From: an uncultured Methanobrevibacter sp.
GTDB lineage: Archaea; Methanobacteriota; Methanobacteria; Methanobacteriales; Methanobacteriaceae
Assembly (NCBI RefSeq): GCF_902784195.1
Contig: NZ_CACZTX010000003.1
Location: forward strand, 1-64,000
Reading direction: 5' to 3'
DNA length: 64,000 bases
The translations under genes were made by a program, and so were the position numbers. Shown here in pieces: positions 1-64,000 of this stretch. The notes beneath the pieces were generated by a model, which made no database searches, was not told the origin of the DNA, and saw only the letters and a program-made list of their open reading frames with translations. How positions within the stretch are numbered: the first letter of the stretch is position 1; the number at the start of each line of letters is the position of its first letter.

Positions 1-150
1 GCTGTTGAAGCTGGAGTAATCGAAACCAAACCAATGGATGATGTAAAACCTGGTTTAGAATTACTCGAAAAATTAGCTAACGGTAAGAAAGACAAAGGTA
101 GAAAAGAAATCGAAAGAAGAGTCAACATGGGACTTCCAAGTCCTTTCTAA
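1..150 (+). CDS. C-terminal fragment of an unidentified protein
   Basis: The reading frame is open from the first base to a TAA at 148-150, giving the last 49 residues of a protein whose start lies outside the window. The fragment is charged, with a Lys/Arg-rich stretch followed by the end [11 protein letters not shown]. Its codon use is of the kind seen in highly expressed genes here (many AAA, GAA, CCA). I do not recognise the family from this tail. The 297 bases that follow, up to the first adhesin gene, are almost pure AT. Confidence 0.6.
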
Positions 151-447
151 ACTCTTCCAAACTTTTAGAAAAAGTTTGATCAAAATTATTTCAATTTTGA
201 TACAAATTTTTTCTTTTTTCTTTTTACTTTTTTTTAGGAATTTTTTATTTGTTCGTATTATTTTTAACTATTTTTATTATCTATTTATTAACTATTTTTT
301 ACTATCTTTCATATTTTCTATTTTTATAATCAACATTTTCCAATCTAATCAAATAATTAATATATAATAAAATAAAAAACTTAATATATAATTAATAAAT
401 TTTATTTGTTAAAAAATAAATTTTAATTTATATTGTTTGGTGAAATT

Positions 448-3400
448 ATGAAAAGATTAAGTAAGTTTTGTGTATTATCAATTATTCTAATAATTTTAAG
501 CATTTCTGCTGTAAGTGCTTCAGATGTGGATAATGATAATATTCAATCTTCTATTGATGATATTGGCATTCAAGAAATGCCTATTGAAGAGGTCTCTTCA
601 AATGAAGAAATATCAGATCAATCAGAAGGTTCTAATTTTTACCAAGCATCTAATGAAAATGAAGAAGATAATCTGGCTGTTCTTGATGGGATAAATAATG
701 ACAAGTTTCAAAATAATGTCTTATCTGCAGGATCTAGTGGAAATGTACATAAGGTGACTCCTTCCACTTATTCAAAATATTTCAAAAATGGTTTTGTGGA
801 TACAACTATTGTCAAGTCTGGAGACATTATAGATTTATCTGGAAATTTCAATAAGGTGAATTTCACATTTACAATTCCTTGTTCAATAACAAGCAGTTCA
901 AAGAATGCTTATCTTAATAATTGTGTAGTCCAATATTTGGACGTTAACTCTTCAATGTACTCAAATGTTTCCAATTTAAGGTTTACTGTAGATATTGAAA
1001 AGCATCCATCTGTTTATGTCGTTCGTTCAAGCCATATAAACATTTTTAACTGTAATGCCTATTCAACAGGAGCAAACAGTAATCCAACCCTTTTGGTAGG
1101 CTCCACCTATTGCAACATACATGACAATATCTTCGAAACAACATTCACTGGATATATGAATATGTCATGGAAACGTGCAGGAATCTTGCTTGGAGAGTCT
1201 CACTACAACAACATTTATAACAATGATGTTACTATAAAGGATTCAAATGGAATATATCTAACAACTTATGGTTGGGAAAAATCCAATTACAATAACATAT
1301 ATAACAATACAATCAGATCTTCTGCAATCAGCGAAGAGACTGGCCTTCCTAACCCTTCAGCATGGGCTTATGGTGTCCATATTATGGGAGATTACAATAA
1401 GGCAATAAACAATACTATTTATTTAATGTATAGAGGAGTGGATTCAGAAGGAAGCTTTAATGAAATCATTGGCAATAACATTTATAATCTTGCAGGAAGT
1501 TATTATGAAGGAAACAATGGTACTGATGGGGGAGAGTATGGAATTCATGCTTCTTATGATAATATAATTATTAATAATACCATTCATGACAGCAAGATAA
1601 CTGGATCTGCAATTTATGTAACTGTAAATTGTACTGCAATTGGTAATGTAATTAAGAATATAACTGGAGAGCATGCTTTTGAATTTTCAGTTTCAGCTTC
1701 AAATACTTTAGTTCATGATAATTTCATCAATATGGCTTCAGGAAATGGAATGTACATTAGAGGGAATATGACTAATGTAACAGTTTCTAATAATGCAATT
1801 CACACTCCAGACGGGACTGCTATTTTAATTAAAATGCTGTCAAAAACTAAAATTCCAGACCATATCTATTTAGTGAATAATCAAATTTTTGATTTTAAAA
1901 ATGCAGCAATTAACTTTGCAGAAATTGAATCTAAGTCAAATATAACTGCATTTAACAATTCAATAGTAATAACTAATGACACATTCTTCGTTCCTTTTGA
2001 CAATCAAGGTGTCTTGAAAAATCTTAAAGGCATCGATTATATTTTATTTAAAGGAACTTTTGATAATTTGGCAGTTGATTCAATTACAATAGGTCAAAAC
2101 ATATCCATTTTAGGCGAAGATGCTCAAATAATGGATATTCCTTTCGTTATAGGTTCTTCAAACCTTAAAATTGAAAATATTTCCGTAATCATTGAAAAAG
2201 ATATCAATGGATTCATTTTTGATAATGTTGAAAACATTAGTTTTATAAATAACAGAATTACTGTCGATTCTCTAAATTATGCATTAGTATTGAATAATTC
2301 AAAGATTAATATGGTGGATAATTTCATTATTATCAATGAATATAATCCTGCCATTTTAAATGATAATGGAAGTTATATTTTATATGGTGAAAATATCATT
2401 AGAACATTAGCAGATATGGATATAGAGTCACTAAATGATTCAATCTTAAAAATCACTGTTTATATAGTAAGTGATGAAAATTACAATTCAATTTTCAATT
2501 CCGCAGGAACTTTCCATGATGATTTTGACATAGCTATTGGAGACACTTTAAAGATTGGAAATTTAACAAATAAAACCATTAGGATTGATATTCCATTAAT
2601 CATTTCATCATATAAGGATTCTGTAATAACTAATTCCACTATAATTCTTGAAGATATGGCAACAAACACCAATATATCTGATTTAAGGTTTAAATTGGAG
2701 AATAATTGTCTTAAAAAAGACTTTTCATTTATTATAATCAAAGATGGAGTAAGCAATTTAATCATAGAAAATAATCGTTTTGATGTTTCCGATATTTCAG
2801 GGGATGCAAGTTTATCCTCTATTAAGATTATAGGTGCAGATGAAAGCGCTGGAAATATAAGATTATTGAATAATGTTTTTAATCTAAATGCTGATTTAAA
2901 TTCCATTTCAGTTATTTCTGCCCTTAATGAAGGATTAAACAATTATGAAGACATTACAGATGCTTTAACTGTTTTGAATAATAATATTTCCATAACAAAT
3001 AATCGTGAAGATGGGCTAATTTATGGAATCAATCTAGTAAATAGCAAAAATCCAAAAATCAATTCCAATGATATTGCTGTAAGTGGAGACACTGCATTTG
3101 GACTTTATTTTAATAAAGTGTCAAATTTCAATATTGCAGACAATACAATATATGAAAACAATGCTTTAGTAAGCATTAGCCATTCCAACAATCCTACAAA
3201 GGATATCCAAAATGCAATTGATGCTGCAAAAGAGGGAGACATCATTTATTTAGGTAATGGTCTTTATTCAATCAAAGATTCTATGATTGTAAATAAGTCA
3301 ATTAGCATAGTTGGCGGAGTATTGCTTGATAATATTGATTCAAGCTCTAACCAATTAGTCTCAAGCGATAATCCTTTATTTGTCATATCCGGCAAAAATA

Positions 3401-4575
3401 CAGTGGATTTGATTAACATGACTGTAATATTGGACAATAATGATTTATTCATCCTATCATTAATGAAAAATTCCACAAATCCTACGGATCTTAATATTCC
3501 AATTGTCAATATCATAAACAACACTTTCCTGAAGAACAATGATGCTGTTGGAGAAGATTCCCTTTATCTTGCAAAGGTAATTTCAGAAAGGCCATTGCTT
3601 GAGTCTTTAAATAATATTTATCTTGAAAACAATAATCTGATTGATGATATGAATCAAGTCAAGTATTATACATTCAATGATTCCCAATCCAATGAGGTTA
3701 ATTTCAATAATGGAGTGAAAACTTTTATATTACCTGCCCATTTGGTTTGTAATGCTTTGGATAAGGATATTTATGGAAACAGGTTTGGGTATTTTGAAGT
3801 GGAATTAATGGATGAAAATGCAAATAGATTGTTCAATAAATTCATTTACATTTCTTACAATAATGCGATTTATAACTTAACCACAGATTCAAATGGAAAG
3901 GTTAAACTTCCAGTCAATATAAATAGTTATGGAATTTTCAATCTTTTAGTCAGTTTCTTAGGTGATAATGATTATAGTGCATCATTTGCACCAGGAAAAG
4001 TAACTGTCAACAAGCAAAAGGCAAGTTTAAGCACTCCAAACAAGTCTTACTATGTCAATGTCAATAAGTATTTGACAGCAACATTTAAGGATATCAATGG
4101 AAAATTGATTAAAAATAGAAAGATCAGTTTCATCATAAGCGGCAAAACTTATACTGCTTACACAAATTCAAAGGGAGTTGCTAAGGTTAAAGTAAATGTT
4201 AAAGTGGCTAAAACTTATACAGTGACAGTTAAGTTTGGAGGAGATAATGTTTACAGTCCTTTGAGCAAAACCTTAAAGCTTTATGTCAAGAAGGTCCCTA
4301 CAAAATTGATTGTGAAAAACAAATCTTATAAGAAGTCTAAAAAGATTAAAAAATTAACTGCTACTTTAAAGACAAAAAGTGGAAAGGCTATTGCCAAAAA
4401 GAAATTGACTTTTATTGTAAATGGCAAGAAATACACAGCAAAAACAAATAAGAAAGGTGTCGCAACTGTGAAAGTTAAGGTATCCAAGAAGAAAACTTAT
4501 AAATTCACAGTTAAGTTTGCTGGAGATGGCACTTATTTAAAGACCACTAAAAAGGCTAAACTTAAAATAAAATAG
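448..4575 (+). CDS. Adhesin-like protein 1: beta-helix repeats plus Ig-like repeats
   Basis: Predicted secreted surface protein of 1375 residues. The start at ATG 448 is chosen because GGTGA at 439-443 sits 4 nt upstream; an upstream TTG at 433 would put the RBS inside the gene. Residues 1-24 form a signal peptide ending AVSAS. An acidic linker (about 25-105) precedes a module opening with TPSTYSKYF, then Asn-rich NosD/pectate-lyase-like beta-helix repeats (N-N-x-I patterns) to about residue 1090. Three Ig-like (Big_1-type) repeats follow (about nt 3724-4014, 4015-4293, 4294-4572). The last is very rich in Lys and ends KLKIK. There is no C-terminal membrane segment, so attachment may be to the cell wall. 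The middle is paralogous to the ALPs at 12292 and 16093. The adhesin role is inferred from family use in Methanobrevibacter; no ligand can be deduced. Confidence 0.85.
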   Translation: MKRLSKFCVLSIILIILSISAVSASDVDNDNIQSSIDDIGIQEMPIEEVSSNEEISDQSEGSNFYQASNENEEDNLAVLDGINNDKFQNNVLSAGSSGNVHKVTPSTYSKYFKNGFVDTTIVKSGDIIDLSGNFNKVNFTFTIPCSITSSSKNAYLNNCVVQYLDVNSSMYSNVSNLRFTVDIEKHPSVYVVRSSHINIFNCNAYSTGANSNPTLLVGSTYCNIHDNIFETTFTGYMNMSWKRAGILLGESHYNNIYNNDVTIKDSNGIYLTTYGWEKSNYNNIYNNTIRSSAISEETGLPNPSAWAYGVHIMGDYNKAINNTIYLMYRGVDSEGSFNEIIGNNIYNLAGSYYEGNNGTDGGEYGIHASYDNIIINNTIHDSKITGSAIYVTVNCTAIGNVIKNITGEHAFEFSVSASNTLVHDNFINMASGNGMYIRGNMTNVTVSNNAIHTPDGTAILIKMLSKTKIPDHIYLVNNQIFDFKNAAINFAEIESKSNITAFNNSIVITNDTFFVPFDNQGVLKNLKGIDYILFKGTFDNLAVDSITIGQNISILGEDAQIMDIPFVIGSSNLKIENISVIIEKDINGFIFDNVENISFINNRITVDSLNYALVLNNSKINMVDNFIIINEYNPAILNDNGSYILYGENIIRTLADMDIESLNDSILKITVYIVSDENYNSIFNSAGTFHDDFDIAIGDTLKIGNLTNKTIRIDIPLIISSYKDSVITNSTIILEDMATNTNISDLRFKLENNCLKKDFSFIIIKDGVSNLIIENNRFDVSDISGDASLSSIKIIGADESAGNIRLLNNVFNLNADLNSISVISALNEGLNNYEDITDALTVLNNNISITNNREDGLIYGINLVNSKNPKINSNDIAVSGDTAFGLYFNKVSNFNIADNTIYENNALVSISHSNNPTKDIQNAIDAAKEGDIIYLGNGLYSIKDSMIVNKSISIVGGVLLDNIDSSSNQLVSSDNPLFVISGKNTVDLINMTVILDNNDLFILSLMKNSTNPTDLNIPIVNIINNTFLKNNDAVGEDSLYLAKVISERPLLESLNNIYLENNNLIDDMNQVKYYTFNDSQSNEVNFNNGVKTFILPAHLVCNALDKDIYGNRFGYFEVELMDENANRLFNKFIYISYNNAIYNLTTDSNGKVKLPVNINSYGIFNLLVSFLGDNDYSASFAPGKVTVNKQKASLSTPNKSYYVNVNKYLTATFKDINGKLIKNRKISFIISGKTYTAYTNSKGVAKVKVNVKVAKTYTVTVKFGGDNVYSPLSKTLKLYVKKVPTKLIVKNKSYKKSKKIKKLTATLKTKSGKAIAKKKLTFIVNGKKYTAKTNKKGVATVKVKVSKKKTYKFTVKFAGDGTYLKTTKKAKLKIK

Positions 4576-4697
4576 TTTTATTAGATTATTTCTTTTTTAA
4601 ATTTTCTTTGTTCTTCTTTTTAATTTCTTTATTTTCTTATTATTTTATCTTTATAATTTTTAAACTAATATCTATTTTTAATTTTTTTTTATTTTTA

Positions 4698-4724
4698 TTT
4701 CAAATATATTTTATATTTTATAAA
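4698..4724 (+). promoter_or_regulatory. 27-bp AT box shared with the ALP 3 upstream region
   Basis: This 27-base block recurs without a mismatch at 12145-12171. It lies 138 nt before the ATG of ALP 2 here, and 121 nt before the ATG of ALP 3 there. It contains TATATTTTATA-like sequence and could hold a TATA element or a regulator site. The base composition is extreme, so chance or duplication remains possible. Confidence 0.35.
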
Positions 4725-4861
4725 TTATAATAGAAAACCTTTTTAATAATTATATAGATATATATTAATAATCAAAATTTATCACGTATTTTGATTATTT
4801 TGTAAAAGAATTTTTAGAAAATTATTATATGTATTACGAATTTATGAAGAGGTTTTATATT

Positions 4862-7800
4862 ATGAAGCTTAGTAAATTCACAGTCGTTTTAGCTATTTTA
4901 TTGGTTTCAATATTAGCTATTGGGGCTGTAAGTGCAGAGTCTGTAGACGATGCTGGAATTGTCGCTGTCGCAGATGGTGACATTCAGGAATCTGTCGACG
5001 TTACAGACTCTGCCGATGATTTAAGTACTGCAAATACTGCAGATGAGACTGTTGAAGATGCAGGCGGTGCTGTTCTAGGTGACGAACCACAAAGCTATGA
5101 TCTTGATGATGATAGTTATTCTACTTATTTCAATGAGGATGGTACTGCTACTGCTGCTTTAAGTGCTGATGGTGATTATACTTTGAATGTTGGCACTTTG
5201 AATAATAAGGATATTAAGATTACTTCCGGTTCTCAAATCAATATTATCGGTAAGGAAGGTGCAGGTTTCATTAATAATGGTACTATTACCATTGGTGATG
5301 GTACTGGTAAGGCTGGTTCTATTACTATTTCCGGTTTAACTTTCACTAACTTCAATAAAGATGGTATTGCTGTAAATCAATTATCAAGTGATATTACCAT
5401 TAATAACAATAAGTTTGATTTGACTTATGATGATACTTATGGACTAATGGATTATTCCTCTCCTATGGCTATTGTAGCATATGGTTATGTTGATGATGTA
5501 GAAATTACCAATAACAACATAAAAATGGTCACTGCTGCTGGTTATAATTATGGTATTGATTTTAATAAATGGCTTCCGGATTATAGTAAAGGAATGGGAA
5601 ATGCTGAACACTTATTTGTAGCTAATAATGATATTAACATTACTTCTACTGCAAGTTTTGGTATGGTAGAAGCATTTTATATTGATACAGTAGCTAATTC
5701 AGTTTTCAAAAACAACACTATTAATACCTATTCTGGCCCAGGGGTAGTGAATTATGCTATAGCTGTTGCCGATTCTTGTGGATATGATATAATGAGTCAT
5801 TACTTTGATGATGAATATGTAGGGGGCGATTCTCCTTATAACATCACCATAATAGATAACAACATTAACATAGAATCTGGTGATATGGCGTATGGTATAA
5901 CTGTTATTAGTTGGTCAAATACAGATATTTGGTTCGAAGAAATTATAAAAGATATTGTCATTTCCAATAATGATTTAACAATCAATTCTCAAACTGGTGC
6001 TATCGGTATAGGTGCTCAAAGTTCTGATGTAAAAATAACTGATAACAAGGTAACTATTAATGCACATGCTGATGCACAAGTAACAGCTAATCCTGATCCA
6101 GTATTTGGTGATGACAGCAATGCAATTACAATACTCAATTTTAATGAAGTCTTAGGTTATTACTACAACACTACTGTTACAGACAATATAATTACCACTA
6201 ATGTTCCAGCTATTTTCATAGACAAAACTAAAGGAAATGGATATTATAGTCCTGAACCTATAGTAATTGAAGACAACACTGTAACCTACACTGGTGCTGT
6301 TGAATACACTATTGATGATGACCATTATTTCTTGTTCTTTAATGATGACGGTACTTCTACTGATTTATTAAACCCTGAAGGAAATTATGCTTTAAAGTTA
6401 GGTAATTTAACTAATAAGGTTATTAAAATCCTAACAGGTTCTAATATTAATGTCACCGGTGTTGAAGGTGATTCTTTAACTAATTCCACAATAATCATTG
6501 GTGATGGTGCAGGTAGTGCAAGTGGAGTAATCGTTAAAGATTTAGTAATTGTAAACATCAATAAAGATGGAATTGTTGTAAATGATGAATCTAAAGACAT
6601 AACTGTTGATAACAATAACTTGAATTTAACTTATGATAGTACTTATTCAGGTTCTCCAATGGCTATTGTAATATATGGACATTCTGAAGACATAGCAGTA
6701 ACTAATAATGTAATAAATATGGAAACTGCAGCTACATATAATTATGGTATTGATGTATCCATATATGGTCCAGGTTATGTTCCAGGCAGTGCTAATGCTA
6801 AAAATTTAGTCATATCTGACAATACTGTTAATATGCATACAACTTCTGCTACCGGTATGGGTGAAGCTATCTATTTAGATACCCTAACTAATTCAATAGT
6901 AGAAAATAATAATATTTATGTTAAAACTGAGAACGATGCTGCAAATTATGGTATTGCTCTTGCTGATTCAAGTAATTGGTTAGGAGATGGAGTCACTGCT
7001 CCATATAATGTAACCATTAGAAAAAATACAGTATATTTAGATTCTAATGATATGGCTAATGGTATTAGTGTAATAAGTGCAAAAGCATTCGAAGGTTCAA
7101 GAAACTTTGTTATTGCAGATAATGATGTAACAGTTAATTCTGCAAAAGGAGCTCATGGTATTGCAACCTACACTCCTGATGTTGAAATTAGTGGTAACAC
7201 TGTAACTGTCTTCGCTAACCCTGATGTTGAAAATAATGCTTATTGTAGTAATTATTTAGGTAATCATAGTGCTGCAATTTTTATAAACAATGTTGATCCT
7301 AATTCAAATAACATTGTAAAAGACAATGAAATCTACACTACTGTTGATAAAATTAATTACACTAATGTAGAAGATGAACAATTAAAGCCAGTTATTGAAG
7401 ATAATACTGAACAATCAAGTTACATAATTGATGATGATACTTATTCCACTTACTTCAATGATGATGGAACCATTAAAGATGATGCTCCTATAAGTGCAGG
7501 AGATGCTCTTTTATTAGGTGATTTATCCAATAAAAATTTCGTTATTGACACTGGATTAACCATTAAGGGAATCCCTGGTAAAAAATTAGTAAACAGTAAA
7601 ATCAAACTTGTTGCAGGTGCTGATGGTTCTGTAATTGATGGTTTAACCATTGAATATCCTGAACTTAAATATGGTGCTATTACTCTTGAAGAAGTCAATA
7701 ATGTAGAAATAACTAATAATAAAATTATTGTTCCTAGCACTACTCAAACTGTATATGGTATTGCTATTAATTCTGGAACTAACGGATGTAATAACATTTC

Positions 7801-9223
7801 TATAAACAACAACCATATCAATATCACAGGTAGTAAATATGTTTATGGTATAGACATTTGGCAGGATTATAGCCTTGAAAATAAACACAACAATATCATG
7901 ATCTTTGAAAACGAATTTTTCGTTACCGGTACTGGCGGAAAAATGACTGAAGGTATTTTCGTATCCAATTGTAATGATGTAATAATTGATGGAAACGATA
8001 TTACTGCTACTTGTGATGGCCCTGCTTATGGTATTGGTACTAACTATTTATTTAATGCAGCAATTGCAAATAACCACATTACTGTTGGTTCAGATAATAT
8101 GGCTTATGGTATTACTGCAACTACTTCAGGTAGTGATTTAATAATTCGTGCAAACGAGATTGATGTTGTAGGTGTTGGTGCAGTAGGTGTTGGTATTAAT
8201 AATCAAACTGGAGCAATTATTGAAGATAACACTATCTCCATTGATGGTGGAAATTACACTACAATAACTGTTTCAGATAGTTTAGGAACTGCAAATGCAG
8301 GTATTTTAGTTGGAGAAGGAAATACTGATGTAAAAACCTCAGGAAATGATGTCTCTGAAAAAACTCCACTTAGATCAGACACTGCTATTGAAGCAAATAA
8401 TATCACTGTCACCGCAGCTCCTAGTGGAAACGGTAGCTTTGAAATTACTTTAAGAACTGCTGGTGGAATGCCATTAGCAAATCAAGTTGTAAAAGTAGTA
8501 TTCAACAATCAAATGTATGAATTAACCACTGATGCTAAAGGTGTTGCTTTATTACCATTTGCTCTCAATAAAGGTGGAACCTACAATGTAGAAGTTTTCT
8601 ACTTAGGTGATGATGACTACAGAGGATCAGATGCTAGTGCAAAAATTACCATTAATAAGATTGCAACTAAAACCACTGCATCCGCAAAAACTTACCTTGC
8701 TACTGCAAAAACCAAATCTTTCACTGCAACCTTGAAAGATGCAAACGGCAATATCCTTGCTAACAAGAAAGTTACTTTCACTGTAAACGGTAAAACTTAC
8801 ACTGCAACCACTAATGCTAAAGGTGTTGCAACTGTTAAATTAGCTTTAACTGCTGCAAAAACCTATACTGTAACCATTAAGTTTGCAGGTGACAGTGTTT
8901 ACGCTGCATCAACTGTTTCAGCTAAAGTAAAACTTAACAAGGAGAAAACCAAAATAACTGCTCCTACTAAGACTTTCAAACGTACTGCAAAAACCAAAAA
9001 AGTTGTAATTACTCTTAAGAACTCTAAAGGTAAAGCTGTTGCTAAGAAGAAAATTACCTTAACTGTTAATAAGAAAAAATACACTGTAAAAACCAACTCA
9101 AAAGGTAAAGCAACCTTTAAAGTTAAATTAACTAAAAAAGGAACCTTTAAGTACACAGTTAAATTTGCAGGTGACACTCAATACAAAGCAGTTAAAAAGA
9201 CTGGTAAAATTAAAATAAAATAA
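4862..9223 (+). CDS. Adhesin-like protein 2 with three duplicated beta-helix modules
   Basis: Predicted secreted surface protein of 1453 residues. The start at ATG 4862 is preferred over in-frame ATGs at 4829 and 4844 because AAGAGG at 4847-4852 lies 9 nt upstream and the protein then opens directly with a signal peptide (MKLSKFTVVLAILL...AVSAES). An acidic Asp/Ala-rich linker follows. Three homologous modules then begin with a D-D-D-x-Y-x-x-x-F motif at about nt 5105, 6310 and 7430; each continues as Asn-rich beta-helix coils with recurring NYGI and ITNNN motifs. Three Ig-like repeats finish the protein (about nt 8360-8660, 8661-8940, 8941-9220), the last two separated by Lys-rich strands; the end is GKIKIK. 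Unlike ALP 1, the central modules are clear internal duplications. A hairpin terminator follows. Function is inferred as adhesion or cell-surface interaction. Confidence 0.85.
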   Translation: MKLSKFTVVLAILLVSILAIGAVSAESVDDAGIVAVADGDIQESVDVTDSADDLSTANTADETVEDAGGAVLGDEPQSYDLDDDSYSTYFNEDGTATAALSADGDYTLNVGTLNNKDIKITSGSQINIIGKEGAGFINNGTITIGDGTGKAGSITISGLTFTNFNKDGIAVNQLSSDITINNNKFDLTYDDTYGLMDYSSPMAIVAYGYVDDVEITNNNIKMVTAAGYNYGIDFNKWLPDYSKGMGNAEHLFVANNDINITSTASFGMVEAFYIDTVANSVFKNNTINTYSGPGVVNYAIAVADSCGYDIMSHYFDDEYVGGDSPYNITIIDNNINIESGDMAYGITVISWSNTDIWFEEIIKDIVISNNDLTINSQTGAIGIGAQSSDVKITDNKVTINAHADAQVTANPDPVFGDDSNAITILNFNEVLGYYYNTTVTDNIITTNVPAIFIDKTKGNGYYSPEPIVIEDNTVTYTGAVEYTIDDDHYFLFFNDDGTSTDLLNPEGNYALKLGNLTNKVIKILTGSNINVTGVEGDSLTNSTIIIGDGAGSASGVIVKDLVIVNINKDGIVVNDESKDITVDNNNLNLTYDSTYSGSPMAIVIYGHSEDIAVTNNVINMETAATYNYGIDVSIYGPGYVPGSANAKNLVISDNTVNMHTTSATGMGEAIYLDTLTNSIVENNNIYVKTENDAANYGIALADSSNWLGDGVTAPYNVTIRKNTVYLDSNDMANGISVISAKAFEGSRNFVIADNDVTVNSAKGAHGIATYTPDVEISGNTVTVFANPDVENNAYCSNYLGNHSAAIFINNVDPNSNNIVKDNEIYTTVDKINYTNVEDEQLKPVIEDNTEQSSYIIDDDTYSTYFNDDGTIKDDAPISAGDALLLGDLSNKNFVIDTGLTIKGIPGKKLVNSKIKLVAGADGSVIDGLTIEYPELKYGAITLEEVNNVEITNNKIIVPSTTQTVYGIAINSGTNGCNNISINNNHINITGSKYVYGIDIWQDYSLENKHNNIMIFENEFFVTGTGGKMTEGIFVSNCNDVIIDGNDITATCDGPAYGIGTNYLFNAAIANNHITVGSDNMAYGITATTSGSDLIIRANEIDVVGVGAVGVGINNQTGAIIEDNTISIDGGNYTTITVSDSLGTANAGILVGEGNTDVKTSGNDVSEKTPLRSDTAIEANNITVTAAPSGNGSFEITLRTAGGMPLANQVVKVVFNNQMYELTTDAKGVALLPFALNKGGTYNVEVFYLGDDDYRGSDASAKITINKIATKTTASAKTYLATAKTKSFTATLKDANGNILANKKVTFTVNGKTYTATTNAKGVATVKLALTAAKTYTVTIKFAGDSVYAASTVSAKVKLNKEKTKITAPTKTFKRTAKTKKVVITLKNSKGKAVAKKKITLTVNKKKYTVKTNSKGKATFKVKLTKKGTFKYTVKFAGDTQYKAVKKTGKIKIK

Positions 9224-9236
9224 GTTTGTTTATTTT

Positions 9237-9270
9237 ATCTAGTGTTTGAGCTTATGCTCAAATCCTAGAT
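9237..9270 (+). terminator. Hairpin terminator after ALP 2
   Basis: ATCTAG (9237-9242) pairs with CTAGAT (9265-9270), and TTTGAGC (9245-9251) pairs with GCTCAAA (9256-9262) around a TTAT loop. A run of T residues follows directly. It starts 13 bases after the ALP 2 stop codon. Confidence 0.75.
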
Positions 9271-9317
9271 CTTTTTTTATTTTTTTTTTAAATCATATCT
9301 CGATTCTATTTTTGACT

Positions 9318-9458
9318 ATTTTTAAAAAAGATTTTTTTTAATTTTTATAGGTATATATTATTTTTAAAATTTAAATTAATTTTTAAAAAAGATTTTTTTT
9401 AATTTTTATAGGTATCTATTATTTTTAAAATTTAAATTAATTTTTAAAAAAGATTTTT
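9318..9458. repeat. 61-bp tandem repeat, about 2.3 copies
   Basis: The guanine of the AAAAAAGATTT motif falls at 9330, 9391 and 9452, an exact 61-base period. Copies at 9318-9378 and 9379-9439 differ at very few positions, and a partial third copy runs to about 9458. The array sits between the convergent ends of ALP 2 and the methionine aminopeptidase gene. No coding frame or hairpin explains it. Confidence 0.8.
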
Positions 9459-9540
9459 ATGATTACGTGTAATTAATTTTAAAAAAAGAGTAAAGTAAAA
9501 AAATTAATTTAATATATGATAAAATTGAAAAAAAAGAAAT

Positions 9541-10470
9541 TTAAAGTGTGGTAATATTACAACCATCACTTTCAACAATCAAGGTATGCTCTTTTTGTGA
9601 TACCCATGCACCTGTTCTTTCCTTAAGTGCAGCATATGGATAAATTGCCATAGCATCCCCTAATTGCTTAAGGCCTGAGTTCACTCTATGTTCATTGAAG
9701 TTTTCTGTAAGCCAGCGTCCACTAAATGGCAAGTAATGATAATTCTTTTCAATATGTTGAAGCATCCTTTGAGTATTTTTCATCCTAAATGGTTTTGACT
9801 GTAAAAATGAAAAGATATATGCATAAGGGCAGTCATTTACGATACCTTCACCATTTGTTGCAAAAGGTTCGATTGCTACAGCTTGTCCCTCTTCAAGAAT
9901 TGTCGGATCATTGTTGTCATAATTAGGCACTGAAATACCTGCATGCAAGTTCCAGTGTTCAAGGCTATGACCTGAAAGGTTTCTCACTGGATTGAGATTG
10001 TACTCCGCAATTGCCTCTTCAACTGCTCTTCCAACATCACAAACCTTCACTCCTGCTCTTACAGTGCTGATTGCAGCTTCAAGTCCTGCTGCAGATGCGT
10101 CAATGATTCTTTGGTTGAGCTCTAATGTCTCTTCATCAAATAGCTCTTCGAGATTGTCTCCAGGAACCATTATTGTAACAGCGGAATCTGCAATGTAACC
10201 ATTAACTTCAGCTCCAAGGTCAAGCTTTACCAAGTCCCCTGTAACCATTTTGTTGGTGTCTCCTGCAGGAGATGTGTAATGTGCAGTGATCTCGTTTATT
10301 GAAACGTTGCAAGGAAATGCAATCCCTGCACCTGACTTTAGTATTTCACTTTCCACAAATTCCACAAGATCGAGAATCGGCAGACCGTTTTGAATCATTT
10401 TTGAAGCGTCTGATCTTACTTTTGACACGATTTTTCCAGCTTCTTCATAAGATTTGATTTCATCAACCAT
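9541..10470 (-). CDS. map: Methionine aminopeptidase, type II
   Basis: Removes the initiator methionine from nascent proteins in the cytoplasm. The 309-residue product has the size and fold signatures of archaeal/eukaryotic MetAP2. Seen in order are a substrate-site segment near HYTSPAGDTN, the metal-binding DLGAEVNGYIADS segment, GHSLEHWNLHAG with the metal-ligand histidine, the IEPFATNGEG segment with its glutamate, and SQKEHTLIVE near the C terminus. The start at 10470 has an AGTGAT-type RBS 4 nt away. It is transcribed alone, opposite to its neighbours; the initiator tRNA lies 1.4 kb further on, which is probably coincidence. Confidence 0.93.
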   Translation of the reverse strand: MVDEIKSYEEAGKIVSKVRSDASKMIQNGLPILDLVEFVESEILKSGAGIAFPCNVSINEITAHYTSPAGDTNKMVTGDLVKLDLGAEVNGYIADSAVTIMVPGDNLEELFDEETLELNQRIIDASAAGLEAAISTVRAGVKVCDVGRAVEEAIAEYNLNPVRNLSGHSLEHWNLHAGISVPNYDNNDPTILEEGQAVAIEPFATNGEGIVNDCPYAYIFSFLQSKPFRMKNTQRMLQHIEKNYHYLPFSGRWLTENFNEHRVNSGLKQLGDAMAIYPYAALKERTGAWVSQKEHTLIVESDGCNITTL

Positions 10471-10718
10471 ATTATCACTTTGGTTTTAAGTATATTTTTT
10501 AATTTATTTTTTAATTTCTTTAGTATTAGTTAATCATAAGATGTCAGTATATTCATAAATTTTTAAACATTTTTATAAAAATTTTTATATACTCTTAATT
10601 ATATAATATACTTATTCTTATTTAAATATCTTTAATTTATATTTGAATAATTTTTAATGTTAATCGGTTTTAATGATTTTTTAAAATATGATTTATATGA
10701 TGTTATGGAGGAAAAAAT

Positions 10719-11120
10719 ATGGCTGCTGAACTTATTCCGGATCAAATATTTATGCTTATTTTAGTAATTATATTGGCTGTTGTTGTTATCATTGTTGTAA
10801 GCCAATGGAAAAAGGTAAGTCAATCCAATAATACTTTAAAATTAATGGAAAAAGAAATTGAGCTTAAGAAAATAGCTATGGTTGAAAAGGATTTAGAGAA
10901 CAAACGCATTATGGAAAATCCAATTCAATTGCCTGCTGAACAACAAGAACAGCTCACTCAAATCAGAGATTCCACTGCTGAAGTCATGAGCAATGTAGGA
11001 TACTTGCATAGTGAAATCAATGAACGTTTAGCTCGTCTTGAAGCTCAAACCGAACTTAAAAAGCTTGAAAAAATGCTTAAGGAAATTGAAGAAAAAGAGA
11101 AAAAACTTAACAAAAAATAG
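10719..11120 (+). CDS. Small membrane-anchored coiled-coil protein
   Basis: Unrecognised protein of 133 residues. A single hydrophobic segment (about residues 11-30, rich in Ile/Val) is followed by a long charged helical region with many Lys, Glu and Leu residues in heptad-like spacing to the end. A strong GGAGG at 10707-10711 supports the start. It sits 80 nt upstream of a second gene of the same architecture (11201), with which it is probably co-transcribed. The topology suggests an N-terminal anchor with a cytoplasmic or wall-facing coiled coil. No catalytic motif is visible. Confidence 0.75.
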   Translation: MAAELIPDQIFMLILVIILAVVVIIVVSQWKKVSQSNNTLKLMEKEIELKKIAMVEKDLENKRIMENPIQLPAEQQEQLTQIRDSTAEVMSNVGYLHSEINERLARLEAQTELKKLEKMLKEIEEKEKKLNKK

Positions 11121-11200
11121 ATTTTCAGTTTCTATCATCTTACTGATTTAATTTGTTTAGGTTTTTTAGAGATGAATAATTCTTATAATGAGGTTTTATT

Positions 11201-11719
11201 ATGGATATTATTGAATTATTAGCTGTCATTATTTTAGTCGCTGCTATAGTGTTTTTAGTGTACTATTACATTAAAACAGCAAACGATGGAAATATTGACA
11301 TTAAGGAAATTCTTAAATTTTCACCTAAGGACAATAACGTTAGCAATCTTGTTGATGAAGATATTCAAGAGAAGAAATCCATGGGTGATAAGATTAAATA
11401 TACCTTTAAGGACATTGATAAATCCTATGCTAACACTACAGATGCATTTTCAAAAAGATTGGATTCATTCTTGGATGAAAGAAGTGAGGAATTGATTGAA
11501 AGCTGGTCTTTAGTAACCACTGATGATTTATCCTCCTTAGAAGAAAGGTATACCACTGCTTGTGACAGCATTGAAGCTTTAGAGAAAAGGTTCAGTGAGT
11601 TCACCAATGCAACCGATGCTAAAATCGAAGATCTTGATAAACGTCTCAAAGCTTTAGAAGATGCAGAAAAAGATTTAGAGGAAGCAGAAGAAGTTGCAGT
11701 TGAAGCTGAAAAAGAATAA
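11201..11719 (+). CDS. Small membrane-anchored coiled-coil protein, acidic tail
   Basis: Unrecognised protein of 172 residues. One N-terminal membrane segment (about residues 5-25, ending YYYIKTAND) precedes a mixed region. A predicted coiled coil follows (about 95-160, with repeating L-E-E-R and L-D-K-R patterns), then a Glu/Ala-rich acidic tail. The same plan in the preceding gene suggests that the two act together, perhaps as a scaffold at the membrane; that is inference from architecture only. The start is preceded by AGGTTTT about 8 nt away. A T-rich stretch after the stop could terminate the pair. Confidence 0.7.
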   Translation: MDIIELLAVIILVAAIVFLVYYYIKTANDGNIDIKEILKFSPKDNNVSNLVDEDIQEKKSMGDKIKYTFKDIDKSYANTTDAFSKRLDSFLDERSEELIESWSLVTTDDLSSLEERYTTACDSIEALEKRFSEFTNATDAKIEDLDKRLKALEDAEKDLEEAEEVAVEAEKE

Positions 11720-11879
11720 ATTTTATTCTTTTTTTAATTTTTTTTATTTTAAAGACTAATTATCATATATTTATTGCTATTTAGGAGAGGGGAGCTCTTT
11801 CCCTTTCTTATGCAAATATTTATATATGATGGTGTCTAATATTATAATGTTAAAGGAACTTATCCTTGTGTATTCGTTT

Positions 11880-11954
<75 letters not shown>

Positions 11955-12144
11955 TTTTTTATGGAACAGTAATATAACATTGTTATATAACCCTATTTTT
12001 TTAATTTTGATAGAAACGATTGTTTTGCTTTCCAATCTTTCATTTCCACTTTTGAACTGCTTTTTTTGTTTTTATATTTTCATTACTAAATGGGATATAT
12101 TTATAAATATTAACAATAATAAATTAATAATGTATTAAATATAT

Positions 12145-12171
12145 TTTCAAATATATTTTATATTTTATAAA
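12145..12171 (+). promoter_or_regulatory. Second copy of the 27-bp AT box, upstream of ALP 3
   Basis: Identical over 27 bases to 4698-4724. The whole 337-base gap from the tRNA to ALP 3 otherwise shows only AT-rich sequence without a credible gene. Its position 121 nt before the ATG matches the first copy to within 17 nt. Confidence 0.35.
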
Positions 12172-12291
12172 GAAACTTTAATTGAAAAATATTTATGAAA
12201 GATTGACTTTAACTTAGTTTAAAAACTTTTATCTAGGTTTTAGTCATATGAAAATAGTTGTTGAAAAAAAGAAAATTACTGGAGGTGTTTG

Positions 12292-15200
12292 ATGAGAAGT
12301 AAAAGAATAATCGGTTTTAGTTTACTGTTCGTTATGGTTTTTCTTTTAATCGGATTAAACACTGCTTGCGCATCAAATATCGATGATTTGGATTATAATT
12401 TATCAGATAGCTTGGAATCCAGTCCAGTTTCCAATGCTATAGATCTTGATAATGATGGGGCTTCAGATGCTTCTGAATCCAATTCCATATCCGATTCAAT
12501 CGATGAAAGCAGCATATCCAATATGGATGATTCCATTGAAGAAATATCAAATGAGAATTCACAATCAGAATCCAAGATTGGAGATGGTGAAAAGTCAATA
12601 CACACTATAACCGAAGACAATTATTCAAGTTATTTTGATTCTGATGGTAATTTAATCAATTCATTGGTGAAAGCTAATGATACTATTAATTTGTCCGGTA
12701 ATTTTTCTAATAAGAAATTTATAATAAATATTCCTTTGACAATTACAAGTACAGAAAACAATGCAATATTGAAGAATTCTCCAATATACTACTATAATGT
12801 ATCAAATGAGAATTTTGCATATGATGCAATCGTTTCAAACTTGAAAATTGAATCAGACCTTCCAGACATATCTGCAGTTTGGGTAATTGGATCTAAAAAT
12901 ATCAAGATCTTGAATAATGATATTTTCACTACAGGACATAACGGCTATCCTATTTCCCTTGATGGCTTCACCTATAACTGTATTGTAGAAAATAACATCA
13001 TCAAGACAGTTGTTCCGGTAAACACAGCAATAGACTCATCAGAAGTCAATCATGATGAAGAGAATTCTGGAGACAACAGCAGTTGGCAGCATTCCGGTAT
13101 TAGCTTAAGGGATGCACATGGGAATTCAATTGTTAACAATGACATCACAGTTGAAAATTCCTATGGGGTATACCTTTGTTATGGTACTTCAACATCAAGC
13201 AACAACATCATAGCAAACAATACCATTAGAGCGACTTCTGAAACTCCTTCATTCTGGTCCTACGGTGTTTATATAACTGGAAACTATAACCACATAGAGA
13301 ACAATACCATTATACGCATGTACCGTGGAATCCATTCAAGCTATGCTCATAACTATATCATAGGAAACAAGATTTATGACATAAACGGTCTTGATGAGAA
13401 TAACGGTATCGGTGGAGACTATGGTATTTACGGTGGTAATGACACCTTGATTGCAAATAACTCCATTTACAATGCAGATGTGATTGGTGCAGGTATTCTT
13501 GTAGGTTCCAACAGTGACGTTTACGGAAACTATATCCAAATAAACAGCAGTGGAGACGGTATTAGAATAGGGGATGTTGAAGGCGGTCACAATTCAAGGG
13601 TTCACAACAATACAATAGACTTCTTATCAGGTGCTGGAATAAGCATTAAGGGAACTCCTCAAGATACTGAAGTCTATGACAACATTGTTAACTCGTTATC
13701 CAATATTGGTGCAAACCAAGGTTCCGGATTAGGAATTGGTATCTTATCCATTTACCAATCAAGATCCAGCAGACCATATAACATTTCCATTTACAATAAC
13801 ACTATCTACACTTCAAATGACTATGCAATAAACATTGCACAGTCATCTACTGAAAGTTGGTTATGTGAAAACAATCACATTGGAGATAGGCTTATCATCT
13901 ATCCTATTGCAATTGACTATTCACCTGAATGGGGAGATGGTACCGTTTATCAGGTAACTGAAGAGAACTACAATACCTATTTCGATTCAAACGGCAAGTT
14001 GAGAGACATTGTTAAGGATGGAGATGTATTGGTATTCAGCGGCAGCTTTTCACCTAAAGGCAAGATTGTCTTGAACAAGATTGTCAGCCTTATTGGTGAC
14101 AATGCATTTTTAAGGGATACCACTATCTTTGTCAATACCTCAAACTGTAAGGTTCAAGACTTCAATATCGTAAACAATGGTACTGATGACAGCAATTGCA
14201 ATCTATGGGGAATTTATGTTTATGAAGCTGATAATGAAGTGATTACAGGAAACAATATCACAATATGGGATAAGAATACATCTTATGGAATTTACCTTTG
14301 CGACTCCTATAACAATACAGTTGCAAACAACAGCATAAGATGTCAAGGGGACAATTTGGTATTTGCTCTCTTGACTTATGAGACATACAATACCCTCTTT
14401 GAAAACAATACCATTTTAGCTATTGGAACAAGTGAATTGTATCCTTATTATGAAACCATATGTATAGATGGAGTTCGCAGTATTTCAGAGCTTTCCAAAA
14501 CATATGGTGTGATATTGGACTTCTCAAGCGACAATCAATTCATTCACAATGACATTGAGGTCACTTCCACTGTAGAAGGTTTCCAAGTACCTTATAACCC
14601 TTCTGTAAATATTCTAATTGGTCTTTACATTTACTATGATTCCAATAGAAACAATATCAGTGAAAACAATGTATACATTCATGGACATGATCCATTCCTT
14701 TATGGAATGGGTTCATCTGGGGATGATACAAGTAAATCCGTGACTTATGCATGTGAAAACATTTTTAGCAGGAACAATATTACAATTGAAGCTGATTACT
14801 TTGCTATGGGTATGATTTTAAGACACAACTCTCAGGATACTCTTGTTGAAGAGAACTACTTCCAGCTTGATTCTAATAATTATACTTATGGTATAACCTT
14901 AGAGATATCCGATGGTGCTAAAATCTTGAACAATACTCTAAACAGTACCAGTAAGGCAGGTATTTATGCTATAGAGGGGTATGCGACAAGCAATAATGAC
15001 ATAAGTTACAATAAGATTTATTCAGATGGCAGTTTCAGTACCATTGCCCTTTATGCATCCAATCATAATAACATTACCTATAACCTTATTAGAGCCCGTG
15101 GAAATGAATCTCAAGACCCAGCACAAGGTCCTGAGCATCCGGATTCTGTAGACTTATTCAATACTGGAATTTCATTGCAAATGTATACCAATGATACTCG

Positions 15201-15753
15201 CATATCACATAATGACATTCTGCATGAAGACGCTCCCTTTGCAATTGATGTTGATGAAACAGTCACTGAAACGGTAATCAATGACAATATATTGTCTTCT
15301 AAAGATGCTGGAGGAACCGATGCAATTAATGATAAATCTGGCAAGGCTAAAATTCACGGCAACACCGGATCCAAATATAATCCTAATGGAGAAGGTTCCA
15401 ATGGTGGGTCTCGACCTTCCAATTCAGACAATTCTCAAGGCAATGGCGGAAATAACCTTATCCATACAAATGGGACTTCATCATATTCTGGAAATTCAGA
15501 TTCCTCTGGTTCAAGTGCTTTAGGTCAAATTGATTTAGGTTTGCTCGCTAATTCATTATCTTCTATTGGTGATGGAACTGGTGATGCGGGAGGCAGTGAA
15601 TCTGGCGATTTGTCTGACCTTTTAGCTAGTGAAATATCAGAGATTTCCGCTAAAACATTATCAGGTATTTATGTTCCTATTGCAGCATTGATTCTTGTAT
15701 TGGTTTTCTGTTTCGCATTCTTGGGCGTAAGAGACGAAGATGATGAGGAATAA
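12292..15753 (+). CDS. Adhesin-like protein 3, membrane-anchored beta-helix
   Basis: Predicted surface protein of 1153 residues. GGAGGTG at 12281-12287 supports ATG 12292 rather than the TTG at 12289. A signal peptide (to about residue 26, ...NTACAS) is followed by an acidic Ser/Asp linker and two homologous modules opening with EDNYSSYF (about nt 12613) and EENYNTYF (about nt 13960), each continuing as Asn-rich NosD-like beta-helix coils. A low-complexity Gly/Ser/Asn segment (about 1020-1110) leads to a hydrophobic helix, IYVPIAALILVLVFCFAFL, and an acidic tail ending DEDDEE. It lacks the Ig repeats of the other three ALPs, so it is anchored in the membrane rather than by Lys-rich domains. 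At about nt 14458 it contains one TICIDG unit where ALP 4 carries a 23-unit array. Adhesion is the inferred role. Confidence 0.85.
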   Translation: MRSKRIIGFSLLFVMVFLLIGLNTACASNIDDLDYNLSDSLESSPVSNAIDLDNDGASDASESNSISDSIDESSISNMDDSIEEISNENSQSESKIGDGEKSIHTITEDNYSSYFDSDGNLINSLVKANDTINLSGNFSNKKFIINIPLTITSTENNAILKNSPIYYYNVSNENFAYDAIVSNLKIESDLPDISAVWVIGSKNIKILNNDIFTTGHNGYPISLDGFTYNCIVENNIIKTVVPVNTAIDSSEVNHDEENSGDNSSWQHSGISLRDAHGNSIVNNDITVENSYGVYLCYGTSTSSNNIIANNTIRATSETPSFWSYGVYITGNYNHIENNTIIRMYRGIHSSYAHNYIIGNKIYDINGLDENNGIGGDYGIYGGNDTLIANNSIYNADVIGAGILVGSNSDVYGNYIQINSSGDGIRIGDVEGGHNSRVHNNTIDFLSGAGISIKGTPQDTEVYDNIVNSLSNIGANQGSGLGIGILSIYQSRSSRPYNISIYNNTIYTSNDYAINIAQSSTESWLCENNHIGDRLIIYPIAIDYSPEWGDGTVYQVTEENYNTYFDSNGKLRDIVKDGDVLVFSGSFSPKGKIVLNKIVSLIGDNAFLRDTTIFVNTSNCKVQDFNIVNNGTDDSNCNLWGIYVYEADNEVITGNNITIWDKNTSYGIYLCDSYNNTVANNSIRCQGDNLVFALLTYETYNTLFENNTILAIGTSELYPYYETICIDGVRSISELSKTYGVILDFSSDNQFIHNDIEVTSTVEGFQVPYNPSVNILIGLYIYYDSNRNNISENNVYIHGHDPFLYGMGSSGDDTSKSVTYACENIFSRNNITIEADYFAMGMILRHNSQDTLVEENYFQLDSNNYTYGITLEISDGAKILNNTLNSTSKAGIYAIEGYATSNNDISYNKIYSDGSFSTIALYASNHNNITYNLIRARGNESQDPAQGPEHPDSVDLFNTGISLQMYTNDTRISHNDILHEDAPFAIDVDETVTETVINDNILSSKDAGGTDAINDKSGKAKIHGNTGSKYNPNGEGSNGGSRPSNSDNSQGNGGNNLIHTNGTSSYSGNSDSSGSSALGQIDLGLLANSLSSIGDGTGDAGGSESGDLSDLLASEISEISAKTLSGIYVPIAALILVLVFCFAFLGVRDEDDEE

Positions 15754-15765
15754 AATTTCATTAGC

Positions 15766-15794
15766 AGGATAAATAAATCCTATTTATTTATTCT
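15766..15794 (+). terminator. Hairpin terminator after ALP 3
   Basis: AGGATAAATAAAT and ATTTATTTATTCT pair with one mismatch around a 3-nt loop, and a T-rich tract follows. It begins 13 bases after the stop codon. The remaining 298 bases to ALP 4 are AT-rich and hold only that gene's promoter and RBS. Confidence 0.6.
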
Positions 15795-16092
15795 TATTTT
15801 TTCTTTATTAGGAAATACCTGGCAAAAATTAATATTTTAAATTATTAAAGTTTCTATTTTTATTTTATTTTTTTTATTATTCATATTCGATTAGTTAAAT
15901 TTATATTATTATAATTTAATAAATATAAATGTATAAAATTAGTTTTATATTTATTAAATTATATTTTATTTTTTTATCAAGTTTGATTTATTATTTAAAA
16001 AAAACTTATTTAAATGAAATATAATTTAGTAATTTATTATTTTAATCTAATATGTTAAATGATTTATTTTATAAATCGAGGTGTTTAAACAT

Positions 16093-19000
16093 ATGAATTC
16101 TAATAAATTTATTCCAATGTTGGGATTATTGATTCTATTGATATTAGCTATTGGATCTGTAAGTGCAAGTGAGGTAGATTCAGATTCAATAATAGGGGAT
16201 AGTGATGCTAATATTGATTTAACTGCTGAAACGGCAATTAATGAAATTGATGATTCCAGTATTGATGATGAAGTAAATACTGGGGGCATCATTGCTAATG
16301 ATAATGAAAGCATTAGCGATAATGTAGGAAGTATTGATGGTGTTGAAAGTGGGGTAGGTGTGGAAAACCGTCTAGGTGCTAGCGCTGATAATGAAATTCT
16401 TGCATCTACTATACAATTTACAGAAAGCAAATATTCCACTTACTTTAATTCAAATGGAAATATCATCGCTGGAAAACTAAAAGCTGGAGACACTTTAGAC
16501 TTTTCAGGAAAGTTCACAGATAAAATGTTTATAATCAATATTCCTTTGATTATAACCAGTACAAAAGGCACAGCACAGTTTACCAATTGTGGATTTAGCT
16601 TTATAAATGGTTCAAGTGGTTCAAGCATTTCCAATTTAAAAATGAACAATTCTGTTGCTGACAGACCACTTATTGCAGCATCTGATGTAAGTGATATGGA
16701 AATTTATAATAATGACCTATTTGCTTCCGGTAGGGGCTCTCATCCTATGGCCTTTTCAAGAGTAAATAGATTGCATATTTATAGAAACACTCTCCAAACC
16801 ACTGGTTATGTACAGGGTTGGGGACATCCATCCGCTATGGTCTTAAATAATGCAGGGTCTTGTAATATCACACAAAATACAGTAATAACCAATGATTCAA
16901 ATGGTATTTATTTCAGTGGATATACTGCAAATACTGGAATGGGTGCTGGAGGAGATGCAGCAAGTTATTCTAATTACATTGTAAATAATACAGTTTCTTC
17001 CATTAGACCTCTACCTTCATCATTTGTTTATGCTATTCAAGTGATGAGTAGTTATAATTTTATTATTAACAATACAATTTATAATGTATATAGAGGAATT
17101 TCCACTACTGGTTCCAATAATCAAATAATCGGAAATAACATATCAGGAATACATGGAGCTTATTATAGTCAGACTACAGTAGAGCAAGGTGGGGAAGCTG
17201 CAATAATTTCAGGTTCAAATTCCATAGTCAAAGAAAACATTATTAGTAACTGTCTTTTCAGTCCAGATATAAAAGGGGCTGCTATAAATGTCAATAAGAA
17301 TTCTCTTGTAAGTGGTAATGTTATTCAAAATTGTTCTGGTATGGGTATCGTATTAACTGGGGGCAATATTACTCTCAATGGTAATAATTTAAATGTCACA
17401 GGATATGGGTTATTAGCTGAAGGAAACATTGCTAATGTTGAAATGGAGTTAAATGTCATAGATTCCAGTGATCAACATTCAATTCATTTGGCAAGAACTT
17501 CAAGAAATGATTTCCCTCATGACTTTATCATCCAAAACAACACTCTTTACAGTAATGCGGAAGAAGCTATTTATATGGATGATGTGTGTACAAATATATT
17601 GAGAGGTAACAATATTATCATTGGTGAGTCTGGAAGTCATATAGTTGATGAAAATAATACCCATATAATTAATGAAAAGAATTTTTATAATTATTTTTCA
17701 CTTACAGGTTCATTCAATAAAAGAGTTAATGAAGATGACACTATAATATTTGTAGGTAACTTTTCAAGTAAAGGAAAATTAAATATTAATAAAAAAGTCA
17801 TTATTCAAGGTGTAAATGCAGTATTTGAAGATACAACATTCCTTATTTCAGAAGTTGATGGTTTAATTTTTGAAAACATTAACATTACAAACCCTAATAA
17901 AAAACTATCTGATCGCTTATGGGGTATTCAAATAAGCAAATCTAATAATGTAACTATTAAAGATTGTAATATTTCCATTTACGATCCTTATTCAGCATTT
18001 GCAGTTTATGTATTGGATTCCAATGATTGCAAAGTAATCAATAACAGTTTAGAAGCAAAAGGTGATTACTTCACAGTAGCTTTATTCTCATTTAATTCCA
18101 CCAATCTTTTGATTGATGGAAATTCCATCAAAACCATTGGTCCTGGTGAAACTTACCTTTGCAACAACAGAAGCTGTTTAAACATTTTGGTTCAAGGTGT
18201 AACAATCTGTCCAGATGGAACCATTATCTGCCCAGATGGAACAACATATAGTCCTGGCGATTATGAGGTTTGCACTGACGGCACAATCATTTGTCCGGAT
18301 GGAACAACTATCTGCACTGATGGAACTACTATTTGTGCTGATGGTACTCAAATTTGTGCAGACGGAACCATGATTTGTGCTGATGGTACTCAAATCTGTA
18401 CCGATGGAACCATTATCTGTGCAGATGGAACACAATATGCTCCTGGACAATACACTACCTGTGCTGATGGTTCAATAATTTGTCCAGATGGAAAAGTAAT
18501 TTGTATTAATGGAACTATATATTCTCCAGAAGAATGCGAAAATCTCACAAATGGTGAAATCCGTTGCCCTGATGGCACTGTCCTTTGTCCAGACGGAACT
18601 GTTTTATGCACTGATGGATCTACTATCTGTCCTGATGGAAGAACAATTTGCGCTGATGGAACCATTATCTGTGCAGACAGGTATAAAATTTGCACTAATG
18701 GTTCAATAATTTGTCCTGATGGAACAACAATTGCTTCTGGTGATTACAATAATGAAAGTGGCGTAATTACCCTTCCAGATAATACTGTCATTTATGAAAA
18801 TGGAACTGTTATTTGCTCTGACGGCACAGTAATCTGTCCTGATGGCACTGGTGGCTCAGGATTATTGGATGGAGTTATTCCAGGAACCCATATGATTTCT
18901 GGCCTATTTAGAACATATGGTGCTTTATTTGTACATTCATCTAATATCAATTTCATAAACAATAATGTTAATGTAAGCTCAACCCTTGATCCTTTCTATA

Positions 19001-20214
19001 AGTTAAATGAGTCTTGCAACACTATTGCAGGAGTATTCATTCATTATGGAGGATTCAACAATACTATTGCAAACAATAACATTACACTTGTTTCAAATGA
19101 CCCAGTCATTTATGCTATAGGTATTGTTGGTGCAAGTTCAAACAGCACTGCAATTGGTTCTAAAAACAATTCCTTCATTGACAATAATGTTTTCATCAAA
19201 GGACCATACCATGGTGTTGGAATCTATTTAGGAAATAAAGCGATCAATTCAACATTTGCAAACAGTTTTGTAATCTCTGCAGTCAATGTGCATGAAATCG
19301 TAAACCGCACCCTTGTGGAAAATGATGAGAACGTTATTGATGGAAATACATTTGAGATAATCCCTCCTCATCATACTGCTTTAACTGTTTCAAGTGCTTC
19401 ATATAAATGGAATAATGGAAATAAATACGTTTCAATTACCCTTAAGGACATTAATGGTACATTGATTCCTAACCAAAGCATAGTTATAACAGTTGATGGC
19501 AAGAATTACACTGGCGTTACTGATGCAAATGGTGTAGCTAAAATCAAGGTTACAATAAGCAAAGTTGGTGCTTTTGACGTTGTTGCATACTTCAATGGCG
19601 AAGGAAACTACATTGCTTCAACCAGCAAAGGAAAACTCACTTTAACCAAAGACAGCACAAGCTTGACTTCAGCTAGCAAGACTTATACAGTCACTACCAC
19701 TTCAAAAACCATCGCAGTGACCTTAAAGGGTGGAAGTGGAAATGTAATTGCAAATAGAAAAGTCACAGCAACAGTAAATGGAAAGACCTACACTGCAACA
19801 ACCAATTCAAAAGGTGTAGCTACTTTCAAATTGACTTTAAAAACAGTAAAAACTTTTACTGTATCACTTAAGTTTGCAGGAGACAGCTATTACACAGCTA
19901 GCACCAAATCCATAAAAGTTAAGGTAACCAAAACAAAAACCAAATTGACTGTTCCTAAAAAGACCTATAAAAGGACTGCAAAAGTCAAGAAATTAACTGC
20001 AACCTTAAAGGATCAAACAGGAAAGGTCATCAAATCCAAAAAGGTTACTTTCACTGTCAACGGCAAGAAATACACTGCAAAAACCAATAAGAAAGGTGTA
20101 GCTACTGTAAAGGTTAAACTCTCTAGAAAGAAAACCTATAAGGTTACAGTTAAATTTGCTGGTGACAAGACTTACTATGCAGTTAAAAAGACAGGTAAAG
20201 TTGTAATAAAATAG
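16093..20214 (+). CDS. Adhesin-like protein 4 with Cys-Asp-Gly repeat array
   Basis: Predicted secreted surface protein of 1373 residues. GAGGTG at 16078-16083 lies 9 nt before ATG 16093, so the GTG at 16081 is part of the RBS. A signal peptide (to about residue 25, GSVSAS) and an acidic linker lead to a module opening ESKYSTYF, then NosD-like beta-helix coils homologous to ALP 3. A second module (FYNYFS, about nt 17680) follows. Within its beta-helix lies a 216-residue insertion (residues 704-919) of 23 short units of form I-C-x-D-G-T. Beta-helix coils resume at about nt 18890. Three Ig-like repeats (about nt 19366-19650, 19651-19929, 19930-20211) end the protein, the last Lys-rich and ending GKVVIK. 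There is no membrane anchor. A hairpin terminator follows, then the ExbB-like gene. Confidence 0.87.
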   Translation: MNSNKFIPMLGLLILLILAIGSVSASEVDSDSIIGDSDANIDLTAETAINEIDDSSIDDEVNTGGIIANDNESISDNVGSIDGVESGVGVENRLGASADNEILASTIQFTESKYSTYFNSNGNIIAGKLKAGDTLDFSGKFTDKMFIINIPLIITSTKGTAQFTNCGFSFINGSSGSSISNLKMNNSVADRPLIAASDVSDMEIYNNDLFASGRGSHPMAFSRVNRLHIYRNTLQTTGYVQGWGHPSAMVLNNAGSCNITQNTVITNDSNGIYFSGYTANTGMGAGGDAASYSNYIVNNTVSSIRPLPSSFVYAIQVMSSYNFIINNTIYNVYRGISTTGSNNQIIGNNISGIHGAYYSQTTVEQGGEAAIISGSNSIVKENIISNCLFSPDIKGAAINVNKNSLVSGNVIQNCSGMGIVLTGGNITLNGNNLNVTGYGLLAEGNIANVEMELNVIDSSDQHSIHLARTSRNDFPHDFIIQNNTLYSNAEEAIYMDDVCTNILRGNNIIIGESGSHIVDENNTHIINEKNFYNYFSLTGSFNKRVNEDDTIIFVGNFSSKGKLNINKKVIIQGVNAVFEDTTFLISEVDGLIFENINITNPNKKLSDRLWGIQISKSNNVTIKDCNISIYDPYSAFAVYVLDSNDCKVINNSLEAKGDYFTVALFSFNSTNLLIDGNSIKTIGPGETYLCNNRSCLNILVQGVTICPDGTIICPDGTTYSPGDYEVCTDGTIICPDGTTICTDGTTICADGTQICADGTMICADGTQICTDGTIICADGTQYAPGQYTTCADGSIICPDGKVICINGTIYSPEECENLTNGEIRCPDGTVLCPDGTVLCTDGSTICPDGRTICADGTIICADRYKICTNGSIICPDGTTIASGDYNNESGVITLPDNTVIYENGTVICSDGTVICPDGTGGSGLLDGVIPGTHMISGLFRTYGALFVHSSNINFINNNVNVSSTLDPFYKLNESCNTIAGVFIHYGGFNNTIANNNITLVSNDPVIYAIGIVGASSNSTAIGSKNNSFIDNNVFIKGPYHGVGIYLGNKAINSTFANSFVISAVNVHEIVNRTLVENDENVIDGNTFEIIPPHHTALTVSSASYKWNNGNKYVSITLKDINGTLIPNQSIVITVDGKNYTGVTDANGVAKIKVTISKVGAFDVVAYFNGEGNYIASTSKGKLTLTKDSTSLTSASKTYTVTTTSKTIAVTLKGGSGNVIANRKVTATVNGKTYTATTNSKGVATFKLTLKTVKTFTVSLKFAGDSYYTASTKSIKVKVTKTKTKLTVPKKTYKRTAKVKKLTATLKDQTGKVIKSKKVTFTVNGKKYTAKTNKKGVATVKVKLSRKKTYKVTVKFAGDKTYYAVKKTGKVVIK
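18202..18849 (+). repeat. In-frame 21-bp repeat array encoding (x-I-C-x-D-G-T) units
   Basis: The array codes for 23 Cys-containing units, mostly exact heptads such as TICADGT, IICPDGT and QICTDGT. Four longer breaks interrupt it: TYSPGDYEV, QYAPGQYTT, IYSPEECENLTNGE and a 27-residue TIASGDYNN-type segment. These breaks resemble one another (Y-S-P-G-x-Y), which indicates a higher-order repeat. Unit drift (P, A, T, S or I after Cys; N for D; K, R, S or Y for the last residue) shows that the array is not a recent single-step expansion. The reverse strand also stays open here purely because of the repeat. Confidence 0.95.
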
Positions 20215-20226
20215 ATTCAAATCAAT

Positions 20227-20250
20227 TTAGGAAGGCAGCTGCCTTTCTAA
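20227..20250 (+). terminator. Hairpin terminator after ALP 4
   Basis: TTAGGAAGGCAG pairs with CTGCCTTTCTAA (one G-T pair) as a tight palindrome, followed by ATGATTTTTTATTTC. It lies 13 bases after the ALP 4 stop and 60 bases before the ExbB-like gene, separating the two transcripts. Confidence 0.6.
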
Positions 20251-20309
20251 ATGATTTTTTATTTCAAATTTAAATATTTTTTTAATTATTTTATTTTTAT
20301 GGTGATTTA

Positions 20310-21053
20310 ATGATAAATATTGGAAATGCTTTGATTTTTGCAGATGAAGCTGCCTTTCAGGGATCAAATAATGGCTTGTTTGCATTTTTCTCAAATACTA
20401 ATGGTACTGGATTTCCTATACTGGATAGTTCATTGACTGCTATTACTCAGGCATTACAGATACCTGTAATCATTCTTTTAATAGCATTTTTAGTATTCGC
20501 TGTATATACTTTAGGAAAGCTTCTATCAGAACACCTTTCTCGTAAGAAAGTACCTGTTAGTTTAATCAAAGAAATGATTTACTCAATCTATGATGCGGAG
20601 TCTGCTGAAGATATTAAAAATGTGGTTAATAATGCAGATATTCAAAAGTCTCAAAAGAAGATCTTATCTGTACTGGCAGAGTCAGAGCATCTTGGTAAAA
20701 AGTCAAGGGAAACCCTAGCTCGTAGATTGATAGATAATGAAGAGGATAAGATTGCACAGAACCTCAACAAGACTGACATTGTCACTAAGATTGGTCCAAC
20801 CCTTGGATTGATGGGTACTTTAATCCCTATGGGTCCAGGTCTTGCAGCATTAGGTACCGGTGATGTAACCACACTTGCAAGTGCGATTACAATTGCATTC
20901 AATACAACAGTTATTGGTATTGGAGCTGGTGCTATTGCATACTTTGCATCTAAATTAAGACGTAGATGGTTTGGTGAATACCTTGCTAACTTGGATGCAT
21001 TGATGGATGCGATTTTAGATAATATTGACAAGAGAGATGAGAGACTTAAATAG
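20310..21053 (+). CDS. MotA/TolQ/ExbB-family proton channel protein
   Basis: Likely subunit of an ion-driven membrane motor. The 247-residue product has a hydrophobic segment at about residues 50-72, a charged cytoplasmic region (about 75-155), then the family signature GPTLGLMGTLIPMGPGLAAL and a last pair of membrane segments ending FASKLRRRW. This order is that of TolQ/ExbB/MotA proteins. GGTGAT at 20301-20306 supports the start. The next gene on the same strand is an ExbD-like protein, the expected partner, although 182 nt with two dyads separate them. The organism group has no outer membrane, so the classical TonB role cannot apply; the force may act on a surface or wall component. The neighbourhood of four ALPs is suggestive but not proof. 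Confidence 0.85.
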   Translation: MINIGNALIFADEAAFQGSNNGLFAFFSNTNGTGFPILDSSLTAITQALQIPVIILLIAFLVFAVYTLGKLLSEHLSRKKVPVSLIKEMIYSIYDAESAEDIKNVVNNADIQKSQKKILSVLAESEHLGKKSRETLARRLIDNEEDKIAQNLNKTDIVTKIGPTLGLMGTLIPMGPGLAALGTGDVTTLASAITIAFNTTVIGIGAGAIAYFASKLRRRWFGEYLANLDALMDAILDNIDKRDERLK

Positions 21054-21068
21054 TCACTGAAGTGATTG

Positions 21069-21150
21069 AAAATTATACAATATAATTTTGAAAACAATAA
21101 TTTTTCTTAATTGTTTTTAGAAAACAAGCTTTTATATTGTATACAATATA
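21069..21150 (+). promoter_or_regulatory. Two perfect dyads between the ExbB-like and ExbD-like genes
   Basis: A dyad with 9-base arms (AAAATTATA, loop CAA, TATAATTTT) spans 21069-21089, shortly after the ExbB-like stop. The 18-base perfect palindrome TATATTGTATACAATATA spans 21133-21150, 86 nt before the ExbD-like ATG. The second overlaps a likely TATA element and could be an operator. The first may be a weak terminator or processing site. Confidence 0.45.
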
Positions 21151-21235
21151 TTTAAAAAATTTTACAATAGATTAGAATTCATATGGTTTAAAATTTGAAA
21201 ATTTAATAAGGATTTCATATATTTTGGTGATTGTT

Positions 21236-21586
21236 ATGGCTCGTCGTCGAGGAAAAGGACGTTTTGACAGTGAGGAAGAAGACCCTATGGCAGGAACAGC
21301 TAACCTTGTAGATGCAATGTTGGTTATAGCTGTAGGCTTGCTTGTATTCTTAGTGCTTGCTTGGAATATGCAAAGCGTTTTATTCAATGACCAATTGACT
21401 CAGGAACAGAAGGAAAAGGTCATGGAAGCCATGAATCAGGAAGTGACTGAGGTTCAAGAGGGACAGATATTAAATGAAACTCCAGATACAAGCAATCAGA
21501 CTGGACAAGGCTATACTGAGATGGGTAAGGTTTATAAGGATCCATCTACGGGTAAGTTGATTATGGTTCAGAATAAGACTAATTAA
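21236..21586 (+). CDS. ExbD/TolR-like DUF2149-type membrane protein
   Basis: Predicted partner of the upstream ExbB-like channel. ATG 21236 is chosen because GGTGAT (21226-21231) is 4 nt upstream; the TTG at 21224 precedes the RBS. The 116-residue protein has an Arg/Lys-rich cytoplasmic N terminus and one membrane segment (about residues 21-42, opening NLVDAMLVIAVGLLVFL). The Asp at the start of that segment is in the position of the proton-carrying Asp of ExbD/TolR. A hydrophilic Gln/Glu-rich exterior domain ends the protein. The family name DUF2149 is from memory of methanogen annotations; the ExbD comparison rests on topology and the Asp. Confidence 0.75.
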   Translation: MARRRGKGRFDSEEEDPMAGTANLVDAMLVIAVGLLVFLVLAWNMQSVLFNDQLTQEQKEKVMEAMNQEVTEVQEGQILNETPDTSNQTGQGYTEMGKVYKDPSTGKLIMVQNKTN

Positions 21587-21699
21587 CCTTTCTTCTTTTT
21601 TTATTTTTTTAATATTTTTTTTAATATTTTTTATTTTATATTTTGACTTTTTTTATTCATTATATTTTATTTTAATAGCTATTGATTTTTTAATTCATT

Positions 21700-21709
21700 A
21701 TTTATACTA
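21700..21709 (+). promoter_or_regulatory. TATA element of RNase P RNA gene
   Basis: ATTTATACTA lies about 20-29 bases upstream of the inferred 5' end of the RNase P RNA, the normal archaeal TATA spacing. Confidence 0.5.
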
Positions 21710-21728
21710 GAAGAAATAAATTAATTTT

Positions 21729-22017
21729 AATGGTAAGCCGAAGACAGCTGCTGGTTTTATAACTAGGGAAACTCCGCACATCATATAGACTGTAAAGTTG
21801 AAAGACTTATGCTGAGAAGTATGACTCTGGAGCAGAAACGACACGGCCTTTGATGGATGACAATGATGCTTGACTGATGGACATTAAAGGAATCGGTGAA
21901 ACGGCCAATCTACAGGATGCAAGAACAAATATGCTGATGACCTCTAAGGGAAGCAGAGTAGTTCGCTAAGATGAATGCTGTATAAAACAGAATGTGGGTT
22001 ACTCTCGGCAGACCATT
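21729..22017 (+). ncRNA. rnpB: RNase P RNA, archaeal type
   Basis: Catalytic RNA that trims tRNA 5' ends. The terminal helix P1 is formed by AATGGT (21729-21734) and ACCATT (22012-22017). Conserved blocks are visible: AGGGAAACTCCGCAC near the 5' side (CR-I), GCAGAAACGACAC in the middle, and CAGAATGTGGGTTACTC near the 3' end (CR-V, AGAnnGGGCTTAC type). The length of about 289 nt fits the Methanobacteriales RNA. No protein frame crosses it. A pyrimidine-rich tract follows. Confidence 0.92.
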
Positions 22018-22060
22018 ACCCTTCTATTATTTTTATTTCTTTTTTTATTTTGATCTTATT

Positions 22061-23272
22061 TTATCTATTATTTAGGTCATTCCAAAGTTCAATTATTTTT
22101 TGAGCGATGTATTCTATTTCTTCTTTTGTATGGGTAGCTATAACAGTTAATCTTAATCTGCTCATATCTTTAGGAACTGATGGTGGTCTGATGGATGATA
22201 CTAAAATTCCCTCTTTTTCTAGCTTCTTAGAGAACCTGTTTGCCAAATCAGCAGGGCCTATGATGATTGGTATGATTGGTGTTTCTCCATCCACCACATT
22301 TAATCCTGAATCATTAAGGAGTTTTCTCATAAGGCCTGTATTTTCATTTAAATTGGATAAATATTCTTCACTATTCTCTTTCAATAAGTTTAAGGCAGCA
22401 TTTGCACTAGCTATTGTAGCTGGAGAAAGTGCTGTTGAGAATATGAAAGGTCTTGATTTGTTTATAAGATAATCTATGTAGACTTGCTTTCCACAAACGA
22501 ATCCTCCTTCTGATGCAAGTGCCTTGCTTAAGGTTCCTATTTGCAAATCAACAGATTCAGTTAAGTCAATTCCAGTCTTGTCCTTATAGTATTCAACTGT
22601 TCCTTTTCCAGTTTTACCGATTACTCCAGTTGCATGTGCCTCATCGATTATAAGAGTGCAGCTGTATTTATTAGCTATTTCTACAAGCTCTGGAAGCGGA
22701 GCAATGTCTCCGTCCATGCTGAATACTCCATCGCTTACAATAAAGAGATTTCCATCATTATTTGATTCAATCTCATCTAAAATAAGATTCTCAAGGTCTT
22801 TTGTATCCTTATGTTTGTAGACTCTGACTTTAGCTTTAGAGATTCTTGTTCCATCTATAATGCTTGCATGATTCAATTGATCAGAGAATATGACATCATT
22901 TTCTTTTGTAAGAGCATAAATTACTCCTAGATTAGTCATATATCCTGTATTAAAAATAAGTGTAGATTCAACGTTTTTAAACTCTGAGATATTGTTTTCA
23001 AGCTCTCTTGCCTCAAAAGAAGCCCCTGTAGTTAGTCTTGAACCAGTTGAACCGGTTCCATATTCATTAGCTTCCATTGATGCCTTAATGACTTGTGGAT
23101 GATGGGTTAATCCTAAGTAATTATTGGTTCCAAAGACAAGATATTCCTTATTATTCTTGTCAATTGCTTTAGTTGAGCTAATAAATCTTAAATCATCTAC
23201 TGTTCTTGTAAGATCATTGTTTTCAAGTTCTTCCAATTCTTTTTGAAGTTCCTTTTCAAGTTTTTGATTCAT
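22061..23272 (-). CDS. bioF: 8-amino-7-oxononanoate synthase (or 2-amino-3-ketobutyrate CoA ligase)
   Basis: PLP enzyme of the alpha-oxoamine synthase family, 403 residues. It condenses pimeloyl-CoA with alanine in biotin synthesis. Visible motifs are the DEAHATGVIGKTGKG segment with the PLP-pairing Asp, and IGTLSKALASEGGF with the Schiff-base Lys. A GTGSTGSRLTTG substrate segment lies earlier. The identity as BioF rather than the related glycine C-acetyltransferase rests mainly on the adjacent bioW, whose stop is 17 nt upstream of this start, so the two form an operon. The RBS before 23272 is weak. No other biotin gene is in the window. Confidence 0.85.
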   Translation of the reverse strand: MNQKLEKELQKELEELENNDLTRTVDDLRFISSTKAIDKNNKEYLVFGTNNYLGLTHHPQVIKASMEANEYGTGSTGSRLTTGASFEARELENNISEFKNVESTLIFNTGYMTNLGVIYALTKENDVIFSDQLNHASIIDGTRISKAKVRVYKHKDTKDLENLILDEIESNNDGNLFIVSDGVFSMDGDIAPLPELVEIANKYSCTLIIDEAHATGVIGKTGKGTVEYYKDKTGIDLTESVDLQIGTLSKALASEGGFVCGKQVYIDYLINKSRPFIFSTALSPATIASANAALNLLKENSEEYLSNLNENTGLMRKLLNDSGLNVVDGETPIIPIIIGPADLANRFSKKLEKEGILVSSIRPPSVPKDMSRLRLTVIATHTKEEIEYIAQKIIELWNDLNNR

Positions 23273-23289
23273 TTTTTCAGCTCTTTAGG

Positions 23290-24075
23290 TTATTCAATTA
23301 AAACGACTTGTTTTTCCAAGTAATCTATTAAATCATCCAATGTATAATCATCATCCAATAGGTTTGTATCCACAAAGAAGATTCTTCCCCCTATTGTATT
23401 TCCTTTATCTTTCATGAGAGATATTCTGTTATAAGTTGTTTCATTAGAGATGTATCCTGTTAGATAGTTTGGATCATCAGACCAGCATAGTTCAGCTATT
23501 ATTCCCTTGCAGCTTGTAACCTTTGAAGCAAGAACCAATGCCTCATTAAAGTGTATTCCAGGAATGTCCTCTTCATTGACATCATTTGCAGGATTGATCT
23601 TATCAATCTTATCATATTCAAAATTATCTGCAAAACCCATTCCTGTAGCTCTAACGCCTCTTGAGCCTCTATCATCCAGTCTATTTCCATTATCCTTATC
23701 TATGAGTATTGCTCCATGCATGCTGTCTTGAAGCTTTAAGAGAGAGTCAATTCCATTTTCAATAGCTATTTCTTCCACATCGCTTTCTTTAAGAAGTTCT
23801 TTAGCTAATTCCAATCCTTCCTCTTTTGATTTCACATCAAATTCCTTTATTGATAATTGAGGAATGTAAACAATGTCTTCTTCATTCACTTTTTGAATTT
23901 TTATATTGATAAAGTCTACACTGCCTTTTTCATGATTTAGAGCCCTTTGATACATTCTGATTATTTCATCCTCAATCTCATCCTCTCTTAAAATACGTTC
24001 AGCACCGGATATATGTTTTCCTCCCTTTTCATGAGGGCCACCTTTTGAAGAACGCATTTTTATATTGTACAACAT
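23290..24075 (-). CDS. bioW: 6-carboxyhexanoate-CoA ligase (pimeloyl-CoA synthetase)
   Basis: Activates pimelate to pimeloyl-CoA, the first committed step of the BioW-type biotin route; the product is the substrate of BioF next door. The 261-residue protein opens with the family pattern LYNIKMRSSKGG and continues GGKHISGAERIL, a recognisable BioW signature, with a RGSRGVRATGMGF segment near residue 140. A GGCGA-type RBS lies 5 nt before ATG 24075. It is the first gene of a bioW-bioF operon on the minus strand. Confidence 0.88.
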   Translation of the reverse strand: MLYNIKMRSSKGGPHEKGGKHISGAERILREDEIEDEIIRMYQRALNHEKGSVDFINIKIQKVNEEDIVYIPQLSIKEFDVKSKEEGLELAKELLKESDVEEIAIENGIDSLLKLQDSMHGAILIDKDNGNRLDDRGSRGVRATGMGFADNFEYDKIDKINPANDVNEEDIPGIHFNEALVLASKVTSCKGIIAELCWSDDPNYLTGYISNETTYNRISLMKDKGNTIGGRIFFVDTNLLDDDYTLDDLIDYLEKQVVLIE

Positions 24076-24443
24076 ATTTTCGCCTAGATTTATAATAATT
24101 TTTATCTTGCAGTTTACTATAATTTATTTGTTTTTCATCCAATATTAAGTTTTTATAAATTTGATTTTTTGCATAGATTTTTTATTCAATTTAATTAATT
24201 TTAGATACATTTAAAATAAGGCTTCACCGAATTAAGTATAATCTAATTAATCATAAATATATTTAAATTGAATTATTTTTTAAAAAATATATTTTAAATT
24301 AATAGTATCTACATAGGTTAATATAAATTTTTAATTTTAGTTAAATTTTAAAAAAATATCTAAGTTCAAAATAAGAAAAATAAGAAAAATAATAGAAATT
24401 AGAAAAAATTTTAAAAAAAGAAAATAAGAAAAAAAGGAATTAT
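24076..24443. other. Intergenic region: bioW promoter and dnaJ 3' flank
   Basis: These 368 bases separate the end of dnaJ from the start of bioW on the same strand. They are about 85% AT, with TATA-like AATTATTATAAAT on the minus strand close to bioW. I see no gene, no RNA fold and no convincing biotin operator here. Confidence 0.6.
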
Positions 24444-25607
24444 TTAAGGATTGTTTATAGCATCTTTTACCTTGTCAAAGATTCCCTTTTTATAGACTTT
24501 AATTTCGTCGCCACTGATTTCTCCAAATTGAATCAAGAGTTTTTTCTGTTCTTTGGAGAGCTTTTGTGGAACAACCACTGTAATGTTTACATAAAGGTTA
24601 CCTTTTCCTGCACGTCTCATGTAAGGCATACCTTGATCCCTTAATCTGAATGTGGTTCCGCTTTGGGTTCCAGGTGGAATCTTAAGCTCGACTTCCCCAT
24701 TGATTGTTGGAATGTCTACAGTGTCACCTAAACTTGCTTGGACGAAACTGATTTGCTTTTCATAGTAGAGGTTTGCACCATCCCTTTCAAAGTATTCGTG
24801 TCTTTTAATGTAAATCTCAACGTAAAGATCTCCATTTCCACCGCCAACATCTCCAACATTACCTTCACCGGAGACTCTTAAGCGGTTTCCATTTTCAACA
24901 CCTGCTGGGATTTTGATGTTAAGGGTTTTGCTTTCCTTAATGGTTCCTCTACCTTTACAGTTGTGACATGGCTCCTTGATGATTTTACCGGTACCATTAC
25001 ATTCGCCACATTGCACTACATTCATCACTTGTCCAAATAGGCTTTGTCTGATTTGTTTTCTTTGACCGGTACCTCCACAGACAGGACAGGTTTCAACTTC
25101 ACTTCCAGGTTCCGCTTTTGAACCTTCACAGACTGGGCAGAATACATCGTGTCTTACAGTGACTTCCTTATCAGCACCATTAGCTGCTTCCTCTAAGGTG
25201 ATTTCGACTTCAGTGTAGATGTCGCTTCCTCTTCTTGGACCTGTACTGCGAGACCTTGATCTTCCAGTACCAAATCCGAATAAGTCGAAGATGTCTTCTA
25301 TTCCGCCTCCTCCAAATCCTTGGAAGATGTCTTCAAAGTTTACATTTCTAAAGATATCCTCGTTAGAGAAGCCTTCCATACCTGCATGACCGAATTGGTC
25401 ATATCTTTGTCTTTTCTCTTCATCAGATAAAACAGCATAAGCTTCACTGATTTCCTTGAATTTTTCAGTAGCTTCCTCTTTCTTATCATCTTCCACAACG
25501 TCAGGATGGTATTTTCTAGCTAATTTACGATAAGCCTTTTTAATCTCTTTCTCATCAGCGGTTTTGTCCACTCCGAGAACTTCATAATAGTCACGCTTCT
25601 CTGCCAT
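24444..25607 (-). CDS. dnaJ: Chaperone protein DnaJ
   Basis: Hsp40 co-chaperone that delivers substrates to DnaK and stimulates its ATPase. ATG 25607 is chosen because GGTGAC lies 4 nt upstream; the frame begins 18 nt earlier. The 387-residue protein has a J domain ([12 protein letters not shown] motif in KYHPDVV), a Gly/Phe-rich linker ([12 protein letters not shown]), and four CxxCxGxG-type zinc motifs at about residues 145-215 ([32 protein letters not shown]). The C-terminal substrate-binding domain follows. It is the most distal gene of grpE-dnaK-dnaJ but is separated from dnaK by 498 bases including a hairpin, so it probably has its own promoter. Confidence 0.95.
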
Positions 25608-25912
25608 TTCGTCACCTATAAACATTAATTGTAATTGATTATTTAAGAATTCATGATTTTTTTTAATGAGTCATATTATTTTAAAAATAGTATTGAACTA
25701 TTAATTAAAATTTAATTAAATTACCTAATCATTACTTAATCAGCAATTTTTCTCAGTAATTTTTTCTTAAAATAAAATAATTTAATTAAATTTTAACTAA
25801 TGATAAGTTACTAAATTAATTATTAGTTAATTTTAATATTTAAACTTAATTTAATTTGCACTAGTTTTTGATTCTTTCATTTATTCTCAATATAATAATT
25901 TTTTAATAAAAA

Positions 25913-25980
25913 GAATTCTTTAGACATTAAAAGGTTGTAAGTGGCTAAGAAAAATCAAGGAGGAATGTCTAAAAGAATTC
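25913..25980. repeat. 16-bp inverted repeat in the dnaK-dnaJ gap
   Basis: GAATTCTTTAGACATT (25913-25928) is the reverse complement of AATGTCTAAAGAATTC, and 25964-25980 carries that sequence with one extra A. The 35-base loop includes AAGGAGGAATG on the plus strand. The element lies in the 498-base gap between dnaJ and dnaK and is more GC-rich than its surroundings. It could be a stable RNA hairpin, a small mobile-element remnant or a regulatory structure ahead of dnaJ. Confidence 0.7.
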
Positions 25981-26040
25981 AATTTATTATTTCTATTTTT
26001 TGAGAGGTTATAAGTAAATATGACAAATCAAAAAATAAAT

Positions 26041-26085
26041 AGATTAAAAGTTATTATTAAAATATTTTAATAATTTTTTTAATCT
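26041..26085 (-). terminator. Long hairpin terminator after dnaK
   Basis: AGATTAAAAG...TTAAAATA on one side pairs with TATTTTAATAA...TTTAATCT on the other over about 20 base pairs with a small bulge. On the dnaK strand it begins 20 bases after the stop codon and is followed by ATTTATTTTTTG. Confidence 0.65.
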
Positions 26086-26105
26086 ACTGCTAATTTTGAT
26101 TCAAA

Positions 26106-28004
26106 TTATTTTTTCTCTTCGAATTCAGCATCAATAGTGCCGTCATCGTCATCTTGTGGGCCTGCTCCTGCGTTAGGATCAGCACCAGTTGCTCCAGCTG
26201 CACCTTGTGCTGCTTGTTGAGCTGCTGCAGCTTCTTGGTAGATTCTAGCACCGATGTCTTGAACTACTTTGGTAAGTTCATCGGTTTTCTCTTTGATTGC
26301 TACAATGTCATCTCCGCTGATTAATTCTCTAAGTTCTGCAACTAATTTTTCAATGTTGGATCTTTCGTCATCAGAGACTTTGTCTTTGATTTCTTCCTCA
26401 TTGATGGTTTTTTCTGCAGTGTAGATCATTGAGTCCGCATTGTTTCTAACTTCAATTTCCTCTTGTTTCTTCTTGTCTGCTTCAGCGTTCATTTCAGCTT
26501 CTTTAACTGCTTTTTCGATTTCTTCATCAGTCAATTTGGTAGAAGAAGTGATGGTAATGGATTGTTCCTTACCGGTTCCTTTGTCTTGTGCGGTAACATT
26601 GATAATACCATTTGCATCGATATCGAAGGTTACTTCAATTTGAGGCATTCCTCTTGGTGCAGGAGGTATTCCTACTAATTGGAATCTTCCAAGAGTGGTG
26701 TTGTCTGCTGCCATTTTTCTTTCTCCTTGAACTACGTGAATGTCTACAGAAGGTTGGTTGTCAGCTGCAGTTGAGAAGATTTGAGATTTTTTAGCAGGAA
26801 TTGTAGTGTTTCTTTCAATAAGGGTAGTTGATACTCCACCTAAGGTTTCAATACCTAAGGATAATGGGGTAACGTCTAAGAGAACTAAGTCTTTAATTTC
26901 TCCAGCGAGTACTCCACCTTGGATAGCTGCACCCATTGCTACACATTCCATTGGGTCAATTCCTCTTTCTACAGGTTTGCCAATGAAGTTTTCCACGAAT
27001 TTTTGTACGATTGGCATTCTGGTAGGTCCACCAACAAGGATGATTTTGTCAATGTCATTTTTGGTCATTTTTGCATCATCTAATGCTTGTTTGATAGGTT
27101 GACCACATTTGTTTACGATAGGATCTACTAATTCTTCTAATTTTGCTCTGGTTAAATTGTTGATTAAGTTGTGAGGTTTACCGTCAGCACCCATGCAAAT
27201 GAATGGTAAGTTTACTTCACTTGTTAAGGTAGTGGACAATTCGATTTTTGCTTTTTCAGCTGCTTCTCTTAATCTTTGAACTGCTTGGTCATCGTTCATT
27301 AAGTCAATTCCGGTTTCAGCTTTGAATTCACTTGCTAAGTAGTTCATTAAAGCATTGTCCATGTCGGTACCACCGAGTTGGGTGTCCCCACTAGTGGATT
27401 GTACTTCAAATACTCCTCCACCAAATTCCATAATGGTTACGTCTAAGGTACCTCCACCTAAATCGAATACTAAAATGTTAACGTCATCATCGTCATCTTG
27501 CTTGTCGATACCATAAGCTAAACTTGCTGCAGTTGGTTCGTTTACAAGTCTTACTACATCAAGACCTGCAATGGTTCCTGCGTCTTTGGTTGCAGTTCTT
27601 TGGTTGTCGTCAAAGTAAGCAGGTACGGTAATAACTGCCTTTTCAATAGGTTCTCCTAAGAAGGATTCTGCATCTTTTTTAATCTTTTGCAAGATTTTTG
27701 CAGAGATTTCTTGTGGAGTGTATTGTTTGCCTTGGATAGTTACTTTGTAATCGGTACCCATTTTTCTTTTGATTGCACTGATGGTGTTTTCTGGGTTAGT
27801 TACAGCTTGTCTTCTTGCTGGTTCACCAACTAATTGTTGACCGTCTTCAGTGAATGCAACATAACTTGGGAATGCTTTACCGTATTGGCTTGCACCTTCT
27901 GCACTTGGAATAACGGTAGGTTTACCACCGACGAGTACAGATGCTGCAGAGTTACTAGTACCTAAGTCAATTCCAATAATTTTTTCTTTTTTAGTATCAG
28001 ACAT
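26106..28004 (-). CDS. dnaK: Chaperone protein DnaK (Hsp70)
   Basis: ATP-driven protein-folding chaperone. GGTGA lies 5 nt before ATG 28004; the GTG at 28013 overlaps that RBS and is rejected. The 632-residue product has the N-terminal ATPase signatures [24 protein letters not shown] and [12 protein letters not shown], the interdomain segment [15 protein letters not shown], the substrate-binding domain and a Gln/Ala/Gly-rich C-terminal lid ending in an acidic tail ([15 protein letters not shown]). It lies between grpE (191 nt upstream) and dnaJ on the same strand. Strong codon bias is consistent with high expression. Confidence 0.97.
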
Positions 28005-28196
28005 AGTTTTCACCTTTACATTTTGTTTTTTAATAAAAGTTATTTTGATTTTTTTTAATTTTCAAATATTTCAATCGTTTAAGATATTTTTAAGTTTTTA
28101 AAATATTTGATAATAAAAATTATTTTAATTTTTATTTTTTTAAAATAATTTATAAATATGAATTTTAATTTTTATAATAATTTTTTATCATTGTTT

Positions 28197-28832
28197 TTAT
28201 TCTTCTTTTTTAGCTTTTTTGCAAACTCTTACTTTAGAGTATTTGATTACCTTATCCTTTAAGGTGTATCCTTTCATAAGTTCATCAACGATTTCGTTGT
28301 TTTCATGATCTGGACTGTCTACAGTAAGCAAAGCTTCATGCTTGAATGGGTCGAACTTTTCTCCTACTGCAGGAATCTCTTCAACACCCTCTTTTTCTAA
28401 AGCATTTTTCATTTTGGAATAAATTAATTCTAAACCTTCTCTAAGTTCCTCTTCATTGCTTGAGTTTTCAAGAGCCCTTTCCATATCTTCATAGATATCA
28501 AGGAATTTAACAATAAGGCCTTCATTTGCATATCTTATTAAGTCCTGTTTTTGTTTTTCTCCTTGTTTTCTAAAGTTATCAAAGTCTGCTTGAAGTCTTT
28601 GAATATGGGATTTTAGCTCTATGATTTCTTCATCTTTCCTCTCAAGGTCTTTGTTTAATTTATCTAATTCGCCGTCTTCACTTTCATCATCTTTTGATGG
28701 TTTTTCTTTGCCATCTTCTTGTGAAGACTCATCTTTAGATTCAGAAGGGCTTTCTTCTTTATCCTGAAGTTTGGATTGATCTTCCTCATCAATTTCTTCT
28801 TCAGTTTTTTTAGTTTCATTTTTCTTAGCCAT
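28197..28832 (-). CDS. grpE: Nucleotide exchange factor GrpE
   Basis: Releases ADP from DnaK. The 211-residue protein begins with about 55 residues of highly charged low-complexity sequence (Glu/Asp/Lys/Ser), then a coiled coil ([20 protein letters not shown]) and the core with [21 protein letters not shown] and a beta-domain containing [14 protein letters not shown] and the terminal [17 protein letters not shown] lies 4 nt before the ATG. It is first in the heat-shock gene group and divergent from an ArsR-type regulator across 638 bases. Confidence 0.95.
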
Positions 28833-28971
28833 TTCTTCACCTTTTATGAATTTATCATAAAGTATTATAATTAGAGAAAGAGAGCGATAAGCTCCTTTAA
28901 TATTTTGACTTTAATCAAAGAATTCTAGATTTGTTTTCTATCATATGGGTTAATAGAAAAGTGTTTTATGA

Positions 28972-29006
28972 TTTTTAGATTTAGGGTGTGGACTTAAATC
29001 TAAAAA
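28972..29006. promoter_or_regulatory. Perfect 12-bp stem-loop upstream of grpE
   Basis: TTTTTAGATTTA (28972-28983) and TAAATCTAAAAA (28995-29006) form a perfect 12-base-pair stem with an 11-base loop, GGGTGTGGACT. It lies 140-174 bases before the grpE start, in the divergent region. The loop is G-rich against the AT background. It could act in a grpE leader RNA or be a protein-binding dyad. Confidence 0.5.
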
Positions 29007-29230
29007 AATCTTTGTTTATAGTGTGATTTTTTTAAGAGGATTTTTGAAATGTTCTTTGATTTGTGTTTATCCAGTTTGTTATTATTTGTTAGAATTTTAT
29101 AGGTTTCTTATAATAACTTTTTGAGTTTAGGCTATTTATCAAGTGAACTTTGATTTTTTGATTTGTTTAAGCTCTATTTTTAATAAATAACCATCGGATT
29201 TAGATTTTATTTTGTCAATTTATATTAAAG

Positions 29231-29312
29231 TAACAAAATGTTATCTTTCTCTATACTTATTATAGTAACAAAATGTTATATAAAGATTTCGGTTTTTAGT
29301 AACAAAAAGTTA
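29231..29312 (+). promoter_or_regulatory. Three evenly spaced TAAC-N5-GTTA dyads (putative operators)
   Basis: TAACAAAATGTTA occurs at 29231-29243 and 29266-29278, and TAACAAAAAGTTA at 29300-29312, each preceded by AG. The spacing is 35 and 34 bases. The second overlaps TTATATAAAG and the third abuts TTAATATAAT, both TATA-like, so a bound protein would block transcription initiation. They lie 158-240 bases before the ArsR-type gene. The rest of the 638-base divergent region (28833-29470) shows no gene. Confidence 0.65.
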
Positions 29313-29470
29313 ATATAATACTTATGTCCATATTTTAGTATAGGGAGATTAATATGAAAATATTAATTTGAATCAAGTATAGGAATATCAATATAAAGAA
29401 AATCAATTTTAAATAATATCAATTAAATTCAATATATTATTTACTTTTTTAAAATGGTGGAGGTCAAATT

Positions 29471-29980
29471 ATGGAACAAAACCAAAATCAATATGACGAT
29501 GTTGATATGGAAGCGATTCTTGATGTTATGGGATGTAAGACTAGACGTGATATCATGGATCTCTTAAGGGAAGAGCCAAGATTTGTTAGTGAAATATCTC
29601 AAGAGCTCCAAATAGGTCAGAAAGCTATCATTGAGCATTTAAGGGCTATGGAAGATGTCGGTATTTTAACATCTTCAACAAAAAAAGTGGTTAGAGGTCG
29701 TCCACGTAAGTATTATGATATGCCAAATGATGTGAATGTGCATATTACAATTACTAAAAACTCATTCAATGTATCTTTTTCTGAAGATTTATTAAATCCT
29801 CATAATGATATCAAACAATTGCCTTCTGGTGATGAGTGGTCTAAATTATTGGATATTGAAAAGAGAATAGATCAAGGTCATACAGAAGCTATTGAAGAAT
29901 TGAAAGCTCAAATACGTTTATATGACAACTTGAAAGAAAGAGCAGAATACATTTTAGAAAGAACTTATAATAGATATTAG
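29471..29980 (+). CDS. ArsR-type winged-helix transcriptional regulator
   Basis: Predicted DNA-binding regulator of 169 residues. An N-terminal winged helix-turn-helix (about residues 13-75) is clear: MGCKTRRDIMDLL, then FVSEISQELQIGQKAIIEHLRAMEDVGIL, then the wing RGRPRKYY. The C-terminal part (about 125-165) looks helical and may dimerise. A strong GGTGGAGG RBS precedes the ATG. It is divergent from grpE-dnaK, and its own promoter carries three near-identical dyads, so autoregulation is likely. By position it could be a heat-shock regulator of the Phr/HSR1 kind. That role is inference. Confidence 0.8.
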   Translation: MEQNQNQYDDVDMEAILDVMGCKTRRDIMDLLREEPRFVSEISQELQIGQKAIIEHLRAMEDVGILTSSTKKVVRGRPRKYYDMPNDVNVHITITKNSFNVSFSEDLLNPHNDIKQLPSGDEWSKLLDIEKRIDQGHTEAIEELKAQIRLYDNLKERAEYILERTYNRY

Positions 29981-30206
29981 ATATTAAAAAAATATATTAT
30001 ATAATTATTTTTATTATATAATTATTTTATGAAGAATATTAATAATATAATATTGTTATCTTTTTATTCTCTTTCCATTTTTCTTTCACTTTTTTTATAA
30101 AAAAATAGATTTAATAATAAATAATAGATTTAATAATAAAAAATAGAATTATAAATAATAATAATATTATTATAATTTATTTTATCTTATTTTCATCAGC
30201 TTATTT

Positions 30207-32603
30207 TCAAAGATTCTTTAAGTTTACTCCTGCAACTATCGCTTGTCCTAGTGATACTGATCCGTCTCCAGGACAAGAGTTGATGTGTTGAACAAATTCA
30301 AATCCTTCTTTTTCCACATATTCTTTAATATGTGCTGTTATTGCTTCGTTATAGAACACTCCACCAGTTGCACCAATTGTTTTGATTCCCTTTTCCTTAG
30401 CTGATTCTACAGCAAGCTTTGCAAGTCCAATGCTAACAGCCTTTTGCCCTGCAACAGCTATCTTATTAAGGTTTTCTCCCTCTTCAATCTTGTCTACAAC
30501 ATATCTCATTATTGCTGTAGTGTCAAGAATCATTCTTTTTCCATTTTCATCTTTGTATTCCTTGATGATTATTGGGAAATCTTCTAAAGTATCCTCTTCA
30601 TTGTAATCATATGCATATGATTCCAATTTCATTGAAGCTTCACCTTCATAGCTACGTTTATCACATATATGGAGTGCAGTAGAAACAGAATCAAGAACTC
30701 TTCCGGTACTTGTATTAATTCCAACATTGAGATTGGTTTCCAATTGCCTGAACAAGCTTTTTATTTCAATTGCCCCATGCTGGAATGAGTCTATGTAATT
30801 AATGTTCAATAGTTCATTTACATATTCTTCAGTGTACTTTTCACTTTCGTAGTCACTGTTAGGATTAGACAATATGGCAGCCATCATTCTCACAGGATAT
30901 TTGGTACATAAGTCTCCACCAGGCATCTTCTGAGGCATTAGGGAAGCTGTTCTTTCATATTCCTTAATGTTTGTGTATAATATTTCCCCTCCCCATGAGT
31001 TGCCGTCTCCACCATATCCTACTCCATCAGCAGCTATGATAATCATTTCATTGTTTTGGCCATTTGTGTAATGGTCATTCAACAGTGAAATTCCATGAGC
31101 ATGATGGTGTTGAACTGGTATCAATGGGCAATTGTATTCCTCAGCATATTCCTTTGCAAGTTTTGTTGTGAAGAATTGTGGATGCAAATCGCATGCTATT
31201 GCATCGAAACTGTCAGTTTTTGTAATCCTCATCATATGCTTGATTGCTTCTTGCAGGAATTCATAGGTTCTGTACTTGTTTGTATTTCCGATATGTTGTG
31301 ATACATATGCTTTTGAATTCTTAAGGATTGTAAATGTAACATCAAGTTCCGGTCCAAGTGCAAGAATGTTGAGATTGTCGAATTCAGGATTAAGATTGGT
31401 GTATTTTCCTTTTAAGTCATAAGGCTCTGGAGTGTATCCTCTTGATCTTCTTATGAACGCAAGCTCATTGTTTCTGAATCTTGCTACAGAATCATCGCAT
31501 CTGTTCAATATCCTTCTGTTGTGAATGAGGTAATAGTCAGCTATTGTGTCGAGGTTCTTGAGTATTTCCTCATTTGTAATCATCATTGGCTCTCCAGGAA
31601 CATTTGCTGAAGTCATTATGTAAGCTGGAGTTTCTGTATGATTGAATAGTAAATGATGCAATGGAGCATATGGCAACATCACTCCAATGTTATGCAATCC
31701 TGGTGAAACTGACTTTGCAAAATCATAGCTTTCACTCTTCTTGAGGATTACAATAGGTCTTTCTTTTGACAATAATGTTTCCTCTTCAGCATCTGATACA
31801 ATCGCATATCCTTTAACGGTTTCAATGTCTGGACTCATAACTGCAAATGCCTGATTTTCTCTTCCTAACCTTTCCCTTAGAAGGTTTACAGTGTCCTCAA
31901 GCATTACATTTGCCACTAAGTGTGTTCCTCCAATTCCCTTGATTGCAAATATCTTTCCTTCATCGAGGAGTTTTGCGGTTTCTTCCAATGGGTCTTCGCA
32001 ATCAACCTTAACTGGAGTTTGATCATCATTCTTATACAATTCCAAAGATGGTCCACAAACTTCACAACAGCTTGCTTCTGCATGGTAACGTCTGTCTAAT
32101 GGGTTTTTGTATTCCACCTCACATTCATCACATAATGGGAAGTCATCCATAGTGGTCTTATCCCTATCATATGGAACGTTTTCAATTACTGTAAAACGAG
32201 GTCCGCAATCGGTGCATGCATTGAATGGATAATTGTATCTTCTGTTGTTTGGATCGTTTATCTCTTCCAAGCACTTATCGCAGATTGCCAAATCTGGCGG
32301 AATGACGGATGTTCCAGAGAAACTGTCTGAACTTTCCTTGATTGTAAAATCAGCATATTTTTCGTCATCTGAAAGCTCTTCAGTTTCCAGATTGTTTATT
32401 TTAGCTATTGGCGGAAGCTCATTTTGAAGTTTGAATATGAAATCAGCTATTTTATCATCTGAACCTTGGATGATTATCTCAACTACATTTCCCAAGTTTC
32501 TGACATAACCTGCCAGTTCCAATTCAGTAGCTATCCTATATACGAAGGGTCTGAATCCTACTCCTTGCACAATCCCTTCAACCAATACCTTTTCTGTTTT
32601 CAT
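30207..32603 (-). CDS. hypF: Carbamoyltransferase HypF ([NiFe]-hydrogenase maturation)
   Basis: Makes the thiocarboxamide on HypE that becomes the CN ligands of [NiFe]-hydrogenases such as Ehb. The product is 798 residues. In order: an acylphosphatase domain ([16 protein letters not shown]), two zinc-finger halves (CDKCLEEI...CTDCGPRF and CDECEVEY...CCEVCGP), a YrdC-like domain ([11 protein letters not shown]), and a Kae1-like carbamoyltransferase domain with VQHHHAHG and late [10 protein letters not shown]. The start is uncertain: ATG 32603 has GGTGA only 2 nt away and ATG 32612 has no RBS. Tandem 25-base repeats lie upstream, and larB diverges from it. Confidence 0.95.
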
Positions 32604-32643
32604 GGTCACCATCTAAAATAAAATCATAAATAAAAATTAATAA

Positions 32644-32712
32644 TCATAAAAAATATCATAATTAATATTCATAAAAAATATCATAATTAATATTCATAAA
32701 AAATATCATAAT
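32644..32712. repeat. 25-bp tandem repeat, nearly three copies
   Basis: The unit beginning TCATAAAAAATATCATAAT starts at 32644, 32669 and 32694, an exact 25-base period; the third copy is 19 bases. It fills the divergent promoter region between hypF and larB. Each unit holds an ATGATATTTTTTATGA-like imperfect dyad, so it may be either a slippage product or an array of binding sites. Confidence 0.75.
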
Positions 32713-32842
32713 AAATAATCAATATAATAATTATATATTATAGTAATTATAAATCTTTTTAATATAATATTTTCGATTGAGATTAAGATTTAATAAAATT
32801 TTAAAAATCTATTTCAATAAATTTTATAATGTTTGTGATAAA

Positions 32843-33673
32843 ATGAAGGAAATTCTTAAAAGTCTTGCTGAAGGTAAAATTTCAATTGAAGAATGTGATA
32901 CTCTTTTAAAGGCTGAAAGCATTCGCCAATTAGATGATGTGGCTCAAATTGATACTTCTAGAATGGATAGGACCGGTTTTCCAGAAGCTATTTTGGCAGA
33001 TAGTAAGGATTATGATGATTTGCTAACCATCATTAAAAGATTTTTTGAAAAACAGGAATCTGATAGTGATTCAATTGAATTGAAAAACAATATTATCATT
33101 ACAAGATTATCTAAAGAAAGGTATGAATCATTGGAAAAGGATTTGGATTATCTTTTTGAAAAGGGAATTAAGTTTGATTACAATAAGAGAGCTAAAATTC
33201 TGATAATCTATAAGGATTCTTTAGTTGACTTCAATCCGGAATATGGCAAGGTAGGGCTTTTGACTGCAGGAACCTCTGACATTCCAATCGCTGAGGAAGC
33301 AAAGGTTATTGTTGAACAGGGAGGATGTGAAGTCATTAGTTCCTATGATATCGGTGTTGCAGGGATTCATAGGTTATTCCCACAGATTGCACATATGGTT
33401 GAAGAGGATGTCTGTGCATTCATTGTTTGTGCAGGAATGGAAGGGGCATTGCCTTCTGTAGTTGCAGGATTGGTGGATGTTCCAGTCATTGCGGTTCCAA
33501 CATCTGTAGGTTATGGAATCGGTGCAGATGGAAAGGCGGCATTGTATTCAATGTTGCAGTCTTGTGCTCCCGGATTGTCAGTTGTCAATATTGACAATGG
33601 GTTCGGTGCAGGAGTTTGTGCTTTGACCATTGCTAAGAATATTGCTAAAAAGGTAAGAATGTCTAAAGAATAG
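32843..33673 (+). CDS. larB: LarB, nickel-pincer cofactor biosynthesis (PurE-like)
   Basis: Carboxylates and hydrolyses nicotinic acid adenine dinucleotide in synthesis of the nickel-pincer nucleotide. ATG 32843 is supported by GTGAT 4 nt upstream; the frame extends 66 nt further without an RBS. The 276-residue product has a helical N-terminal part ([12 protein letters not shown]) and a C-terminal PurE-like domain: [42 protein letters not shown] and [12 protein letters not shown]. larC and larE are not in the window. Divergence from hypF suggests shared control of two nickel-related maturation genes. Confidence 0.88.
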
Positions 33674-33791
33674 GTATTTTTATTTTATATTACTTTATAT
33701 TATTTTATATTATTTTTTATCAATTTTGATTATTTTCAATTGTATTATTTTAATATTTTAATTAAATTAATTTTTTATATTGGTGTTTATA

Positions 33792-34424
33792 TTGATTTTT
33801 AGAGATTTCAATCCGGAAATTCATGATGTTTATAAAGTGGCTGAATTAATCTATGATGTTGATTATAGAACATTCAAGCATGTTTTCAAATCAAAGGAAG
33901 AAGGTGTGGAAGCCATTAAAAACAGATTGCTTTTGATTGATTTTGCAAAAGATGCTGAAGCGGATGAAAATGATTTGTTCTATGTCTTCTTTGATGATGA
34001 AGACACAGAGGAAAAGGAAATTATTGGAATGTTCAATGGTGGGAAAGGAGTTCAGCATTCTCTTTTCGGAGATATAAAAAATCAATTCAAAACTCTTAAG
34101 TTTTCTGAAGCATTAGGTCTTTCCAAAGTATCTTTCATGGATAATTTCGTTTTGGTTGATGTTGAGGATGATGACTTCTACATTTGTGAATTGGCCATTT
34201 GCTCTAATCAAAGGGGAAAAGGTTATGGGACAGAAGCATTGGATCAATTGATTCAACTTGCAAAGGATTTGGATTGCAAAAGAGTGGTTTTGGATGCGGA
34301 CTTTAGAAATGATGGTGCATTCAGGTTATACAGTTCCAAAGGATTTAAAATATTCAATAGAAAATCATTTGGTGTTCCTGGTAAAAAAAGAGGGATGCGG
34401 AATATGGAGCTAATTCTCAAATAG
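33792..34424 (+). CDS. GNAT-family N-acetyltransferase
   Basis: Predicted acetyl-CoA-dependent acetyltransferase, about 210 residues. The C-terminal half has the acetyl-CoA loop QRGKGYGTEAL (Q/R-x-x-G-x-G/A pattern), then VVLDADFRNDGAFRLYSSKGFKI, typical of GNAT folds. The N-terminal half begins FRDFNPEIHDVYKVAELIYDVD. No ATG is available at the start; TTG 33792 is chosen because GGTG (33782-33785) lies 6 nt upstream, though TTG 33780 is possible. The substrate is unknown. It stands alone between larB and hisE. Confidence 0.78.
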   Translation: MIFRDFNPEIHDVYKVAELIYDVDYRTFKHVFKSKEEGVEAIKNRLLLIDFAKDAEADENDLFYVFFDDEDTEEKEIIGMFNGGKGVQHSLFGDIKNQFKTLKFSEALGLSKVSFMDNFVLVDVEDDDFYICELAICSNQRGKGYGTEALDQLIQLAKDLDCKRVVLDADFRNDGAFRLYSSKGFKIFNRKSFGVPGKKRGMRNMELILK

Positions 34425-34518
34425 CTATTTGGCTATTATTTTTTTATTTTTTAATTTTATTCGTAATTATTCAAACTAATTATTCTTTCATAAAAAAAGA
34501 AGATGATTATTGAAAGAA

Positions 34519-34809
34519 TTATTTTCTCCTTCTTTCAAATTCTTCTAGAATTTCATCAAATTCCACTCTTTTGTATGCTAAAAGGAGCAATGTATGAAAT
34601 ATTAAGTCAACAGATTCATAAACTAAATTCTCATCATTTTTAGAAGCGATGAGAGTTTCTCCACACTCTTCAGCTATTTTTTCAAGGATCTTGTCCTCTG
34701 CCTTTTTATCGCTGTTTTTCATAATATTGGAGGTGTATGAGTCTATTGGGTTGTCTCTACGACTTTCCAATACTTCATAAACATCTCTTAAAATCTTGTC
34801 ATCTACCAT
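34519..34809 (-). CDS. hisE: Phosphoribosyl-ATP pyrophosphatase
   Basis: Second step of histidine synthesis: hydrolysis of phosphoribosyl-ATP to phosphoribosyl-AMP. The 96-residue protein is the normal size for stand-alone HisE. The MazG-like metal-binding pattern is seen in [12 protein letters not shown] and [16 protein letters not shown] 34809 has GTGA 4 nt upstream; the TTG at 34812 is rejected. It follows the CBS-ParB gene by 19 nt on the same strand and is probably co-transcribed. No other his gene is in the window. Confidence 0.92.
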
Positions 34810-34828
34810 CAATTCACTTCCAATATGA

Positions 34829-35635
34829 TTAGTGTTTTTGTTGTGTATTTTTAATTGTTTCAGTTAGTGCAATCAATGGATGTTGATCGTCATCAATGAT
34901 GGTTATGTCATTAAATGAATTTAATCCTTGCTTTTCAGCGGTTTTTTCCATACCTAACTTAATGTCCTTATGAAAATCCACGACATAGGAATCAATCTTA
35001 TCCAATCCTAATTTTACAGAAGCCACTGCTCTGTGGTGTCCGTCCACTAAAATGTATCTTTCTCCACTTTTCACTACAATGGTTGGTTCAGCCAATCCTT
35101 TTTCAAGTTCATAGGTTCTTCCTTGCAATTCATCAGCGTAAACCCTATCCTGTGTAGGTCTAATTTTCTCTACAGGGACTTGCTCTCTTGTCAATGTTGT
35201 TTCAATGTCATAGAGCTTTTCCATGGTTTCCTTAAATGCATTGACTTTAGTTGGAGTTGACCTTTCAATATGTGACCTTACAATATCTGTGTTGGTCATG
35301 ATTCCTTTTACATGTCTTTCCTTATCAACGACTGGAAGTCTTGAAATACCATGTCTGAACATAACTCTTGATGCATCGTTAATATGCATATCCTCTCTTG
35401 CAACGATTACATCTGTAGACATTATTCCGCTTACTTGATCAGTTACCCAATCCTTTAGCAATAAGTCGTAAGCGGTAATTATTCCAACGATTTGTCCGCT
35501 TTCATCAACAACAGGATAACCGTCGTGCTTTGTTTGTTTCATTAATTTAATAACATCATTATTGAGAGTATCATATTTTACTGTAAATACGTCTTTTGTC
35601 ATATAGTCTCTTACTGTTGCCTTTTCTGTATCCAT
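34829..35635 (-). CDS. CBS-pair protein with ParB-like domain
   Basis: Predicted ligand-sensing protein of 268 residues. ATG 35635 follows GGAGGGTGA; a GTG at 35641 lies in the RBS. Two CBS motifs fill the N-terminal half ([15 protein letters not shown]...[16 protein letters not shown] and [13 protein letters not shown]...[16 protein letters not shown]). The C-terminal half is ParB/Srx-like ([25 protein letters not shown]). CBS pairs usually bind adenosyl nucleotides; the ParB-like fold can act as an NTPase, kinase or nuclease. The adjacent hisE handles a phosphoribosyl-adenine nucleotide, which makes a nucleotide link conceivable but unproven. Confidence 0.85.
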
Positions 35636-35694
35636 ATTCACCCTCCTATATTGTAATTAAATTTTGATAATATAAAGAAAAAATTGAAGAATGT

Positions 35695-37050
35695 TTATTC
35701 TTCAAGCAATTCTTTTAAGATGTTTACAGTTTCTCTTGGGTCAGCTTTTCCTTTGGTTAATCTCATTACTTGACCCATCAAGAAGTTCAATGCACCTTTT
35801 TCACCATTGTGGTAATCATCTACAGCTTTAGGGTTTTCTTCAACTGCTTGTTTAGCTGCAGCTTGAACTTCATCATCTTTAACTACACCAATCAATCCTA
35901 ACTCTTCAGCTATTTGTTTTGGAGTTTGCTTGTTGTTTGGCATTTGTTCAATGATTCTTTGACCTGCTTTGGTAGTGATTTCCTTATTCAATAGCATATT
36001 CAAGAATTCAATCAAGTCATCTGCCAAGATTCCACTTTCTGCAAAGTCAAGTTTATTGTAAGTCAATACCCTTTTAAGTTCGTCTCTCATCCATTTAGCT
36101 GCGAATTTAGGGTCAACTTCTTTAGCCACTTCTTCGTAGCATTGAGCCAAATCAAGTTCTGAGGTAAGCACTTTTGCAGATTCCTCATCGATTCCATATT
36201 CACTAACGAATCTTTTCACTTTGTTGTGTGGTGCTTCAGGCATCACATCAAGAACCTTGTTGATTTGGTCGTCACTGATTTTCATTGGTGGCAAATCAGG
36301 ATCTGGGATGAATCTGTAGTCATCTGCATTTTCCTTATCTCTCATTGAAACGGTAATCATTTGTGATTCTAAGAAAGCTCTGGTTTCCTGTTTGACTTCA
36401 CGACCTCTTTTTAAGAGGTTTTTCTGTCTGATCACTTCAAAGTTCAAAGCTTTGTATGCACCTTTAATGGAGTTGATGTTTTTCATTTCCACTCTGTTTC
36501 CACCATTGATTGAAACGTTTACATCTGCTCTCATGGTACCTTCTCCACGAGCTCCTCCACTGTATTCCAATACTCTGATAAGCTCTTTCAAGAAGTTACG
36601 TGCTTCTTCCGGTGAGTGCATATCAGGTTCAGTTACAATCTCGATAAGTGGAATTCCAGAACGGTTGAAGTCTACAATACCTCTATCCGGTTTGTATTGT
36701 CCAGGATCCTCTTCCATGTGAATTTCTCTGATTCTTACACCATTCAATTCACCTTCGTAACCTATAGGAACAGAAGTTTTCTGATATCCGCAAGGCAAGT
36801 CAGGATAATCGTAGTGTTTTCTCATGAAATAAGTAAAGTTTTTATCAATTTTACAGTTAAGCATCAATGAAATCATTAAAGCGTTTTCAATTGCTTTTTC
36901 ATTGGTTGGAAATGGTTTAGCACCTGGTTGGTTTAAACATACTGGGCAAACGTTGGTGTTTGCTGGTGCTTCTTGATAGTTTGTTGGACAGTTACAGAAT
37001 AACTTTGAATCGGTTTCAAGTTGTACGTGAATCTCAAGTCCACACATCAT
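35695..37050 (-). CDS. gatB: Aspartyl/glutamyl-tRNA amidotransferase subunit B
   Basis: Subunit of GatCAB that amidates Asp-tRNA(Asn), and Glu-tRNA(Gln) in some organisms. The product is about 451 residues. The opening CGLEIHVQLETDSKLFCNC with CPVCLNQPGAKP is the GatB cradle with its zinc-binding cysteines; later PDLPCGYQ, RMRADVNVS-like and YRFIPDPDLPP motifs fit. The YqeY-like tail ends the protein (ALNFLMGQVMRLTKGKADP). The only ATGs, at 37050 and 37047, are 16 or more bases after GGAGGG, with in-frame ATT and ATA between, so the true start may be a few residues upstream. Confidence 0.95.
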   Translation of the reverse strand: MMCGLEIHVQLETDSKLFCNCPTNYQEAPANTNVCPVCLNQPGAKPFPTNEKAIENALMISLMLNCKIDKNFTYFMRKHYDYPDLPCGYQKTSVPIGYEGELNGVRIREIHMEEDPGQYKPDRGIVDFNRSGIPLIEIVTEPDMHSPEEARNFLKELIRVLEYSGGARGEGTMRADVNVSINGGNRVEMKNINSIKGAYKALNFEVIRQKNLLKRGREVKQETRAFLESQMITVSMRDKENADDYRFIPDPDLPPMKISDDQINKVLDVMPEAPHNKVKRFVSEYGIDEESAKVLTSELDLAQCYEEVAKEVDPKFAAKWMRDELKRVLTYNKLDFAESGILADDLIEFLNMLLNKEITTKAGQRIIEQMPNNKQTPKQIAEELGLIGVVKDDEVQAAAKQAVEENPKAVDDYHNGEKGALNFLMGQVMRLTKGKADPRETVNILKELLEE

Positions 37051-37307
37051 ATTTACGTCTATATTAATCCCTCCAAGGATTTTTAAATATTATGTTAATT
37101 GTTTTTTTAATTAAATAAGAATAAGTAGTTAATAGAAATAAGCAGTTAACTTAATAAAAGTTATTTAAAAGTTATGTTAATTAACTATAAATTCATATTA
37201 TGTTAATTTATGTACTATTATATTTATAAAGATTTTCTTTATATAAAATATTATAATAAAAATTAGATTTTAAAAGTATTAAAAATAAGAATTATATAAT
37301 TTGTTTA

Positions 37308-38303
37308 TTATTTAAATTTATTTTTCAAGGAATCCTTAATGTATCTTTTTATGTATTGATCCAATTCTGGGTTGATTTCACTTTTTTCAGGACCTAATTT
37401 GCTTTTATCTGTAAATGTTCCCTTGAGAGTTCTTCCAGTCCATTTAACTTCTTCTTCAACTCTTTTACCATATTTGGTTCCAAACATTTTAAAGAGTGGG
37501 AACTTAGTGATTCCATTAGCTCCACTTAAGATAAGGATTCCTATATTCGCTAAGTTGTCAGTCCATGTTCCACAGATGATTTCCAAATCCGGAAATTCAA
37601 GTCTTATTGTAGAGACTACTTTAGCGTAGTATAATGATGCCGGTTGGGAACTGTTTACATACTCAGTTTCTGGATGAGGATTTAAGGAATAAAAGATCAC
37701 TCTATCTATTTTATGTTCTCTGATGTAGTCCTTAAGGTATTCTATATCTTCAAAGCTTTCTCCAAGGCCTAAAATTATTGTAATTGCTTTTTTGAATCCT
37801 AAATCGCCTGCCTTATCCAACATATCACCGATTTGGTCCAATGGCTTGCTTGGGCAAACGGTCTTTTGAAATTCTGGATTTGCAGCTTCAACAGCACCAG
37901 TGATTCCTTTTATCTCAGAGCCATATTCCTCCAATTCAGAAGTGATTCCAGTGTTTAGCCAAACACCATCTCCAGTGATCGTGTGTATGTTTTCAGCTAT
38001 TGACTTGATTTCTGCAGTTGTGAATGATTTATATCCTCCAGATAGGAATTCTATATTCCAGCCAAGCCTGCTGCACATTTCAGCTTCTGCCAATATATTG
38101 TTCACTCTGCGCTTTGCTTTAGTCGGATCCTTGATTTTGTTTTTTTGAGTGCTCATATAGCAGAATTTGCAGTCTCCCTTATCACACCACCATGATAAAA
38201 AAACAGCTCTTTCTAAGCTTATTTCATTATATCCCTTTTTTAAGCTAAGATTATTTGCTTTGGTGATCAATTCAAGTGTTTTAATGCTGTTTATATCATT
38301 CAT
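37308..38303 (-). CDS. Radical SAM protein with CX4CX2C motif
   Basis: Predicted SAM-dependent radical enzyme, 331 residues. The cluster motif is WWCDKGDCKFCYMS: four residues between the first two cysteines instead of the usual three. A glycine-rich segment (EFLSGGYKSF), ITIILGLGESFEDI, and a BioB/HydE-like end (NIGILILSGANGITKFPLF) indicate a TIM barrel of the biotin-synthase-related group. HmdB/HcgA of methanogens has CX5CX2C, so this is close but not the same. Substrate unknown. The start at 38303 has a GGCGA-type RBS nearby. bioW-bioF lie 14 kb away; a biotin-synthase role is not supported by the motif. Confidence 0.8.
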   Translation of the reverse strand: MNDINSIKTLELITKANNLSLKKGYNEISLERAVFLSWWCDKGDCKFCYMSTQKNKIKDPTKAKRRVNNILAEAEMCSRLGWNIEFLSGGYKSFTTAEIKSIAENIHTITGDGVWLNTGITSELEEYGSEIKGITGAVEAANPEFQKTVCPSKPLDQIGDMLDKAGDLGFKKAITIILGLGESFEDIEYLKDYIREHKIDRVIFYSLNPHPETEYVNSSQPASLYYAKVVSTIRLEFPDLEIICGTWTDNLANIGILILSGANGITKFPLFKMFGTKYGKRVEEEVKWTGRTLKGTFTDKSKLGPEKSEINPELDQYIKRYIKDSLKNKFK

Positions 38304-38548
38304 GGTTTCGCCTTTTCTTTTTTGCTTTTGTATTTCTTGTTTGTCCTTCTTGTCTTTAATATTTATATTTATTCTTATATATTAAATTTATATATTAAAA
38401 TTTGTAAATAATGAATATGGTAAGGAATATAATATTTTTCTAGATTATTTTTATAGAAACATTTATATACTATGTTAATCAACATAATATTACTGTATTA
38501 TTCAGTATGTATTTTTTAAAACTATGATTTGCAAGCATGGGTTGTTTT

Positions 38549-38621
<73 letters not shown>

Positions 38622-38626
38622 CTTAT

Positions 38627-38700
38627 GGGCCCATAGCTTAGCCAGGTAGAGCGCTCGGCTCATAACCGGGATGTCATGGGTTCGAATCCCATTGGGCCCA
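38627..38700 (+). tRNA. tRNA with CAT anticodon (elongator Met or Ile2)
   Basis: Acceptor GGGCCCA pairs with TGGGCCC; discriminator A. The anticodon loop is CTCATAA. It lacks the A1-U72 pair of the initiator at 11880. The GGGCCC acceptor is common in archaeal tRNA-Ile(CAU), whose C34 is converted to agmatidine, so Ile2 is at least as likely as elongator Met. It follows tRNA-Asn by 5 nt. Confidence 0.88.
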
Positions 38701-38732
38701 TTGTATAATCTAGTTTTATTGCATTCGTATTT

Positions 38733-38810
<78 letters not shown>

Positions 38811-38858
38811 TTTTTTATATTTGAAAGATATTTGGGAATCTCCTTCCCTCTCTTAGTA

Positions 38859-38941
38859 GCGGGGGTGTCCGAGCGGCCAAAGGAGACAGGCTTAGGACCT
38901 GTTGACGCAGGTCTACCAGGGTTCGAATCCCTGCTCCCGCA
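38859..38941 (+). tRNA. tRNA-Leu (TAG)
   Basis: An 83-nt gene with the long variable arm of a class II tRNA. Acceptor GCGGGGG pairs with CTCCCGC (one G-T pair); discriminator A. The anticodon loop CTTAGGA gives TAG. The T arm is CAGGG-TTCGAAT-CCCTG. Confidence 0.95.
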
Positions 38942-38987
38942 TATTCTTTAATTTTTTTAGTTTTTATTCCTATTATGGTATTCGTTT

Positions 38988-39060
38988 GCCGGGGTAGGGT
39001 AGGCGGTCATCCTACGGGACTGTGGATCCTGTGACTCGGGTTCAAATCTCGGCCCCGGCC
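38988..39060 (+). tRNA. tRNA-His (GTG)
   Basis: Acceptor GCCGGGG pairs with CCCCGGC; discriminator C, as usual for tRNA-His. The anticodon loop CTGTGGA gives GTG. The base before position 1 is T, so the extra G-1 is not encoded and would have to be added after transcription. Confidence 0.92.
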
Positions 39061-39230
39061 CCATTTTTAAACTTTTTTATTATTTTAACTCTTTTTAAAC
39101 TACTTTTTCATTGATTATTTTACTTGTTAAAAAGTTTATTTGTTCCAATTTATTTCGTATATTACTTTTCAAATGCTCTAACTGCTTTTATTTATATCTA
39201 AAGAAATAAACTAAATATAATTAGGTTACA

Positions 39231-39310
39231 TTTTAATTAGATTTCATTTTAATTAGATAATATTTTAATTAGATTAGATTTTAATTAGATTACATTTTAA
39301 TTAGATTATA
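39231..39310. repeat. 16-bp tandem repeat, five copies
   Basis: TTTTAATTAGAT starts at 39231, 39247, 39263, 39279 and 39295, an exact 16-base period. Only the last few bases of each unit vary (TACA, TTCA, AATA, TAGA). It lies directly upstream of hjc, between that gene and the tRNA cluster, where the promoter should be. Confidence 0.85.
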
Positions 39311-39345
39311 ATTAATTTAGGTTACATTTTTAAGTGGGTTTTAAT

Positions 39346-39753
39346 ATGGCTAAAAAAGGTTCAGCTGAGGAAAGAGATTTAGTTCATAAATTATGGGATA
39401 GGGATTTTGCAGCTATGAGAGCTCCAGCATCTGGTGGTGCTACTAAAAAGCCATTGCCTGATGTTATAGCAGGAAATGGTAAAATTTACTTAGCTATTGA
39501 AGTGAAGACAACTACTAAAGATAAGATATATGTTGATCATCCTCAAATTGATGCTTTAATTGAGTTTTCAGAGATTTTTGGTGCAGATCCATACCTTGGT
39601 GTTAAATTTAAATATACAAAATGGTTTTTCTTATCTCCTGATTTAATTGAGAAAACTAGAAATGGTAATTATAAGGTAGAAAAGAACTACTGTTTGGAAA
39701 AGGCATATGAGATTGATGAAATCTGTGGCTTTGACAAGCAAGTCAAATTTTAA
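39346..39753 (+). CDS. hjc: Holliday junction resolvase Hjc
   Basis: Structure-specific endonuclease that cuts four-way DNA junctions in recombination and repair. The start ATG 39346 (MAKKGSAEERDLV) is preferred to ATG 39334 because the family begins near KGxxxERxL and a GTGGG-type RBS lies upstream. The 135-residue product shows the catalytic pattern of the PD-(D/E)xK fold: Glu in EERD, PDVIAGNGK with the Asp, and AIEVKTTTKD with Glu and Lys. An APASGGAT loop precedes. Size and motif order match archaeal Hjc. Confidence 0.93.
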   Translation: MAKKGSAEERDLVHKLWDRDFAAMRAPASGGATKKPLPDVIAGNGKIYLAIEVKTTTKDKIYVDHPQIDALIEFSEIFGADPYLGVKFKYTKWFFLSPDLIEKTRNGNYKVEKNYCLEKAYEIDEICGFDKQVKF

Positions 39754-39897
39754 TATTCATTAAACATTCTATTCTCATTTTTCTCTTTTTCATTTTTCTA
39801 TTTTCATTATTTCAAAAATTCTTATTTTATTTTTTTATTTCATCAATAAGTTTATATATTATTAAAACATACTTTATAATACTGTATTATTATTTAT

Positions 39898-39969
39898 GCC
39901 AAGATAGCTTAGAGGCGAAGCGGTTGGCTGCAGACCAATTACACGGGAGTTCAAATCTCTCTCTTGGCT
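39898..39969 (+). tRNA. tRNA-Cys (GCA)
   Basis: Acceptor GCCAAGA pairs with TCTTGGC; discriminator T, typical of tRNA-Cys. The anticodon loop CTGCAGA gives GCA. A TATA-like TTTATATATTA lies about 40 bases upstream. Confidence 0.93.
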
Positions 39970-39974
39970 TTAGG

Positions 39975-39995
39975 TTAACATATTGCATATGTTAA
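39975..39995. promoter_or_regulatory. Perfect palindrome between tRNA-Cys and tRNA-Trp
   Basis: TTAACATAT and ATATGTTAA are perfect inverted arms around TGC. It starts 6 bases after tRNA-Cys and ends 13 bases before tRNA-Trp, so it may be a processing or termination hairpin. A related dyad, ATGTTAATCAACAT, lies upstream of the tRNA-Asn run. Confidence 0.5.
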
Positions 39996-40007
39996 TCTAT
40001 TAAGTAT

Positions 40008-40163
40008 GGGGTTATGGTGTAACCTGGCATCATCTGGGACTCCAGTTGTCTTTGAAGAAATACGCGTAGTCTGATGATCAGTATACATTGGTTATGTGAT
40101 GACCAATTGGAGTACTGAGGCAAGAGAAATCCTAGGATCGGGGTTCAAATCCCTGTGACCCCA
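40008..40163 (+). tRNA. tRNA-Trp (CCA) with 83-nt intron
   Basis: Acceptor GGGGTTA pairs with TGACCCC; discriminator A. The anticodon CCA is at 40042-40044. The 5' anticodon stem TGGGA pairs with TCCTA at 40130-40134, which fixes an intron at 40046-40128, between nucleotides 37 and 38, the usual archaeal site. The T arm is CGGGG-TTCAAAT-CCCTG. The intron is long and carries box C/D-like elements. Confidence 0.92.
40046..40128 (+). ncRNA. tRNA-Trp intron with box C/D guide for C34
   Basis: The intron has TGATGAT (40072-40078), a box C-like GTGATGA (40096-40102) and box D CTGA (40115-40118), plus another CTGA at 40071-40074. The bases before box D pair with the anticodon loop and exon-intron junction over about ten bases. 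The fifth base upstream of box D falls exactly on C34, the N+5 rule for 2'-O-methylation. Euryarchaeal tRNA-Trp introns are known to act this way. I find no matching guide for U39. Confidence 0.78.
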
Positions 40164-40410
40164 TTTTTACTTAATTTTACTATTTTTATAAACTATTTTT
40201 ACTTAATTTTTTACTATTTTTAATAAACTATTTTTATAAACTATTTTTACTTAGATTTTTTCAGTTTTAAGATATTTTATAGTCTATTTTAGGTAATTTT
40301 TTCATTATTTTTTATTCTTTTTCTTATTTTTCAGTGTATTTTAGGTAAGTTTATTTACTATTTCTTAAAGAATATCTAATAGATTTTAAATTAATTTTTT
40401 AAGTGATATT

Positions 40411-41058
40411 ATGGATAAAATCAATAATGTTTATTGTATTGAAGGAGTTATGGCCGATTCCAATTCCTATTTGATTGATAGCACCGATTCTGATTCTGAA
40501 TATAATTACATTTTAGTGGATGCTGGAACCGGACAGAGCAATTCAAACTTATTTTCAAAAATCAAGGAGATAGGCATTGAGCCTGAGGATATAGAATTGA
40601 TTGTAAACACTCATTGCCACTACGACCATGTTGGTGGAAATGACTTTTTCCCAAATGCAAAAATAGCTATTCATAAGATTGATGCTATTGCACTCAGAGA
40701 TCCTGAAAGCGAATTGACCGTTTCCTCATTGTTCGGTTCAATTGTCAGAAGGCATGATGTGGATATTGAACTTGAAGAAGGGGATAAAATAGCTAATTTT
40801 GAAGTTATAAACACTCCTGGGCATACAAAAGGTGGGATATCATTGTATGATGGTGAGATTCTCATAAGTGGAGATACCATTTTTGCAAATGGTGGAGTAG
40901 GCCGTATGGATATTGGTGGAGACCCTAATGACATGAGGGAGTCATTAATGCGTTTAAAGGAGTTGGATGTTGAATATTTGCTTCCAGGACATGGTCCTTG
41001 GGTAAAAAATGGAAATCAGCATATTGAAATGTCTTGCATGATGATGGGAATAAGATAA
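40411..41058 (+). CDS. MBL-fold metallo-hydrolase
   Basis: Predicted cytoplasmic metallo-beta-lactamase-fold hydrolase, 215 residues, of the glyoxalase II-like type. Metal ligands are seen in order: NTHCHYDHVGG (HxHxDH), NTPGHTKGGI with the third His, SGDTIFANGGVGR with the bridging Asp, and LLPGHGP with the last His. Substrate cannot be read from the sequence; hydroxyacylglutathione hydrolase is unlikely in a methanogen. GTGAT lies 4 nt before the ATG. A short hairpin with 7-bp arms (41110-41126) separates it from the convergent trkA. Confidence 0.85.
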   Translation: MDKINNVYCIEGVMADSNSYLIDSTDSDSEYNYILVDAGTGQSNSNLFSKIKEIGIEPEDIELIVNTHCHYDHVGGNDFFPNAKIAIHKIDAIALRDPESELTVSSLFGSIVRRHDVDIELEEGDKIANFEVINTPGHTKGGISLYDGEILISGDTIFANGGVGRMDIGGDPNDMRESLMRLKELDVEYLLPGHGPWVKNGNQHIEMSCMMMGIR

Positions 41059-41151
41059 TAATTATTTTATTCCTTTTTTATTGAAAAAATAATTAGTTTT
41101 AATATTTACGAATGAATAGTTCATTCATAAAAAAATAGTGGGATTGGGGAT

Positions 41152-41826
41152 TTAAAATCCGAATAATCCTCCAGCGCCCATAAATTTCTTTTCAGCTTTT
41201 TCAAAGGCATTCCTTTTTACAAGAATTGAAATCTTATCTCCGTTGCTTAATATGTCATCCGGTTGAGGAATTTCCAATTCGTGATTGTCATTATTCTTAG
41301 AAATGATAATGTAATCCTTGGTAGGAGAGAATTCAGAAACTTTCTTTCCAAAAACCTTTGGATTTTTAATGGTCATATCTAAAATCTCTGCATTACCTGC
41401 ACCAAATGCCATTAAGTCAGCTACATTTGGTCTAGTAATAACTTTCTCGAGGAATCCTGCTGCAGTTCTTTCAGGACTGATTACCTTATCAATTCCAACT
41501 TTCTTAAATGCCTCTTCGTGGTCAGGGTTACTTACTCTTGCAATGATTTTTCCATCAGTGTATTCCTTGACAAGAATACAGGATAATAAGTTTGATTCAT
41601 CATTACCGGTAGTTGCTACAAAAACATCTGCCTCTTCAATATTCGCTTCTTCCAATGTTTTTGTATCGGTTCCATTACCACAAATGACCATTGCATCCAA
41701 TTCCTCTGAAGCATGATCACATAAGTCATCATTGCTTTCAATAATTGTTACATCATAACCATGAATGATTAAACGGTCTGCAAGGGAAAGCCCTACACGA
41801 CCTCCGCCCATAATCACAATATACAT
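41152..41826 (-). CDS. trkA: TrkA, regulatory NAD-binding subunit of K+ uptake
   Basis: Cytoplasmic gating subunit of the Trk potassium transporter, 224 residues. It has an N-terminal RCK/Rossmann domain with IVIMGGGRVGLSLA, an acidic residue ending the second strand (TIIES), and DVFVATTGNDESNLL. A TrkA-C domain follows (about residues 135-215). ATG 41826 has GGTG 6 nt upstream; the GTG at 41835 is part of the RBS. Its membrane partner TrkH lies 255 bases upstream on the same strand. Confidence 0.92.
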   Translation of the reverse strand: MYIVIMGGGRVGLSLADRLIIHGYDVTIIESNDDLCDHASEELDAMVICGNGTDTKTLEEANIEEADVFVATTGNDESNLLSCILVKEYTDGKIIARVSNPDHEEAFKKVGIDKVISPERTAAGFLEKVITRPNVADLMAFGAGNAEILDMTIKNPKVFGKKVSEFSPTKDYIIISKNNDNHELEIPQPDDILSNGDKISILVKRNAFEKAEKKFMGAGGLFGF

Positions 41827-42081
41827 AACAAACACCTAAAAACTTTTTTTACGAATAAAAAATTCTATATTTTCTATAATCATTAATTTATAATATAAAA
41901 TATTTGTAATTATAATTTGTTGTAATTTTCAAAAATTTTTATGAAAATTAACATATTGTTTTAATATCTAAATTTATATTTATAAATCTTTCGTAAAGTT
42001 AGTTTTTATTTATTAAAACAATAAAAAATAGCATTTTTTAGGCGATATTTCAACGAATTTTTTAGGGAATAGAATGGTTTT

Positions 42082-43560
42082 TTATTCAATTGATCCATTT
42101 CTCTTTCTGTTCTTAATTCTTCTCTTTGGATTTATTAATCCGCTGATGGTTCTAAAGACCACTAAGACAGGAATGATTTCTAATCTGCCAATCCACATTA
42201 AGAAAATCAAGGTCAGTTTCACTGGCATTGGCAATCCACCAAATACAATTCCAGTACTCAATCCGTTATTGCTTTGAATGGAAATAACGTCAAATAATGC
42301 TGTAAATGGATCATATCCATAGAGAGTCATTATTATCCACCCACATACCAAGAACATTAGGAATATCACTATATATGCAGATGCCTCTTTTATCTCCCTT
42401 TCATTGATTTTCTTTCCTCCAATTCTTGTACTGACTACTCTCCCTTCTGGTGAAACAAGGTTGGTGATAGTTAAGTTCATTCCTTTAAGTACGGTAATTA
42501 CCCTAATAAGCTTTAAACCACCTCCAGTAGATCCAGAAGAACCACCAATAAGCATTAAAACCATTAAAACAATAAGTGAAGCGCTGCTCCATCTTGCAAG
42601 TTCATAAGGAGGAACTACATTTGCACCGGTAGTTGTGATTGCAGAAACAATGGTGAACAATTCCTCGATAGGCACCATTTTATTTGTAACTAAAATGAAT
42701 GCGCTTGCAATAAGAATCAAGCAAATAAGCAATTGGAATTGCACATCCTTTAAGACAGATTTTCCTTTAGTCTTGACAATCTTATAGTGGATGGAGAAGC
42801 TTGTTGCGCCTAAAATCATTAAAGCCATAGTGATTATGTAAACCAAGCTGTTTTGATAGAATCCTACATTTGCGTTTTTAATTGACATTCCTCCAGTGGA
42901 AATGCTGGTAAATGTAAGATTTATTGCATCGAATATTGGAAGTCCTGCCAAAATAAAGAGGATTATTCCTGCAGCGGTGTAAATCAAGTAAATTTCCAAA
43001 GCTTTTCTTAAGGTATTTGCAATGTTCGGCTTGATCTTTTCCTCTCTTGCCTCTGATTTGTATAATCTTGATGCAGCAGTACCTGCTCTGATTAGAATTC
43101 CGATAAATATGATTACAATTCCCAATCCGCCTATCCATTGTTCCAAACTTCTCAAGAATAAGATGGATTTAGGTAAAATTTCAACGTTTACAAAAAAAGT
43201 CATTCCACTACCTGTCCATGCAGACATGTTTTCAAAAAGCGCATCGACAAAGGGGATATCTAATGAAAGGGTCATGATTGAAGCTCCAATCATTGAAGCC
43301 CATAGCCATGCAAAGGAAGATATCAGCATTCCATGTTTCAGTCTAAGCTTGTTGTAATTCTTGAATTTTTTAGTAAAAGCAGTTCCTAAAAGGAATGAAA
43401 TAAAACAAGGAATGAAAAAGGCGCTAACTTTAATGTACTCTCCGTAGATTAATGCAACTAGAATAGGGGCTAATAAAACGATACCTAATCCTTGCATTAT
43501 GTATCCTAAATAATGGAGCACTACCAATAAATCAGCTTTAGAAATATATTTCCTTTTCAT
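42082..43560 (-). CDS. trkH: TrkH-family potassium transporter
   Basis: Membrane pore of the Trk K+ uptake system, 492 residues, with about ten to twelve hydrophobic segments. The four degenerate selectivity-filter repeats can be placed around AWTGSGMTFF, ISTGGMSIKN, TTTGANVVPP and SNNGLSTGIV. A cytoplasmic SPEGRVVSTRIGGKKIN loop is seen. No RBS precedes ATG 43560, and a TATA-like element lies about 40 bases upstream, so the mRNA may be nearly leaderless. A dyad containing TATA sequence spans 43606-43627. TrkA is encoded downstream. Confidence 0.93.
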   Translation of the reverse strand: MKRKYISKADLLVVLHYLGYIMQGLGIVLLAPILVALIYGEYIKVSAFFIPCFISFLLGTAFTKKFKNYNKLRLKHGMLISSFAWLWASMIGASIMTLSLDIPFVDALFENMSAWTGSGMTFFVNVEILPKSILFLRSLEQWIGGLGIVIIFIGILIRAGTAASRLYKSEAREEKIKPNIANTLRKALEIYLIYTAAGIILFILAGLPIFDAINLTFTSISTGGMSIKNANVGFYQNSLVYIITMALMILGATSFSIHYKIVKTKGKSVLKDVQFQLLICLILIASAFILVTNKMVPIEELFTIVSAITTTGANVVPPYELARWSSASLIVLMVLMLIGGSSGSTGGGLKLIRVITVLKGMNLTITNLVSPEGRVVSTRIGGKKINEREIKEASAYIVIFLMFLVCGWIIMTLYGYDPFTALFDVISIQSNNGLSTGIVFGGLPMPVKLTLIFLMWIGRLEIIPVLVVFRTISGLINPKRRIKNRKRNGSIE

Positions 43561-43603
43561 ACAAATATTGATTATACTTTTGTATATTTAAATATTATTA
43601 TAG

Positions 43604-43701
43604 GTTAGTTTTTATATATTCAAACTATGCTAGGTTAAGATATGTTTTGGGGCTTATTTTTGTTTTGTTAGTTTTTATATATTCAAACTATACTAAGTTA
43701 A
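43604..43701. promoter_or_regulatory. Duplicated dyad in the trkH / flippase divergent region
   Basis: A 35-base block occurs at 43604-43638 and again at 43667-43701 with few changes, 63 bases apart. Each holds a perfect inverted repeat TAGTTT-N10-AAACTA (43606-43627 and 43669-43690) with TTTATATATT in the middle. The dyads thus frame TATA-like sequence, as expected for repressor sites. Confidence 0.6.
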
Positions 43702-43819
43702 ATATATAATTTTAAATAAAAGATTTATTAAATATTTTATTATTGAGATAATTTTTTTCATTGAATAACATGATTTTTTTTAAAATCATCTCACTTATTA
43801 GAAAACAGTAGCTGATAAA

Positions 43820-45037
43820 ATGAAAAACAAGAAAGTCCTTATATTCTTATTATTTGGTTTGGTGATAATGGTTGTTATGCTGTACTTCATTGGTATAGAT
43901 GAGGTCATTGAAGCACTTAAACTATCTAATTTATGGCTTGTCTTATTAGCTATTGTTATACAGATCTTTACTTATTTTTTATACACATGGAGATGGAATA
44001 TCATCAACAAGACAGCTAATATGGATTTGGGAATAAAAAAATCACTCCCTATGGTTTTAGTTAGTTTGGCGGTAAACAACATCACTCCAAGCGGTCGTGG
44101 TGGTGGAGAACCTGTAAGGGCTTATCTTTTGGCAAAAGAGGGGCATTTTAAATTTGAAGACACTTTTGCTACTGTTATTGCAGATAGGGCTTTAGACACA
44201 TTTCCATTTGTCATACTCGCTATCTTAACAATTATAGGAATAATCTTAACTTTTTCATTGGATATTAAATTGATTGCTTTTTTAGTGATTTGTGTCACTC
44301 TAATCACTGCAGCGGTTATTCTATTGATTTATGTTTGCATCAATGAGGCTTTTGGAGTAAAGCTCACTTCATGGATCATTAAAATCGTTCGCAGATTATA
44401 TAAGAAATTCAATGAAGGTACTGAGCAAAGAATTATTGAGGCAGTTAAAGTCTTCCAAGCTAGAATGAATGCATTGCTTAGAGATAGAACCATCTTATAT
44501 CATGCTCTCCCATTATCCTTTGTCATTTGGATTTTTGAAATATTGAGGGTTTATGTAGTCTTTTTAGCGTTTGGTGCCAATGTCAGTCCAATCATCATTG
44601 GTGAAGTCTTTATTTTAGCATCATTTGTAGGTATGATACCACTTCTTCCTGGTGGTCTCGGTGCAGTAGATGGTATAATGATTCTCTTCTATGCAACCGC
44701 AGGTATTACCGCTTCCATAAGTGCAGCGGCAACTGTTGTTGAAAGACTGATTTCATTTTGGATGACAACATTTGTAGGATTGATATTCCTTACAATGTTT
44801 GGAACAAGTGTTTTAGATAAGGCATTTGCACTTGCTGGATCGAATAAGGATGATGAAAAAGATACGAAATCCATTGAAGAATCATCTGAGGAAAATGAGA
44901 TAATTGATGATGCTGATTCTAATGAAGATAAAGCTCATCTTGAAGTCTTGGAAGGTGAAGAATCAGAGGAAGAAGCTGTTCTTGAAGTTTTGGACGATAA
45001 AGAAAAAGAAGTTTTAGAAGAAAAAGTTCAAAACTAA
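43820..45037 (+). CDS. Flippase-like membrane protein (UPF0104/AglD-YbhN type)
   Basis: Integral membrane protein of 405 residues with about eight hydrophobic segments. The family motif SLAVNNITPSGRGGGEPVRAYLL (in parts) and LPLSFVIW, VGMIPLLPGGLGAVDG are typical of lysylphosphatidylglycerol synthase-type or UPF0104 transmembrane proteins, some of which act in lipid or glycolipid translocation. After the last segment there is an 80-residue acidic tail with a repeated L-E-V-L-E/D motif (HLEVLEGEE, VLEVLDDKE), unusual for the family. The start is ATG 43820 with only a weak RBS. A strong hairpin terminator follows. Substrate unknown. Confidence 0.8.
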   Translation: MKNKKVLIFLLFGLVIMVVMLYFIGIDEVIEALKLSNLWLVLLAIVIQIFTYFLYTWRWNIINKTANMDLGIKKSLPMVLVSLAVNNITPSGRGGGEPVRAYLLAKEGHFKFEDTFATVIADRALDTFPFVILAILTIIGIILTFSLDIKLIAFLVICVTLITAAVILLIYVCINEAFGVKLTSWIIKIVRRLYKKFNEGTEQRIIEAVKVFQARMNALLRDRTILYHALPLSFVIWIFEILRVYVVFLAFGANVSPIIIGEVFILASFVGMIPLLPGGLGAVDGIMILFYATAGITASISAAATVVERLISFWMTTFVGLIFLTMFGTSVLDKAFALAGSNKDDEKDTKSIEESSEENEIIDDADSNEDKAHLEVLEGEESEEEAVLEVLDDKEKEVLEEKVQN

Positions 45038-45062
45038 AAATCAATTTAATAAAAAAAGTTTT

Positions 45063-45083
45063 TAGAGCTAAATATTAGCTCTA
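45063..45083 (+). terminator. Hairpin terminator after the flippase-like gene
   Basis: TAGAGCTAA and TTAGCTCTA form a perfect 9-bp stem with loop ATA, followed by TTTTTTA. It starts 25 bases after the stop codon, in the gap before a convergent gene. Confidence 0.8.
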
Positions 45084-45114
45084 TTTTTTAATAATTTTAC
45101 TATTTTTTAAAAGT

Positions 45115-45504
45115 TTAATTAGGGATTACAGTAACATTATTCTCATAAGTGCATCCTTGATATTTTCCATCACCTGCATATGTAAAATCACCATACCAGT
45201 TCTCATTAGGTGCATCCTGCAGATATTCGGCATTTTCAATAAAGAATTCACCGTTTTCATCCGTTTGTGCGGCCACCAATGTTCCCATTTGATATCCTGG
45301 CTTATGATATGTAATTGTTTTATTTGCTACTGCTTGACCATAGGAATCAATCAATGCTCCCTTAAATGATCCCCCTTCTTCAATTTCAGTAGCATTCACT
45401 ATCATGAATGTAGCCACATCATTGTTGAACTGGAACCAAAAGACACCAGCGCATATTGCAAATGCAACCAGTAGAATTAAAAAATAATAGCTTTGTTTTT
45501 CCAT
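45115..45504 (-). CDS. Membrane-anchored single Ig-like domain protein
   Basis: Unnamed protein of 129 residues. One N-terminal hydrophobic segment (about 8-25, FLILLVAFAICAGVFWF) is followed by a beta-rich exterior domain with the pattern EGGSFKGALIDSYGQAVANKTITYH...TDENGEFFIENAEY...GDFTYAGDGKYQG. This resembles one Big/Ig-like repeat of the ALPs (x-G-D-x-x-Y ending). GGTGTC lies 4 nt before the ATG. It may be a stand-alone relative of ALP Ig domains. Function unknown. It stands alone, divergent from ftr. Confidence 0.75.
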   Translation of the reverse strand: MEKQSYYFLILLVAFAICAGVFWFQFNNDVATFMIVNATEIEEGGSFKGALIDSYGQAVANKTITYHKPGYQMGTLVAAQTDENGEFFIENAEYLQDAPNENWYGDFTYAGDGKYQGCTYENNVTVIPN

Positions 45505-45748
45505 TTAGACACCTTAATTTTAGTTTTAACATTATAATTAAATTATAATCAATTACTATATTAGAAAATATTTTAAATAAAGTTTACTTTTTATTTAAGA
45601 AATGTTTGCAATCAAATAGGAAACTTTATTTTAATGAATTAATATATATTTAATTATTAGTATAAATTAGATAACTTAATTTTTTTAAATTAATCTCGAG
45701 ATTTTAATTTATTCTAATTCAATATTTAAATATTTAAATGGTGAAAAA

Positions 45749-46642
45749 ATGGAAATTAACGGTGTAGAAATTAAAGATACTTACGCAGAAGGTTTCGGAA
45801 TTAAAGTAACTAGAATCTTAGTAACTGCAGCAACTCCAAGACTTGCAAAAATCGCAGCAACTGAAGCAACCGGTTACGGAACTTCTGTAATTGGATGTCC
45901 TGCTGAAGCAGGTATTGACTGTTTTGTACCAGCTGAATGTACTCCTGACGGAAGACCTGGTTACGCAATCATGATTTGTCAAGGTGGTAAAAAAGCACTC
46001 GATCACGAATTAATGGAAAGAATCGGTATGTGTGTATTAACCGCTCCTACTGCAGCTGCATTCAACTTACTTGAATCTGAAGAAACCTTAAAAACCGGTA
46101 ACAAACTCAAATTCTTCGGTGACGGTTACGAAAAAGAATGCTGCATTGACGGCAGAAAAATACACTCCATTCCAATCATGTCTGGTGACTTCTTAGTAGA
46201 ATCCGAATTCGGTTACAAAGATGGTGTAGCTGGAGGAAACTTCTTCATTTTAGCTAAAGATGTAATGGCTGGAGTAAAAGCAGCACAATTAGCTGTAAAA
46301 GCAATTTCCCACGTACCTGGTACTATTACCCCATTCCCTGGTGGTATGGTTGCTTCCGGTTCCAAAGTAGGTTCCAACAAATATTCCAAATTCTTAAATG
46401 CATCCACTAACGAAAAAATGTGTGTAACCTTAAAAGACCAAGTAGACTCTGACATCAGACCAGATGCAGACGGTGTATTTGAAATCGTTATTGACGGTGT
46501 AGATGAAGAATCTGTAAAAGCAGCTATGAAAGCTGGTATTATGGCAGCTTGTACTGTTGATGGTGTACTTGAAATTAGTGCAGGTAACTTCGACGGTAAG
46601 TTAGGTGCTTACATCATGAAATTACACGAATTATTCGAATAA
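45749..46642 (+). CDS. ftr: Formylmethanofuran:tetrahydromethanopterin formyltransferase
   Basis: Second step of methanogenesis from CO2: transfers the formyl group from formylmethanofuran to H4MPT in the cytoplasm. The 297-residue product matches Ftr in length. Recognisable segments are [20 protein letters not shown] (in parts), [41 protein letters not shown], and a late [19 protein letters not shown] lies 5 nt before ATG 45749. Strong codon bias suits a highly expressed catabolic enzyme. It is a single-gene unit with its own terminator. Confidence 0.97.
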
Positions 46643-46705
46643 TTCTGTAATTTATTAAAATTTAATTTAATTAGTACATTAGCTTAAGATGATGTATTAA
46701 TATTT

Positions 46706-46724
46706 TGAGATAATTTTATTATCT
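46706..46724 (+). terminator. Hairpin terminator after ftr
   Basis: GAGATAAT and ATTATCTC form a perfect 8-bp stem with loop TTT, followed by a long T-rich run. It lies 64 bases after the ftr stop. Confidence 0.75.
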
Positions 46725-46828
46725 CTTCTTTTTTTATTTTTTTATTTTTTTTATCCTGTCTATGTTATCTATTTTTTAACGAAATTTTTTGAAATTGCAT
46801 TATAATTATTGGGTAGAGGAATGTCTGA

Positions 46829-47401
46829 ATGAAGGAATATTTACTGGAGACAAAAAGCATTGATTATATGAATCCACATATTCAAGAAAAGGTTCAAAAA
46901 TTAAAAGATCAATCATGTGATGATGCAGATTATATTAAAAGAGCTTTTATCTTTGTCAGAGATGAAATTCCACACTCATGGGATATACAAACAAATATAG
47001 TTTCAAGGACAGCCAGTGATGCATTAATAAATAAGACAGGTATATGCTGGGCAAAATCATGTCTTCTTGCAGCACTTCTTAGAGCAAATGGAATTCCATC
47101 CGGAATCAGTTATCAACTCCTTACAATAGCTGAGGATGATAGTTTAGGTCATATTGTTCATGCCTTGAATACAGTCTATATTGAAGATTCAAATAAGTGG
47201 ATTAGGCTTGATGCCCGTGGAAACGTTGGAAATGGTGGTATTGAGTTTAGTTTAGACAAAGATTACTTGGCTTTCTCACCTAGAAGCGAATTTGGAGAAA
47301 TCGATTATAACTACAATAATCCTGATTTGGATGAAAGACTAGTTAATAAACTTGAAGAAACTGATAATCTAATGGAAATGAAAATAGATTTTGAGTTTTA
47401 A
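46829..47401 (+). CDS. Transglutaminase-like cysteine protease-fold protein
   Basis: Predicted enzyme of 190 residues with the transglutaminase-like catalytic triad. Cys lies in KTGICWAKSCLLAALLRANGIP, His in GHIVHALNTVYI, and Asp in WIRLDARGN. It has no signal peptide. AGAGG (46815-46819) is 9 nt upstream of ATG 46829. An ATG between them (46821) opens only a three-codon frame whose TGA overlaps the true start as ATGA. It is convergent with the K+ channel gene; dyad arms AAAGAGT/ACTCTTT (47420-47442) lie at the junction. Substrate unknown. Confidence 0.83.
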   Translation: MKEYLLETKSIDYMNPHIQEKVQKLKDQSCDDADYIKRAFIFVRDEIPHSWDIQTNIVSRTASDALINKTGICWAKSCLLAALLRANGIPSGISYQLLTIAEDDSLGHIVHALNTVYIEDSNKWIRLDARGNVGNGGIEFSLDKDYLAFSPRSEFGEIDYNYNNPDLDERLVNKLEETDNLMEMKIDFEF

Positions 47402-47433
47402 TTAGTTGAGATTTTAAAAAAAGAGTTTAGAGT

Positions 47434-48564
47434 TTACTCTTTAAATTGTTTAGTAAACTCATTTATTTCATCAAAGCTTAAATTAACTCCTAAAACAATT
47501 CCCTCATTTTCAAGTTCTTTAATTGCCATATTTAAAAAGAATTGATCAGGTCCGGATACCCAATGGGAATGAACTTCATTTACAGTGTTGTAAATAGTTT
47601 CCAAGGATTCTCGAACATTTTTATTTGAATTTATTTTTTCAATGAAGGCATCCTCTTCACTTTCATCTAAAACACCAATGGTTCTTGAAACAGGGGTCTT
47701 GATTCCATGGAGATGGTATTCAATATTTTCAAGATGACAGTTGTATTTTCTAAGGATATCCAATTCCTTTGCAACAAAATCGACTCCATGCTTTTCAGTG
47801 ATATGGATTAAATTAGGTTGTACAGCAGCAAAGTAGATGTCAGTTCCTCCACTTGATTCAGGGGAGATAACCTTATTTGCACCGGCATGCTTTAATCTTT
47901 TAATGCTTTCCTTTTTGCTTGCCCTTGAAACGATCCATGCATCATTATACAATTCCCTTGTTGTAAGGACGATAAATAGATTATCAACATCACTGCCAGT
48001 TGCAACTATCACACCTAATGATTTGTCTATATTAAGTTTTTTAAGTGTCTTGTCTTCAGTAGCATTTCCATTAAGCAAGATTACATTTTCATTCTCTTCA
48101 ATATCCTCTAATTTTTCCTCATTTTTTTCAATAATGATTACTTTTTGGTTTCTTTTCATTAATTCTTCATAAACTGCAGTACCTACTCGTCCAAATCCAC
48201 ATAATATATAGTGATTTTGTATGTCTGCTAATTTCCTTTCCATAATTCTTCCACTCCTCATATCTTGAAGGTTTTGTGTAACTGAACTAATGATAAATGT
48301 AACGATATAAGCTAGAATCCCGACTCCTGATAGTGCCAATGTAACAGAAAAGATCTTTTGCAAGGGAGTTATTGGGAAAATGTCTCCATATCCTACTGTA
48401 GCAAGGGTTATTATAGTGTAATATATTGAATCGTATATGTCCAATTCCATAATGTACATGGATCCTAAAATTCCATATAATAATATAATAACAATAATGA
48501 GCACTGCATAAATTCCTGTTCTGTCTCTTCTAGAATAATTGTATATGATTTTTATGCCTTTCAT
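47434..48564 (-). CDS. MthK-type potassium channel with RCK domain
   Basis: Predicted K+ channel of 376 residues. Two membrane segments (about 18-38 and 70-95) flank a pore with the filter TVGYGD at residues 56-61. A cytoplasmic RCK domain begins at about residue 115 (YILCGFGRVGTAV, then VIIIEKNEEKLEDIEE and VIVATGSDVDNLF), and a C-terminal regulatory lobe follows. MthK of Methanothermobacter is built the same way and makes extra free RCK subunits from internal Met107. Here Met108 is preceded by an SD-like GAGGAGTG within the gene. The gene converges with the transglutaminase-like gene. Confidence 0.92.
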   Translation of the reverse strand: MKGIKIIYNYSRRDRTGIYAVLIIVIILLYGILGSMYIMELDIYDSIYYTIITLATVGYGDIFPITPLQKIFSVTLALSGVGILAYIVTFIISSVTQNLQDMRSGRIMERKLADIQNHYILCGFGRVGTAVYEELMKRNQKVIIIEKNEEKLEDIEENENVILLNGNATEDKTLKKLNIDKSLGVIVATGSDVDNLFIVLTTRELYNDAWIVSRASKKESIKRLKHAGANKVISPESSGGTDIYFAAVQPNLIHITEKHGVDFVAKELDILRKYNCHLENIEYHLHGIKTPVSRTIGVLDESEEDAFIEKINSNKNVRESLETIYNTVNEVHSHWVSGPDQFFLNMAIKELENEGIVLGVNLSFDEINEFTKQFKE

Positions 48565-48791
48565 TATTAGCCCTCATTCGGATTCCAGTTTTTATTTTTT
48601 TAAAAAGTTCTTTTTTATGAATTTTATGTTCTGGCTTATGGCACAGATTTTTTTAATTTTCTTTAATTTTTCAGTTATTGTCCTTATATTTAATTATTAG
48701 TTTGATTATATAATATAATGTTTATGTAATTTTTTTAAAATTGTTCTAATTTTTATAGGAATTTTTTTTAAATGATTAAAAAGGTGAAACA

Positions 48792-50363
48792 ATGGATCCA
48801 ATTGATATGATGACAACAGATTATAATTGTGAGTATTTGGGGCTTTCTCGTTTGTGCTTAATGGAGAATGCTGGAAAATCATTATCAGATGAGGTGGCAA
48901 CCCTTTCAACTTTCAAGTTTTCAAAACCTGTTAAGATTCTAATATTTACAGGTTCTGGAGGAAACGGAGGAGACGGTTTTGTAGCTGCAAGGCATTTGTT
49001 GAATAGGGGATTTGAAGTGGAAGTCTACTGCTTGAATGCTCTAGAGGAGATTAAGTCTGATGATGCATTGATCAATCTTGAGATTCTCATGAACATGGAA
49101 CCAAGGGTTTCACGATTGTCTGTTGATTTCATTAAGGATTCCAGTGATTTGGATAAACTTGATTTTGACTCAAATAGTGAATATATTGTGCTTGATTGTC
49201 TTCTTGGAACTGGAATCAAAGGAAAACTTAGAACAAAGGTTAGAAAAACAGTAGAATTGATTAATGCAATTAATGGTTTGAAAGTGGCAGTGGATGCTCC
49301 TTCAGGTTTGGATCCATTAACTGGGGAGATATCCGACATTGCTGTTGAAGCTGATTATACTGTAAGTTTTCATAAGATCAAGACTGGCGTCAAATTGGCA
49401 GGTGAGGAAAAGACTGGTGGAGTAATCACCTGCGATATTGGAATTCCAATTGAAGCTGAACTATTCGTTGAAGGTGGAGACTTACTCAGATTAAAGAATA
49501 GGTCTAAAGACTCCCATAAAGGCAATAACGGTAAGGTCTTGATTGTTGGGGGAAGCAAGGATTATTATGGTGCCCCTGCAATCTCAGCAAAGGCAGCTAT
49601 TGCAACAGGTGCAGATTTGACTTATATTTGCACTCCTCAAAACGCTGCTCTTGCCATAAAGGCAATATCTGAAGACTTTATTGTAAAAGAGGCAAAAGGT
49701 GATTGCCTGTCTTTGGATGATTTAGATGACATTTTGGAACTTGCCTCAAAAGTTGATGCAGTGTTATTAGGTCCAGGTTCAAGTCAAAATGAGGAAACAG
49801 GCAAGCTATTCAATGTATTGGCAATGAAGATTGACAAGCCATTGGTATTGGATGCAGATGCATTGAAATTAGTTGATTTAAGTCTTGTTTCCAAAAAGGA
49901 GGACTTGATTCTCACACCTCATTTATCTGAATTCAAGTCATTCTTTAAAAACGTTTCAAAAGATGATTTGAATAATCTTGAGAAATTTGTCAAATTGGAA
50001 GACAAGGAGAATTTGGACTTTAGAAAAGTCAACGATAAGATTGATGCCATTCATAAGATTATAAAAAGTATTGAAGGTTCCGTTATATTGAAAGGAAAAT
50101 ATGATTTCATTTTCAATGGAAATAGGTTGAAGATTAACAGAACAGGCAATCCTGGAATGACCGTTGGCGGAACTGGAGATGCATTGGCAGGAATTGCCTT
50201 AAGTTTACTCTCTCAAGGATTAAGTAGTTTTGATGCAGCGCTTCTTGCTCCATATCTTAATGGAAAAGCTGGAGATTTGGCTTATGAAGCTCAAGGATAT
50301 GGTTTCGGAGCACAGGACTTGACACAGTATTTAGGTGCTGTTATGAATGGTTTAATTGAATAA
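48792..50363 (+). CDS. nnrD: Bifunctional NAD(P)H-hydrate epimerase / ADP-dependent dehydratase
   Basis: Repairs hydrated NAD(P)H. The 523-residue protein has both domains. An N-terminal YjeF epimerase domain (about 1-215) shows MENAGKSLSDEV, FTGSGGNGGDGFVAARHL and DCLLGTGIKGKL. A C-terminal carbohydrate-kinase-like dehydratase (about 225-520) shows GNNGKVLIVGGSKDYYGAP, LLGPGSSQNEETG, LDADALKLV, LTPHLSEF and NPGMTVGGTGDALAGI. GGTGA lies 5 nt before the ATG. The fused arrangement is normal for prokaryotes. sfsA follows at 93 nt on the same strand. Confidence 0.94.
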   Translation: MDPIDMMTTDYNCEYLGLSRLCLMENAGKSLSDEVATLSTFKFSKPVKILIFTGSGGNGGDGFVAARHLLNRGFEVEVYCLNALEEIKSDDALINLEILMNMEPRVSRLSVDFIKDSSDLDKLDFDSNSEYIVLDCLLGTGIKGKLRTKVRKTVELINAINGLKVAVDAPSGLDPLTGEISDIAVEADYTVSFHKIKTGVKLAGEEKTGGVITCDIGIPIEAELFVEGGDLLRLKNRSKDSHKGNNGKVLIVGGSKDYYGAPAISAKAAIATGADLTYICTPQNAALAIKAISEDFIVKEAKGDCLSLDDLDDILELASKVDAVLLGPGSSQNEETGKLFNVLAMKIDKPLVLDADALKLVDLSLVSKKEDLILTPHLSEFKSFFKNVSKDDLNNLEKFVKLEDKENLDFRKVNDKIDAIHKIIKSIEGSVILKGKYDFIFNGNRLKINRTGNPGMTVGGTGDALAGIALSLLSQGLSSFDAALLAPYLNGKAGDLAYEAQGYGFGAQDLTQYLGAVMNGLIE

Positions 50364-50456
50364 TTAAATTATATTTTTATAGGGTAATTAATGAATAATA
50401 AAATTATTCTTTTTTATTCTTTTTTTAATTTTATTTTTTTTTTTTCAAGTGATTAA

Positions 50457-51164
50457 ATGACTGATTTAGTAAAAGCTATTTTTAGAAACCGGGAGAATAG
50501 ATTCATCGCTGAAGTGGAGATTGATGGAGAAATAGTTAGGGCTCACTTGCCGAATACAGGCAGATGCAAGGAGCTATTGATTGATGGCGTAACTGTTTAT
50601 CTTAAGCCAAGCGACAATCCAAACAGAAAGACAAAATATTCTCTTCATTTGATTGAAAACAATGGAGCACTTGTTGCAATGTATTCTCAACAGGCTAGCA
50701 AGATTGTCATAGATGCCATCTTGAATGGAAAAGTCAAGGAATTGTCCGGATACGATATTGTAGGGTCTGAAAAGACTATCGGCAATTCAAGAATTGATAT
50801 CTATTTGGCTAATTTGGATGAGAATGATAATCCAATAGATGAAACCTATGTTGAAGTTAAATCAGTTACTTTAATAAAAGATGGAATTGCACAGTTTCCG
50901 GATGCCCCTACTGAAAGAGGCAGAAAACATTTGGAAGAGCTTATTTCACTTAAAAAAGAAGGGATTCGTTCAGTTGTATTTTTCTTGATTGAGCATCCAA
51001 ACGGAAACAGCTTTAGGCCTAATTGGGAAAATGATCCAGAATTTTCTCAAACTTTGAAAAAGGCATACCATGAAGGTGTGGAAATTCTTGTCTATAAAAC
51101 AGAAAACACCTTGGAAAAAATAGAGTTGGTCGGAAATTCAATAAACTTTAATTTAGAAAAATAA
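50457..51164 (+). CDS. sfsA: SfsA family protein
   Basis: Homologue of the sugar fermentation stimulation protein, 235 residues. The first part resembles an OB fold (FIAEVEIDGEIVRAHLPNTGRC). The second part has a PD-(D/E)xK nuclease-like pattern: NSRIDIYLAN, then YVEVKSVTL with Glu and Lys, then PDAPTERGRKHLEELI. The biochemical role is unsettled in all organisms. GTGAT lies 3 nt before ATG 50457. It may be co-transcribed with nnrD upstream. Confidence 0.92.
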   Translation: MTDLVKAIFRNRENRFIAEVEIDGEIVRAHLPNTGRCKELLIDGVTVYLKPSDNPNRKTKYSLHLIENNGALVAMYSQQASKIVIDAILNGKVKELSGYDIVGSEKTIGNSRIDIYLANLDENDNPIDETYVEVKSVTLIKDGIAQFPDAPTERGRKHLEELISLKKEGIRSVVFFLIEHPNGNSFRPNWENDPEFSQTLKKAYHEGVEILVYKTENTLEKIELVGNSINFNLEK

Positions 51165-51560
51165 ACTTGATTTGACAAACCTTTTAATATAAAAATCGCT
51201 AATTTTGCTTTAAATTTAAAAATAACAAAAAATAGTTTAATAAAAAGTGAGAATAATATGCAAAGGTTTAATTTTTAAAAAAAACATATGTAAAGGGGGT
51301 GATATGTAATTGAGTACATATTATTCTCGGATAAATATTTATTTTTTTTTATTTATAAAGTTTTTGCATAATGCTGATTTTCATCTTTTTAATTTTCATT
51401 GAAAAATTTATAAATGATATATTATTTCATAAATTTATTGAATTTATTTCAGATATTTAAAAAAAATAGCTTATTTTTGTTTATAAATTAAAAATATCAC
51501 TTTTATAGGTTAAGTCTTTAAAAAACTCTAAAAAAAGAAATAAGAAAATAGATAAATAAA
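51165..51560 (+). other. Intergenic region with orphan strong RBS
   Basis: This 396-base gap lies between the convergent ends of sfsA and argG. It contains GGGGGTGAT at 51295-51303, nearly complementary to the whole anti-SD sequence, directly followed by ATG TAA and then TTG at 51310, which opens a 30-codon frame to TGA at 51400-51402 (MSTYYSRINIYFF...). Nothing else in the gap looks functional. A short leader or small protein is possible. Confidence 0.3.
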
Positions 51561-52736
51561 TTATCTATTTAATTTTTGATAGTTAGCAGCTTGGAGGCCG
51601 TGGTACTTGATCATCCCTTCGATTTCTCTTTGGTCTGTTTCCTTGTCTTCAAAGGTGATTTGTTCAATGCTGTGTAAGCTGAAAGGTGATTTTCTGCTTA
51701 ATGGCTGAATGGAACCTTTGAATAATTTCATTACAACTTCACCGCTAACTCTTCTTTGCATATGGTCGAAAGCTTGGTCGAGGTCTTCTCTTAAAGGCTC
51801 TTGCCATAATGCTTCGTAAACTAAATCAGCATATAATGTGCTCATGTAATCTGCAAATCTTAATTCATCTACAGTCAATACCAATTGCTCTAAAGCTCTG
51901 TGAGCAGCAATCAATAATTTAGCACCTGGAACTTCGTAGGTTTCTCTACTTTTAAGACCAATCATTCTGTTTTCGATGATGTCAACTCTACCTACACCGT
52001 TTTCACCAGCAATTTCATTTGCCTTGTTGATAAGGTCTACAAGTCCCATCATTTCTCCATTGATAGCTACTGGAACACCTTCTTCAAATTCAATGCTTAC
52101 TTTGGTAGGGGTGTCTTTAGCATCTTCAGCAGATTTGGTCCATTCATAGATTTCTTCAGGTGGCTCGTTTGCAGGGTCTTCAAGCACATCCCCTTCAATA
52201 GCTCTTCCCCAAAGGTTTTCATCAATACTGTAGATCTTATCATAGGATAAGTTAAGGCCATGCTCTTTAGCATAAGCAACTTCTTCTGTTCTTGTTAAGT
52301 TCATTTCTCTGATTGGAGCAATGATCTTAAAGTCAGACATTGATCTGATGATGGCTTCAAATCTGAATTGGTCATTTCCTTTACCGGTACATCCGTGTGC
52401 AATTGCAGTTGCACCTTCTTTTTCTGCAATTTCAATGATTTTCATTGCGATTAAAGGTCTTGCAAGTGCAGTGCTTAATGGGTATCCTTCATATTCTGCA
52501 TTTGCCTTGATTCCTCTTGCAATGTATTCATTAGCAAATTCATCTTTTGCATCAATGATATAATGTTTGCCTGTATTGATCTTGTCTGCAGAATTTTGGG
52601 ATTTTTGCAATTCCTCTGCAGGTTGACCAACATCAACACATGCAGTCACTACTTCATAATTATATTCCTCTTCTAATAATTTAACACATACAGTGGTGTC
52701 TAATCCTCCACTGAATGCAAGAACGACTTTTTCCAT
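51561..52736 (-). CDS. argG: Argininosuccinate synthase
   Basis: Joins citrulline and aspartate with ATP in arginine synthesis. The 391-residue product opens with the PP-loop [16 protein letters not shown] and continues with [27 protein letters not shown] (substrate binding) and [16 protein letters not shown]. An AGTGAT RBS lies 2 nt before ATG 52736. It stands alone, divergent from the M14-type gene at 52993. Confidence 0.97.
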
Positions 52737-52992
52737 ATTATCACTTTTTCATTAGTAAATTAATTAATTTTAATTTTAAATTTCATAATTAATATGTAAT
52801 TCATTATAATTTAAGTTTAAATTATACTTTAACTTTTGTTTTTTATAATATATAGTTTTTAAGTTTAAATAAAATAAAAAATAAATAATTTATTGATTTA
52901 GAATACTTATTTTTAAAGATAAAATTAATTGTAGATTAAAGATAAATTAAAGTTATTTTTAAAGATTAAATACTTTTTTAAAAGGCGATTTG

Positions 52993-53742
52993 ATGGATGA
53001 TTTAAATAGAAACGATTTGGAATTGGAGATTATTTCTTCTGAAAGCGGAGGATTCATATCCGCTAACAGAAACATATTCAATAACATTGAATTGTCAGAC
53101 AATTCTAAATTTATCATAAATCAAGCCATTAAGGGAACTCCTATGCTTAAGATTGGATATGGGCCTACTAAAGTCATGCTTGTTGCAGGAGTTCATGGGA
53201 ATGAATTGGCTCCTCAAATTGCTGCTTTGAACTTGATAGATCATATTTATGATTTGGATTTAAATGGAAAGTTGAATGGCACTGTTTATGCCATACCATT
53301 TGCATCCCCAAAGAGCACTATGGAAAATTCAAGGTATCTTGATGGAATTGACTTGAATAGGTCTGCTCATTTGCCTCATACAGTTACAAATATAATTCTA
53401 AAAAAGGCTAAGGATTTGGAAGTTTCTGCTATAGGCGATTTCCATTCATCTGCACCTAATTCCAATCCAGGTAAAGAAGGAATCTTTTGCACAAAGGTCC
53501 CTTGCTCCAAAAGCTATTTCATAGCAGAGCATATTTCCGAAAGGGTAGGTTCTGAAAAGATATTATACCCAAGTGCAGGTGTTCCATTCAAAGGGGCTCT
53601 TGAAGATGAGGCGAATCTGATTCAAATTCCCGCAATAACCTGTGAAGTATTGTCAGCTATTGGATATTCTAATGAGAAAATCTGTAAAAGGTCCTATTTG
53701 CAGATGAAAGCATTTTTAGAATACTTTGGAATAATCGATTAA
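52993..53742 (+). CDS. Succinylglutamate desuccinylase/aspartoacylase-type (M14) enzyme
   Basis: Predicted zinc-dependent deacylase or carboxypeptidase, 249 residues. The zinc pattern is MLVAGVHGNELAPQ (HxxE), followed by IDLNRSAHLP and GDFHSSAP with the third ligand histidine. A late glutamate in ITCEVLSAIG fits the catalytic position. GGCGAT lies 4 nt before ATG 52993; the TTG at 52990 is rejected. Substrate unknown. It is 5' to a membrane hydrolase on the same strand but 230 bases with AT repeats separate them. Confidence 0.83.
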   Translation: MDDLNRNDLELEIISSESGGFISANRNIFNNIELSDNSKFIINQAIKGTPMLKIGYGPTKVMLVAGVHGNELAPQIAALNLIDHIYDLDLNGKLNGTVYAIPFASPKSTMENSRYLDGIDLNRSAHLPHTVTNIILKKAKDLEVSAIGDFHSSAPNSNPGKEGIFCTKVPCSKSYFIAEHISERVGSEKILYPSAGVPFKGALEDEANLIQIPAITCEVLSAIGYSNEKICKRSYLQMKAFLEYFGIID

Positions 53743-54023
53743 TTCATCCAAATAATCTATTTAACATATTTAATCTAATTTAACAATTTTAACATATTTT
53801 AATCTAATTTTAACAATTTTAACATATCCTACTTTTTTTTTTACTGTAAACTATTTATCATTATTACTTCTCAAATGCTCTCATTTAGTTTATATTAGCT
53901 TAAAATCAAATATTTAATATACATACTTGTCTGGAGTGTTTAGAGTATGTTAACTAAATAGGATGTGTTAGTATTTCCTCTTATAAAGGCCATACAATAT
54001 TTGCATTTATTCTTTCTCTATTC

Positions 54024-54695
54024 ATGTTTTATGATCCTTTGGCTATTGCATTAGCGGTAATCTCAGCAAATATTCCAGACTTTGACCATGAGTTCAAAAG
54101 GAATCATGTTCTAACAATCATAGCTCTTGGAGCATTGATTTCATTGTTTCTGTATTTTCTGGGATTGCCTTACTATTTAGGCATTGTGATTATTTTGCTT
54201 GGAGGCATGTTCTTGGTTTCAAGCCATAGAGGATTTACCCATTCTATTTTAGGCGCATTTCTCATAACTGTTTTCCTATCACTGTTTCTCTTTTTTGGAA
54301 TGGGATTGTCTTCCTATGATTTGGATTTAAACAATTCAAGAAACCTAATGATATTATTGATATTGATAATTGCATTGGCATTGCTGTTTCTCAATAAAAG
54401 GTTATCTCCTATATTTTTAGTGGCAATTGCCATTTTGGTGGTATCCGTAAATATGGGATTCATTCATCCCTTAAAAATCAACTTGACATTGATTGCATTT
54501 TCAATATTCTTTGGCTTATGCAGTCATATTGTATTGGACTCTTTCACCCCTTCTGGAGTAAAGGCGTTCAGTCCATTTAGAGACAAGGAATACCATAAGA
54601 AATTTGGTGTTTTACTATTTTTGATTTTAATAGGGATGTTTATTTTATTGTTTCCTAACAAGCTATTGTTTTACCTTAATTTTTTATCTCTTTAA
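54024..54695 (+). CDS. YdjM/DUF457-type membrane-bound metal-dependent hydrolase
   Basis: Integral membrane protein with about six hydrophobic segments. Metal-ligand motifs are seen: IPDFDHEF, SHRGFTHSILG and HIVLDSFTPSG. The first ATG gives 223 residues. In-frame codons upstream to 53973 read ISSYKGHTIFAFILSLF without a stop. This supplies the family's expected N-terminal His motif (Y-K-G/T-H) and first membrane segment, so the true protein likely starts at the ATT codon 53973 (240 residues) or the start codon has mutated. Family members act in LexA-like regulation or phospholipid hydrolysis; the role here is unknown. Confidence 0.78.
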   Translation: MFYDPLAIALAVISANIPDFDHEFKRNHVLTIIALGALISLFLYFLGLPYYLGIVIILLGGMFLVSSHRGFTHSILGAFLITVFLSLFLFFGMGLSSYDLDLNNSRNLMILLILIIALALLFLNKRLSPIFLVAIAILVVSVNMGFIHPLKINLTLIAFSIFFGLCSHIVLDSFTPSGVKAFSPFRDKEYHKKFGVLLFLILIGMFILLFPNKLLFYLNFLSL

Positions 54696-54957
54696 TTCCT
54701 TCTTTTTCAATAAATTTCTCACTGATTTTCACTTATTTTTTAATATTTTTTTTATACTTAGTATTACTATCGCGGTTTATCCATTAATTTCCATGAAAAT
54801 TATAAAAAGATTTATAATAAATAATCATGATAAATAATAGTGTTTATAATATATTAAAAAAATTAATTTTTTTACTATCATTATATATAATTTATATGGT
54901 GCTTTTATTGCATATTTTTCTGCGCAGGATTTTGTCATAAAAGTGTCATGAATATTT

Positions 54958-54990
54958 ATGATAATTTATCATGATTTGTTATGATTTGTT
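54958..54990 (+). promoter_or_regulatory. Dyad and direct repeats upstream of the ehb operon
   Basis: ATGATAATTTATCAT (54958-54972) is a perfect dyad with a one-base centre. ATGATTTGTT then repeats twice without a gap (54971-54990). A related ATCATGATAA lies at 54823-54832 and GTCAT boxes lie between. All are within the 376-base gap (54696-55071) that must contain the ehb promoter; no gene is seen in it. Confidence 0.4.
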
Positions 54991-55071
54991 AAAAAATTTT
55001 AACTAATTTTCTACAAATTTTTGACATATTGTAAATATTGTTATAATTTAAAACATTATGGGGTTATTTTA

Positions 55072-55386
55072 ATGTTTTTAAGTAGAATTTATTATGCGAT
55101 TGCTTATTTAGTGGTTCTTATTTTAGAGATTATCAAATCTACAATAGATATGGCTTTAAGAGTCTTCAAGACTGATGGATTTGAGCCAATTGTGATTGAT
55201 ATTGATACTGAACTAAAAAGACCAATATCCCAAACAATTTTGGCCAACAGCATTACCTTGACTCCTGGAACATTGTCTGTAGACTTGGATAGCGAAAATC
55301 AAGTCATAAAGGTTGCAGTCATTGCTCCAAGGGATGTTAAGGACATTATTCCATTTGAACCTTATATCAAGGGAATGCTAGAATAA
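55072..55386 (+). CDS. ehbA: Energy-converting hydrogenase B subunit A (MnhE-like)
   Basis: First gene of the ehb operon. The 104-residue membrane protein has the MrpE/MnhE pattern: two N-terminal membrane segments (YYAIAYLVVLILEII), then FKTDGFEPIVIDIDTEL and ANSITLTPGTLSVDL, a family hallmark. ATG 55072 is chosen because GGGG lies about 8 nt upstream; the frame begins 51 nt earlier without an RBS. It would sit in the ion-translocating membrane arm with EhbB and EhbC. The gap to ehbB is 121 nt, the largest in the front of the operon. Confidence 0.85.
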   Translation: MFLSRIYYAIAYLVVLILEIIKSTIDMALRVFKTDGFEPIVIDIDTELKRPISQTILANSITLTPGTLSVDLDSENQVIKVAVIAPRDVKDIIPFEPYIKGMLE

Positions 55387-55507
55387 TTTCTAAAAATTCA
55401 TTTTAATAATTAATCCAAATTTTAAAATGATAAAAATGTAAAATAAGCGGTTTAATTTTCAAATTTATGTTTATTGTGTAAATTTATAATCATAGAATGT
55501 GATGATA

Positions 55508-55768
55508 ATGGATATTTTATTGATTTCTGAGTGTTTTTTAATAGTTGCATTGATTGTATTTCTAATTGCAACATTGAGGATTATTACATATAAATCTACA
55601 TCTATGGGACTTATAGGTACTTCTTCATTCACTTTAGCACTTACTTTGCTACTTATAGCAGTCGGTACAATATTTAATATCGGGTTTTTCAAGGATATTG
55701 CTCTAGCATTGCTTCTATTAGGCATTGTTGGAACAATAGCTTATGCAGCAGTTATGAGGAGGGCATAA
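55508..55768 (+). CDS. ehbB: Energy-converting hydrogenase B subunit B (MnhF-like)
   Basis: Membrane subunit of 86 residues with three hydrophobic helices. It resembles MrpF/MnhF of the Mrp Na+/H+ antiporter (ATLRIITYKST, then LLLGIVGTIAYAAVMRR). ATG 55508 is preferred because GTGAT (55499-55503) lies 4 nt upstream; GTG 55499 and ATG 55502 fall in the RBS. Its stop abuts the start of ehbC. Confidence 0.85.
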   Translation: MDILLISECFLIVALIVFLIATLRIITYKSTSMGLIGTSSFTLALTLLLIAVGTIFNIGFFKDIALALLLLGIVGTIAYAAVMRRA

Positions 55769-56218
55769 ATGATGTTTGGAATTGATCCTGGTATAATCAA
55801 TATGATTCAATCAATCTTGCTTGTCATTTCTGCACTTCTGATATTGATTGCAGTAGTAGGTGTTTTAAGAATTGATAGAAACTTAGATAATGTAGTATAC
55901 GCTAGAATTCATATTTTAGGTATTGTTGACGTTGCAGGAATAATAGCATTCCTTGCTTTAGGTCAGCCTTTATTTGCCCTAATTTATTTATTCCTAGCGC
56001 CATTATTGGCTCATGCATTAGCTAATGCTTATTTCCATAGTGAAGATACTCTTAATAATCCAGTACTTAATCCAAATCTTGAAGAGACTTCTGATAAGGA
56101 AGAAAATGAAGATGAAACTGATTTGATTGAGGAAGTGATTCTTGAAGATAATTTGGATATGAGTGATGATTCAAGTGAAGAATTAGATGAAAAAAGTGAG
56201 GATGATGGCAATGATTGA
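55769..56218 (+). CDS. ehbC: Energy-converting hydrogenase B subunit C (MnhG-like), acidic tail
   Basis: Membrane subunit of 149 residues. Residues 1-95 resemble MrpG/MnhG, with three helices ([21 protein letters not shown], in parts; [19 protein letters not shown]). The last 55 residues are an acidic tail, mostly Glu, Asp and Ser, not found in Mrp homologues. AGGAGGG (55756-55762) lies 6 nt before ATG 55769, within the end of ehbB. The 3' end overlaps ehbD. Confidence 0.85.
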
Positions 56219-56444
56219 ATATATAGTAATTTTTGTTGCAGTTTTAAGCGCTATTATCGCACTTTTACAAAATGACTTGCTTAAGGCAGCTATTTTAACT
56301 GGTATTTCTGGTTTTTGTGTAGCGTTCTTATTCCAGATTTTGCTTGCTCCTGATGTAGCTTTAACACAAGCTATTGTAGAGGGAGCTATTGTGCCAGTAT
56401 TTATCGCATTAGCTGTTTTAAAAACTAGAAGGGAGGAGGCATAG
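56211..56444 (+). CDS. ehbD: Energy-converting hydrogenase B subunit D (MbhD-like)
   Basis: Membrane subunit of 77 residues with the DUF4040/MbhD pattern [18 protein letters not shown], which also occurs in MrpA. Several in-frame ATGs exist (56187, 56202, 56205, 56211). The last is chosen because GTGAGG ends 9 nt before it and the protein then begins MIEYIVIF. It overlaps the end of ehbC by 8 nt. The conserved acidic and Gln residues are expected in the ion path. Confidence 0.82.
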
Positions 56445-56446
56445 TT

Positions 56447-56812
56447 ATGATGGATGTTCAATTGGCTTCTTTATTCGCTTCTGGTGCATTTATAATTATT
56501 GGACTATTTGCAGCAATCTTCATTGATAATCTAATCAAAAAGATTATTGGTATTGCTTTCATTGAGGAAGGGGTTAACCTATTCCTGATCTGCTTAGGAT
56601 TTAAAGCAGGTGGAGTCGTGCCTATCTTCTTGCCAGGCATGACTGCAGACTGGTTTGCAGCAAATGCAGCTTATCCTTTGCCTCAAGCATTAGTTCTTAC
56701 AAGTATTGTAATTGGTGCAAGTACTTTAGCAGTGATGTTGGCTTTGGCTATGGTTTTATACAGAAAGCATGGAACCTTAAGCGTATCTGAAATGATGGGG
56801 GATGAAAAATGA
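56447..56812 (+). CDS. ehbE: Energy-converting hydrogenase B subunit E (MnhC/NuoK-like)
   Basis: Membrane subunit of 121 residues with three helices. It matches MrpC/Nuo[20 protein letters not shown] carries the glutamates expected in a NuoK-like proton path, and [20 protein letters not shown] is a hallmark of MnhC. GGAGG lies 7 nt before ATG 56447, overlapping the end of ehbD. Its TGA overlaps the next start as ATGA. Confidence 0.87.
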
Positions 56813-58290
56813 ATTATCTAATTCCTTTAATGGTTGTCATTCCAATATTAGCTGCTTTAATCGTAAACATATTTGGTGGAAAGGACAAAACAGTTAAGGC
56901 CATTTCAATTGTTGTGGCTATTGCAATTCCTGTAATTGCAATCATTGCAGCTGTCGGCATCCAATACTTCGGTGGTCACGACCCAGCCCTTCTTGCAAGC
57001 TCACTTCCATCAAACTTGGTCGGCACTCTTGTGGCAAGCTACAATACTGGTATTGTTTATGTCTTTGAAAATATTGAAAGGATTTTCATATTCCTGATGG
57101 GCATCGTTGCATTCTTGGCAGTATTGACATACTTCTCTGAGAAAAAGGAAGTGTCCGGCCCTTATTTATACCTTATCTTTATGGGTATAGCATCTGTAAC
57201 TGCATTGATGTTATCTAACGATATTTTCAATATGTATGTTTTCTTTGAAATTACAGCTTTAACCCAAGTGGGTATCATTATAGCTTCAAGCACTGAAGAC
57301 AATTATGAAATCGCATTGAAATACCTTATTTTAGGTGCAATAGGCGGACCAATGCTATTGTTAGGTATTGGATTCATACTTGGAACAATTGGTTCAGTAA
57401 ACATCAATGATATTATATTTGCAATAAGCAACAACTATGTAAACCCTTATGCTCCAAGTTTAGTGATTGGTTTTGCATTGATATTGTTTGGATGGTTATA
57501 TTCAGCAGGATTGCCTCCATTCCACACTATCAAATCAGCTGTTTACTCAAAAGCAAGACCTAACGGATCTGCAATACTTCAAGGATTTTCAGTATTGTGC
57601 ATGCTTGCATTTGGTATTGCAATGTATAAGATATTCGCATATATCCCTTACTTCAATACAGCAATAATCGTATTTGCTATTCTTGCAATGGCTTTAAGCA
57701 TTGCAATGTCTGCAATGGAGGTAGACTTTAGAAGAATGATAGCATTCCTTGCAGTAGGGGAACTTGGTTTCATTGCATTAGGTTTTGGTATAGGAACACA
57801 ATATTCAATTGCAGCGGCATTGTTCCAGGCAGCAAATGAAATTGTCATAACTGCATTATTATTTATCGGATTCGGTACTGTCTACTACCTTACAAAAACA
57901 TCCGATACAAGAAAGTTAGGTGGATTGATTGCAGTTGATTCAAAGATGGCAATAATGGTATTGCTTGGAGGATTCGCTTTAGCAGGTGTTCCACCATTCA
58001 ACGGTTTCCAAAGTAAATTGATGCTTGTGCAAGCTGCATTGGATGCAGGATACACTGAACTTGCAGTACTTGCAATCATTGTAAGTGTAGTGATATTCTT
58101 TACCTTCGTTAAAGCATTCCATACAGTATACTTGCAGCCTAAGCCAAAAGACTTGAAATTTGCTCATGAGAAGATTCCAAAGGCTACTGTTTTCTCTGTA
58201 GCTGTATTGCTTATAATCTGTTTGGCTTTAGGTATTTTCCCAAATATAGTAACTGATGTATTCATTCCATTTGCAGGAGGATTGATCTAA
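56809..58290 (+). CDS. ehbF: Energy-converting hydrogenase B subunit F (MnhD/NuoL-like antiporter)
   Basis: The main antiporter-type subunit, 493 residues with about fourteen hydrophobic segments. Landmarks of the NuoL/M/N and MrpD family are [19 protein letters not shown] with the helix-5 glutamate, [16 protein letters not shown] with the helix-7 lysine, and [16 protein letters not shown] with a later lysine. It starts by ATGA overlap with ehbE and ends at the start of ehbG (TAATG). It should carry ion movement coupled to the hydrogenase reaction. Confidence 0.92.
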
Positions 58291-58625
58291 TGGCTTTATA
58301 TCAAAAATTCCTAGACTCAATAAAAGGACTTAAGTCAAGCTTATCTAAAGACCCTACAACTATGGACAATGTTTCAGGTGCAATAGCTGCAGAATTCCTG
58401 ATATTCGTTTCATTGATACTTGCAGCATTATTGCTAAGGCATGTCAGTGTAGTTGCTTCAATTGTTGTAGTGATTTTAGTTGCAATTTTATTCTTTACAA
58501 ACATGCCTCTTGCAGGAAAGATAAAATCCGAGCAATCAGATTCCTTGGAAAAAATGACATTCTATGTTGTGGTGGTTCTTGGAATTTTAGTTGCAGTAAT
58601 TTATTGGGGGTTAAGATATGTCTGA
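58290..58625 (+). CDS. ehbG: Energy-converting hydrogenase B subunit G
   Basis: Small membrane subunit of 111 residues with three hydrophobic segments (about 35-53, 55-70 and 90-107) and a soluble N-terminal region ([15 protein letters not shown]). Assignment rests on its position in the operon; the sequence alone is not diagnostic. The start shares a base with the ehbF stop, and its end overlaps ehbH by 8 nt. Confidence 0.78.
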
Positions 58626-58935
58626 TAAAATTACTAGTGTTAGATCACTCATTATGGCATTGGCAGCAATCCTTTTTGCATCAACCTTGTTCGATGCAAT
58701 CTATGGATTCAAGAACTTGATTCAACCTGGAATCAGCTTGGTTTACAATGCTATCGGAACACAGCTTGCTCCAAACATGGTTACACTTGTTGTATTCGAT
58801 TGGAGAGCTTTTGATACTTTAGGAGAATCATTGATTCTAGTGACTGCAGTGCTTGTTGTATTGCTTGTCTTTGGTAAAGGAAAGATTTTAGACAAGAACA
58901 TTAATGCTGATATGAATGAAGGAGATGATGAATGA
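58618..58935 (+). CDS. ehbH: Energy-converting hydrogenase B subunit H (MbhE-like)
   Basis: Membrane subunit of 105 residues. The segment [23 protein letters not shown] is the recognisable MbhE-type (MrpB N-terminal) motif with a membrane-facing glutamate. Two hydrophobic helices flank it. The last 18 residues are charged and end EGDDE. It overlaps ehbG by 8 nt and ehbI by 4 (ATGA). Confidence 0.83.
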
Positions 58936-59444
58936 TGGTTGAAGGAAAAAAATCTCCAAACTGGAATAAGAATGACAGCAGCCCTATATTGAAGATAATG
59001 ACTCTACCAATAGCCATTATCATGATTGCTTTAGGTATCATGACCATTTTAGGAGGACATATAACTCCTGGTGGAGGTTTCCAAGGTGGAGCAATGATTG
59101 CAGGAGCAATCATTTTCTGTGTCATTGTTTATGGTGTAGACGGCACTCCATTGAAATTGTCTCATAGGTTCATTTCCACTTTAGAATCAATCGGTGCATT
59201 GGCTTATGTCTTGCTTGGTTTGGCAGGACTTGCATTAACCGGTTCATACCTTTACAATGTAGGTGGAAACCTTTATGGACAAGTGCCTCAAGCTATTGCA
59301 ACATTATTCTCATATCCGGATTTGACCCATGCAGGAATCGTCCCTTACTTGAACATTGCAGTTGGACTCAAGGTTCTTGTAGGTTTAAGCGCAGTGGTAA
59401 TTGCATTTTCACAATTTAAGAAATTAGCGGAGGAAGAGGAATGA
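58932..59444 (+). CDS. ehbI: Energy-converting hydrogenase B subunit I (MnhB-like)
   Basis: Membrane subunit of 170 residues with about four hydrophobic segments. The signature [19 protein letters not shown] is that of MrpB/MnhB. A hydrophilic N terminus ([12 protein letters not shown]) precedes the first helix. Starts overlap (ATGATG) with the ehbH stop, and the end overlaps ehbJ by 4 nt. Confidence 0.88.
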
Positions 59445-59716
59445 GTATCGCTAATATTGTAATCGGACCGATTATCATTGCAATCATATTTGGATTCATT
59501 GTTGGCTCAAGGGTTCACTTGAATCTGGACAATAGCTTTAAGTTTACAGCAAGTGGAATTTTAGCCCTTATAATTGGTGCTCTGATAATGTCTTATGGAT
59601 TAGGCCAATTCCCTGTTTATAATGATGTGCCAATTGCAACCACATTTTTGGGAGCTGTCATTGGCGTATTGATAGGCAGTGCATTACTAGGAGGACGAGC
59701 GAAAGGAGATCATTAG
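59441..59716 (+). CDS. ehbJ: Energy-converting hydrogenase B subunit J
   Basis: Membrane subunit of 91 residues with three hydrophobic segments ([49 protein letters not shown]). Assignment is by place in the conserved operon order. It begins by ATGA overlap with ehbI. The 34-base gap to ehbK separates the membrane genes from the electron-transfer genes. Confidence 0.8.
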
Positions 59717-59750
59717 ATAATGGTCTTACTTATTATTTAGGAGAAGAATC

Positions 59751-61199
59751 ATGTATTTAACAACTAATAAGTGTGATGGACAAGGGGATTGTATAAGAAA
59801 TTGTCCAAGTGAAGCAATACGCTTTGTTGATAATAAGGCTTTTAGCTGTATGTGTTGTGGTGCTTGTTTCGAAGCTTGTCCGAATCATGCTATATTCAAG
59901 AATAAATACGGAGGATATGTGGTTGATAGGGCAAAATGTAATGGTTGTGGTGTTTGCCAGTTCACTTGCCCTATAGAAAGCATTCATCTTGATGATGGTA
60001 TAGTTAAAGGTATATGTTCACGCTGTGGCGTTTGTGAGGATGTCTGTACTAAAAAGGCAAGAGTTGATACTGATAACCTTGTTCTAGACAAGCAGAAAGT
60101 CTTGCTTAATTCATTGAAAATGGTTGCAAACACAGTTGGATTCGGTGCAGGAGTCAAGAAGATAGAGAGCATGAAGCTTCCTGTAAAATCCGACAAGACC
60201 GCAGATAGGATTTGCATCAGCACAGACAGCGAGAAATGTGTGAAATGTGGAAGATGTGCTTACTACTGTCCTACCAGATCAATTGAAGTGATTATCCAGG
60301 ATGAAGGATACTGTGTAGGCTGTAAGGTATGTGAAGATGTCTGTCCTACAGGTGCATTGAAAGACGGCGAGTATGATAAGAGCATTTGTACCTTGTGCTT
60401 GGCTTGTGTTGAAAACTGTATCAATGAGGCATTATGCGTAGATGACTTTAAGATTAAAAGAAGCATTAAGGATGACACCTTGTATTCAAATGTTGAAGGA
60501 AGCATTGTAAGTTGCCTCAATTGCGGTTTATGTAAAGAGACATTTGATAGCCCAGCACTCAAAAGAGATGAAAATGCATTGAGATATGACCCTTCACTTG
60601 ATGAAGATACTGAAGAGAATAAGGCTAAACGTCTTGAAGCGATTTACAACTGTCCTGTTTCATCATTAACAGAAAGTGAAGACAATAAGCTCTTTGGATA
60701 CTGCGTATCCTGTGGAAAATGTGTAAATGAATGTAAGGAAGATGCAAGAAACTTCCAAGTAATCTCTTGGGATGGAGAAGTTAATGATGACTGCATTTCA
60801 TGCGGTATTTGTGCTGAACTTTGTCCAGAAGATGCAATAACCCTTCAAAGAGGGGCAATCAATGTTGATTTGGATAAATGTATCATGTGTGAAACCTGTG
60901 CAATTCACTGTCCTAAGGACGCAATTCCAAAAACAACAAGCGTCAAGTATGAAATCTCTGGAGGATTCAATTACATTGACGATAACTTGTGTGTAAAATG
61001 CGGATTATGTAAGGACATTTGTCCAGAGGAAGCTATTTATACAGTTGAAATTCCAAGTGATGAAGTCAATCTCGGAACAAAGAACAAGAATCTTAAATTC
61101 GTTGTCGATGACGATAAATGTATTTACTGTGGAGCATGTATGAATATCTGCCCATCTAAGTCATTTATTTTCGAAAGAGAGTTTGAAAGGGTGAATTAG
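59751..61199 (+). CDS. ehbK: Energy-converting hydrogenase B subunit K (polyferredoxin)
   Basis: Electron-carrying protein of 482 residues. I count eleven full CX2CX2CX3C motifs (for example [55 protein letters not shown]), plus an N-terminal CX5CX3C and a degenerate CLNCGLC, so about twelve [4Fe-4S] clusters are possible. No membrane segment or signal peptide is present. AGGAGAAG lies just before ATG 59751. It should wire the [NiFe] centre to low-potential ferredoxin acceptors. A Glu-rich spacer around residues 275-300 interrupts the cluster pattern. Confidence 0.92.
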
Positions 61200-61212
61200 G
61201 AGTTTGGTAATT

Positions 61213-61875
61213 ATGAAAGATGTATTGAAGATTATGCTTAATGGAGCTTACACTAATTTCAAAAGAATTCTCTTTGCTGCAGACAGAGTGACTGACATGG
61301 AACTCCGTAATGCCATCTTGACAGGAACAGTTGAGCCTGACAAGAAGGTGGATGAGGAAGCATGTATCGGTTGCGGAGGTTGTGCAAATGTCTGTCCAAC
61401 CGGTGCAGTTACAATGAAACCTCTGCAAAACCCTGTAAAGCTTAAGGAAGGATGGGTGAAAACCGAAGTTCCAGAACTTGATCCTTTAAAATGTGTAGTT
61501 TGCTACTGGTGTCACGATTTCTGTCCAATCTATTCATTCTTTGAAGAGGCAGGAACCATTCACCCTGGAAATGTCGGTGAGATCAATGTTGACACAAGTG
61601 AACTCTTAGAGGAACCTATCAAGATATCCCATGACAAGATTGCATTCATTGCACAATACTTGTCCGACAGGTCATTACTCTCTGAAAATATTGTTCAAGA
61701 GGATGAGAAAATTGAAAATGTTGGTGTAGCTCTTGATAAGGTATCCAAGATAAAGGACATTCAAGATAACATTAATGAAAAGTATGAGAAAGATGTTCAA
61801 CGAAGCTCTGAATTCAATGAAGAGGTTTCAGATGCTAAAATTGATGAAGTTTCTGAAGATGAGGGAGGTGAATAG
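61213..61875 (+). CDS. ehbL: Energy-converting hydrogenase B subunit L (ferredoxin)
   Basis: Ferredoxin-type subunit of 220 residues, NuoI-like in position. Two cluster motifs are seen: [12 protein letters not shown] and [15 protein letters not shown] 61213 ([13 protein letters not shown]) is chosen because GGAG (61199-61202) lies 10 nt upstream; TTG 61204 is too close. After the clusters comes a long charged tail of about 100 residues ending VSEDEGGE. ehbM starts one base after its stop. Confidence 0.88.
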
Positions 61876-62322
61876 ATGAGTCTTAAAACACTTTCAAGGT
61901 CAAAAGCAATCCATATTATGCTTGTTTATACTGGTGGATGCAATGGCTGTGATATTGAAATTGTAAATGCAGTTTTATCTCCTAAATTTGATATAGAGCA
62001 ATATGGTGTCTTTTTAACATGGAACCCTCGTGAAGCGGACATTCTTGTTGTAACAGGGCCTGTCACTCATGATAATAGAAAGCCATTGGAGGATATCTAT
62101 AATGCCATTCCAAATCCAAAGCTTGTTGTTGCAGCAGGTGCTTGTGCAGTGATGGGTGGTGTCTATAAGAATTGTTATGGAGACATTCCTTCAGAGGAAA
62201 TTGAAGGGCCTGTTGAAAATGTGATTCCTGTGGATGCTAAGATTCCAGGATGTGCTGTAAGACCTCAGGATGTATTGGCAGGAGTAGTTGCATCTTTGCC
62301 GCATTTATTGAATGCGGACTAA
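61876..62322 (+). CDS. ehbM: Energy-converting hydrogenase B subunit M (small [NiFe] subunit)
   Basis: Small hydrogenase subunit, 148 residues, homologous to NuoB. It carries the proximal [4Fe-4S] cluster ligands in [21 protein letters not shown], and IPGCAVRP. There is no Tat signal, as expected for a cytoplasm-facing complex. GGTGA lies 5 nt before ATG 61876. It pairs with EhbN. Confidence 0.94.
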
Positions 62323-62372
62323 TAGGTGGATTTAAGAGATTATTTTTATTTATTCATTAAAGGGATGATGAA

Positions 62373-63548
62373 ATGGAAGAAAAGAAAGCTAAAAAGCAGG
62401 AAATCATAGAAACTGAGATTCAAATGGGTACAGTTCACCCTGCTGCTTTAGAACCTTATAGGGTTAGATTTTTCGTAGAAGATGAGATCATTAAGGATGC
62501 GGAAATCACAATTGGTGTAAATCACAGAGGTATTGAGCGTATTATGGAAGGTCTTCCAGTTGAAAAGGCAAATATGCTTACAGAAAAGATTTGTGGTATC
62601 TGTTCAAACTCACATACATGGAACTCTGTAAGAACTGCTGAGAAAGGTCTTGGTGTTGAAGTGCCTGACAGAGCGGTTTATATTCGTGTAATCGTTGGAG
62701 AGCTTGAAAGATTGCACAGTCACTTATTGTACTTAGGTCACGGTTGCGAAACCTTGGCTCATGAGACATTCTCCATGAGAGTGTTCTACATTAGGGAAAC
62801 CATTATGGACCTTTTAGGAATGATTGGAGGAAACCGTGTTCAATACGGATGTTCCATCATCGGTGGTGTAAGGCCAAGATGTGAATTGGATGACAATAGA
62901 ATCCGCAGAATATTGGATGGAATGGACTTGGTTGAAAAGAACGTTGCAGACTTTGCAGAAAGGTTCGTTAATGATTCAATCGTATTGTCAAGGATTACAG
63001 GCACAGGTTACATTCCACAGGAACAGGCTCTTAAGTTAGCTGTAACCGGTCCTACATTACGTGCTACCGGTGTTAAAAGGGACTTGAGAACAGACATGTA
63101 TGAGTATGATAACTTCGATTATGACATTATCACTCAAGATACCTGTGATGTTAAGGCTCAGCTTCTTATGAGAGTCTTTGAAATATTTGAAGCAATCAAG
63201 ATCATTCGTCAAGCAATCAGAGACTTGCCTGAAGGAAAGATTACTGACAGGTCTTGGGAAATGGTGGATACCGGCTTGATTGAAAGCTATATTGAAGTTC
63301 CAAGGGGAACATTGTATCACTCCTATGCCATTGAGGATGGAAGAGTTCGCCATAGTATTATTAGGACTCCTTCAATGAGTAATATTGGAGCTATGCAATA
63401 CGCTTGCATTGACAATCATATCACTGATGGTCAATTATGCATTGTACAGTGTGATCCATGCTTTACCTGTTCTGATAGGGCAATAGAGGTTTATGATACA
63501 AACAATAACAAGTTGGATAAATCAATTTTGAAATCCAATATTCATTAG
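62373..63548 (+). CDS. ehbN: Energy-converting hydrogenase B subunit N (large [NiFe] subunit)
   Basis: Catalytic subunit, 391 residues, homologous to NuoD. The nickel-binding cysteines are in [11 protein letters not shown] near residue 70 and DPCFTCSDR near the C terminus. Arg follows the last motif instead of the His that precedes a protease site in other hydrogenases; 22 residues remain after it. Whether a tail is cleaved cannot be decided here. A GGGATGATG RBS-like stretch precedes ATG 62373. HypF, encoded 30 kb away, would help make its active-site ligands. Confidence 0.94.
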
Positions 63549-63604
63549 GAAATTTAATTTATTTATGATTAACATTTATTAAAAATTATTATGAGGAAAG
63601 AGAA

Positions 63605-64000
63605 ATGGCTTATGAAATATCACTTATTTCAATTTTAGAGGTTATCCTAACACTTATCATAGCATTGTTCATAGGTGTTTTGATTCCTGGAATTGAAAGG
63701 AAATATGTTCAAGCAAGGATTCAACAAAGAATCGGGCCTCCAGTTACAAGTCCGGGGCTATGGGCATCAATAAAGTTCCTGTTCAAGGAGAACATAAAAC
63801 CTAATTCTCCAGCACCAGGATTGTATAAGGCAATGCCTATTCTTTGTTTCATTGTAGTATTGGCAGTATTTCTAGCATTGATGCCTCAAAACTATCAATT
63901 CATGGCATTTGCTAGCTTGATTGCTATTGTTGGATTTTTAAAAGTAGAAGAAATCGCTTATGTTTTAATGGGTTCCTTATCCAAATCCGTTATGAGCATT
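63605..64000 (+). CDS. ehbO: Energy-converting hydrogenase B subunit O (NuoH-like), truncated by window
   Basis: The frame opens at ATG 63605 after GAGGAAAG and runs to the last base, giving 132 residues. It contains IPGIERKYVQARIQQRIGPP, the hallmark loop of NuoH/HycD-type membrane subunits, followed by FLFKENIKP and several hydrophobic segments. NuoH-like subunits connect the soluble hydrogenase module to the antiporter-like arm. The rest lies outside the window. Confidence 0.9.
   Translation, partial: MAYEISLISILEVILTLIIALFIGVLIPGIERKYVQARIQQRIGPPVTSPGLWASIKFLFKENIKPNSPAPGLYKAMPILCFIVVLAVFLALMPQNYQFMAFASLIAIVGFLKVEEIAYVLMGSLSKSVMSI

Follow-up and report, generated by a model that had tools for sequence, protein, structure and literature searches.

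A secreted beta-helix adhesin-like protein of an uncultured Methanobrevibacter species carries, within a single loop, an array of 23 Cys-x-Asp-Gly units in which both the cysteine and the Asp-Gly turn are under selection. Across its orthologs the motif is retained in that loop while the repeat period changes, an unusual course of evolution, and the gene is accompanied by ExbB-type and DUF2149 genes in its own genus and by a CobN-type gene in a sister genus. As the best single account of this combination, although one to which we give somewhat less than an even chance, we propose that the array would serve as a multivalent thiol ligand, catching a transition metal or metallo-tetrapyrrole for a neighbouring hmuSTUV-like module. 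The protein class itself is known, and the array is a new variant within it: like Methanobrevibacter adhesin-like proteins, it combines a beta-helix with a C-terminal Big_1-type domain (Pfam).

The array gene occupies 16081..20214 on the + strand of the window (the whole 64,000-nucleotide stretch of DNA analysed) as an open reading frame of 1377 aa beginning with GTG. Its N-terminus, MNSNKFIPMLGLLILLILAIGSVSA, is hydrophobic and signal-like as judged by eye; Pfam assigns Beta_helix, Big_1 and Big_3_5, the last two forming Ig-like domains at the C-terminus. The array (18208..18855, +; residues 710-925) is set between beta-helix flanks, one 5' (17737..18159, +; residues 553-693) that is kept in orthologs and one 3' (18886..19420, +), so that an earlier note on this DNA was right to describe an insertion with beta-helix on both sides. 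The 23 C-x-[D/N]-[G/R] units reported there were counted again at residues 710-919; its span of residues 704-919 fits a start at Met5 and becomes 708-923 when counted from the GTG. Units start at residues 710 and 717, 731-780 (eight), 794-808 (three), 829-878 (eight), and 912 and 919, giving blocks of 2-8-3-8-2. The cysteine is preceded mostly by Ile, Leu or Val and followed by Pro, Ala or Thr, with D-G-T/S as the turn; Asp is present in 21 of the 23 units and Gly in 22. Both eight-unit blocks (18271..18438, residues 731-786, and 18565..18732, residues 829-884, both +) consist of exact heptads, and tandem duplication is visible in the DNA, with a 42-bp period in the first. The heptads are indeed mostly exact, with 18 exact successions observed against a maximum of 0 among 2000 shuffles of the protein sequence. 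Only a single weaker match to the unit, at residue 694, lies apart from the array, 26 of the protein's 34 cysteines fall within residues 690-930, and C-x-D-G is rare in the window's other five frames (0-4 per frame).

Four spacers interrupt the array, as had been claimed, and they prove to be mostly degenerate heptads that have only a loose [SA]-[PS]-[GE]-x-[YC] likeness in common. Spacer 1 (SPGDYEV, a degenerate heptad; 18250..18270, +) and spacer 2 (APGQYTT; 18439..18459, +) keep the register; spacer 3 (SPEECENLTNGEIR; 18523..18564, +) comprises two degenerate heptads, one of them with a Cys; and in spacer 4 (18733..18813, +) the cysteines of degenerate heptads are replaced by Leu or Tyr (LPDNTVI, YENGTVI) and the register is off by one. 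The corresponding gaps are 14, 14 and 21 residues, in register, and finally 34, out of register. No clean higher-order period, such as had been suggested, emerges from the 2-8-3-8-2 blocks.

In M. olleyae SIG14 (L031/G018) the array is present gap-free at 89% identity and, because this is an independent species, assembly error is excluded as its origin. Between the two arrays the codons of the 23 cysteines differ by 11 synonymous and 0 replacement changes, against 8 synonymous and 7 replacement changes at the x position that follows; Asp codons show 5 and 2, and Gly codons 6 and 1. Over 30 array-region pairs, which are not independent of one another, the synonymous/replacement counts are 91/14 for Cys, 124/2 for Asp and 133/7 for Gly, compared with 108/41 for x and 1022/599 for all other codons. 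Thus, the cysteine and the Asp-Gly turn are both selected. In arrays built from 14-mers, Asp and Gly are conserved no less than Cys, which is missing from some units, and the turn itself may therefore matter.

Array matches are confined to two genera of the family, its own (g1) and a sister genus (g9); among the phylum's other genera searched, array-level matches were found nowhere else. The array also weakly matches open reading frames of ~600-650 aa in many family genomes, at about 25% identity, probably representing another Cys-rich protein. A query with the 3' flank, which involves no selection for Cys, recovered orthologs or paralogs in 96 of 139 family genomes, and the insertion site was read in 68 proteins drawn from array and flank matches, with some others inspected by eye. 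The motif C-x-[D/E/G/S/N]-G occurs once or more at the site in all 56 scored g1 and g9 orthologs, and three times or more in 46 of them, fractions that are biased upward because the scored set was partly picked through array matches. Cysteine density is 8.7 per 100 aa at the site and 0.85 elsewhere, and 495 of the 601 site cysteines belong to a C-x-D-G. Their spacing is most often 7 (212 cases) or 14 (165), followed by 5 (24), 6 (20) and 4 (16).

The variety behind these counts is considerable. One own-genus ortholog (G019, L082:7431-11555, minus strand) has at the same insertion site an unbroken 11-fold tetrapeptide (CLDG/CADG), (CLDG)11; the ortholog in G024 reads CADGCIDGCTDGCVDG... there; others have NCLDG pentads (G098), SCVDGS hexads (G066), heptads of CTDGSTV and CPEGNTV form, or 14-mers (CIDGNELVIDGRSY), and TCVGG pentads occur in a third genus (g8). 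Unit number, the comparison of which the earlier note had advised, ranges widely among species, from 1 to 35. Where the array is lacking in g9, one group carries CIGQCLGDVLKEHCLDG and certain orthologs retain CIGQCLGD...HCLDG, with three or four cysteines. At the same site no C-x-D-G-type motif is present in proteins of genus g12, and no Cys in the own-genus homolog G026 or in a g3 ortholog that adjoins CobN. Judged from these sequences, what the orthologs have in common is the C-x-D-G motif and not the length of a coil. A regular solenoid needs a constant coil and, with periods of 4, 5, 6, 7 and 14 at one ortholog site, cannot be the common feature; the short-coil solenoid put forward earlier is thus not supported as a general explanation.

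Matches to named repeat families follow the period. DUF6799 (PF20606), a heptad DG repeat as in the array, scores 54.1 bits on the array protein and 59.1 on the G023 ortholog against a curated cut-off of 26.8; it falls below that cut-off for g9 heptad orthologs (L043, 22.6; L058, 19.1) and is absent from the Pfam listing of the 14-mer (L040), mixed (L042) and (CLDG)11 (L082) orthologs, the last of which has no repeat-family match in Pfam. Conversely, the grass antifreeze beta-roll LbR_Ice_bind (PF21300), a family in which we know of no role for Cys, reaches 32.8 bits (cut-off 30) on a 14-mer ortholog and is not among the Pfam matches of the window's heptad array. Since the family that is matched, if any, changes when the period does, both are read as pattern matches, and they are not good evidence of descent. 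To the assertion that no named family has this pattern, DUF6799, scoring above its cut-off on the window's own array, is thus an exception only at the level of pattern; that the array is neither a NosD coil nor an Ig repeat is upheld. A search of the accessible literature found no paper on DUF6799 or DUF2162. Scores below the Pfam cut-off were obtained for the CPAP G-box (Tcp10_C, PF07202; 28.2 bits, cut-off 36) and the MORN repeat (10.9 bits, cut-off 22.5); an NCBIfam MXAN_6577-like cysteine-rich protein (20.9 bits versus 100) was rejected, and a sequence search of the PDB gave nothing convincing (TRIM71 at E 0.17).

AlphaFold models, made from alignments that took in one ortholog, are of low-to-moderate confidence (pLDDT 53 over 256 aa, 72 over 55 aa) and place a short strand at each seven residues. 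With the short pLDDT 72 model, Foldseek listed 4ld1, 4bxp and 4bxq (CPAP G-box) among its top rows at E 0.07-0.13, and the nearest solved folds to these weak models, CPAP G-box and MORN, are single-layer beta-meanders and not coils. Like the models, CPAP/SAS-4 G-box and MORN combine short strands with tight turns; unlike the array, they are eukaryotic structural proteins without a Cys signature. With a 14-mer ortholog scoring a beta-roll family as well, the array may be a meander, a beta-roll or a flexible loop.

Directly 3' of the array gene, on the same strand, lie a MotA/TolQ/ExbB-type protein (20310..21053, +; 95 bp away; Pfam PF01618, E 4.6e-12), syntenic in the genus, and a DUF2149 protein of the HmuV family (21224..21586, +; Pfam PF09919, E 3e-23; PMC10434189). 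All nine own-genus loci long enough to include both genes show this order (the window, G017, G018, G019, G021, G022, G023, G029 and G031). Upstream, a further beta-helix adhesin-like protein with a C-terminal membrane anchor (12289..15753, +) takes the place that CobN holds in the sister genus, where a CobN-type gene stands directly upstream of the array gene, on the same strand, in all 46 genomes in which a single contig holds the two genes. CobN is likewise beside the array-gene ortholog in two g6 genomes and one g3 genome (within 3.3-4.6 kb), within 5-7 kb of it in g2, g7 and g8, and 11-21 kb off on the opposite side in g12. Read by eye, the adjoining CobN starts with a signal-like sequence and has a membrane helix at its C-terminus, so that its chelatase domain is probably outside; a second CobN lies in a CobN-DUF2162-ExbB-DUF2149 row, the order of hmuSTUV. 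Across 9541-28013 of the window the order M24 peptidase, two small genes, surface proteins, DnaJ and DnaK is common to the sister genus, and because the outer genes (M24 peptidase, the two small genes and DnaJ) are shared by both genera we regard the two as one ancestral locus.

The source genome, which is 99.8% complete, contains no CobN, and the array does not need CobN there, a main weakness of our proposal. Its sole DUF2162 gene is at C1:197241, away from the array locus. This gene belongs to a DUF2149-DUF2162-ExbB row (L154:4761-10682, contig C1) that is followed by a 1282-aa beta-helix paralog lacking the Cys motif and then by an ABC ATPase, which is a second link of the array protein's lineage to the ExbB module. 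Two more ExbB-DUF2149 pairs in this genome (L078:4856-8302 and L079:2471-5902) each sit behind a secreted, membrane-anchored protein of ~700 aa without a Pfam match. Neighbourhood is not function, and the wide occurrence of DUF2149 counts against our proposal: it is present in most family members, and some of the four DUF2149 genes of the source genome adjoin unrelated proteins. A literature search combining Methanobrevibacter adhesin-like proteins with CobN or cobaltochelatase returned only a methanogenesis genome review.

Beyond cellular archaeal genomes, no relative of the array was found in viral contigs, where a search for the heptad pattern gave four chance matches without a related protein, or in phage records. 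Among plasmids, one weak tblastn match, on a Borreliella valaisiana plasmid (NZ_CP116876.1:15138-15485; 32% identity, E 1e-13), falling under a plasmid maintenance protein, is likely compositional.

A functionless array, lengthened neutrally by replication slippage where the loop permits it, would agree with the 42-bp tandem duplication and with array lengths that differ among species; it is very improbable, and was already disfavoured, given Cys codons with many synonymous and zero amino-acid changes against M. olleyae SIG14 and several genera that keep the same motif despite different spacers. The same variation in unit number, from 1 to 35, would suit an adhesive or thiol-reactive loop whose cysteines attach to or cross-link with other cells, mucins, sulfide or wall polymers, unit number serving as surface variation. 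The protein belongs to the adhesin-like class, and whole cells are bound by sera raised to four adhesin-like proteins of M. ruminantium (PMC2812497). We nevertheless hold this reading to be distinctly unlikely, since the nearest species pair has a gap-free array with zero Cys replacement, and adhesion leaves the chelatase and ExbB partner genes unexplained.

A further reading is a structural stalk. Rigid heptad beta-structure, stabilised by disulfides or thiol stacking and arranged either as a single-layer G-box/MORN-like meander or as a 14-residue beta-roll of two heptads, would raise an adhesive tip off the wall, with array number setting its length. The modelled strand at each seven residues, the nearest folds, the 14-mer ortholog above the antifreeze beta-roll cut-off and the strong conservation of Asp and Gly all favour it. 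However, site periods of 4, 5 and 6 suit neither geometry, the models give little confidence in the fold (pLDDT 53 and 72, and for the short one no Foldseek E better than 0.07) and some relatives carry just one to four cysteines without an array, leaving the stalk unlikely.

The metal-ligand reading, the metal-site part of which was anticipated by the earlier note and is plausible, would combine these elements as follows. The expanded, length-variable Cys-x-Asp-Gly loop would emerge at a constant position from the beta-helix of a protein that is secreted and associated with the wall and, if extracellular and reduced as we infer, offer many thiolates, each beside a carboxylate in a tight turn. 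It could then bind, through many sites at once, a metallo-tetrapyrrole or one of the soft transition metals Ni, Co, Fe and Zn, which would be passed to a neighbouring module of CobN/HmuS-like chelatase, DUF2162, ExbB-type proton channel and DUF2149, presumed analogous to Bacteroidota HmuSTUV. The chelatase, present in sister genera, would be surface-anchored and, where present, would put in or take out metal, and the ExbB-DUF2149 pair would provide energy. Thiolate and carboxylate in high copy suit capture by avidity, so that changes of spacing would be tolerated, as is seen. More doubtfully, the whole may constitute an unrecognised surface device of Methanobacteriaceae, in which a variable-period thiol-carboxylate array on a beta-helix, an external CobN/HmuS-like chelatase and a proton-driven ExbB-DUF2149 pair acquire metal or scavenge tetrapyrroles (heme, cobamides, F430) across the pseudomurein wall. 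Such a device, if real, would explain what those archaeal CobN homologs do that are still without a role. Much of a gut-methanogen genome is given over to adhesin-like proteins and, to our knowledge, nearly none has an assigned function; the fixed link between one adhesin lineage, whose Cys array is selected, and both a surface chelatase and ExbB-DUF2149 joins the adhesin and CobN questions, and both become testable in culturable species.

The hmuYRSTUV system of Bacteroidota comprises the CobN-like de-chelatase HmuS, HmuT, the ExbB-like HmuU and the DUF2149 protein HmuV (PMC10434189, PMC12583661, PMC13227078); HmuS takes iron from heme, and its archaeal CobN-type homologs are abundant and of a role called unclear (PMC12583661). 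CobN, ExbB and DUF2149 share one row in that system as they do at sister-genus loci, and ExbB and DUF2149 are adjacent at the window's array locus too. The array locus differs in that a CobN/HmuS-type chelatase is missing from the source genome, that the DUF2162 membrane protein is not at the locus (equating HmuT with DUF2162 is an assumption), and that a Cys-array beta-helix protein stands where Hmu has its surface partner HmuY/HmuR. Furthermore, pseudomurein-walled archaea have no outer membrane, unlike Hmu-bearing Bacteroidota. Work on M. ruminantium M1 counted among its surface proteins a chelatase H subunit that has terminal membrane helices, and vaccines against rumen methane have been attempted with surface proteins of the adhesin-like kind (PMC2812497). 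Methanobrevibacter adhesin-like proteins, as described in the accessible parts of PMC2812497 and PMC11532034, resemble the array protein in their signal-like N-terminus, beta-helix and C-terminal Ig-like domains; those parts mention no Cys-x-Asp-Gly array, and the array lineage differs also in its constant association with chelatase/ExbB genes.
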